A stretch of DNA of 64,000 bases from Arenicola marina (taxonomy: Eukaryota > Annelida > Polychaeta > Arenicolidae). This document shows, piece by piece, positions 1 through 64,000 of this stretch. How positions within the stretch are numbered: position 1 is the first letter of the stretch; every line of letters starts with the position of its first letter. The notes beneath the pieces are model-generated. The model had not been told where the DNA came from. It saw nothing but the letters and a program-made list of their open reading frames with translations, and searched no databases. A program made the position numbers and the translations under genes. Location of the stretch: positions 36,077,670 through 36,141,669 of the forward strand of contig OZ025248.1 of the NCBI GenBank assembly GCA_964019135.1, in the 5' to 3' direction.

Positions 1-2763
1 GCGATCATTGACTGGGGACACGTGTATGTAGCGATCATTGACTAGGGACACGTGTTTGTAGCGATCACTGACTGGTGACACGTGTTTGTAGCGATCACTG
101 ACTGGTGACGCGTGTATGTAGCGATCATTGACTGGTGACACGTGTTTGTAGCGATCATTGACTGGTGACACGTGTTTGTAGCGATCATTGACTGGTGACA
201 CGTGTTTGTAGCGATCACTGACTGGTGACACGTGTTTGTAGCGATCACTGACTGGTGACGCGTGTATGTAGCGATCATTGACTGGTGACACGTGTTTGTA
301 GCGATCACTGACTGGTGACACGTGCTTGTAGCGATCACTGACTGGTGACGCGTGTTTGTAGCGATCACTGACTGGTGACACGTGTTTGTAGCGATCACTG
401 ACTGGTGACACGTGTTTATGGCGATCATTGACTGGTGACACGTGTTTGTAGCGATCATTGACTGGTGACACGTGTTTGTAGCGATCATTGACTGGGGACA
501 CGTGTATGTAGCGATCATTGACTGGTGACGCGTGTATGTAGCGATCATTAACTAGGGACACGTGTTTGTAGCGATCACTGACTGGTGACACATGTTTGTA
601 GCGATCACTGACTGGTGACGCGTGTATGTAGCGATCACTGACTGGGGAGACGTGTATGTAGCGATCATTGACTGGTGACGCGTGTATGTAGCGATCATTG
701 ACTAGGGACACGTGTTTGTAGCGATCACTGACTGGTGACACGTGTTTGTAGCGATCACTGACTGGTGACGCGTGTATGTAGCGATCATTGACTGGTGACA
801 CGTGTTTGTAGCGATCACTGACTGGTGACACGTGTTTGTAGCGATCACTGACTGGTGACGCGTGTTTGTAGCGATCACTGACTGGTTACACGTGTTTGTA
901 GCGATCACTGACTGGTGACACGTGTTTATGGCGATCATTGACTGGTGACACGTGTTTGTAGCGATCATTGACTGGTGACACGTGTTTGTAGCGATCATTG
1001 ACTGGGGACACGTGTATGTAGCGATCATAGACTGGTGACGCGTGTATGTAGCGATCATTGACTAGGGACACGTGTTTGTAGCGATCACTGACTGGTGACG
1101 CGTGTTTGTAGCGATCATTGACTGGTGACGCGTGTTTGTAGCGATCATTGACTGGTGACACGTGTTTGTTGCGATCACTGACTGGTGACACGTGTTTGTA
1201 GCGATCACTGACTGGTGACACGTGTTTGTACGATCACTGACTGGTGACACGTGTTTGTAGCGATCATTGACTGGTGACGCGTGTTTGTAGCGATCATTGA
1301 CTGGTGACGCGTGTTTGTAGCGATCATTGACTGGTGACACGTGTTTGTTGCGATCACTGACTGGTGACACGTGTTTGTTGCGATCACTGACTGGTGACAC
1401 GTGTTTGTAGCGATCACTGACTGGTGACACGTGTTTGTAGGATCACTGACTGGTGACACGTGTTTGTAACGATCACTGACTGGTGACACGTGTTTGTAGC
1501 GATCACTGACTGGTGACACGTGTTTGTAGCGATCACTGACTGGTGACACGTGTTTATGGCGATCACTGACTGGTGACACGTTTTTGTAGCGATCACTGAC
1601 TGGTGACGCGTGTTTATGGCGATCATTGACTGGTGACACGTGTTTGTAGCGATCACTGACTGGTGACACGTGTTTGTAGCGATCACTGACTGGTGACACG
1701 TGTTTGTAGCGATCATTGACTAGTGACGCGTGTATGTAGCGATCATTGACTAGGGACACGTGTTTGTAGCGATCACTGACTGGTGACGCGTGTTTGTAGC
1801 GATCATTGACTGGTGACGCGTGTTTGTAGCGATCATTGACTGGTGACACGTGTTTGTTGCGATCACTGACTGGTGACACGTGTTTGTAGCGATCACTGAC
1901 TGGTGACACGTGTTTGTACGATCACTGACTGGTGACACGTGTTTGTAGCGATCATTGACTGGTGACACGTGTTTGTAGCGATCATTGACTGGTGACGCGT
2001 GTTTGTAGCGATCATTGACTGGTGACACGTGTTTGTTGCGATCACTGACTGGTGACACGTGTTTGTAGCGATCACTGACTGGTGACACGTGTTTGTACGA
2101 TCACTGACTGGTGACACGTGTTTGTAACGATCACTGACTGGTGACACGTGTTTGTAGCGATCACTGACTGGTGACCGTGTTTGTAGCGATCACTGACTGG
2201 TGCCACGTGTTTATGGCGATCACTGACTGGTGACACGTGTTTGTAGCGATCACTGACTGGTGACGCGTGTTTGTAGCGATCACTGACTGGTGACACGTGT
2301 TTGTAGCGATCACTGACTGGTGACACGTGTTTGTAGCGATCACTGACTGGTGACACGTGTTTGTACGATCACTGACTGGTGACACGTGTTTGTAGCGATC
2401 GCTGACTGGTGACACGTGTTTATGGCGATCACTGACTGGTGACACGTTTTTGTAACGATCACTGACTAGTGACACGTGTTTGTAGCGATCACTGACTGGT
2501 GACACGTGTTTGTAGCGATCACTGACTAGTGACACGTGTTTGTACGATCACTGACTGGTGACACGTGTTTGTACGATCACTGACTGGTGACACGTGTTTG
2601 TAGCGATCACTGACTGGTGACACGTGTTTGTTGCGATCACTGACTGGTGACACGTTTTTGTAGCGATCACTGACTGGTGACGCGTGTTTATAGCGATCAC
2701 TGACTGGTGACACGTGTTTGTAGCGATCACTGACTAGTGACACGTGTTTGTAGCGATCACTGA
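1..2763. repeat. 30-bp minisatellite, about 92 units, in a CPT1 intron
   Basis: Units of about 30 bp run gcgatcactgactggtgaca followed by cgtgtttgta. Register is perfect to about 1230, then a few 1-bp deletions occur. Most units contain the palindrome CACGTG; variants read gacgcgtg, catgtg or gtgtat. The array is already in progress at position 1 and runs up to about 25 bp before the acceptor of exon A. Long ORFs here only reflect a period divisible by 3. Confidence 0.98.
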
Positions 2764-2789
2764 CCTGTGGCACTTTGCTATGACCACAG

Positions 2790-2964
2790 AATCAATCGAC
2801 TGGAGAGGCCGTGGAGCGAGTTGGCCGCCGTCTTCCTGTACTCCACCGTGCTGTGGGCCACGGTGGTGCTGGTGCTGAGGTACTCCCTCAAGTTGCTGCT
2901 ATGTTACCACGGCTGGATGTACGAGGCTCGGGGCAAGGTGTCCATCGCCACCAAGCTATGGCTG
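2790..2964 (+). CDS. CPT1: CPT1 exon A (second membrane segment)
   Basis: Acceptor CCACAG ends at 2789 and donor gtaagt starts at 2965. The first base completes a split codon, followed by [10 protein letters not shown]. It encodes a hydrophobic stretch ([19 protein letters not shown]) and then [16 protein letters not shown], matching the second transmembrane helix of CPT1 and the start of the cytosolic catalytic domain. The exon begins only about 25 bp after a 2.7-kb satellite. Confidence 0.93.
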
Positions 2965-5900
2965 GTAAGTCGCCGCCCCTCGCGCTGCTTTTCATTGATT
3001 GAAGCTACCAGTATGCCAACTAACAATGAACATATTCAATACAAAATCATTTGAGTGGTTTATTTATTGATTTCATTATACTTAAATATTTATATACACA
3101 TGTGTGCGTGGGTTGACCCCTGCATAAAATGTTATTTTCTGAGACATTTGCATGAACACATGTTTTATGCCTGAAGCCCATAACGAAATGTGATGCGGGC
3201 GATCGGCTTTCAATCGAAATGAAATGTAGGGTGTTTTATGACAATTTGGTGCATAAAGAACCAATCCATGTCGCCGTGCAGCAACATGGATTCCAGTGAT
3301 GTAGAATACAACACCGCCAAACTGCGACTCTGTACAGCATGTGTCAATGTCGTCAGAGCCTCGTTGCTCTTGTTGTAGGGACTGGTGAAGCTGTTCGGAG
3401 GACGACACCCCCTACTGTTCAGTTACCAGGCCTCGCTGCCCAAACTACCCGTGCCGGCCCTGCAAGGCACTATGGCGAGAGTAAGTAACACATCCACACC
3501 CCCTCCCCCACCCACCCACCCCCGGTTCAATCCACCCCCCCCCCTCCCGGGCCACCACTCGAGAAGCCATGGTGCCATGTTCATAGTAATAATGCTCTTG
3601 GCTTACCCATGGAGTTTGGCGGGTCCGTTACAGAGGTACTGACGCCGTGATAATTGTCTCTGCCGTCTATGGTTGTATCTACTTTTTAAGGTTATATCTG
3701 GTTGGAATAAGCAAGCAGCACGTTCCTAGCGTCAGTAACTACGATTTGACTCCGACAAGTATAATGCCTTAACCATAAAGGGGTTATGAATATTGCCCCA
3801 GAACAATATTGGCCATTGTAACACCATTTACTGATAATCCAAAATTAAATGTTGATAAAAAGGGCACTGTTTTATCAAAATTGTTTTTTATTTTCACAAA
3901 TATATAATTAGGTTGTTATAATAAATAAATGAAGAAAATCTCAGGAGATTTAGGATAACCCGAGGTTGTTTTACCACGTGCGCCCAGTACCTGCGATCGG
4001 TGCGCCCTCTGATGACTGACGACCAGTACAAGAGAATGGAAAAACTGGTGGAGGAATTCACGCTCGGCATCGGCCCCAAGTTACAGCGTTACGTGGTGCT
4101 CAAGTCCTGGTGGGCAACCAACTACGTACGTATCACCCGCCAGCCTGGGGGGTGTGTGTCGCCTATCTCACGTACAGTGCAACCCCGCTATTAAGACCAC
4201 ATACGGGACTGAGCAAAAGTGGTTTCATTTCCATTTTTTAGAGGGGTGGTCTCATTAGCGAAACTTGCCCAATAACAAATGGTATTGTACATTGTTGAGC
4301 CGGCTACGGGGCTTAGTCGGCTAAAAGCGCCCATCATTTACATGGTAACCTTAGCCGACTAAGTCCCGTAAACGGATTAACTACGTTCGTGAAATCCGCC
4401 ACTGAGCTCACCCCGAAAGGGGGGTTGGGGAGAGGATGTTGGACTCTGAGGTGGACACTCAAGAGGTACAAGCGGTTGCAGATAAGGGTTTTTCGACCTG
4501 GCAATACACAAGTTTTTTGTTTGTTTGTTTTTTAGACTGCAGTCGATTAGTTTTTGTATCACTTTTGCAATTGTAATTGTTGAATGGTAACCAGCAAGCC
4601 TTCCATATTAGGTATGGGATGCTAAAATAGCATCTGTTGTTTGTGTAATAACAGAACCAAGGCATAAAAATTGTGCTAGTCCGTAGAGCATGGGATATCT
4701 CCACTAGATGGCCGTAGAGCATGGCATATATCCACTGGATGGCCGTATAGCATGGCATATCTCTACTATATGGTCGTATAGCATGGCATATCTCTATTAG
4801 ATAGCCATCTAGCATGGCATATCTACTAGATGGCTAGATGGCATATCTACTAGATGGCTGTATGGGATGTCATATCTCTACTATATGGCCGTATAGCATG
4901 GCATATCTCTACTAGATGGCCGTAGAGCATGGCATATCTCCATTAGATAGCCATCTAGCATGGCATATCTCTATTAGATAGCCATCTAGCATGGCATATC
5001 TACTAGATGGCTAGATGGCATATCTACTAGATGGCTGTATAGGATGTCATATCTCTACTAGATAGCCGTATATATAGCATGGCATATCTCTACTAGATGG
5101 CCGTATAGCAGGGCATATCCCTACTAGACGGCCATATATCCTGGCATATCTCTACTGAATGGCTGTATAGCATTACAAATCGCCAGTGGATGGCCTTGTA
5201 GCATTGCGTATGGCCTCGTGTGTTACAGGTGTCTGATTGGTGGGAGGAGTACGTCTACCTGAGAGGGCGGTCGCCCATCATGGTGAACTCGAACTACTAC
5301 GGAGTGGTGCGTATTACATTAAGGATGCAGGGCTTATAGCCCCAAGTCAATGCCCCGAACGTTTTGTGGCCCATCTTAGGCTGCATTGGCAGAAACGTGG
5401 CATAACGACATCAATATTTCATTTTGTAAATCATCGTCGATATTGTCTGATTAAAGTTCTACGTCGCCTTCCATACCATTGGGATTCCACGAGATGACGT
5501 CAGTGACTCCTACAATTCAGTGCCTCGCGTCTTCTTCACGAATTTCAGACCGAATGTTTTTGGTCTAACCCTTCTCTCCTTTGTGGTCCACTGTTCCTAA
5601 CTTTTATTGTTTTAAATCATTCTAAAAATAAACTACATGTATATACTACTATCAGACATAACTTTCATCGAGTTACATCATGTTACAAGATGTATATGTC
5701 ATTGTCAATAATTGATCATGTTCTTCATCCGCATTGTATTAATTTTTTCTCATTTTCTACCTTCACATGGATGCAGCTTGTTAATGCGACAGAATAATCG
5801 AACGTTTTAAATAATGGTGAAGATGTCTGTGTAGCATATGCCCCGTGAGAGAGTAGATTGCCTACATGTGTGTGTGTTGTTGGCAGGACGCGGTGCTGAA

Positions 5901-8900
5901 CCACCCGACCGACGTGCAAGTGGCTCGGGCCGCCAACGTCATCTTTGCCATGCTGCAGTACAGGCGCACGGTGGAGAGGGAGGAGCTGGAACCGGTCAGT
6001 CAGTCCGTCGGTCTGTCAGTCAGGCCCCTGCAACTCCATCTGTGCATCCGTGCAGCCATCTGGAGGCCAGTGCTGGCCAGTGCTGTTATGACGCACCGTC
6101 TTAAGGCATCAATGCATACCTTCTTAGGATATGGTGCCATATATGATCACCTGACGTACCGTCGTTGCGTATCTGACCACGTGACGTACCATCGTGGCAT
6201 ATATGATCACGTGACATGCCATCGTGCCATATGTGATCACGTGACGTTTTTTTAGGAACAAAAATAGCGATCAGTACATATTTAGCATACGCGGTTTAAG
6301 ATCTTCGTAGGATTTCAAATGTTCGGATTTATCATTCATAACTGAGGTGCTGTATTACCCGCCATATTAGTACTAATATAAAATGCTATTCATTGATTCG
6401 AGGGGTGCTCCTTTTGGGAGAGATCAGCTGTCTGACGGCTCGCGGTATTGTTCCTCCAGATTCTGCTCAACAAGACAGTCCCGCTGTGCTCGTGGCAGTA
6501 CGAGCGGCAGTTCAACACAACACGAATCCCAGGCGTCGAAACAGGTAACTGTTAAGTGAGAGCTTGGGAGGTTGCTCGTGGCACGGGGGAGCTATGGACG
6601 TGGACTGGATGACTGATGTGTCGTGTCAGCCAGAGAAAGGGTCCTGAGCTCAGCCTTCTACCTGTACCCGGCCGACAACCGTTAGGCTGTAATTGTATTT
6701 TAAAAGTTTCTATTATGAAAACAGAATAGTTACATCCCTTGTACATAAGCAGCGATGCCAGCACTAACTGACTGACTGTATATATGTTAGCATGTCAACC
6801 TTAGATCTGTAAGCCTTAAAAATAAATGATTACTACTCTTATTTTATTTAAATGAATGAATACATGACAATCATATATCATTTAGAAAAAGGGTAAGGCT
6901 GAAGGTCAGATATTTAAATATATCTTCGTTTACATAGTCAGATATCTTGGTATAAGTGATTGCTTATTGAATGGTAGCTGTTTGTACATGTCTTTACATT
7001 GTTTCCTCTACACACCCCCCCCCCCCCCCCCCCCAGACACGCTGGTTCACCTGCAGGACACTCGACACATCGTCGTGTACCACAAGGGACGGTACTTCAA
7101 GGTCTACATCCACTACAAGGGCAAGCTGCTCTCCCCGAGTCAGCTCGAAATGTGAGCCAGTCACCCACTCCGCATCCTTTCTTATATCGTTAGCCATTGG
7201 GTATCTGGAGATAAATGGGTAAATTTGTACTTTGTTAGAGCCAAAGAAATTACTCTTTGCTGTATATCGTAATAGTGACTCTACAACTGCTGTAGATACG
7301 ATATTATGATAATGTTTCCACCACACATGATTCTGGTCAGTTTATCGGCCTGTTTTAGGTCGCTACTTGCCCTATAGCTATTCGACCGGAATATGGCTGG
7401 TTGGCGGGTATTATTTCGTTGCGGGTGTGTTTGGCAGCATGCTGCAGCGTATCGTGGACGACACGACGACCCCGGCCCCGGGGGAGGAGCACTTGGCCGC
7501 CCTGACCGCCGCAGACAGGATTCCCTGGGCCAAGGCCAGGAAGGAATACTTCGCCAAGGGAATAAACAGGTCCTCGCTGGACGCCATCGAGAAGGTGAGA
7601 CAGACACCCATACATTGACCTTTGGGATGCGAAAAGGTGACACTGATGATGTGTCCGTAACCATGGTGACTGTATGAGACGCGCCACAAAATCCTTACAT
7701 TATTATTATTATTAGGCTAGGGATCACTTACAGTATAGATATCGGTTTAACTCTAGTGTGCGATGTCGTTAGAGGGAATACTCCTATTGAAGTTCAATAT
7801 GAACGGTTCGTCGTCATGACTACAGTAACCGGTGCCATCAACAGTTTAAAAGGTTCATTGACAAATTCGCCGCGAAAAGAAGTTTTGTGCACCTAATGTA
7901 TCGATGAGTCCTCTACGTTTCTTATCAAGCGCCTTGTGGTATAGTTTTGGGTAATATTAATTTTGGGTAATATTGTGGATAATTAAATATGGTCCATTGC
8001 TTTGTATCGTATTGGATATACTTCTGACCTCTGATATGCCTGATCTGTATGGCAAGTAATACCGGTTTATTTGCTGCTCTCCTCAGTCGGCCTTCGTTGT
8101 GATACTGGATGAAGACCCTCAGGAGTTTGACAGGGTGAGTGTGTCTCCATGGAAACCGCGCTTCCTCTGGTGTGGTAAACGCGGCAGATGCCCCCATGGA
8201 AATCAATCTGCTTTTGGTTAACATGTCCCCATGGAAACCAATCTGCTTTTGGTTAACATGTCCCCATGGAAACCAGCTACCAGGTGCCAAGATACCCACG
8301 ACGAGTAGTATCCTTATGTCTGTGTGGTAGTATCTGTCTGGCAAACCGGCTGCGAGTCTTCAGTGATTAATATCGACTTGTCCGTCATGCCCGTCATTGA
8401 CTCGTATTAAGTGGGCATAATCGTCTAGCAGTTGTAGGCTTGTGTCGTGGCTTGTAACTTGTGGGAAGATATATCAAGCTGTACTAGATAATTGACTGTG
8501 ATGTGTCGTTGGTTTCGCGAATGGATACAGGCATTGTACACCAGACTGCCCCCCCCCCCCCGCCCATCTCCACCCCCCACCTCACGCCGTGGTCTCGTAC
8601 TAGCGTACTCGACTGCAGACCAACTGGTTGCGGGTTCAAACCCCACGTGTACCCCAGATACCGCTTTATCCTCTCTTCCGGTCCCAGGGGCTCCTTGACG
8701 GCCCACTGTACCCTTAGTGTACCCAAACGTGGCCTAAAGCGCCCCCTCCGCTCCCTGTCCACAGGCTGATCCCTCCAAGCTGGATGCCTTCGGCCGGTCC
8801 ATGCTGCACGGCAAGGGCCACGACCGCTGGTTTGACAAGAGCTTCTGCCTCGTGGTCTGCTCCAACGGCAGGGTACGTATACCATCCACTTACCATGCGT

Positions 8901-11900
8901 CTTGATGGCGCATTGACGCTGTACATACACAGAAGCGTTCCGGGCTTGCCCAGGACAGCCCAAAGCTTAGTAAATATCATAGGCTGTATTTGTTTTGCGT
9001 TCGAAGCTGAGGACTATTTAAGTGATTGACGCGCGTCCGAAGCTGAGTGTGACGCGAATACTTAAGTGACCCCGTGTCCTGGCCATGTTAAATCTGCGGC
9101 CAGTGTTAACAGTGCTTCAAGCTTGAACAGCCGCCGTTGCTTGTTTCAGATCGGCTTCAATGGAGAACACTCGTGGTATGTACTTCATGGTCTCCTCTAT
9201 CTTACCCCCGTATCGTACGTAATGTATCTGTAATGTTAAGTATTATATTATATAACATTTCTACCACCTCATCTAGTTTGTAATTTCAAAGTGTATATAT
9301 ACATATATGTAAGCTTATGCCTGCTCTTCTTTATAATTTGTGATAAACGTGTATTTCTGATCTATGGATATATTTGTGATAAGTGGAAGTGATGTTTATG
9401 TGTATAGCTATAACTGATGATTTATGCTGGAGCCTCATATTTCACCCTATGTGAGGCTATTTTTATGGGCGAATGTTTACCAATTTCCTTGATAGATTCT
9501 ATGAAGCCATCGACAATATATCTTATGTTTTGGTCTACGTGTGTAGTCACTTATTGTTATTATAGCAATTTTCTGCTGCATCTGAACTTCTGCAAGGTGC
9601 GGTCCATATCTATGCAGGGCGATCGCATTTTATGCTGGCATAGATTTAAATCTGTAGACATGTTTGTTCTTGTACTATGGTAAGGAGGCCACAAGACGGT
9701 CAGATTTACTGATGGTTTGGACGGTTGCCCTGCCGCGGGCTATCAAATCATATTATTTAAATATTGTCTTCGATCTACGTGGTCCCAGTGTCAATGTATC
9801 ACCATGTCATGTTGTCCCGACTTTATTTAACACGTGATCCCCTCTTTTATATACCGTTGCCACGTGGTCTGATGTTGATATAACGCTGCCACGTGATCCG
9901 GGGTTTATATAACGCTGCCACGTGGTCCAGGGTTTATATAGAGCCGTGTCATGTGGTTCGGGGTATATATAACGCTGCCCCATGGCCCGGGGTTTATATA
10001 ACGCCGCCACGTGGTCCGGTGCTGATACAACGCTGCCACATGGTCCAAGGCTTGTATAACGCTGCCACGTGGTCCGGGGTTTATAGTACGCTGCCACGTG
10101 GTCCAGGGTTTATTTCGAGCCGTGTCATGTGGTTCGGGGTTTATATAACGCTGCCTCATGTTCCGGGGTTTATAAAACACCGCCACGTGGTCCGGTGCTG
10201 ATACAACGCTGCCACGTGGTCCGGGGTTTATATAACGCTGCCACATGGTCCGGAGTTTATATAACGCTGCCACGTGGTCCGGGGTTTATATAACGCTGCC
10301 ACATGGTCCAATGCTTGTGTAACGCTGCCACGTTGTCCGGGGTTTATATAACGCTGCCACGTGGTCCAGGGTTTATATAGAGCCGTGTCACATGGTCCGG
10401 GGTTTATATGACGCTGCCACGTGGTCCAGGGTTTATATAACGCTGCCACGTGGTCCGTGGTTTATATAACGCTGCCACATGGTCCAAGGTTTATATAACA
10501 CTGCCACGTGGTCCGGGGTTTATATAACGCTACCACGTGGTCCAGGGTTTATATAGAGCCGTGTCACATGGTCCGTTTTTTTTTATAACGCTGCCACGTG
10601 GTCCATAGTTTATATAACGCTGCCACGTGGTCTGGGGTTATATAACGCTGCCACCTGGTCTGGGGTTTATATAACGCTGCTACGTAGTCCGCGGTTTATA
10701 TAGATCAGTGCCACGTGTACCGGGGATGATATAGAGCCGTGTCACGTGGTTGGGGTTTATATAACGCGGCCGCGTGGTCCAGGACTTATATAGAGCCGTC
10801 CCACGTGATCTGCGATTTCAGATAACGCTGCCCTGTTCTGAGGTCCCTCTATAACCTCACACCCCGTCACCAGTGAGAATGCTTGGCGCGGTCCATGGTT
10901 CAAGACATAACTTTAAACAGCGTGTGGGCGGCCTGTTACCTTTCAGGGCTGACGCACCCATCAGCGCACATCTGTGGGAGGACACTCTGTACAAGGATAT
11001 GTTTGAACTGGGGTAGGCAGCTAGGGAGGCAGGGCGACAGATCGACGCCAGCCCGCCGCCCACTTCGCAGCTAGCCACTCTCCGCTCTGTACAACTCATG
11101 TTGTTCCTTCTGCCGATACCGCTGACTGCCCGTAGCCGTGTTAGTAGTCTGGTTAAATTATCCGCGGCCTATTAACTCGAAATTATTGTGCTGCTTCAAA
11201 GTAGCGTTATTATTCTTGCAAAAACAACAATTCCTGTAGCTGCTCCAAAATTTAGATATTGTGATGATTGTGGTATTTGGTATGGTATTACAAACATGGC
11301 CGGAGGTAAGGTTAGCGGTGTCACTCACACACATACAGCTCGATGAATCCAGGCTGAAATCTCTCGCACATAGACTTCTCCAGATCCCACCTCATACGAA
11401 AGTTACCGGATTATGGCTAAAAATCACTTTTCACCCCTTAGGGTGTCATGTGCCTAGCGCTGTCATTCTGGATTCAACGAGCGCTTTTTTTCTCTTTCAT
11501 ATATTTATTCGGAAAAGATTTGTGCTTTAGTTGGTCGCCCATGACGACTGGTGATGTCAGTGTTGTCACCTAGATGTTGTGCATCTTATCAGTAGATAAC
11601 GCTTTGTAAGTCTTAGCCCACTTGCTGCTGCCGCCGCGTGTTCACATGTCTGCACGTGTTACATATGTACAGATATACAATCAAACCTCCTTAAAGCGAC
11701 CGCTCAGAGGATTATATACAGTCAGACCTCCTTATAGCGACCTCTCAGAGGATTATGTACAGTCAGACCTCCTTATAGCGACCGCTCAGAGGATTATAGA
11801 CAGTCAGACCTCCTTATAGCGACCGCTCAGAGGATTATATACAGTCAGACCTCCTTATAGCGACCGCTCAGAGGATTATATACAGTCAGACCTCCTTTTA

Positions 11901-14900
11901 GCGACCGCTCAGAAGATAACATGCAGTCAGACCTCTTTTTAGCGACCGCTCAGAAGATTACATGCAGTCCGATCTCCTTATAGCGACCGCACAAAGGATT
12001 ATATATAGTCAGACCTCCTTATAGCGATCACTCAGAGGATTATATACTATCAGACCATTTTATAGCGACCGCTCAGGGGAGGAGATACAGTCAGACCTTA
12101 TAGCGACCGCCCAGGGGATTATATACACTAAGACCTCCTTATAGCGACCGCTCAGGGAGTGTTACGGTCAGACCTCTTTATACCGACCGCTCAATGGATT
12201 ATATACTGTCAGATATCCTTATACAAGTAGCCCTCCTTAAAGCGACCACTCAGGTTACTATACACAGTCAGACCTCCTTATAGCGACCTCTTAGGGATTT
12301 ATAGACGATCAGACCTCCATATAGCGATCACTCAGGGGACTATATACAGTCAAGACCTTCTTATAGCGACCGCTCAGGTGACTATACAGATTCAGACCTC
12401 CTTATAGCGACCGCTCAGGGTATTCAGTCAGACCTCCTTATAGCGACCGCTTAGCGGGCGATATAGTCAGACCTCCTTATAGCGACCGCTCATGAAAGTA
12501 TGTACAGTCAGACCTCCTTATAGCGACCGCTCATGGAAGTATATACAGTCAGACCTCCTTATAGCGACCGCTCAAAGGATTATATACACTCAGACTGTAT
12601 AGCAATCGCTCAGGGGAGTATATGCACTTAGACCTTATAGCGACCGCTCAGGAGATGGTATACTGTCAGACCTATATCAACCGCTTATGGGACGATATAC
12701 AGCCCAGAAAGTTAAACAATTGATAGTTGAATACCAATTTTCGCTAGAGCAGGTTTGATTGTTCTTTATCCGTGTCCTCGTTTCTGTTTCTCCACTTTGA
12801 TGTCTTACGTGTCAGTCAGTGTCTTCCAACGCATAACCTAATTGTGCATACTCGTTATAATTTACTCTAGATGCATGGGTATACATGTAAATAGAAAATC
12901 TGGGTTTTAACTTAACAAATTGGCCGAGGTGTTGGGACACATATTCTGGGGACCCTTTTGACCGGTGTGGATGTTGGGTTGCGATCACAATCTTCATGGG
13001 TTGGTTCTGTAGCCTTCGGTGGGAGATTACATCAACTTATCAGATCCCTGTGGCGTTTAGTATTGAACCGACTCATTTCTTGGCAGCGATGTAACACATG
13101 ATTGTAATAGTGTAGGAAGGGGAGCATGAGAAAGGCGGGGGTTGGGTCTGGTACCCCAGAGCCGCGTTCAGATAAGCCAGCTTGCACAGCTTCTTCATAC
13201 CACGTGATCACGTGACGTAACATCACGTGATCATGTATGACGTGTGACATCACGTGATCATGTATGACGTGTGACATCACGTGATCATATATGACGTATG
13301 ACATCACATGATCATGTGGCTTCGGATGTCACCTGCACCAGCGAGCTTGCCTATATTATCTCCTCTTGACCAGTAAGATAGCGAAACCAATTCGCAAGAC
13401 ACGAGTGCTATAAGTTCTTTGCATGGCTCGCTGTCAACTTTCGACTTCACGCAACGGATGATTCCTTGTTTACAGACGCTGCTTTTAGGATTGCTCTTCC
13501 AGATGCCCCCTTCCCTCCCCCTGTTTCCCCGCCTCTCGCAGGTCTCCCGCTGCTTACCCTCAAAGACCGCCCTTCTTTCTGAGAGCGGGGCTCACGAGTC
13601 GCCCTGACGTCACCGTGACGTTTGTTGTGGCTGTCATTCCTGACTTGCATCATTATAATGATTTACACCGATATTGTCGAATGATTATATTTTTCGTGTC
13701 ATTAACTGTCGGTTCGTTCTTTTTTTTCCTTTCTTCTCCCCGCGCCCCATCGTCCGACCCTGTGTTTCGTGTCCCACTAAACTCTTCTGCTCTTTTCCTT
13801 ATTTCGTTTTTGTACCCGTTTCGTTTTGTCCGTTTTTTTTTACTACCGTATTTCATCTCGTGCTTCTGTTTAAAAAAATCTCTTTATGCCTTTCACCGTT
13901 CCACGTCGTGTTTTTCCTGAATCTCCATACACCCACCCACTTCCTCCCCGTCTCCACCTCTCCCTTCCCCCACCTATCTCTCTATCTCTCGTGGGCTGTT
14001 ATACCCGCTATAACGTGTTCCACACCGACCAACCCTCATCTACTCCTACCCACCAACCCACCCACCCACCCACCCTTTGGTTTGTGTATCGGTCTGTCTG
14101 TGTGTCCTCGCCGCTGACGCATGCGCCGTAGGGCTGACGCACCGATCATGGGACATCTCTGGGAGTGCGCCATGGCTGATGAACACCACATGGGGTAACT
14201 GCCGCCACCGACCACCCCGCCCCCGCCCCACCCCGCCCCACCCCGCCTCGTCCCTTCTCCTCCAACCTGCAAGAGAACAAAACTCCTATCCAGTTATCAG
14301 CCTGTTTCTCCCTGACTTTCACGCCATCATAGCTTCTATGTCGTAGGCACATTTACATATTTGGCTAGTATATATGTGGTTATTTAGATTCCGCCACTGC
14401 TGTGTTTTTGATGTGTTCTCTTAAGTAGTAGTCATTTAAGCATTATTTGCCTTTTTTTAAAGTCTTTGCTTACTTACTATTTTGCAGTCTTATGACGTTG
14501 ATTTTTAGCATGTACATGTATCTATCTTTGTACGGCATTACGTTTTAATATAAATTTATTTGACAATCAAATTTTGTGTAAATATTATATTTCATGTAAA
14601 CGATAGAGGAGGTTACCCATGGGTTAGGTAATATGATCTAGTCATGTAAACTATTGTGATAGAGGAGGTTACCCATGGGTTAGGTAATATGATCTAGTCA
14701 TGTAAATTGTTGTCATAGAGGAGGTTACCCATGGGTTAGGTAATATGATCTAGTCATGTAAACTATTGTGATAGAGGAGGTTACCCATGGGTTAGGTAAT
14801 ATGATCTATTCAAGTAAACTAGTTTTGTAGAGGAGGTTACCCATGGGTTTAGTAATATTATCTATCCATGGAAACTAATCGCTTTTGTAGTGTTTAGCAA

Positions 14901-17900
14901 TGGCATTGAGGTCCACTTCCACTAATATTACATGTGGTGCATTTACATAAAAAAAGGATATATCTTTGGTGATGGGCTATAACGATAATTCTTCACTAAA
15001 AAATGTGGTAAATGTTAGATCTATATTAATAATAAATAATGTAACTTATGTCTTCAAACGAAAGTCATGCAGAGTATCATCTCGATTCCGTTTGAACCAG
15101 TTTATAAGATGAAATACTTTTAATTCCTAGATCTGTGTGCCATAACTTTATCATATGTGTAATGTTGTAAAGGTAATTCATGGAATATTTTCCTATAAGC
15201 GATGAACTTCTAGATGATGGGTTAATGCCTATATAACATACTGCGGGAGGCAGTCCGTTGGAGCAGACCACTATCTGTATCACGTATTGAACTGACTCGA
15301 TTTCAGATACCGCGAAGACGGACACGTGAAGGGTGAGCCTGAGTTTGCACCCCCCAACCCCATCCGACTCCAGTGGGAGATCCCGCAGCAGGTAAACCCC
15401 CAGCCAACCCCGCCGCCGCGTCGCCATGGTTACATTTATGTTCGTTTTGGTCATGGAATGTTGCCCACGTGTTCTTCGTAAGATGAAGAAACATCTCGAA
15501 GACTTACATAGGTATTTGCCTCCAATCAAAAAAACTCTGCGTTGTATGCTTAAATGAAAGATTAGCATTGGCCGTAGATAGAACTGTAAACTTTTCTTCA
15601 AATGTAATGGTAAATATGGCCGCGAAAATACATTTACCTTCACTGTTGATCGCGAATTCGAAGCTATCTGTAATGACGTCATAGATTTATTATGTAATTC
15701 ATTGACTTTAAAAAGTTTTAGCGATGTAGTGCAGACCCAAAGAAATGTTATAATGACGGCAACATGTTATCCTTATATCACACAGTGCCAGGAGGTGATA
15801 GATAACAGCCTGGCGGTGGCCCGTGACCTGCTCAATGACGTCGATCTCTACCTCATGATGCACGACGCCTTCGGCAAGGGACTGATGAAGAAGTGCAAGA
15901 TGAGTCCCGACGCCTTCATCCAGATGGCGCTGCAGCTGGCCTACTACCGGGTGAGCAGAACACCACGTGACAGTCACCTGGGCCTGACCCGCGTCCCCGC
16001 AAAGCATATAATAATATGCATAACCTGCTAAAACTTTGTCAGTGTATGCTGATACGTGGAAGGAAATATGTATCTCTTTTGGTGTATAGAAATTTAATAA
16101 TGGTTGCTATGTCATTAGTACGTTATTTTTTATATTTGTCCACATGATATTTAAGTACGATCTCGCCTTGTCCGCATAATATTTTAACCACAATCTCGCC
16201 TTGTCCACAACATTTTCTGACCAGCTATGTGTATCATTGTCGCCCGCAGGACGCCGGCAAGTTCTGCCTGACCTACGAGGCCTCTATGACGCGACTGTTC
16301 CGCGAGGGGAGGACAGAGACGGTGCGCTCTTGCACGGTGGAGTCCTGCGCCTTCGTCAAGGCTATGGAGGACAGGAGTAAGACGGTGAGTCCCTGCACAA
16401 CTAGACCTGCACCTGATATATTGTGGTCAAACTGGAGGACCTTCGTCTAGGGTATGGAGGACAGGAGTAAGACGGTGAGTCCCTGCACAACTAGACCTGG
16501 ACCTGATATATTGTGGTCAAACTGGAGGGCCTTCGTCAAGGGTATGGAGGACAGGAGTAAGACGGTGAGTCCCTGCACAACTAGACCTGCACCTGATATC
16601 TTGTGGTCAAACTGGAGGGCCTTCGTCAAGGGTATGGAGGACAGGAGTAAGACGGTGAGTCCCTGCACAACTAGACCTGGACCTGATATATTGTGGTCAA
16701 ACTGGAGGGCCTTCGTCAAGGGTATGGAGGACAGGAGTAAGACGGTGAGTCCCTGCACAACTAGACCTGCACCTGATATCTTGTGGTCAAACTGGAGGGC
16801 CTTCGTCAAGGGTATGGAGGACAGGAGTAAGACGGTGAGTCCCTGCACAACTAGACCTGCACCTGATATATTGTGGTCAAACTGGAGGACCTTCGTCAAG
16901 GCTATGGAGGACAGGAGTAAGACGGTGAGTCCCTGCACAACTAGACCTGCACCTGATATATTGTAGTCAAACTGGAGGGCCTTCGTCAAGGCTATGGAGG
17001 ACAGGAGTAAGACGGTGAGTCCCTGCACAACTAGACCTGGACCTGATATATTGTGGTCAAACCGGAGGGCCTTCGTCAAGGCTATGGAGGACAGGAGTAA
17101 GACGGTGAGTCCCTGCACAACTAGACCTGCACCTGATATATTGTGGTCAAACTGGAGGGCCTTCGTCAAGGCTATGGAGGACAGGAGTAAGACGGTGAGT
17201 CCCTGAACAACTCGACCTGGACCGGATATATTGTGGTCAAACTGGAGGGCCTTCGTCAAGGCCATGGAGGACTGGAGTAAGACGGTGAGTCCCTGCACAA
17301 CTAGACCTGAACCGGATATATTGTGGTCAAACTGGAGGGCCTTCGTCAAGGCTATGGAGGACAGGAGTAAGACGGTGAGTCCCTGCACAACTCGACCTGG
17401 ACTTGATATATTGTGGTCAAACTGGAGGGCCTTCGTCAAGGCTATGGAGGACAGGAGTAAGACGGTGAGTCCCTGCACAACTAGACCTGGACCTGATATA
17501 TTGTGGTCAAACTGGAGGGCCTTCGTCAAGGCTATGGAGGACAGGAGTAAGACGGTGAGTCCCTGCACAACTAGACCTGGACCGGATATATTGTGGTCAA
17601 ACTGGAGGGCCTTCGTCAAGGCTATGGAGGACAGGAGTAAGACGGTGAGTCCCTGCACAACTAGACCTAGACCGAATATATTGTGGTCAAACTGGAGGGC
17701 CTTCGTCAAGGCTATGGAGGACAGGAGTAAGACAGTGAGTCCCTGCACAACTAGACCTGGACCGGATATATTGTGGTCAAACTGGAGGGCCTTCGTCAAG
17801 GCTATGGAGGACAGGAGTAAGACGGTGAGTCCCTGCACAACTAGACCTGGACCGGATATATTGTGGTCAAACTGGAGGGCCTTCGTCAAGGCTATGGAGG

Positions 17901-20900
17901 ACAGGAGTAAGACGGTGAGTCCCTGCACAACTAGACCTGGACCGGATATATTGTGGTCAAACTGGAGGGTCTTCGTCAAGGCTATGTAGGACAGGAGTAA
18001 GACGGTGAGTCCCTGCACAACTAGACCTGGACCTGATATATTGTGGTCAAACTGAAGGGCCTTCGTCAAGGCTATGGAGGACAGGAGTAAGACGGTGAGT
18101 TCCTGCACAACTAGACCTGGACCGGATATATTGTGGTCAAACTGGAGGGCCTTCGTCAAGGCTATGGAGGACAGGAGTAAGACGGTGAGTCCCTGAACAA
18201 CTCGACCTGGACCTGATATATTGTGGTCAAACTGGAGGGCCTTCGTCAAGGCTATGGAGGACAGGGGTAAGACGGTGAGTCCCTGCACAACTAGACCTGG
18301 ACCTGATATATTGTGGTCAAACTGGAGGGCCTTCGTCAAGGCTATGGAGGACAGGAGTAAGACGGTGAGTCCCTGCACAACTAGACCTGGACCGGATATA
18401 TTGTGGTCAAACTGGAGGGCCTTCGTCAAGGCTATGGAGGACAGGAGTAAGACGGTGAGTCCCTGCACAACTAGACCTGGACCGGATATATTGTGGTCAA
18501 ACTGGAGGGCCTTCGTCAAGGCTATGGAGGACAGGAGTAAGACGGTGAGTCCCTGCACAACTAGACCTGGACCGGATATATTGTGGTCAAACTGGAGGGC
18601 CTTCGTCAAGGCTATGGAGGACAGGAGTAAGACGGTGAGTCCCTGCACAACTAGACCTGGACCGGATATATTGTGGTCAAACTGGAGGGTCTTCGTCAAG
18701 GCTATGGAGGACAGAAGTAAGACGGTGAGTCCCTGCACAACTAGACCTGCACCTGATATATTGTGGTCAAACTGGAGGGCCTTCGTCAAGGCTATGGAGG
18801 ACAGGAGTAAGACGGTGAGTCCCTGCACAACTAGACCTGGACCGGATATATTGTGGTCAAACTGGAGGGCCTTCGTCAAGGCTATGGAGGACAGGAGTAA
18901 GACGGTGAGTCCCTGCACAACTAGACCTGGACCGGATATATTGTGGTCAAACTGGAGGGCCTTCGTCAAGGCTATGGAGGACAGGAGTAAGACGGTGAGT
19001 CCCTGCACAACTAGACCTGGACCGGATATATTGTGGTCAAACTGGAGGGTCTTCGTCAAGGCTATGGAGGACAGGAGTAAGACGGTGAGTCCCTGCACAA
19101 CTAGACCTGGACCTGATATATTGTGGTCAAACTGGAGGGCCTTCGTCAAGGCTATGGAGGACAGGAGTAAGACGGTGAGTCCCTGCACAACTAGACCTGC
19201 ACCTGATATATTGTGGTCAAACTGGAGGGACTTCGTCAAGGCTATGGAGGACAGGAGTAAGACGGTGAGTCCCTGCACAACTAGACCTGGACCGGATATA
19301 TTGTGGTCAAACTGGAGGGTCTTCGTCAAGGCTATGGAGGACAGGAGTAAGACGGTGAGTCCCTGCACAACTAGACGTGGACCTGATATATTGTGGTCAA
19401 ACTGGAGGGCCTTCGTCAAGGCTATGGAGGACAGGAGTAAGACGGTGAGTCCCTGCACAACTAGACCTGGACCGGATATATTGTGGTCAAACTGGAGGGT
19501 CTTCGTCAAGGCTATGGAGGACAGGAGTAAGACGGTGAGTCCCTGCACAACTAGACCTGGACCTGATATATTGTGGTCAAACTGGAGGGCCTTCGTCAAG
19601 GCTATGGAGGACAGGAGTAAGACGGTGAGTCCCTGCACAACTAGACCTGGACCTGATATATTGTGGTCAAACTAGAGGGCCTTCGTCAAGGCTATGGAGG
19701 ACAGGAGTAAGACGGTGAGTCCCTGCACAACTAGACCTGGACCGGATATATTGTGGTCAAACTGGAGGGCCTTCGTCAAGGCTATGGAGGACAGGAGTAA
19801 GACGGTGAGTCCCTGCACAACTAGACCTGGACCGGATATATTGTGGTCAAACTGGAGGGCCTTCGTCAAGGCTATGGAGGACAGGAGTAAGACGGTGAGT
19901 CCCTGCACAATTACACCTGGACCGGATATATTGTGGTCAAACTGGAGGGTCTTCGTCAAGGCTATGGAGGACAGGAGTAAGACGGTGAGTCCCTGCACAA
20001 CTAGACCTGGACCTGATATATTGTGGTCAAACTGGAGGGCCTTCGTCAAGGCTATGGAGGACAGGAGTAAGACGGTGAGTCCCTGCACAACTAGACCTGG
20101 ACCTGATATATTGTGGTCAAACTGGAGGGCCTTCGTCAAGGCTATGGAGGACAGGAGTAAGACGGTGAGTCCCTGCACAACTAGACCTGGACCTAATATA
20201 TTGTGGTCAAACTGGAGGGACTTCGTCAAGGCTATGGAGGACAGGAGTAAGACGGTGAGTCCCTGCACAACTAGACCTAGACCGGATATATTGTGGTCAA
20301 ACTGGAGGGCCTTCGTCAAGGCTATGGAAGACAGGAGTAAGACGGTGAGTCCCTGCACAACTAGACCTGGACCGGATATATTGTGGTCAAACTGGAGGGC
20401 CTTCGTCAAGGCTATGGAGGACAGGAGTAAGACGGTGAGTCTTTGGCCTTTGACGGTGTTTTCATCTCTGGTCTATTACACTGTCACCGTGTCACTGCAT
20501 GAGCTTCAGGCTCGGGATTCAGGTGTTTCATATTATATACATTTATATCTATTCATCTAATTGGCCCGGGATATTCCTTGGTCTGGTCTTATTTCCATGG
20601 TCCAATTCAGCCCCTATGTGCACTGAAATAGGTGGCCTACAGCACCAATCATTGACTTATTGATATATTGATTCTTTGATATATTGATTCTTTGATATAT
20701 TTATTCTTTGATATGTTGATTCTTTGATATATTGATTCTTTGATATATTGATGGATTTTTTGATATATTGATTCTTTGCTATATTGATGGATTGTTTGAT
20801 ATATTGATTCTTTGATATATTGATGGATTGTTCGATACATTGATTCTTTGATATATTGATGGATTGTTTGATATATTGATTGTTTGTTTGATTTATTCAG

Positions 20901-23126
20901 AACGCTGAGCGGATCTCACTGTTGCAAGCGGCCTCGGACGCCCACCAGGATGGCTACAGGCGAGCCATGACCGGCAGCGGCATCGACAGACACCTCTTCT
21001 GTCTCTACGTCGTCTCCAAGTACCTGGGCATCGAGTCGCCCTTCCTGAAGGAGGTGCTCAGCGAGCCCTGGCGACTCTCCACCAGCCAGGTACCCAAGCC
21101 CTCGGCTGCCATGGTCATCTGCAAAACAAATGACCTGACACGCCAGCCTTTCTGTTTTGCTTTGGAATGTAATGTTATTCATAATCTATATATATGTGTG
21201 TGTGTGTGCTGAGAAAAAGTAGGCTTATGTTTGTTACTGTTATTAATATATACAAAATAGAAAATTTTATATTTGTCGCAAAAGTAATTTCTTTTTATTT
21301 TGGGTATCATTTATTACTTTATTATTCCTTCATCATTGTGTTAATTGTGTAAGATTGATAATGATGTTGTCATTATAGCATCTCCGTGCGAGAAGTGAGT
21401 GGCTTTGTAACGATCTCAGTGGAACATAGTGCATAGTATCTGAGCGTTGAGGCCTCCTTAAATTGTAACCCACAACCAGCCCCATCGTATCTTGTAGACT
21501 CCCCATCAACAGACCGAGAAGCTGGACTTAGCCAAGAACCCGGATCTGATCTCGGCCGGAGGTGGCTTTGGCCCGGTAAGTCATTAATCTTGAGGTCCAG
21601 GGACTGGGACCCGCCGTGTCGCCCAGGCGGCAGCAGACCAGCAGACAGCGGATTGCTCTCTAGATCCGCATTAAGGAATGAGACGACAGCGAAATATTTT
21701 GAAATTGGAAGCGTAAATTAATGTTATAATTTAATTAATTAATCTTAACGTTTAATGTCGGTGATTATTTTTGTTTCGGGCACGCCTTGTGCTGAGGCTT
21801 TTATGTTCATTGCTGGCTTTGGTTATTAGTCGCGTGACGTTTATTGTTACGGTGTTTGCATTCTCTCCCGCTAGGTGGCGGACGACGGCTACGGCGTCTC
21901 GTACATCATCGCTGGCGAAAATGTCCTCTTCTTCCACATCTCCTGCAAAAGGAACTGCAACGAGACGGTGAGACCGCGTGGTGTATGGGCCTTGATGTGA
22001 TGGATTATGGGCCCTGAAGTAATGCATTTTGGGCCTTGATGTGATGGATTATGGGCCCTGAAGTAATGGATTATGGGCTCTAGTAATGGATTATGGGCCC
22101 TGTAGTAATGCATTTTGGGCCCTGTATTGATGGATTATGGGCCCTGTAGTGGTGGATTATGGGCCCTGAAGTAATGCATTATGGACTCTGTAGTAATGGA
22201 TTATGGGCCATGTAGTAATGGATTCTGGGCGGTATAGTGATGGATTCTGGGCGGTATAGTGATGGATTCTGGGCCCTGTAGTGATGAATTATGGGCCCTG
22301 TAGTGATAGATTATGGGCCCTGTAGTGATAGATTATATGCCCTGTAGTGATGGGTGATGGGCCCTGTAGCGATGAATTATGGGCCCTGTTGTGATGGATT
22401 ATGGGCCCAGTAGTGATGGATTATGGGCCCTGTAGTGATGGATTATGGGCCCTTCTAGTGATGGATTATGGGCCCTGTAGTGATGGATTCTGAGCCCGTT
22501 AGTGATGGATTCTGAGCCCGTTAGTGATGGATTATTGGCCCTGTAGTGATGGAATATGGGCCCTGTAGTGATGGAATATGGGCCCTGTAGTGATGGATTA
22601 TGGGCCCTGTAGTGATAGATTCTGAGCCCTGTAGAGATGGATTCTGAGCCCTGTAGAGATGGATTATGGGCCCTTCTAGTGATGGATTATGGGCCCTGTA
22701 GTGATGGATTATGGGCCCTTCTAGTGATGGATTCTGAGCCCGTTAGTGATGGATTCTGAGCCCGTTAGTGATGGATTCTTGGCCCTGTAGTGATGGAATA
22801 TGGGCCCTGTAGTGATGGAATATGGGCCCTGTAGTGATGGATTATGGGCCCTGTAGTGATAGATTCTGAGCCCTGTAGAGATGGATTCTGAGCCCTGTAG
22901 AGATGGATTATGGGCCCTGTAGTGATGGATTATGGGCCCTGTAGTGATGGATTATGGGCCCTGTAGTGATAGATTCTGAGCCATGTAGAGATGGATTATA
23001 GGCCCTGTGTTTATGTTTATGTCTGTCGTTACACCCGTCCCCCTCCCCTGCCAGGACTCCCATCGCTTTGGCCGCGGCATCACCAAGGCCCTGGACGACC
23101 TGCGACAGCTGTTCACCTCGTCCTAG
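2790..23126 (+). CDS. CPT1: Carnitine O-palmitoyltransferase 1 (CPT1), spliced gene, 5'-truncated by window edge
   Basis: CPT1 moves long-chain acyl groups from CoA to carnitine at the mitochondrial outer membrane and is inhibited by malonyl-CoA. Exons (my labels), all GT-AG with matching phases: A 2790-2964, B 3379-3480, C 3988-4125, D 5229-5306, E 5887-5994, F 6460-6544, G 7037-7151, H 7438-7594, I 8087-8134, J 8765-8872, K 9150-9175, L 10947-11012 or L' 14132-14194, M 15307-15391, N 15786-15950, O 16250-16384, P 20901-21089, Q 21498-21575, R 21875-21967, S 23055-23126. With exon L they join to about 673 codons plus stop and align end to end with animal CPT1 from the second membrane segment: [19 protein letters not shown], the catalytic [36 protein letters not shown] and [16 protein letters not shown]. 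The first membrane segment and N-terminal regulatory domain are upstream of the window. Identification is by recognised family similarity; no search was run. Confidence 0.97.
3379..3480 (+). CDS. CPT1: CPT1 exon B
   Basis: 34 codons in phase 0 on both sides, acceptor TTGTTGTAG, donor gtaagt. It encodes [20 protein letters not shown] and then PKLPVPAL, the conserved SYQxSLPxLPVPA block at the start of the carnitine acyltransferase fold. Confidence 0.93.
3988..4125 (+). CDS. CPT1: CPT1 exon C
   Basis: 46 codons, phase 0. Encodes [20 protein letters not shown] to LKSWWATNY, the conserved VRPLM and KSWWATNYV blocks. Acceptor GCGCCCAG, donor gtacgt. Confidence 0.94.
4307..4368. repeat. Inverted repeat / hairpin in CPT1 intron C-D
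   Basis: The 18-nt arm CGGGGCTTAGTCGGCTAA (4307-4324) pairs with TTAGCCGACTAAGTCCCG (4351-4368) with one G:U-compatible mismatch, separated by 26 nt. Confidence 0.8.
4680..5217. repeat. 31-bp degenerate minisatellite in CPT1 intron C-D
   Basis: Repeats of tagcatggcatatctctac plus tagatggccgta, diverged, with internal duplications. The array ends about 12 bp before the acceptor of exon D. Confidence 0.9.
5229..5306 (+). CDS. CPT1: CPT1 exon D
   Basis: 26 codons, phase 0: [20 protein letters not shown] then SNYYGV, a hallmark CPT1/CPT2 segment. Acceptor TGTTACAG, donor gtgcgt. Confidence 0.94.
5887..5994 (+). CDS. CPT1: CPT1 exon E
   Basis: 36 codons, phase 0, ending REELEP. Matches the family's ARAxNxIxAxLxYRRxxxREEI block. 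Acceptor TTGGCAG, donor gtcagt. Confidence 0.93.
6121..6247. repeat. 30-bp repeat, four units, with CACGTG
   Basis: atatgatcac/gtgacgtacc motifs recur at 6141, 6171, 6201 and 6231. Three of the four units contain CACGTG (CCACGTGA or TCACGTGA). Confidence 0.85.
6460..6544 (+). CDS. CPT1: CPT1 exon F
   Basis: 85 nt, phase 0 in and phase 1 out. Encodes [20 protein letters not shown] then TRIPGVET; the PLCSxQxERxFNTxRIPG block is typical of CPT1. Acceptor CCTCCAG, donor gtaact. Confidence 0.92.
7037..7151 (+). CDS. CPT1: CPT1 exon G
   Basis: 115 nt, phase 1 in and phase 2 out. Encodes [20 protein letters not shown] then [18 protein letters not shown]; the HIVVYHxGRYFKV block is diagnostic. The polypyrimidine tract is an uninterrupted run of about 20 C (7015-7034) just before the AG. 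Donor gtgagc. Confidence 0.95.
7438..7594 (+). CDS. CPT1: CPT1 exon H
   Basis: 157 nt, phase 2 in and phase 0 out. Encodes [37 protein letters not shown] and [10 protein letters not shown], aligning with the PGExxLAALTAGDRxPWAxxR region. Donor gtgaga. Confidence 0.94.
8087..8134 (+). CDS. CPT1: CPT1 exon I
   Basis: 48-nt exon, phase 0: [16 protein letters not shown]. It follows the SLDAIEK of the previous exon as expected for CPT1 (family AAFFVTLD). Acceptor CCTCAG, donor gtgagt. Confidence 0.9.
8586..8745 (+). mobile_element. tRNA-like SINE fragment (tentative)
   Basis: A tRNA-like head with a B-box-type motif GGTTCAAACC (8633-8642) is followed by a non-tRNA tail. The A-box is poor. It sits in CPT1 intron I-J after a C-rich tract. 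It could be a diverged SINE or chance. Confidence 0.35.
8765..8872 (+). CDS. CPT1: CPT1 exon J
   Basis: 36 codons, phase 0: [20 protein letters not shown] then [16 protein letters not shown]. The [15 protein letters not shown] block is a CPT1 signature. Acceptor TCCACAG, donor gtacgt. Confidence 0.95.
9150..9175 (+). CDS. CPT1: CPT1 exon K, 26-nt microexon with the catalytic His
   Basis: Acceptor TTGTTTCAG and donor gtatgt bracket only 26 nt, phase 0 in and phase 2 out. It reads IGFNGEHS plus TG of the split Trp codon. The His (codon 9168-9170) aligns with the general-base His of carnitine acyltransferases (NAEHSWAD in mammals). It joins to exon L or L', both of which supply the G that completes Trp. 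Confidence 0.93.
9176..9789 (+). other. CPT1 intron K-L, unique AT-rich part
   Basis: Intron sequence after the catalytic microexon with no conserved frame. I see no feature other than short AT runs around 9290-9310. Confidence 0.5.
9790..10840. repeat. 29-bp minisatellite with CCACGTGG, about 35 units
   Basis: The unit is aacgctgccacgtggtccg plus gggtttatat (29 bp, e.g. 10263 to 10292). A variant reads gagccgtgtcatgtggttcg. Most units carry CACGTG inside GCCACGTGGTC, alternating with tataTAA. It ends about 110 bp before exon L. Confidence 0.95.
10947..11012 (+). CDS. CPT1: CPT1 exon L (alternative version 1 of the post-catalytic-His segment)
   Basis: Acceptor CCTTTCAG and donor gtaggc; 66 nt, phase 2 in and phase 2 out. 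Encodes [20 protein letters not shown] then LG, following GEHSW and preceding YREDGHVKG. Its 22 residues equal the mammalian length. A homologous exon with the same phases lies 3.1 kb downstream (14132-14194), so the two are probably alternatives. It lies just after a 29-bp satellite. Confidence 0.9.
11683..12715. repeat. 41-bp minisatellite, about 25 units, between the alternative CPT1 exons
   Basis: The unit contains cagtcagacctccttatagc, gaccgctcag and aggattatata. It becomes more diverged with indels after about 12000. It lies in the 3.1-kb interval between exons L and L'. Confidence 0.95.
13195..13316. repeat. 27-bp palindromic repeat, about 4 units
   Basis: catcacgtgatcatgtatga recurs at 13221, 13248 and 13275. 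Each unit includes the palindromes TCACGTGA and TGATCA, so the array can form cruciform or hairpin structure. It also lies between exons L and L'. Confidence 0.9.
13490..14100. other. Pyrimidine-rich block upstream of CPT1 exon L'
   Basis: About 600 bp very rich in C and T on the plus strand (ccccctgtttcccc, cttttttttcc, cccacccacccaccc). It leads toward the acceptor of exon L' at 14131. It may act as an extended polypyrimidine/PTB-type region; that is inference. Confidence 0.6.
14132..14194 (+). CDS. CPT1: CPT1 exon L' (alternative version 2 of the post-catalytic-His segment)
   Basis: Acceptor GCCGTAG and donor gtaact; 63 nt, phase 2 in and phase 2 out. Encodes [20 protein letters not shown] then G. 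It shares ADAPIxxHLWE with exon L and then diverges, with one residue fewer. Both splice sites are intact and the frame is open, so it does not look like a dead duplicate. Insect CPT1 genes are known to carry an alternative exon pair covering 21 residues of a substrate and malonyl-CoA binding region. Confidence 0.88.
14590..14875. repeat. 56-bp minisatellite, 5 units
   Basis: gaggaggttacccatgggtt recurs with exact 56-bp spacing (ggttaccc at 14611, 14667, 14723, 14779, 14835). Confidence 0.95.
15307..15391 (+). CDS. CPT1: CPT1 exon M
   Basis: 85 nt, phase 2 in and phase 0 out. Completes Gly and encodes [13 protein letters not shown], then [13 protein letters not shown]. Matches the family's YAEDGHCKG...PTRLQWDIP. 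Acceptor GATTTCAG, donor gtaaac. Confidence 0.94.
15786..15950 (+). CDS. CPT1: CPT1 exon N
   Basis: 55 codons, phase 0: [20 protein letters not shown] to [20 protein letters not shown]. The FGKGxxKKCxxSPDAFxQxALQLAxY block is highly conserved. Acceptor CACACAG, donor gtgagc. Confidence 0.96.
16250..16384 (+). CDS. CPT1: CPT1 exon O; its 3' end seeds the 90-bp satellite
   Basis: 45 codons, phase 0: [20 protein letters not shown] then [20 protein letters not shown]. Binding-site residues [10 protein letters not shown] and TETVRSCT are present. The residue that I align with rat CPT1A Met593, implicated in malonyl-CoA sensitivity, reads Val; this alignment is from memory. The last 34 nt and donor gtgagt (16385) are the first copy of a 90-bp tandem repeat that continues to 20440. 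Reading past the first donor meets TAG at 16448-16450. Confidence 0.95.
16351..20440. repeat. 90-bp minisatellite spanning the exon O 5' splice site, 46 donor copies
   Basis: The gacGGTGAGT (or gacAGTGAGT) donor recurs every 90 bp from 16381 to 20431 with no indel. Each unit starts with the last 34 nt of CPT1 exon O (cttcgtcaag, gctatggagg, acaggagtaa gacg), then gtgagt and about 50 nt of intron. Scattered SNVs (accggata/acctgata, ggtatg/gctatg) form higher-order patterns. ORFs on both strands, including one of over 1000 codons on the minus strand, follow from the 90-bp period. Confidence 0.98.
20655..20895. repeat. 16-bp AT-rich tandem repeat
   Basis: Repeats of ttgatatattgattct with variants inserting gatgga. 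It runs to within about 10 bp of the exon P acceptor. Confidence 0.9.
20901..21089 (+). CDS. CPT1: CPT1 exon P
   Basis: 63 codons, phase 0. Contains [20 protein letters not shown] and EPWRLSTSQ; the STS triad belongs to the acyltransferase active site. Acceptor TTTATTCAG, donor gtaccc. Confidence 0.97.
21498..21575 (+). CDS. CPT1: CPT1 exon Q
   Basis: 26 codons, phase 0: [20 protein letters not shown] then GGGFGP, the conserved GGGFGP loop near the acyl-chain pocket. Acceptor CTTGTAG, donor gtaagt. Confidence 0.95.
21875..21967 (+). CDS. CPT1: CPT1 exon R
   Basis: 31 codons, phase 0: [20 protein letters not shown] then [11 protein letters not shown]. Matches [25 protein letters not shown]. 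A 22-bp satellite begins shortly after the donor gtgaga but does not include it. Confidence 0.96.
21985..23010. repeat. 22-bp minisatellite, about 45 units, in CPT1 intron R-S
   Basis: The unit gtagtgatggattatgggcc plus ct, with variants (attctgagcc, gaatatgggc), starts about 20 bp after the exon R donor and nearly fills the last intron. Confidence 0.95.
23055..23126 (+). CDS. CPT1: CPT1 terminal coding exon S
   Basis: Encodes [20 protein letters not shown] then TSS and stop TAG (23124-23126). The DSHRFGxxxxxALxDxxxLF ending is normal for CPT1. Acceptor CCTGCCAG. Confidence 0.95.
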   Translation, partial: DSHRFGRGITKALDDLRQLFTSS

Positions 23127-23620
23127 CAGACCACGTGACCGGGGCTGGCGACTCCAGGGTAAGGGTGGCACCACCCCTTCCCACGATGCAGCGCGCGGTT
23201 TTGGAGTGGGTCGAGTCAGTGAGTCGCGCCGTGGTGAAAAACACCCAAGCGGTATCAGCTCCCGCGCTGTTCACGCTTGCTGAGTGACCACGCGCCACTC
23301 CGATCATGCTGTGTGAAACATGCGGGAGGAAAACTAACGGAAACAAGCGCAAGTTACTCACTTGAGACCTGACAAGTCCCTCCCGTTTCATACTCTGTCT
23401 AAGCCTCGTCGTGATGAGGTCTGAAGCTAAATCGTCCATCGCTATAAACTGTCGTAACCCGTTCTCAGGATGGACACGGGCGACTCGATCACGTGGGTCG
23501 CCGGCCCGTCACGTGACAACTTTGTTGAATTGCGTTATATTCATGTTAATTGTTTTATTTTTAAGGCCAAGCGAACTAGCAAGCAAGCAATGCAATAAAA
23601 AACACAACGTTCGTGTTTGT
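23127..23620 (+). other. CPT1: CPT1 3' UTR (inferred extent)
   Basis: Follows the CPT1 stop with no continuing conserved frame. A canonical AATAAA at 23594-23599 makes this about a 0.5-kb UTR. The real cleavage site is unverified. Confidence 0.6.
23594..23599 (+). terminator. CPT1: Polyadenylation signal AATAAA of CPT1
   Basis: First canonical hexamer downstream of the CPT1 stop, followed within about 25 nt by a GT/T-rich stretch (cgttcgtgtttgtt). Confidence 0.6.
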
Positions 23621-23629
23621 TAATACTTA

Positions 23630-25880
23630 AGATGTGATATCCGTTTGTACTCAAAGGGTCGCTGAGATAGTGAGACTCTCGCGCAATGTACTGTCGTTGT
23701 GTTCTCGCCATCGGGGCCGGGCAATGATTCGGAACGTTACCATGGCAACACTAACTACCCAGAACTGAAGTTGTAACGTTTTGGTCGAAGCCTATTGAAT
23801 TTGAAAATGTATAATACATCAAATTAAATTATAATGCGCTTTTGGGGACCACCAGGGGGTTGATTTTTAGGGTCGTTTCCATGACAACCACTTTGAATAG
23901 GACCACGATTGGGGTCATTGCTATGACGACGAAGTCAACCCGGACGCGGGGGATGATGACATGAGCTGGTGTCGGTGGTCCAGAGCGTGTTGCTTTGAGA
24001 GAGTTTTCCATACGTGGAACTGATTAACATTAATACCTTTTTTGGAGTTTACAACGTGTGTTCTTTGAAAGTTGCGTGTGTTACGAACATAGAGTGTTCA
24101 GCTGTTAGTAAGTACGACGTTTGTGGTTGGTTTGTTTGTAGTTAAACATATAGCGTGGGACTGATTGATCTAAATACCTGGTTGACCCCCGGGACCCATG
24201 CGTGGCCCCCCGGGGGAGCAAGAACCATGGGATAGAAAAATAGTGTTAGGGATAACAGCGTCTTCGTTAATCTTCCCAATTAAATATTATTGTCACAACG
24301 AGTTTTACCGCCTTTGAATGCTCAGTGTTTCGGGAAAAGTCCACCACAGAACTGGATCTGAGGGTTTTCTTATGTTTTTTTTTCATTGTGAAATTTAGGT
24401 GTTATTAACTTGTATCAGATCATATGGAATCTATCAACCAGTAGAAATATGGGTGAAATGAACGAAGTCCTGTTTTATCCTTGTATTGCGTGAAATCACT
24501 GAAGATTTATTTATCTTGTCCAGGGTGTCTATTTTAGCTTTAATGGTTGTCTTTCGTGCAAAGAAACAGCGGTACTTGAAGTAGTATCCAAGTCTACTAA
24601 TCAGATTCCATGATATTTTTTTTAACTTTGTGAATTCCTGTAGAATCGGCGGCAATCTTACTATGAAACGTTCTTTCGCTTTTAAAGTGTTTTTTTAAAG
24701 TATTACGTATATTGCCTTTAATATTCTTTTATCGCAGTTCCTCGCCATATTAGCAAAACAATTTATGATCTTATATATATAAATATATACATGAATATAT
24801 GTATGAAAAAAAGACGCCCCTTAAATAGTAGTCATATCGGATTCACATTCTGCAACTATCGCCACTTTTTACGTTTTTCGTTGCCTTCTAGTAAAACGGC
24901 AAATGCGTAGGTGTGATAATCATTGCTTTGAGTTCACTGTGGCACAATCTCGTTGTAATTTGTATGACGCCCAGATATTTTATTTAATTTCACTCGCACG
25001 CCCTATATGTTCTGTAAGTTATAAATTATTGCCTATATGTTACAGAAATGGCTGGATATCTATGTGGGACCTGCCTGACCGTGTCAACGGCCCCAACTTG
25101 ACTAGAGCAATATCCCTTGATAAATATGTGCGATGTGAGAGATGCATCAGCGTGTCTTGCCTGGTGGGCGATAATAGGTGTCTGGTTGATGAGGTGGAAT
25201 TTTCCCAGGAATAATTAACTGAGCGTGCGTGAAATGGTCGTGGCTGGAGTGATTGTTTGATCTGATGTTACATGAGGTTTTCACATGGCCTATAGAATCA
25301 TTCCCAAAATTGGGTTGAGTAGAGACACAGCTCTTCTGTCTTTTCGCGTGTTGTGAGGTCTACTAGCTATATATAGTTTTGACCTTTGACCCGCATGCAC
25401 CCATTCGCCGTGCGAACAACGCCTCTCCCAAAGGCCGACACGACGCCTGATCTGTACAGCGTTTGGGTGAAAACCAGTCTTGTGTGTATATACTTCGGAT
25501 AGGAAATCGTTAACGTTATTATAGGAAATACATGTATAATGGATTGGATGGAAATAAAACGTTTGGATTTGATAATGGTCTCCGTTGTGGTTACTTACAT
25601 TTACGAAGTATTCTTTGTTCCCCACGTGTATGGTTTTTGTCGAACATGGCAACGGGCTGAGACTCCCGAGCGATACATATGTCTCTAAACAACAAAATAT
25701 TCCACATTTGATTACAATATCGCGACGGAAATATTTCATACATATTTCTAAAGATCGCAATAGTATACTAATTATTTAAAGCAGTCACGGGATTTCACTC
25801 ATTACTATCGTATTTTCCCGCCAACAAGTCTCTCCACAAAAAACAACCGACTTATAAACCGAAAAACCCTGTATACAGCA
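23630..25880. other. Intergenic DNA downstream of CPT1
   Basis: AT-rich with no protein frame I recognise. A GC palindrome lies around 24186-24220 (ccccgggacc...ccccccgggg). A 103-codon frame at 24903-25214 has an acceptor-like TTACAG inside it but no recognisable family. Confidence 0.5.
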
Positions 25881-25981
25881 GCTCTCGTCATTCATCACAC
25901 ACTGCAAGCAAGGCGTCGTCTGAGGTATCTGTGCACCAGCATTTTATTGTTTAACCATGGGAAATACATCGTCTCGGCAGG
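25850..25981 (+). promoter_or_regulatory. Possible TATA promoter and short first exon (MGNTSSRQ)
   Basis: A cttataaacc TATA-like element (25851-25860) lies about 100 bp before ATG in a good context (aaccATGG, 25956). The ATG opens MGNTSSRQ, then CAG/gtttgt could be a donor (about 25980). MGNxxS is an N-myristoylation signal. No downstream exon was recognised, so this may be chance. Confidence 0.2.
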
Positions 25982-25989
25982 TTTGTATA

Positions 25990-28330
25990 TCCACTGTACA
26001 CCGAACCACGAATGTCTCATGACATGAGCACCCCCCAACGAGTATTATATGGGTAATTTTTTCTATAAAAGAAAAGAGAAGACATTTAACATTCACAACA
26101 CGCACGCGAGACAAACTATACGTGTGGAAAAATTGTCAGTCAGATCTCACATGAATGGATACGGCATTTATCTAAAGCTAATTTTAAATTTGACAGTCAT
26201 AATTGTTACAAAACCGCTACTTGCAACTACAATTTCCACGATCGTAATCCGTAATGTCTAGAATCCAAATTTTAAAGTGTTTAATATAGCTTTCCAGAAA
26301 CAAATTTTGACAACCTGATTGTGTGGTTTGCAATTATAAAATTATAGAAGGTATTTTATTTACTTTGTATTGTTTTTAGCATGGATGCAAAAGCTTCTTA
26401 CAGTTACAGAAGGCGATATCAGACCCTCTTCAGTTTTAAAATCTTACAGAGGGTATAGTGGTTCGCGGAGAAAACCTACCAGTGCATAACTACGTGATTT
26501 TATAATTTTTTAAGAGACTAATTGCTCTGCCGTGACAACATGACGCGATTTGGAAACACGTTGCAACACTACCTGATTACACATCTACAACTGTTGTTCT
26601 TACAAGTATATTATACGCTACATTGTACATTTATTCACAGTAACAGTACAAGTAATAAAAGTATATATCTGGAAATCGTGTAAGTATAATAAGGTCAAAA
26701 TATAGAGATAGCAACATCCATCCTATGGTAGCGGTACCGCTGCTAGCTGACCAGGAGTGCTATTTGAATAAAAACCGAATTAGGTCAAAGAGGCGGTTGA
26801 AATAATCCCCCATCATTGCGCGAGTTCCTACAAAGAATTTATAGAACAAATTCATACAAAGAATTTATAGAACAAATTCATACAAGTTCTTTGGTTCCTA
26901 TAAAAATACCAAGCGATATTTGAAGATACTGGGCATTTAGGACTCCTATGGCCACATAGTACCAGACCTCTCAATTTCAGCTGTTAAGTATAAAGAACTC
27001 ACATATCTCAACGATAACATCCCACATCATATACACACGCATCAAAAGTTAATATTTCAATCATTTTAACACCCATGGCGAACACGCCAGAACAAGGTTC
27101 CGCCGCTCCATTGTCTCTGACCAGGTTGTGATCGGATAAGTCATTAAGGTAAGCTATCCATAATAGCAAGGTAAAAGAACTCTGTATTTGTGATTATTTC
27201 ATGATAGTATACCCAATAACACACATTCTGGTGAATTAATAGGATACTTTACCGTCCCGTTAAAAAAATATTCTCCATTTACTAAGTATACCCCATTTCA
27301 CAAAATGATCAAAACGTGACACCTACCACGAATATGTAATTTTGCTACAATTCAGCTTAATATTAAGTCATTATCATCAGTAATAGCTCTTTGGAAAGCT
27401 TAAACCTAGTGCAATACAGGAATGATATTTAAAAATGGAAATAGTAGCCACAAAAAATAACAGAATGGTAATAATAAAGTGCAATTATGCAAAATCAGGA
27501 CAGAAATTCGAAATCACCACCTTCACAAAATTGGCTATAACTTCATCAAAAATGAAAATCTTGACACCAAATAACTTTAAAAAACTTCTAACAACATCGT
27601 TCTTGTAATAAAAATAAAGAAAAATATAGGTAGCCGTGCAAATTTCCCGAGAAACAAGTCCTGAAGCTTGAAAATGTTATTTCACAATCATTTTTTGGCG
27701 CAGCTTTTGTCACACCAATTATCAGTAATTTACGCCTTGTGTTCACATTTTAATAAATCTGTTTATATATAATGGTCTCCGATATAATTATGATTTACAC
27801 GAATGTTTTCTGAACTATTTATAGGTTTTCTCGATGCCTTTTTCTTGAATTTTCCGAATTTATTACGAAGATTCATTATCGGGGAAATACCTTGTGAATG
27901 ACGTAACCAGTTGGGGATTCCTCTTTCACTGACACCCGCCGATGTTTGTCGATGTTTACCGAGGTATTTTCTAAATCGCAGAAGCTTATTATACGATGCT
28001 CTATTTATTTTACCTATGTCACCACTTCTTTTGCTGTGTTTTATTCGTGCTTTAGCCTTTATTCGGGCTACAGCCCGCCGATGTTTGCCGATGTTTACCG
28101 AGGTCTGCTCAAAATTGCCGAGGCTTATTATGGGTAGCTTACCTTAAAACATCGCCGACTGTACATCGAGAAGTTAAAAAACTTCTCAGCGTCAAATCTC
28201 GCTCGGTACGCAATGTCATATTCAGGCCCTATTTACACCTTCCCATTTCATAATCTGTGCCACACAGGAGGTAGACCTTCCCTGCCATATAAATCGTAAA
28301 GCGCAGATATCCCTTAAACACATGGAAAAG
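25990..28330. other. Intergenic AT-rich DNA
   Basis: No gene is supported. A 26-bp direct duplication lies at about 26835-26882 (caaagaatttatagaacaaa ttcata). A diverged direct duplication of about 130 bp lies at 27930-28140 (ccgatgtttgtcgatgttta ccgaggt, then ccgatgtttgccgatgttta ccgaggt). Confidence 0.6.
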
Positions 28331-28350
28331 TGAGCATCAAAGATAAAGTA

Positions 28351-28438
28351 TGACGTCATCACAACGTGACTTCGCGTGACGAATCAAATATGACGTCATC
28401 GCACTGCGCGCAAACGCGGCGGATAAAATATGACGTCA
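28351..28438. promoter_or_regulatory. Three perfect CRE palindromes at 40-bp spacing
   Basis: TGACGTCA occurs at 28351-28358, 28391-28398 and 28431-28438, each preceded by an A/T stretch ending in AT or GTA. This is the CREB/ATF consensus. The location is intergenic between the convergent genes. Possible degenerate 40-bp repeat, enhancer or promoter. Confidence 0.5.
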
Positions 28439-28449
28439 CAACACAGTGA

Positions 28450-31400
28450 GATCACATGATGCGGCTCAGATGTTCATGGCCAGTGAGAAAATCTCGCACA
28501 TTATTCTAGACGCAGTCGAAGAAATTTGGTACAGGTAGAGTTTCGTTTCGTTTGGTTTTGTTCTTATAATATAAACAAGACTGAGACATTTGATACAACT
28601 AGCAGTTCATACAACGAAGAATAGTACAACCAATCGTCAACAACATTAGGTACCTGTGCAGGACTGCTGCCCTATATACACGCCTGGTTAGGGTTCTTCA
28701 TTACTGGATACACGTGCCCCTCGCGTAGAGATTCAACCGCGGGGGTGTCACCAGCATCAACAACAAACTTAATTTGTACAATCAACAACCACACACCGGC
28801 ATATATATCGGCTTGGGTAGGGGGGTAGTTAGTAATTCAGCTGGAGAATAATTAAGGGATCAAATGAATTCGTTGAGATTCCAACCTGAGGCTCTTGAGT
28901 ATTTCCTTCTCGTCGGCAGCCTTCCCTTGAACACTATTTTAAGTTGCGAAGCGTTAATTATTCAGCAGTTGTCCCGCTATTCTCCACAACCAATTTCGAA
29001 TTGATTTGTTAATTTTTTTTACAGCGATTACGAACGGTCTCACCTAAATAGCTTGCTTTTCGATTCGGGATTCATTGCAAACCATTACATATATATCGCT
29101 GTGGACTTGAACACATGATCAACGGTATAACCTCTTTGTTAGTCTAGATTTCCAGTATGAACTCTTTGAGTAGCGTAGGCCGCTCTCACTATAACACAAA
29201 CTGTAAACTCCACCTAGGATTGTCTGAGGCATTGCTACGAAATTCTTTACGATTCGCGCTGAGTGTCACTAAAACAGAAAATCTATATACAGATGTAAAC
29301 GGGAAAAAAGGGGTGGAGGCCAAACACATAACTGTTCCCACTTTGAACACAGTGTATTGTATAGATATTTGAATTTTGGTTTGCTTTGTGAGTACTATGA
29401 AAATAAAGACAGCAGATATAGATATCTGTACACGTCAGAATCTCCTATACTTACGGCGTGGGTGTCAATATACTGCAATACGCCCTGTGCTTATATTATG
29501 TACAAGGCAGTGGGTACCTCGTGGCACGTTACTGCAGCTCCACCCCACCTGTCCATATATAACTGACATACGGGGTCCTAGAGGGCTCGTCCGCTATGAA
29601 TGGTGGGGCTGCACTGGAGATGAGTTAAAAACGTTAAAAACGTATGTTTCTACGCCCGATATCAGAACCAAATACCTAAATGGACCTAAATACTGAAAGT
29701 CTTTCCCTCCTTCCTTTCAACCGTAGTCTACAGTGTTTGTGCTTACAAGCTTGGGTAGAGTTTGTCGTCAGCTGCGGAAGAAAATGGAAAAAAGCAATTA
29801 TTTTATATCCTTGACATGAAGTACAAAATAGACGACGCTACACTAGGATACCATGCTCCATATAGAGCTGGTTCCATGTCACTTCTCTGACGTCACAAAA
29901 CAAGATGCAGGTGAACGAAAAAAACATCCCTCTTAATTCGACTAACCCGTCGCCACTTTGCCACATGCCATATCTCATCAGTCACTGAGTGGTCAGTGCA
30001 GTTCCTTTATCAATCTTTGTACAACAAACACTGATTCTTTTCTGTATGTATTTCGCAACTAAACGCATTGCATTTCACATTCAGAGTCAAAATCTGCTGC
30101 ATATGCAAATCGTCAGTCGCCATGCAGTGTTAGGCTCTCACTAAAATCCGATTCTCTTTGACGAAGGCTCGGAGCAAATATAGCATGCCTGAAGTAGCTG
30201 CTCTTATTCATGCTCAAACCATATTCAAACACGCGTCCCAAGTGGACGCGTCACGCAACCCTTTTTCTCCCTTGAAACCTTGATATTAAACCCTTTACAA
30301 CTGCTACAAACGGGGGGAAACGACGGCCCTGTTTTTCTGTCTGAGTGGGAAGGCGTCACGTGGTCAACGCGGCTCTCCTCTGCCCTCGCGCAGTCTGTGG
30401 ACCAAATCTCGCGAGAAGCACCAACTCTCGGGAGCAGCTGGCCGCGGGTGTCAACGGTAAAAACGTGGCAGCTGAGAAACTGTAACTGGGCGCCATGGGT
30501 GGAGGTATTAGACCCAGTTGGCCCCCTTGTCATCCGGGTGAGTGGTTTGGTTATCATGCGCGGCGTCGGGGGCGCATAGTGTAGTGTTCCGTGCATCTTA
30601 AAGATCGATCTTAAAGATCGATCTGTCGACCAATACAGTTTAGACACGGGAACCGGAAATGGAGTTCCCTTTATGACCTGTCTGAGTGCAGATGTCCTCA
30701 TGAATATGTTAAAGATATTGAAGTATTTTTCTTCCAAAAGTCATGTCCGGATCTTAATTTGTAACACATTATGGCCTGATTAGTGCAAGAATTATCTATT
30801 GTGATCACTATCAGTCATTGCCTGAAGCCTGTTCAGCATCCCTAACTGTATGCCACAAATCAGTGAACTACACAGAAAGCTGCGACGTATTAAACGTAGG
30901 TTCCAATTAACTATCAGCTGTCAGGCAAAAAACAATGTTTCTGCCATTTCTATCAATACCTCTGCATTAAATGATACAGTTCTGTTAAATGTGAAGGTTA
31001 GTATTTCATTGCAGAATTTAATGCGTAATTTGTTCTAATTGGTGGGAAAAAATATCTGTATAAGTAACTTCAATATAGGTTTATTCACTTTCGACATTAC
31101 ATAGAAATCATGGTTAATGCTAGGTAAATAAACAATGCAGTCATACCACAGAGCACTAAGTAAACCTAATGTCCATACAAGCCAAGGCAAGATTCATCAC
31201 TGGCATACGAAAACAAGGCGTTGGTGGACATACCGAGGCATGCCAAAATAAATCAAGTTACACATCTACTTACATCCTTGACGACCAGCGAGGTCACACT
31301 CTAGGCTGTAACAGTAGCATTAATACAAGACAGTAAGCTAAAGCAACTTCAAAACAAACATAAGCAAACATTGAAAGCACACGCAGGAGAAAAATGTACC

Positions 31401-32160
31401 CGGGTTTACAGTGTAATCGGGTCACACATTAAAGCAAGCAATCGCCGAACTCAAGCTCTGATTGAAGAGGAACGTTTAGTCCAGGCCGATTGCTTATCAC
31501 AAACCATGTGGACCAACTTTGTTTTCCAAAAGAAAATAGTGATTTCTGCCCAGCAAATTAAGTGAACTGCATGAAACACGCAATGAAAATCGAAAACCTA
31601 AGTGATTGAGATGCAAGACATATGGCAAGTGGCAATGAGAATAAACCGAGTACATTTAAACTGAAACTCAACGCGATATGGCATGTGGCAACGCGGATAA
31701 GGCAAGTGGCAACGAGAATAAGGCAAGGCAAAAAAACAAACAGTTGTCGCAAAAAATAAACCCATTCCGCAATAATGCAATAACGCAAATACATTTTGTA
31801 GTACGATATATACAGGATGTTATTGATTGCGCAAAGGCTTTTGATAGCTTAGGGAGAGGCACGCTCTGTACAGACGTCATATACCGTCTGATCAATGAAC
31901 GTTATACAAAGAAACATGAGTACATGAAACATGAGCAAAAGAGAAGCGTTTGACAGTGTTGCAAAAGCAGTCCGTGTCAGCGGTTGGTCCGTCAAGGAGA
32001 ACGAGAGAATTTTCCTTCCTTGTATCAGTCACTTAATTCTCACACGTGGAGGTTAAAATGTACAGATTTTGTGAAGCATCCCGGTAAAGTCCCATGTTAT
32101 ATATTCACATGATCTGTGGTAATAAACGTGTACCGAATATATACCAGAATCGAAATGAGT
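28450..32160. other. Intergenic DNA between CPT1 and EAAT 3' ends
   Basis: No supported gene. Small direct repeats occur at 30600-30622 (aaagatcgatctt twice) and at 31615-31730 (gcaagtggcaacgagaata variants). A 91-codon frame at 31678-31953 includes DCAKAFDSL, faintly like a reverse-transcriptase motif, without other RT motifs. Confidence 0.5.
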
Positions 32161-32169
32161 ATACTAGAA

Positions 32170-32175
32170 TTTATT
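32170..32175 (-). terminator. EAAT: Candidate polyadenylation signal of EAAT
   Basis: AATAAA on the minus strand, about 400 nt past the EAAT stop at 32576-32578. Other hexamers further away are possible. Confidence 0.35.
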
Positions 32176-32575
32176 GAACTGACCTAAACAAAATAAGTAT
32201 CCAACTGTCCACCAAACACTGATAAAATGAAAATACACCTAAACGTCCATGGGACAAAATATCCCAAGTAAATACACCCGGACTGAATAAAAATAAGAGA
32301 CCACGAAACTACTTCAGACAGTCAAGGGCAACCTGTTTTTTTATAGTTTTGTCGATATCTAAAATCTGACCTCGCCTCCTGTCAATGCCACGTCAATTCG
32401 CTCTTCGTCATGGATGAATTGTGTCTGTCATAGTCTGCAAACGGCGCACGATTGTAGTGTTTGTGTTTGTGTGGAGGGGGAGGGGGTGGGTATCACCGCT
32501 GTACACATTGGTTAACGCTGGCCAATGATTTAGGCGTTTGGGATTTGTCAGTGTGATAAATGACGCGCATTGGCG

Positions 32576-44164
<11,589 letters not shown>

Positions 44165-44464
44165 GTTGAATTATTTTCAGTCTGAAACAACAGAACAACG
44201 CACGTATGATTCTTCCAGTCTGTGCCAGTGTCAGAAAGAGATCATTCCGCGTGGCGCATATTGACTAAGCGAGGACGTGCTCCATTTGAAACGTGGATAT
44301 TAGATGTTGTGCTTACACGGTTCATATGCAAGGGTGACAATCAGCAAGCGTGACGATCAACATCATTTAAATTTTAATTGTCAACTTGATCATTGTAGCT
44401 GCGTTATGTACGTCCAAACGTGATGATTAACGCTGAAATAAAATGATTCGTAGATCCGGTTGAA

Positions 44465-44608
44465 GAAGACATGTGATCTTTAATTTGCGACCACACAGAC
44501 ATGGCCACAGCGGGGCTCGAACCATCAATCCACATGCCGTTAGGCTCTCAGGTGACCAGAACACTCAATGCGAGGGCTCTAGCCCACTGAGCTAGCGGGT
44601 CGGCCCCT
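44465..44608 (-). mobile_element. tRNA-derived SINE, copy 1
   Basis: Read on the minus strand it starts ggccgacccgc, then the A-box TAGCTCAGTGGG and the B-box GGTTCGAGCCC, both pol III consensus. The tail then reads tggccatgtctgtgtggtcg and caaattaaagatc. Two further copies exist in the window (39161, 58536). Confidence 0.85.
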
Positions 44609-44668
44609 ATCCACAGTCTGGATGATGGTAAGAACATAGTAGCAAAGATATTACAATATATTTGATAG

Positions 44669-44884
44669 TAGTCGCAGAAGAAGTCGATTTTTTGAATTAA
44701 GAGAGTTCTAAAATTATATTGAAGAGGATTTCTTAATCATGAGCACCACCAAAAAGAGCTGGTGAGGCACCTTTCGTGCGTAATTACTTACGAGGGGATT
44801 ATGAATACGGCCCCTGGGGCATCTTTATCTTCGATATAATCTTAGCACTCTCTTAATTCAGAAAATCGACTTTTTGTGTGACTA
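44669..44884. mobile_element. MITE with TA target duplication, copy 1
   Basis: Terminal inverted repeats of about 50 bp: left GTCGCAGAAGAAGTCGATTT, right (reverse complement) GTCACACAAAAAGTCGATTT, both continuing (t/c)tgaattaagagagt. Flanked by TA on both sides, as for Tc1/mariner-type elements. No transposase inside. Confidence 0.75.
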
Positions 44885-44889
44885 GTTAT

Positions 44890-46750
44890 GTATTTTGAAC
44901 TAGATAATCGCTCGACAAATCTTCCACTTAGCGCTAAGTCTAGTGGCGTAACGTAAGTGGCGATTATGAATACGGCCCCAGGGGCGGATCCAGAATTGCG
45001 ACCGGAGGATCCACCAATGCTTTGAAGACCGGGGGGGGGTGGGTGGGTCCACGCCGCCTCAGATAGCGCACTTCCATTTGCGCTCTGACAAACGGCATCT
45101 CCAAAAACTCTAGAGGTAGACGCGCTCCGTCTTAAACGCGCGTAGAACCAAGACAATGAAAAAGACGTCGGACACTGATTGCGCCTTCAGTAACAGTGCG
45201 GATGTTGTGTCGAGCAGAGCCACTGAGGCGGTGTGTACGTCTACAGTCAACGACATGCGTCACAAGGGTAGATGGATCCGTGTTTTAGACCCAAATGGTG
45301 CAGTCGGGCTAAAAATATTAGAACCTTCTCAGATGCTGATATGACAATCCCCGGATAATCTCCGGCTGCTGGACTCAGAGGATCGAACTGTATCGATGTG
45401 AGTGAAGCACGGGGCGCCATCTAGCGAGCGCTATGGAGATTCCCCTGCTGAGGGAGGCTGAGGTTTTTTTCTCCCTTTTGTTTGTTTCTGTTATACAGAG
45501 ATAGCCCCGTTAAGGATCGTGCGCTGTTTCCCACGTCCGAAGCTTTGGATACTTGGGGGGGAGGGGGAAGAGGGAGGAGAACAAGGGAGTCGTAGTAGAA
45601 CGAAAGGGGGGTGGGGAGGGTGCGCTAGACGGCCCGGCGCGGGGGTGGATGAGAGCGGGGACCGGGAGGAGGGGGAGGGGGTTAATATAGGATGTGGGTT
45701 GTTATTCTTGGAGCGTGGAGCGTGTGGAGGTTAAGAATAAGGCTGCGGGGTGGTGGGGAGATGACCCTTCAATCTGTGCATCGTTGCAATCTTTGGGAAA
45801 TCGAAGGCACACCAGGTGTCGCTGTAATAGTCTTGAACCACATTGAAGATATGTTGCCTTCATAATAGCATCACTTTGACATTATTAAATAAATCATTCA
45901 AAAAACGAAAGAAAAGTATTTACAATGCCTGCTTCATGCTTTTATCGAGCTCAGCATCGCTACGTTGCTTCGACCGTGTACAAGGCAGAATGTTAACCTT
46001 CCAATTTATACTTGCATTTTATTGTGAGCAATAAGCAGTGCTCAGCTCTGAATAGGTGAGCAATAACCAGTGTTCAGACCATAATAACCGAATAGGTGAG
46101 CAAAGAACACTGCTCAGCCCTGAATAGGTGAGGAATGAGTAACGCTCAGCCCCCGACTACCGACCATTGAGCAGGGCCTAGCCTATAATAACCGAGTAGT
46201 GTAAGTTTCATGGTAACCCAATTCGTCAGCAGTGTTCATATCATGACAGTTTTAATATCATAAGACGCCAACAAGGTGTCGCCCATATTCAAAACGAATG
46301 AGTGAGCAGTACTCAAGCCCAATTACTGAGTAATGTCTAGCTCATAATAGCCCTATGGACTGGAGCTATGTCCAACCGCCCCATAACAGCCCCATGTATG
46401 AGCAAGGTCTAGTCCATAATAGCCCCAAAGATTCAGCAATAATCCATCCCATAAAATAACCTAATGATTAAGTAGTGTCTAGCCCATTATAGGAATGAGG
46501 AGTGGGGCCGGAGGAAGCGAGTGGGGGGGGTGCTTGACCTTGACCTCGGCCCCTGGAAAACAAGCGTGGGTTCCAGACGGTCTGCCTATAAACTAACCCG
46601 TCCCTGCCTTTTGATCCTTTGAAGCTTTTTCCTACATAGTCTCCGTCTCCAGCTTGGGGATACTTGTCACGAACTACCAAAGCATTCGTTCATCCACGCA
46701 AAGAAAGGGAAGTCTGCCTAAAAATATATCTCTCAGACAACTCCCGGGTC
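44890..46750. other. DNA upstream of EAAT exon 1, copy 1
   Basis: No supported coding exon. It contains G-rich tracts (45556-45690) and degenerate repeats of gagcaataagcagtgctcag and similar (46025-46455). A 62-codon frame at 45156-45344 is kept in both copies but matches nothing I know. Confidence 0.5.
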
Positions 46751-46754
46751 ACCT

Positions 46755-49562
46755 GTTAGTGGCCACGCAAGGCCCACAGAGTGTCACCTGTTAGTGGCCA
46801 CGCAAGGCCCACAGAGTGTCACCTGTTGTTAGTGGCCACGCAAGGCCCACAGAGTGTCACCTGTTGTTAGTGGCCACGCAAGGCCCACAGAGTGTCACCT
46901 GTTGTTAGTGGCCACGCAAGGCCCACAGAGTGTCACCTGTTGTTAGTGGCCACGCAAGGCCCACAGAGTGTCACCTGTTGTTAGTGGCCACGCAAGGCCC
47001 ACAGAGTGTCACCTGTTGTTAGTGGCCACGCAAGGCCCACAGAGTGTCACCTGTTGTTAGTGGCCACGCAAGGCCCACAGAGTGTCACCTGTTGTTAGTG
47101 GCCACGCAAGGCCCACAGAGTGTCACCTGTTGTTAGTGGCCACGCAAGGCCCACAGAGTGTCACCTGTTGTTAGTGGCCACGCAAGGCCCACAGAGTGTC
47201 ACCTGTTGTTAGTGGCCACGCAAGGCCCACAGAGTGTCACCTGTTGTTAGTGGCCACGCAAGGCCCACAGAGTGTCACCTGTTGTTAGTGGCCACGCAAG
47301 GCCCACAGAGTGTCACCTGTTGTTAGTGGCCACGCAAGGCCCACAGAGTGTCACCTGTTGTTAGTGGCCACGCAAGGCCCACAGAGTGTCACCTGTTGTT
47401 AGTGGCCACGCCAAGGCCCACAGAGTGTCACCTGTTGTTAGTGGCCACGCAAGGCCCACAGGGTGTCACCTGTTGTTAGTGGCCACGCAAGGCCCACAGA
47501 GTGTCACCTGTTGTTAGTGGCCACGCAAGGCCCTCAGAGTGTCACCTGTTGTTAGTGGCCACGCAAGGCCCACAGAGTGTCACCTGTTGTTAGTGGCCAC
47601 GCAAGGCCCACAGAGTGTCACCTGTTGTTAGTGGCCACGCAAGGCCCACAGAGTGTCACCTGTTGTTAGTGGCCACGCAGGGCCCACAGAGTGTCACCTG
47701 TTGTTAGTGGCCACGCAAGGCCCACAGAGTGTCACCTGTTGTTAGTGGCCACGCAAGGCCCACAGAGTGTCACCTGTTAGTGGCCACGCAAGGCCCACAG
47801 AGTGTCACCTGTTGTTAGTGGCCACGCAAGGCCCACAGAGTGTCACCTGCTGTTAGTGGCCACGCAAGGCCCACAGAGTGTCACCTGTTGTTAGTGGGCC
47901 ACGCAAGGCCCACAGAGTATCACCTGTTGTTAGTGGCCACGCAAGGCCCACAGAGTGTCACCTGTTGTTAGTGGTCACGCAAGGCCCACAGAGTGTCACC
48001 TGTTGTTAGTGGCCACGCAAGGCCCACAGAGTGTCACCTGTTGTTAGTGGCCACGCAAGGCCCACAGAGTGTCACCTGTTGTTAGTGGTCACGCAAGGCC
48101 CACAGAGTGTCACCTGTTGTTAGTGGCCACGCAAGGCCCACAGAGTGTCACCTGTTGTTAGTGGCCACGCAAGGCCCACAGAGTGTCACCTGTTGTTAGT
48201 GGCCACGCAAGGCCCACAGAGTGTCACCTGTTAGTGGCCACGCAAGGCCCACAGAGTGTCACCTGTTGTTAGTGGCCACGCAAGGCCCACAGAGTGGTCA
48301 CCTGTTAGTGGCCACGCAAGGCCCACAGAGTGTCACCTGTTGTTAGTGGCCACGCAAGGCCCACAGAGTGTCACCTGTTAGTGGCCACGCAAGGCCCACA
48401 GAGTGTCACCTGTTGTTAGTGGCCACGCAAGGCCCACAGAGTGTCCACCTGTTGTTAGTGGCCACGCAAGGCCCACAGAGTGTCACCTGTTGTTAGTGGC
48501 CACGCAAGGCCCACAGAGTGTCACCTGTTAGTGGCCACGCAAGGCCCACAGAGTGTCACCTGTTGTTAGTGGCCACGCAAGGCCCACAGAGTGTCACCTG
48601 TTGTTAGTGGCCACGCAAGGCCCACAGAGTGTCACCTGTTGTTAGTGGCCACACGAGGCCCACAGAGTGTCACCTGTTGTTAGTGGTCACGCAAGGCCCA
48701 CAGAGTGTCACCTGTTGTTAGTGGCCACGCAAGGCCCACAGAGTGTCACCTGTTAGTGGCCACGCAAGGCCCACAGAGTGTCACCTGTTGTTAGTGGCCA
48801 CGCAAGGCCCACAGAGTGTCACCTGTTGTTAGTGGCCACGCAAGGCCCACAGAGTGTCACCTGTTGTTAGTGGCCACGCAAGGCCCACAGAGTGTCACCT
48901 GTTGTTAGTGGCCACGCAAGGCCCACAGAGTGTCACCTGTTGTTAGTGGCCACGCAAGGCCCACAGAGTGTCACCTGTTGTTAGTGGCCACGCAAGGCCC
49001 ACAGAGTGTCACCTGTTAGTGGCCACGCAAGGCCCACAGAGTGTCACCTGTTAGTGGCCACGCAAGGCCCACAGAGTGTCACCTGTTGTTAGTGGCCACG
49101 CAAGGCCCACAGAGTGTCACCTGTTGTTAGTGGCCACGCAAGGCCCACAGAGTGTCACCTGTTGTTAGTGGCCACGCAAGGCCCACAGAGTGTCACCTGT
49201 TGTTAGTGGCCACGCAAGGCCCACAGAGTGTCACCTGTTAGTGGCCACACAAGGCCCACAGAGTGTCACCTGTTGTTAGTGGCCACGCAAGGCCCACAGA
49301 GTGTCACCTGTTAGTGGCCACGCAAGGCCCACAGAGTGTCACCTGTTAGTGGCCACGCAAGGCCCACAGAGTGTCACCTGTTGTTAGTGGCCACGCAAGG
49401 CCCACAGAGTGTCACCTGTTGTTAGTGGCCACGCAAGGCCCACAGAGTGTCACCTGTTGTTAGTGGCCACGCAAGGCCCACAGAGTGTCACCTGTTGTTA
49501 GTGGCCACGCAAGGCCCACAGAGTGTCACCTGTTGTTAGTGGCCACGCAAGGCCCACAGAGT
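46755..49562. repeat. 38-bp minisatellite, about 74 units
   Basis: The unit gtcacctgttgttagtggcc plus acgcaaggcccacagagt is nearly identical throughout. A 35-bp variant lacks gtt. The array starts about 95 bp after the point where the two EAAT segments diverge and is absent from copy 2. Confidence 0.98.
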
Positions 49563-49741
49563 TACAGTTGTCAACATGAGCTCTGATACAAACGTATTTC
49601 CCGCTATTAAAATACATAAAGTTGGGATCCTCTCTATGGTTGGGGTAAAAGTCACTCTCGTGTGGTATAGCAAAACGGCAGCAAACTACATTGCGCATGC
49701 GTGACGCGACGTGCGACCTTTAATTAAGTGGAGCGGGATTA

Positions 49742-50440
49742 CTAATCCACCAATGCTCTATCACAGACTGAGTCTTGTACTCTTTACTCCTATCTCCACA
49801 GTTGTTCATTAATCTCCACCAATGATCTACCACAGACTGAGTCTTGTACTCTTTACTCCCATCTCCACAGTTGTTCATTAATCTCCACCAATGATCTACC
49901 ACAGACTGAGTCTTGTACTCTTTACTCCCATCTCCACAGTTGTTCATTAATCTCCACCAACGATCTACCACAGACTGAGTCTTGTACTCTTTACTCCCAT
50001 CTCCACACTTGTTCATTAATCTCCACCAATGATCTACCACAGACTGAGTCTTGTACTCTTTACTCCTATCTCCACAGTTGTTCATTAATCTCCACCAATG
50101 ATCTACCACAGACTGAGTCTTGTACTCTTTACTCCCATCTCCACAGTTGTTCATTAATCTCCATCAATGATCTACCACAGACTGAGTCTTGTACTCTTTA
50201 CTCCCTTCTCCACAGTTGTTCATTAATCTCCACCAATGATCTACCACAGACTGAGTCTTGTACTCTTTTACTCCCATCTCCACAGTTGTTCATTAATCTC
50301 CACCAACGATCTACCACAGACTGAGTCTTGTACTCTTTACTCCCATCTCCACAGTTGTTCATTAATCTCCACCAATGATCTACCACAGACTGAGTCTTGT
50401 ACTCTTTACTCCCATCTCCACACTTGTTTACTAATCGCAT
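49742..50440. repeat. 69-bp minisatellite, about 10 units
   Basis: The unit includes aatgatctaccacagactga, gtcttgtactctttactccc and cacagttgttcattaatctc. Frames stay open because 69 is divisible by 3 (one 1-nt insertion near 50269), so protein-like ORFs here are not genes. Confidence 0.97.
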
Positions 50441-50689
50441 TGGACGTAACGTAAAAAAGAGGTAGCTAGAGTGCCCCCCCCCCACACACACACACACACC
50501 CACCCACCCCCATAGATCCACCGCCTGTGATTCTCGAAACCATGTAAACGACGTTGTCTATCAAGTTAACGTGCGTGTTGTATTAGAAGCGTTTCCAGAT
50601 CTGATCTCTATTAAGCACTCCTCGCACGGTGCAGCAGCCGTTATTATGACCCCCGTGTCGGTGATCCCTGACTTTGATGTCTCACTGTG

Positions 50690-51935
50690 ATCCCTCACTG
50701 TGATCTCTCACTGTGATCCCTCACTGTGATCCCTCACTGTGATCCCTCACTGTGATCCCTCACTGTGATCCCTCACTGTGATCCCTCAATGTGGTCCCTC
50801 ACTGTGATCCCTCACTGTGATACCTAACTGTGATCCCTCACTGTGGTCCCTCACTGTGGTCCCTCACTGTAGTCCCTCACTGTGGTCCCTCACTGTGATC
50901 CCTCACTGTGATCCTTCACTGTGGTCCCTTACTGTGATCCCTCACTGTGATACCTAACTGTGGTCCCTCACTGTGATTCCCCACTGTGATCCCTCACTGT
51001 GATCCCTCGCTGTGATCCCTCGCTGTGATCGCTCGCTGTGATCGCTCGCTGTGGTCCCTCACTCTGATCCCTCACTGTGATCCCTAACTGTGATCCCTCA
51101 CTGTGGTCCCTCGCTGTGATCCCTCACTCTGATCCCTCACTGTTATCCCTAGCTGTGATCGCTCGCTGTGATCGCTCGCTGTGGTCCCTCGCTGTGGTCC
51201 CTCACTGTGATCCCCCACTGTGATCCCTCAATGTGATCCCTCAATGTGATCCCTCACTGTGGTCCCTCACTGTGGTCCCTCACTGTGGTTCCTCGCTGTG
51301 ATCCCTCGCTGTGATCCCTCGCTGTGATCCCTTGCTGTGATCCCTCGCTGTGATCGCTTGGTGTGATCCCTCGCTGTGATCCCTCCCTCACTGTGATCCC
51401 TCCTGTGATCAGGCACTTCGACCCCTCGCTGTGATCGCTCGCTGTGATCCCTCACTGCTATCCCTCACTGTGATCTCTCACTGTTATCCCTCACTGTGAT
51501 CCCTCACTGTGATCCCTCACTGCGATCCCTCACGGTGGTCCCTCACTGTGGTCCCTCACTGTGGTCCCTCAATGTGATCCCTCACTGTGATCCCTCACTG
51601 TGATCCTTCACAGTGATCCCTCACTGGGATCCCTCACTGTGATCGCTCACTGTTATCCCTCACTGTGATCCCTCCCTCACTGTGATCCCTCCCTCAATGT
51701 GATCCCTCCCTCAATGTGATCCCTCCCTCGCTGTGATCCCTCCCTCACTGAGATCGCTCGCTGTGACCCCTCGTTGTGGTCCCTCACTGTGATCCCTCAC
51801 TGTGATCCCTCACTGTAATCCCTCACTGTGACCCTCACTGTGGTCCCTCACTGTCACCCTCACTGTGGTCCCTCGCTGTGGTTCCTCGCTGTGATCCTTG
51901 TGATCCTTCATTGTGATCCCTGGTGCTGGTTGTGG
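50690..51935. repeat. 13-bp repeat ccctcactgtgat, about 90 units
   Basis: ccctcactgtgat with frequent tgtggt and cgctgtgat variants. Units are diverged, suggesting an older array than the neighbouring 38-bp one. Confidence 0.95.
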
Positions 51936-51959
51936 TCGCTGGGCTGGGCCCGGCAGCCC

Positions 51960-52540
51960 CACATTCCTTGTAACGGACGGACGGGGGTGATTATTACACG
52001 AACGGGAGAGAACCGGACACTGCTCACGAACTCCGCCGCAGGAAAACAAACAAACTTACTCATAATGGTCGTGGGAACTGCTGGGGCGGGGTCCGCGAGG
52101 CAGGGAGAAAAGGAGTGTGTAGGGATGAAATAACAACGCTCGAGAAAGCGACACGCATAATGTCTGCCTCGCCCCCCCCCCCCCCCCCCTCCCCCAACCT
52201 CCCAGGCTCCACCCCAAGATAATCAAATGAATCAATTTGGGTTTAATCATAACATAACATTCACGTCAATCTGGGCAGGTGTAAAACAAAGCAGGGCTTT
52301 AACTGTGGCCCTTGCTGGGAGTGGTAGACTTGCTGTACACCCCGCCCACGGGCCTCAGCTCGCCCCCGGTCCCTGCGGCAGGCTGCTCTGCAACATGCAC
52401 CGGAAACGCGTGGGGTCAAGGCCAAGGTCACTGAGAACAAATGTCGCGTCCTACGTAAACGATAGACGTTGTTGCACGACACAGGAAGACATGCTATATA
52501 CGTACGCTAATCGATTTGCGTGTCATGAAGTATCTTATCG
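51960..52540. other. Spacer between satellites
   Basis: Contains a long C tract (52171-52190). No gene recognised. Confidence 0.5.
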
Positions 52541-52680
52541 ACGTCATCAAGTGCCGTAGATACGTCATCAAGTGCCGTAGATACGTCATCAAGTGCCTTA
52601 GCGACGTCATCAAGTGTCTTAGCGACGTCATCAAGTGTCATAGATACGTCATCAAGTGCATTGAAGACGTATGGAGTATA
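52540..52680. repeat. 21-bp repeat with acgtcatcaagtg, about 7 units
   Basis: acgtcatcaagtgccgtagat recurs at 21-bp spacing from 52541; each unit has an ACGTCA half-site. Confidence 0.9.
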
Positions 52681-52794
52681 TATTTATGGCATATATACCC
52701 TATTCAATGCACGTCATATATATATATGCGTTTTTACGTTTGTCATGAGATGTAAAACAGACGATATGCAGGAGACGCAAAAACCTTCTTCAGA

Positions 52795-53125
52795 TTCTTA
52801 CAGACGTCATACAGACGTCATACAGACGTCAAACAGACGTCTTACAGACGAAATACTGACATCATACAAACCTCATATAGACAAAATACATGTCCTTCAG
52901 ACGTAATACAGACGTCACACAGACGACATACATACAAACGTAATAGAAATGTACTAGAGACGTTTCGTGAATGTCAGACAGCTGTTCTACCGATAATATC
53001 AAAAGATGCAACAGGTGTTATATAAACAACATACGTCATACAAACGTCACACAGACGTCACACAGACGTCACGCAGACGTCACACATACGTCACACAGAC
53101 GTCATGCAGACGTCACACAGACATT
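52795..53125. repeat. 11-bp repeat acagacgtcac/t in two blocks
   Basis: cagacgtcata or cacagacgtca recurs about every 11 bp at 52797-52860 and 53036-53120, with diverged sequence between. GACGTCA is a CRE half-type core. Confidence 0.9.
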
Positions 53126-53270
53126 GTCGTTACACCTGACAACGGTTATACGCTGTTATCAGGTTATACGCGTTACACGCTGATATACGCGGTTATACCG
53201 ATACATACAACACTACAGCCGTCCAACAGGTGGCCGGCCCCCCCATGCCTGCCCGATGCGCTATAAACAA

Positions 53271-53364
53271 CATGGGCGACAACGCGATGACAAGCTTCAC
53301 AGAACGGCCCAAAAGTGAATATTATTCCGTAACCAGCAGCTATGAATCAACGCCAAACGTGGGG
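53271..53364 (+). other. Possible orphan coding exon (MGDNAMTSF...)
   Basis: ATG (53271) opens MGDNAMTSFTERPKSEYYSV then TSSYESTPNVG, and gggGTAGGT could be a donor near 53364. The composition looks protein-like, but no family is recognised and no second exon is visible before the gap. Confidence 0.2.
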
Positions 53365-53667
53365 GTAGGTCTCACCCTACCTCAGTTCTCCGACAGAATG
53401 ACGCACGCCGCTCCAACAGGGCACACCGCGCATCTTACGCCGTTTGGCGCTGGTCTAGACTGTGAACACGGACAGGACTTAGATACAACAGCTTGGGATG
53501 TAAATACGAAGCCTTTGAAGTGAAACAGATGGGAGAAGGCGTACTGGTGGGAAGAGAGGAGGGGCGGGGGGGTACAGAAGAAGCTTGGGTGGTGGAACAG
53601 CAGTCGGACGGGGTAAGGAATGGGGGTGGGTGGGTGGGGGTTGCTCCTCGTTGGGGTAGGAGATGGG

Positions 53668-53867
53668 NNNNNNNNNNNNNNNNNNNNNNNNNNNNNNNNN
53701 NNNNNNNNNNNNNNNNNNNNNNNNNNNNNNNNNNNNNNNNNNNNNNNNNNNNNNNNNNNNNNNNNNNNNNNNNNNNNNNNNNNNNNNNNNNNNNNNNNNN
53801 NNNNNNNNNNNNNNNNNNNNNNNNNNNNNNNNNNNNNNNNNNNNNNNNNNNNNNNNNNNNNNNNNNN
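53668..53867. other. Assembly gap, 200 N
   Basis: Exactly 200 Ns, a usual arbitrary scaffold join. The right contig begins inside EAAT intron 5 at the same G-tract found at 39755-39789. Confidence 0.99.
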
Positions 53868-54155
53868 GGTTAATAGGTGCGAACAGTTGGGATCTCCTGG
53901 AACAATGACGTGGGCGATATGGGATAGAATCCCCATATTTTATTTGTTTTATACCAAACCTGCCTCGTAATGTTTATGGCGAATATTTGCTGTTTGGGGA
54001 GAAAAATTCATATTACAAACGTTTAATAGACAATATTATGGCCTCACAGATGTATAAATCACTAAATGGCGAGTTATGAGTTTCAGCTAGGTTACACGAG
54101 AGAGGTGTTGACTTCACGGAATTATGGCTGAGGTATTCATTTAGCATTGATATTA

Positions 54156-54993
54156 TTGACATTGAGGTGTCCCCCCACATGAAATTGACATTGAGGCGAC
54201 CTATCACATGATGACATTGACATTGAGGCGACCTACCACATGATGCCATTGACGCGACCTCCCACATGACATTGACATTGAGGCGACTACCACATGGTGA
54301 CAGTGACATTGAGGCGACCTACCACATGATGACATTGACATTGAGGCGACCTACCACATGATGACATTGACATTGAGGCGACTAGCATATGGTGACATTG
54401 ACATTGAGGCGACCTACCACATGATGACATTGACATTGAGGCGACTACCACATGGTGACAGTGACATTGAGGCGACCTACCACATGATGACATTGACATG
54501 GAAGCGACTACCACATGGTGACAGTGACATTGAGGCGACCTACCACATGATGACATTGATATTGAGGCGACCTACCACATGATGACATTGACATTGAGGC
54601 GACCTACCACATGATGACATTGACATTGAGGCGACTACCACATGATACCATTGACGCGACCTCCCACATGACATTGACATTGAGGCGAACCTAGCACATG
54701 GTGACATTGACATTGAGGTGACCTACCACATGATGACATTGGCATTGAGCTGACCTACCACATGACATTGACATTGAGGTGACCTATCACATGATGACAT
54801 TGACATTGAGGTGACCTCCCACATGATGACATTGACATTGAGCTGACCTACCACATGACATTGACATTGAGCTGACCTACCACATGATGACATTGACATT
54901 GAGGTGACCTCCCACATGATGACATTGACATTGAGGCGACTACCACATGGTGACATTGACATTGAGGCGACCTACCACATGATGACATTGACC
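54156..54993. repeat. 32-bp donor-spanning minisatellite, copy 2
   Basis: Same unit order as copy 1 with only point differences, so the array has not changed length between the copies. Confidence 0.95.
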
Positions 54994-55102
54994 AGTCGCA
55001 TGACGATTTCGCTGAGACAGTTGAAAAAGTCACGCATGGGCTTGGCGGCCTCTCCCATCTGGCCAATGATGATTCCGAAAGCAATGCAGAAGGCAACGAT
55101 AC
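54976..55102 (-). CDS. EAAT: EAAT copy 2 exon 5
   Basis: 127 nt as in copy 1, with Gln for Lys after IIIG. The donor gtaggt is again the first unit of the 32-bp satellite. Confidence 0.92.
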
Positions 55103-58100
55103 CTGCAAGGGTAGCCATCGTATTTGCAAAAAAATAAATCTACAGGTTTTCTCGAAGTCACAAATAATGAATTTTCTGACTTATATAATGTTTATGAACG
55201 TATTTATATATATATATATAACAGTATGGGACGTCCAGAGACTACTTTCCATGCCTCAACAGATTTACGACAATAGGTGCCTTTTTCAACAATAGGTGCA
55301 ATTTTGGTAGCCCGGGTATATCCCCAAGGTAATGTCCGGTCATGCCCGATGCAGTTAGGGGCCATGGAACCAGCCTAGGCAGTCAGTTTTCAATCAGCCG
55401 CCAACTTCTCCCGAATACTCCGTGTTGTTTTGAACGGGGCACAATCGACATGCCGAATGAATGCGCGAGCACCCGATCCGAGTGAAAGTGGTGTCGACAG
55501 GTATACCGATGCGTACTGTGCGTATTCGGTTTAACTTCGGGATATACCCGGGTTACTAAAGAAATGTACCCACTGTATTCTATGTACGCACGCTAACTTA
55601 CCCAGGACGTTCACTACATCCTGGTGGACCAGTCCACGCGATAAGGTATTCTATTTTCGCACGCTAACCTACACATGACGTTCATTACATCCTGGTGGAC
55701 CAGTCCACGCGATAAGGTATTCTACGTACGCACGCTAACCTACCCAGGACGCTCGTTACATGCTGGTGGACCAGTCCACGTAATAAGGTATTCTATGTAG
55801 GCAGGCTAACCTACACAGGACGTTCATTACATCCTGGTGGACCAGTCCACGTGATAAGTTATTCTACGAACGCACGCTAACCTACCCAGGACGTTCATTC
55901 CTTCAACGTAGACAAGCTCACGTGCCATCCGCTTGGCCGCGTCCGTGGCGTTAGATCTCTTGCCAAAGTCACTGATGGTCGTTGCCGTGGTAGTTGATAT
56001 GACAGTGACGTTGGATAATGGCGGGATGATGGTTTGTTTCTTTTCCACGTACACCGTCTTGATGTTCTGGAAACAGGCCTGTACCAAGTTCTCTGAAAAC
56101 AGGTTTCTGGGGAGTGAAGAAGTGAAGGATTGTAGCGGCTGGTAACGGCAGAAAATACCAGTGTCATTTTCACTGCACAAAACCTCTTTGTTTTTAAATT
56201 GGTGCGTTTGTTTATACCTCGACTCGCTTCCAATTCATTGGCGTACAATGTACCACGTTTACAGCTAGCACACACCACAACGACGACAGTTGAAATTCAC
56301 AACTAGCCAATTGGCGGACACCACAGAATGACCTTGGTTACACCACTAACTGACCTAGGTTACCACTACTGACTGAACAACCTTCGTTAGCAACAATGAC
56401 CTTGATGGATACAGGGAAAAAAACATCACTGACCGCTTACACCACAGCTTGACCTTGACCTTGATTCCTCAAACCGATTTCGCCCTAGTCACTAAAAAAA
56501 CTGACCATGGCCTACGCTCGATCGACTGACCTTGCCTGACCCGGCTATGGCAGCTGAGCGCTCACACTGACCTGGTGAGATCCATCACGGCGTCCAGCGT
56601 GGAGATGCGGTCCCCGCTGGCCCCATCCCCCAGATTGCCCTTGATGGAGGGGTCGCCGGGGTGGATGGACAGCACACACACGATGCCCACGATGGCGGCC
56701 AGGATGGTGGTCGTGAAGTAGTATATCAGCGCCTGGGAGCCCATGCGGCCGCTGGCCTTGGCGTCAAGCGCCGACAGACCTGGGTATATGTAGCATTATT
56801 AATCATATTAGCATTATAACCAGATTTACCATTACCCATGTTCAGCATTATTAACCACACTTAGCATTGACCATATTCAGCATTAACCATATATTTAGCA
56901 TTAACCATATTCAGCAGTAACCATATTCAGCATTAACAACATTTAGCATTAACCACATTTAGCATTAACCATATTCAGCATAACCACAGTTAGCATTAAC
57001 CATATTTAGCATTGACCCTATTTAGCATTGACCCTATTTAGCATTACCATATAGCATTAACCATATTCAGCATAACCAGTTAGCATTAACTATATTTAAC
57101 ATTGACCATATTTAGCATTAACATTTACCATATTTAGCATTAACATTTACCATGTGTAGCATTAACATTTATCATATTTAGCATTAACATGTACCATATT
57201 TGGCTTTAAATATAATATAATTTAGAATAGAAGAGAGAGATCAATAAGTATATTGGACAAGCATGGACGAGGAACCATGCGGAACCCTTGGTGGCTCAAG
57301 CAATCGTGGAAACATTGGCAAGACTCGATTACTCGTGTGAAACCAACATAGCCTCCACACACGCCAGGAGACGCCGGTACGCGTTCTTGACCTACATGTA
57401 TTCACCGTAACCTGTTCACCTTTGACCTGTGACGTCAAACACCTACTATATACGTACGGGGGGTGGGAGGGTGATCACACTGACCTGCTATGAGACTGGA
57501 GATGATGAGGGGTAGGATCAACATCTTGAGCATGCGCATTAAGACATCTCCCGGGAAAGAAATGAGCATGATGACGTCCTGGCTGGGGTTGCCTGCGCGC
57601 GCAGCGAAGCCGATGATGAACCCCAGGATGACCCCTATGACGGTCAGGACCAGCAGCAGATTCTGGCGGGTCCAGTCGAGGAACTGAGGGAGACAATAGG
57701 AGAAATGCCAGTGAGTAACGAAGTAGTGATAATATGTCACTTCATGATATGACGTTGTAATTGGTCTCACGCGCGTTATTTTACACTTCGAATGTATTTT
57801 GACATCGCGGTAGGGTAGATGGGCAGGAGCGCGTGGTGGGGGGGGGGGGGGGGGCAGAGGCAGAGGAGGTGATGCACTAAAATTCGAAATACATGGATAC
57901 ATTTTCAGGCGCATCTTTAGGTATTTTATTATTAAACATGGTTTGGCTTTAAATTCTGCAGCGGGCACTGAAACTGATGATTTAACCGTTTGGCGGCAGA
58001 CCGAACCGATTAATTACCTCCAACATTGTGCCTAGCTCATAACATGACCTCTTAACCTAGAAACTTCATTATTATGTTCACCTAAGTAAAGACTATCGAT

Positions 58101-58227
58101 CTGCATATGACCTTGACCATGATGACCTCACCGTTTTGCAGCAGTTCGTGGCCTTGTTTCCGCCCCGGAAGCGCGGACCATCGTCCATCATCATCGGATC
58201 GGCAGCGTTCAACTCTTTCTCCGCCAT
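54976..58227 (-). CDS. EAAT: EAAT copy 2, exons 1-5 only, frame intact
   Basis: Minus-strand exons: 1 58132-58227, 2 57485-57683, 3 56572-56779, 4 55886-56106, 5 54976-55102. All splice sites and phases match copy 1. Exon 2 is 199 nt and exon 4 is 221 nt, restoring the frame that copy 1 breaks. It encodes the N-terminus through TM5 and stops at the gap; HP1, TM7, HP2 and TM8 are absent, so alone it could not transport. Substitutions include Ile to Thr at the end of exon 3 and Lys to Gln in exon 5 ([11 protein letters not shown]). Either the other allele of copy 1 or a paralogue whose 3' half is missing from the assembly. Confidence 0.92.
55576..55899. repeat. 71-bp donor-spanning minisatellite, copy 2
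   Basis: cgctaac spacing 55591 to 55875 is four times 71 bp (one unit reads ggctaac), equal to copy 1. The outermost unit again has gtaagt on the minus strand. Confidence 0.95.
55886..56106 (-). CDS. EAAT: EAAT copy 2 exon 4 (extracellular loop, two N-glycosylation sequons)
   Basis: 221 nt, open frame. Encodes [12 protein letters not shown], then sequons NVT and NAT in the TM4 loop, then [17 protein letters not shown]. Loop glycosylation is usual in animal EAATs. Copy 1 reads FPEN where this copy reads FSEN. Confidence 0.92.
56572..56779 (-). CDS. EAAT: EAAT copy 2 exon 3
   Basis: 208 nt, same as copy 1 except Thr for Ile in the last complete codon before the donor. Confidence 0.93.
56795..57205. 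repeat. AT-rich tagcattaaccatat repeat, copy 2
   Basis: Matches 42720-43165 but is shorter by about two units. Confidence 0.9.
57485..57683 (-). CDS. EAAT: EAAT copy 2 exon 2 (TM1-TM2), intact
   Basis: 199 nt. Reads through [20 protein letters not shown] into IISSLIA, the conserved EAAT TM2. Confidence 0.95.
58132..58227 (-). CDS. EAAT: EAAT copy 2 exon 1
   Basis: Same 32-residue N-terminus as copy 1; ATG at 58225-58227, donor gtgagg. Confidence 0.85.
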
Positions 58228-58535
58228 GTTGAATTATTTTTCAGTCTGAAACAACAGAACAACGCACGTATGATTCTTCCAGTCTGTGCCAGTGTCAGAA
58301 AGAGATCATTCCGCGTGGCGCATATTGACTAAGCGAGGACGTGCTCCATGAGAAACGTGGATATTAGATGTTGTGCTTACACGGTTCATATGCAAGGGTG
58401 ACAATCAGCAAGCGTGACGATCAACATCATTTAAATTTTAATTGTCAACCCTGGTTGATCATTGTAGCTGCGTTATGTACGTCCAAACGTGATGATTAAC
58501 GCTGAAATAAAATGATTCGTAGATCCGGTTGAAGA

Positions 58536-58676
58536 GGACATGAGATCTTTAATTTGCGACCACACAGACATGGCCACAGCGGGGCTCGAACCATCAATCC
58601 ACATGCCGTTAGGCTCTCAGGTGACCAGAACACTCACTGCGAGGGCTCTAGCCCACTGAGCTAGCGGGTCGGCCCC
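58536..58676 (-). mobile_element. tRNA-derived SINE, copy 2
   Basis: Same insertion as 44465-44608, with A-box TAGCTCAGTGGG and B-box GGTTCGAGCCC on the minus strand. Confidence 0.85.
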
Positions 58677-58737
58677 TATCCACAGTCTGGATGATGGTAA
58701 GAACATAGTAGCAAAGATATTACAATATATTTGATAG

Positions 58738-58967
58738 TAGTCGCAGAAGAAGTCGATTTTTTTAATTAAGAGAGTTCTAAAATTATATTGAAGAGGATTT
58801 CTTAATCATGAGCACCACCAAAAAGAGCTGGTATGGCTAAGACGAAAATGCACTTTTCGTGCGTAATTACTTACGAGGGGATTATGAATACGGCCCCAGG
58901 GGCATCTTCATCTTCAATATAATCTTAGCACTCTCTTAATTCAGAAAATCGACTTTTTGTGTGACTA
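58738..58967. mobile_element. MITE with TA target duplication, copy 2
   Basis: Same insertion as 44669-44884, slightly longer internally by a short insertion around 58831-58850. Confidence 0.75.
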
Positions 58968-58969
58968 GT

Positions 58970-61320
58970 TATGTATTTTGAACTAGATAATCGCTCGACA
59001 AATCTTCCACTTAGCGCTAAGTCTAGTGGCGTAACGTAAGTGGCGATTATGAATACGGCCCCAGGGGCGGATCCAGGAATTGCGACCGGAGGATCCACCA
59101 ATGCTTTGAAGACCGGGGGGGGGGGGTCCACGCCGCCTCAGATAGCGCACTTCCATTTGCGCTCTGACAAACGGCATCTCCAAAAACTCTAGAGGTAGAC
59201 GCGCTCCGTCTTATACGCGCGTAGAACCAAGACAATGAAAAAGACGGCGGACACTGATTGCGCCTTCAGTAACAGTGCGGATGTTGTGTCGAGCAGAGCC
59301 ACTGAGGCGGTGTGTACGTCTACAGTCAACGACATGCGTCACAAGTGTAGATGGATCCGTGTTTTAGACCCAAATGGTGCAGTCGGGCTAAAAATATTAG
59401 AACCTTCTCAGATGCTGATATGACAATCCCCGGATAATCTCCGACTGCTGGACTCAGAGGATCGAACTGTATCGATGTGAGTGAAGCACGGGGCGCCATC
59501 TAGCGAGCGCTATGGAGATTCCCCTGCTGAGAGAGGCTGATGTTTTTTTCTCCCTTTTGTTGGTTTCTGTTATACAGAGATAGCCCCGTTAAGGATCGTG
59601 CGCTGTTTCCCACGTCCGAAGCTTTGGATACTTGGGGGGAGGGGGAAGAGGGAGGAGAACAAGGGAGTCGTAGTAGAACGAAAGGGGGGTGGGGAGGGTG
59701 CGCTAGACGGCCCGGCGCGGGGTGGATGAGAGCGGGGACCGGGAGGAGGGGGGGGGGGTTAATATAGGATGTGGGTTGTTATTCTTAGAGCGTGGAGCGT
59801 GTGGAAGTTAAGAATAAGGCTGCGGGGTGGTGGGGAGATGACCCTTCAATCTGTGCATCGTTGCAATCTTTGGGAAATCGAAGGCACACCAGGTGTCGCT
59901 GTAATAGTCTAGAACCACATTGAAGATATGTTGCCTTCATAATAGCATCACTTTGACATTATTAAATAAATCATTCAAAAAACGAAAGAAAAGTATTTAC
60001 AATGCCTGCTTCATGCTTTTATCGAGCTCAGCATCGCTACGTTGCTTCGACCGTGTACAAGGCAGAATGTTAACCTTCCAATTTATACTTGCATTTTATT
60101 GTGAGCAATAAGCAGTGCTCAGCTCTGAATAGGTGAGCAATAACCAGTGTTCAGACCATAATAACCGAATAGGTGAGCAAAGAACACTGCTCAGCCCTGA
60201 ATAGGTGAGGAATGAGTAACGCTCAGCCCCCGACTACCGACCATTGAGCAGGGCCTAGCCTATAATAACCGAGTAGTGTAAGTTCCATGGTAACCCAATT
60301 CGTCAGCAGTGTTCATATCATGACAGTTTTAATATCATAAGACGCCAACAAGGTGTCGCCCATATTCAAAACGAATGAGTGAGCAGTACTCAAGCCCAAT
60401 TACTGAGTAATGTTTAGCTCATAATAGCCCTATGGACTGGAGCTATGTCCAACCGCCCATAACAGCCCCATGTATGAGCAAGGTCTAGTCCATAATAGCC
60501 CAATGATTCAGCAATAATCCATCCCATAAAATAAACTAATGATTAAGCAGTGTCTAGCCCATTATAGGAATGAGGAGTGGGGCCGGAGGAAGCGAGTAGG
60601 GGGGGGGGGGGGCGGGGGGTGCTTCACCTTGACCTCGGCCCCTGGAAAACAAGCGTGGATTCCAGACGGTCTGCCTATAAACTAACCCGTCCCTGCCTTT
60701 TGATCCTTTGAAGCTTTTTCCTACATAGTCTCCGTCTCCAGCTTGGGGAGATACTGGTTTACTTGCGGTATGACCAGTGGGCACCGCCACAGCTCGGCGA
60801 TACGTTCGCGCAACATTTATCAAATAACTTACAGATGAATGCCTTGCCTTTTAGAACCTGTTGATGCGGACACCCCCTGCCGCCACCACCACAACTTGGA
60901 ACACGCCGTCACCACTATTTATGGGTGATTTCGGGCCCACAGCATTTGATATCTTTTCATTGATGCAAGTATTATCATACGTTATATGAGCCTATTTCAA
61001 TGGCAACAGTTTTTGCATGAATGATGCACTGTAATGGCAAAAAATTAAATGGTGGTGTTCTTATTACACGATATTTGGCCAGACTTCTATACAATTTGTG
61101 GGTTTCTAGTATAGCAGGTTATCCACGCGCAAATTTCGCCACAGTGGTTGGGCGGTTCACATGTCGGGGGTGTCGGGGGGGAGGGGCAATGAGGGCCCGG
61201 GCGGGGTAGTGTCTACAGGGTGGGGTTTATCCCAGAGAGGGAGAAGGATCCACAGAGAGACAGGGGGGGGGGGTGGCAAGGAGGGGGCGGGGTCAGGGTT
61301 GTGTCCACAGGGAGTGGTAA
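58970..61320. other. DNA upstream of EAAT copy 2 and past its breakpoint
   Basis: Up to 60749 this matches 44890-46660. After that it is unrelated to copy 1. No gene is supported; G-rich tracts occur at 60597-60619, 61166-61182 and 61260-61275. Confidence 0.5.
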
Positions 61321-61324
61321 GCTC

Positions 61325-61527
61325 ATGATACATCTGGCAAAGTTTCGGTAACTTTGTGACCGAAACTTGATTTCCGAAACTTCTCACTGGTGTATCCTGA
61401 AATGTTTCGGTAACTTTGTGACCGAAACATTGTTTCCGAAGTTTCAACCTGTTTGAATTTGGGACACAACTTTGTGTCCGAAACTTGTTTCGGTCACAAA
61501 GTTACGGAAACTTTTTAGATGTATCAT
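61325..61527. mobile_element. Foldback MITE with internal sub-palindromes
   Basis: Termini ATGATACATCT (61325-61335) and its reverse complement (61517-61527), extended by gtttcggtaactttgtgacc-type repeats on both arms. gtttcggtaactttgtgacc plus gaaac, itself almost palindromic, occurs at least three times, once inverted. No ORF. Confidence 0.7.
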
Positions 61528-62009
61528 CGTCTGTAGGGGCGCGCAGTCCATGCAGGATGCCCGCCACAGGCATTCCATTGGTGTGCCGCACTCGAAATGT
61601 TTATAGCAAAATGCATAAACCAGGTATTGGTTAACTGCGGCGGGGGGGGGGGGGGGTGGATCTAAGAGATCAACGAGGATGCATGTACTGCGTGTTACTG
61701 CCTACTTCTTTCATTATTGTGGATTACGTGGGGAGGGGGGGGAGCGGTTATCGGGTGGACGGCGGATGGAGGGGGTGGTTGGGGCGTGGAGGAGGGTGCG
61801 ATCTCAGACTTTACCGGCGGTACAGTCTGGGATTACCCTTCGTCAACGCAACGCGCCATTCCAGTGGCCTAGTTTAGGCTAAATAAGCTGTTCTGAAACG
61901 TTACGTTGTGAAGACCGTGTGATCTGAGGTGGAATCCTGGTCACGGCACCAATTATGTAAAGACCCTCCTCATTAGACCGTGAGATTTGAGGTGGAATCC
62001 TGACACAGA

Positions 62010-63253
62010 TGTAACCAGATATCGGGGTCCGGCCAGGGCGTGTAATAGACACCTGGACTTATTCGTAAGCCATACAACGAACAGAATCAACAACAGCAGA
62101 CATATAGAATGAATACTAATATTTATTATACCTATTTACAGGTTCGTCAATTCACTTGTCATAATTGTTCGCCGTACTTCTCGTTGTGTTTCTTACATGT
62201 AGATTATGATATCATCTAGATAATACACTATGGTACCAGTAGATTCAGGTGGTGGCAGCGGAACGAACCAGATCTTGACTGTGACGTGTTGTCCATGTCT
62301 GGTGTCAAGCCGCTGAGTCTTGGTTCTTCACTGCTCTGCCCTGCCGGTCATCTATGGTCCTGGGTTTTGTTCTCAGTCCTTGCTTCGTTCCTGGTTCTGA
62401 TCCGATTCCTGATTTTTTTAGTACCGCTAAACCTCTGGTATTTATACACCATTGGTCCTTACATTCTACTGGTTAAATCTTACTCCTATTGGTTGACTTT
62501 CTCACACGACTCTATGTGTAAGTTCCTGATTGGTTCACAACCAAGGCACCCAGGCTATCACGTGATCGACCACCTGGGTTACACGTGATTGTGTACGTGG
62601 AGGAATTCAAGAGAAGACATGATGACGCTGCTACCGTGGTCAGTTAATACATCATTACATGTCAAACAAGATCCGAGTCTAAAGCTACCAGAGAACTATC
62701 CGTCGGGTAACCTCTAAAGTCTAAAGCTACCAGAGAACTCTCCGTCGGGTAACCTGACACTTCGTTCTGGACCTTATCAGATTAATGGTTTCTCTTTCAC
62801 CAGTCATTTGGGTAGGCGTGACCTTATGATCCCCCCATCTACCTCCGTGTGACCGCGGCGGCTTGGTCAATACATGGTGTCACCGGACCTCACAATTAAT
62901 AATTGTGTTTACGACCTGGTTTAAAACTGCTTGTTCATGCGTATTTGTTAGTCCATGTCACAACAACTGTGATATATCGTGACGTGGCACATTCCCACGG
63001 CCTTGTACCACCCCGTACCATGTGGCACGTTTCAGAGGACCAATTACTGTCTATACATCTCTGACCACCCAACCGGATCCATGGAAAAGTATTTACATCC
63101 ATTGAAATGGTGACCTTGGGATCTGTTTACTCTCACCGCAGTGGTGACGCACATTCCCTTTAAATATAATTAAATAAAATAGGCAAATACTGCTAATGCT
63201 AATACCGTTAATATAAGGTGAGCTGGGCGGGACGCCACAGCGTAACCGTTACA
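62010..63253 (-). mobile_element. LTR (3' LTR of a minus-strand LTR retroelement)
   Basis: Ends are TGTAAC (62010) and GTTACA (63253), a perfect short inverted terminus. On the minus strand a purine-rich tract (gaggaagggaggtg) directly precedes the LTR at 63254-63268. Inside are CCAAT (62451-62455), TATAAATA (62439-62446) and AATAAA (62122-62127), in the order expected for U3-R-U5. Length 1244 bp. Confidence 0.75.
62439..62446 (-). promoter_or_regulatory. TATA box in the LTR
   Basis: TATAAATA on the minus strand with CCAAT 5 nt upstream (62451-62455). Confidence 0.6.
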
Positions 63254-63553
63254 CACCTCCCTTCCTCAGATTAAAAATTACATTTATAATCAAATATATA
63301 CCATACATTAGCACACGATATTTCGGCATTTACATTATGCCTTGACACAAGAGAATAATAATACCAGTTAATGAACAGTTCACTATTCGATTATAACATA
63401 CATAACATATACCAACACCAATCTATTAATTATCATAACATAGTAAATCATACGAGATAATAAATCCACCGCAACCAGGACTCCATCGAGTCATGTTGCT
63501 GTCTAACCGAACGGGTGAGTCTGCGTATTTCGCTATTTACTCACATTCCATGT

Positions 63554-63940
63554 CTACCTCCTCACACAAGTCAATACATGCCCGCTTTTCAGGCGGAGCA
63601 TCTGGTACAACAATTTATTTTTATTTTTATCTGAGATACCTAGGGCTGGAAGGATATCAATGGGAACGTTGAGAGGTTGCAGCTCACGGGGATGATAGAG
63701 AACTGCTTCGTCAGCAAAAGGGCGTTTACGCTTGCTTAGGTTCAGGCACTTGGTACGATATTTTCGGTAAAAGCAACAGGCGAGTGCCAGAATCGTTACC
63801 ATTACAGTGGCCACAGTGCAGACGGTGTACACACTCTGATTACGACTGAAGGCGTAATACGGGATAATGGGTACCGATTTCTGGGATGAGTGACTGAGTG
63901 ACTGAGCGTTTGGGGCTGATTTGAAAGGGACCGTGACCAA
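63554..63940 (-). CDS. Terminal ORF of the LTR retroelement, single membrane segment (env-like, tentative)
   Basis: A 128-codon frame, ending just upstream of the purine tract and LTR, contains one hydrophobic segment (VCTVATVMVTILALACCFY) followed by a basic stretch and a tail of about 70 residues. Position and topology fit the C-terminal end of an envelope-like third ORF. No fusion-peptide or pol region is in the window, so identity is inferred only from layout. The frame may begin upstream of the window edge. Confidence 0.35.
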   Translation of the reverse strand: MVTVPFKSAPNAQSLSHSSQKSVPIIPYYAFSRNQSVYTVCTVATVMVTILALACCFYRKYRTKCLNLSKRKRPFADEAVLYHPRELQPLNVPIDILPALGISDKNKNKLLYQMLRLKSGHVLTCVRR

Positions 63941-64000
63941 ACTCCGAAGTTAAGAAGTTCACGTTTGGAGCGGTGCAATACGTAAGGCCGAGTAAATGTC

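Follow-up and report, generated by a model that had tools for sequence, protein, structure and literature searches.

Junction-spanning minisatellites favour 5' over 3' splice sites in sampled genes of an annelid

Tandem duplications that take in an exon's last bases, the adjoining 5' splice site and the beginning of the intron recur in unrelated genes of the annelid Arenicola marina. Tandem copies of the splice junction lie at 17 of 98 sampled donors and at 3 of 87 acceptors (Fisher p=0.0035), and the starts of tandem arrays pile up in exon tails. It is this pile-up, together with the donor/acceptor asymmetry, that forms the proper evidence for a class of donor-linked arrays. Behind the pile-up we infer a mutational hotspot linked to transcription or splicing, and we expect splicing to stay normal. 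A donor-linked duplication hotspot, combined with splicing that tolerates extra downstream donors, fits the data best, and we put the probability of this reading at about one half.

The window analysed is a stretch of 64,000 bases (C1:36077670-36141669) from a genome of 867 Mb in 762 contigs. It holds a CPT1 gene and an SLC1/EAAT glutamate-transporter gene, both modelled with a protein-to-genome alignment script. Array sizes in the window are TRF values, and copies of the splice junctions of these genes were sought with a 22-nt junction probe (12 exonic and 10 intronic bases, up to 5 mismatches, within 5 kb on either side). The features are:

2790..23117, + strand: CPT1 gene, 20 exon models including two alternative ones, with two further exons upstream of the window
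16250..16384, + strand: CPT1 exon ending ...AMEDRSKT, whose donor GTGAGT is the first copy of the 90-bp array
16349..20441, + strand: 90-bp array of 45.5 copies, including 36 exonic bases and filling most of a CPT1 intron (TRF and junction probe)
21984..23008, + strand: 22-bp array filling CPT1 intron 21968-23054, a contrast case that does not span the junction (TRF start 16 bases past the donor)
32645..43624, - strand: SLC1/EAAT glutamate-transporter gene, from conserved exons
33554..33765, - strand: 93-bp duplication, two copies, across the donor of EAAT exon 33753-33887, with about 13 exonic bases (probe)
40074..40911, - strand: 32-bp array of 27 copies across the donor of EAAT exon 40895-41021, with 17 exonic bases (TRF and probe)
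41495..41819, - strand: 71-bp array of 4.6 copies across the donor of EAAT exon 41806-42025, with about 14 exonic bases (TRF and probe)

Among the best 120 of 3832 protein matches to CPT1, the named relatives of highest identity are Capitella (75%) and Owenia and Ridgeia (72%). For EAAT (best 120 of 8000), they are Capitella and Dimorphilus (72%) and Lamellibrachia (71%); the top bit score in the same set belongs to a fish entry (788 residues, 62% identity), and a nematode entry (739 residues, 56% identity) scores near the annelids. Amphioxus was ruled out as the source of the sequence, the named CPT1 and EAAT relatives with most identity being mostly annelid. Two alternative CPT1 exons, at window positions 10947-11012 and 14132-14194, look mutually exclusive, since both encode the same segment. 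Compared with the two further copies of the gene, the first EAAT copy seems to carry two frameshifts (41806-42025 and 43427-43624), through either sequence error or decay; exon models of this copy were set by homology to the other EAAT copies. Window positions 44462-44605 resemble what we take to be a tRNA-derived short interspersed element, with a GGTTCGA-type box on the - strand, and a stretch near 39158-39258 is similar to this putative element.

All four junction duplications that the initial annotation had placed at donors of these genes, one in CPT1 and three in EAAT, are present by TRF and the 22-nt probe. Their description as arrays holds for the units of 90, 32 and 71 bp; the 93-bp case has two copies and forms no array, with a single extra junction copy found 93 bases on from the donor. 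At the donor of CPT1 exon 16250-16384, in turn, the probe detects 45 further junction copies spaced 90 bp apart. Each full unit of this array shows 0 to 4 differences from the consensus, and the last unit is partial. In all four cases, the first copy is the donor predicted to yield a protein like that of the relatives. The proposed link to donors stands as a bias and is not exclusive: CPT1 exon 2 (C1:36076350, window position -1319, 1.3 kb upstream of the window) carries a 56-bp duplication across its acceptor. An apparent third, decayed copy of this acceptor duplication lies further upstream.

The initial annotation had argued that four such overlaps among 28 exons are improbable by chance. 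This argument fails because tandem repeats (period 15-200) fill 43.7% of the CPT1 and EAAT intron bases (14486/33136); TRF repeats with a period of at least 10 make up 26% of the 264 kb around the window. Junction overlaps would be common at such a load if exons put up no resistance. As the argument rested on the wrong null, splice sites were sampled elsewhere. The sample comprises 98 donors and 87 acceptors from five gene families of the one genome (donors/acceptors: CPT1 21/21, EAAT 7/8, CCT2 7/8, SLC6 51/38, myosin 12/12). SLC6 (PF00209) is represented by 40 stretches around Pfam matches, part of 98 matches, and the myosin head (PF00063) by 12 stretches out of 77 matches; these stretches lie on 14 contigs and were picked by their Pfam matches alone, without prior sight of the sequence. 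CCT2 is the presumed identity, from its peptides, of a gene of the region. Exon ends outside CPT1 and EAAT were set with a finder based on codon usage and splice scores, together with homology; third codon positions are G or C in 82.5% of the 1246 CPT1 and EAAT codons, and the finder recovered 12 of 18 listed internal CPT1 exons exactly. Fourteen junctions at eight loci (L038, L041, L047, L050, L051, L052, L056 and L067) were entered by hand. Excluded were predicted exons without a family peptide (L034 1135-1197, L065 459-554, L071 760-816 and two within the L073 array), acceptors of first coding exons, the L051 acceptor, an unclear L052b donor, one SLC6 exon in L066 missed by the finder, the EAAT copies at 54-58 kb and 100-108 kb, and other predicted exons of the 264-kb region. 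In L051 (C1:34627850-34629230), an SLC6 exon opens with bases (AAATGGCGGAG) that match those with which the previous exon closes in paralogues, and the intron may have slid. In the myosin region (C4:367768-371306 and C4:380231-383133), profile positions of about 590-640 are matched four times and those of about 110-154 four times, which suggests clusters of mutually exclusive exons.

In this sample, the junctions were probed with 20 nt (10+10, up to 4 mismatches, within 400 bases). The excess of donors over acceptors, which had been expected genome-wide, is seen here across the five families, at the counts given above. It persists outside CPT1 and EAAT (13/70 donors against 2/58 acceptors, p=0.011), and outside the window genes with four paralogous SLC6 exons removed (10/66 against 2/57, p=0.035). 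Over seven probe settings, 15 to 20 of the 98 donors and 3 of the 87 acceptors have tandem copies, with p values from 0.0005 to 0.0065 overall and from 0.003 to 0.036 outside CPT1 and EAAT. All 88 donor copies detected in this sample at distances of up to 400 bases are on the intron side of the junction. The class thus recurs, as anticipated, in unrelated genes on other contigs, namely SLC6 transporters and a myosin. The units at SLC6 donors measure 39, 45, 47, 48, 49 and 133 bp, with 37 bp in three paralogues of a single contig, 65 bp in two paralogues and 57 bp in a case with one weak copy; one myosin exon donor has a 62-bp unit. The overlap of the 45-bp SLC6 case with its exon is only about four bases. 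The junction probe detects zero copies at the seven CCT2 donors, where a looser run test flags one exon end. The acceptor cases are CPT1 exon 2, L041 and L067. The last of these, an SLC6 gene (C14:21665650-21667000), has a 75-bp acceptor array; in the stretch inspected, its upstream copies read CAC and the working acceptor CAG, as if decoy acceptors had been disabled.

We compared the positions at which arrays start and end. Around the 98 donors, TRF places the starts of 33 arrays in the span from -60 to +320: 17 fall in the 60-base exon tail, 9 at intron positions 0-60 and 7 at 60-320 (binomial test against uniform, p=2e-6). Outside the window genes and with paralogues collapsed, the same bins hold 10, 6 and 1 starts (p=6e-5). 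The looser run test counts 23 starts in the 60-base exon tail, 12 at 0-60 and 21 at 60-320. The density of starts in exon tails therefore exceeds that of the inner intron about tenfold by TRF and about fivefold by the looser test. Near the 87 acceptors, most TRF arrays finish before the exon: 2 end inside it, 9 within the 60 intron bases next to it and 16 deeper in the intron. Donor-tail starts are about fourfold denser than array ends inside these introns (16 per 260 bases, 87 acceptors). Array coverage across the donor is flat or slightly lower at the junction (17/98 against 21-25 of 93-97 at +50 to +230), which counts against a hotspot; on this measure, donors merely fail to hold arrays back. 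The pile-up could stem in part from short ancestral introns or from slower decay of copies that carry conserved exon sequence.

Several parts of the region occur in more than one copy. A gap of 200 N bases (53668-53867) is followed by 6.9 kb (53868-60749) that repeat 39788-46660 at 98% and are probably an assembly overlap or a second haplotype. Two of the EAAT donor arrays occur a second time in this stretch:

54155..54992, - strand: second occurrence of the 32-bp donor array (TRF)
55575..55899, - strand: second occurrence of the 71-bp donor array (TRF)

A more diverged EAAT copy lies about 65 kb downstream, with aligned pieces 86 to 95% identical, and has all three of the 32-bp, 71-bp and 93-bp donor duplications, the 71-bp array there being interrupted by other sequence. 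Donor duplications common to both EAAT copies are thus older than the split of these copies. Array copy number has changed since the split; the CPT1 array has 45.5 and 64.4 units in two copies that may be alleles or paralogues. On a larger scale, about 75 kb occur twice in tandem, from window position 16349 to about 101 kb past the window end (C1:36094018 to about 36243300), with pieces at 82 to 96% identity. The second copy starts at the left edge of the 90-bp array, without N bases at that point, and the tandem may represent either a real duplication broken at the 90-bp array or a haplotype mis-join.

In the hotspot reading, the last few to about 50 exon bases, the 5' splice site and some intron bases would be tandemly duplicated, and the duplicated unit would then be multiplied and homogenised like any minisatellite. 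Births of arrays would be concentrated at real donors, above the level inside introns. Donor arrays would persist because the exon-proximal donor, which is transcribed first and lies nearest the exon's own acceptor, still gives normal mRNA, and the donor copies downstream would do little harm. Acceptor arrays would put acceptor copies upstream of the right one and may consequently be retained less often. An R-loop as the seed, as had been suggested for these arrays, is not borne out by the GC skew of the first 100 intron bases, which is 0.020 at donors with arrays (n=17) and 0.047 at those without (n=81, p=0.69); the GC content of the exon tails is 0.586 and 0.559, respectively. Replication slippage linked to splicing, the other suggested seed, stays a candidate mechanism. 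No microhomology or fixed intronic length could be resolved at the unit boundaries, where estimates of the extension are ambiguous inside arrays. We advance tentatively the broader proposal that working 5' splice sites are a genome-wide hotspot of tandem duplication in this lineage, coupled to transcription or splicing and not to DNA sequence, by which the 3' ends of exons would be rewritten into introns and introns would grow from their donors.

We think it less likely, though still plausible, that tolerance suffices without any donor-linked birth: duplications would arise everywhere, or in GC-rich exon-like sequence, those in exons and at acceptors would be purged, and those at donors would survive through the first donor. 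The high repeat load described above (26% of the 264 kb and 44% of CPT1 and EAAT intron bases) speaks for this, as do the flat per-position rate across the donor and an apparent in-frame repeat within an SLC6 exon (L060). Strong donors are moreover over-represented among arrays, with a score of 5.97 against 4.75 at donors without arrays (p=0.011), which would be expected if the first donor must win. Tolerance on its own does not, however, account for the uneven starts, with 17 per 60 exon-tail bases against 7 per 260 intron bases by TRF (23 against 21 by the looser test), nor for the fourfold excess of the donor tail over array ends inside introns near acceptors. The higher score, by which array donors come closer to the consensus, would also suit an event directed by sequence, in which an endonuclease, a transposase or an introner-like element cuts AGGTRAGT and staggered repair creates the first duplication. 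The final partial unit of the CPT1 array, consisting of the exon tail and seven intron bases, as though filler sequence separated two copies, also points this way. We nevertheless regard such an event as improbable. Among 90 further arrays from the region, a donor-like motif lies in the first unit 8 times on the + strand and 9 times on the - strand, where 7.3 and 5.9 are expected; stricter cut-offs give 3 against 4.1 (+) and 2 against 4.0 (-), and then 1 against 1.1 and 0 against 1.3. The link is thus to working donors, and the motif alone does not attract arrays. Every sampled array copies its own exon tail, which argues against a mobile source, and a capped genome-wide search with two 90-bp units, in which common words are skipped, gave among the 60 matches listed only their own locus and a copy 71 kb away, with no dispersed matches.

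Positive selection could retain the additional donors, perhaps as a reserve of U1 binding sites that protects long introns; in 10 of 14 arrays, the donor core (-3..+6) does vary less than the other unit positions (more in 3, with 1 tie). This difference is not significant (sign test about p=0.09, with paralogues among the 14), and the GT is changed in many copies of certain arrays: the G differs in 38% of those in L033, and 15 to 19% are affected in the EAAT 32-bp array. Such losses in some copies indicate that downstream donors are neither clearly kept nor purged, and we read the donor copies as evolving near neutrality. Other introns of the same genes lack extra donors, and we hold selection for them to be about as improbable as a sequence-directed cut. 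Least probable of all is an artefact of mis-assembly or misplaced exon ends. The N gap with its 98% repeat shows where the assembly may be at fault, and the exon ends outside CPT1 and EAAT come from our own finder and homology, 14 of them by hand. Against this, array units have diverged (mean per-base variation up to 16%), the EAAT donor duplications recur in the downstream gene copy at 86 to 95% identity, and exon ends fit conserved protein, for example ...KNGG in SLC6 paralogues with and without arrays. The donor-linked hotspot with tolerant splicing is the preferred reading.

At about one donor in six of the sampled annelid genes, mirages, as such repeats are called in amphioxus, become a countable class. 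They provide a natural experiment, in which introns open with up to dozens of near-identical donors and correct mRNA is expected from the first alone. This allows tests of first-come or exon-definition choice of donors, and of a possible mutational mark of splicing or transcription on the genome. It also bears on the lengthening of introns and on a possible sliding of exon ends or intron positions.

We compared the annelid arrays to other systems in which tandem repeats and introns have been linked. Among the titles and abstracts listed by a literature search that covered few subscription journals, none reports junction-spanning repeats in an annelid or a genome-wide donor bias. Earthworm metallothionein introns contain minisatellites (PMC12783039), which resemble our arrays as large tandem arrays in an annelid intron that differ between gene copies; in the part of that source cited here, copying of the exon-intron junction is not reported. 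Intron gain by duplication of AGGT, known from vertebrate ATP2A1, fission yeast and the potato RdRp according to the sections cited (PMC4974935), likewise involves a local tandem duplication that copies splice signals. The annelid arrays, in contrast, lengthen an existing intron, and a new intron is not seen. Intron gain by this route, raised in the initial annotation, does not fit the SLC6 genes, because the boundary ...NGG is the same in paralogues with junction copies (L045, L046, L048, L055) and in those without (L047, L050, L052, L056, L060, L061).

The likeness to amphioxus mirages that had been noted for the window was right. The term was coined there for tandem repeats over exon-intron boundaries, 5' and 3' alike, and the passages cited describe them in Adh3, the globins BflGb6 and BflGb9, troponin C and PGBD5, with units of 10 to about 160 bp, many of them with AG/GT copies, and with variable copy number (PMC3087553, PMC3902484). 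In the papers cited here, mirages are single cases from one chordate group; according to the passages, regular splicing seems undisturbed, with support from RT-PCR. Our arrays agree with them in spanning the boundary (at 17/98 donors and 3/87 acceptors), in units of minisatellite size (junction spacings of about 32 to 133 bp) and in affecting both 5' and 3' boundaries. They differ in their annelid host, in their frequency of about one sampled donor in six, in their donor bias and in the pile-up of starts in exon tails. Whereas splicing was followed by RT-PCR in amphioxus, use of the first donor in the annelid is a prediction from homology. By their structural features, the annelid arrays are mirage-type minisatellites, set apart by their phylum, frequency and donor bias.
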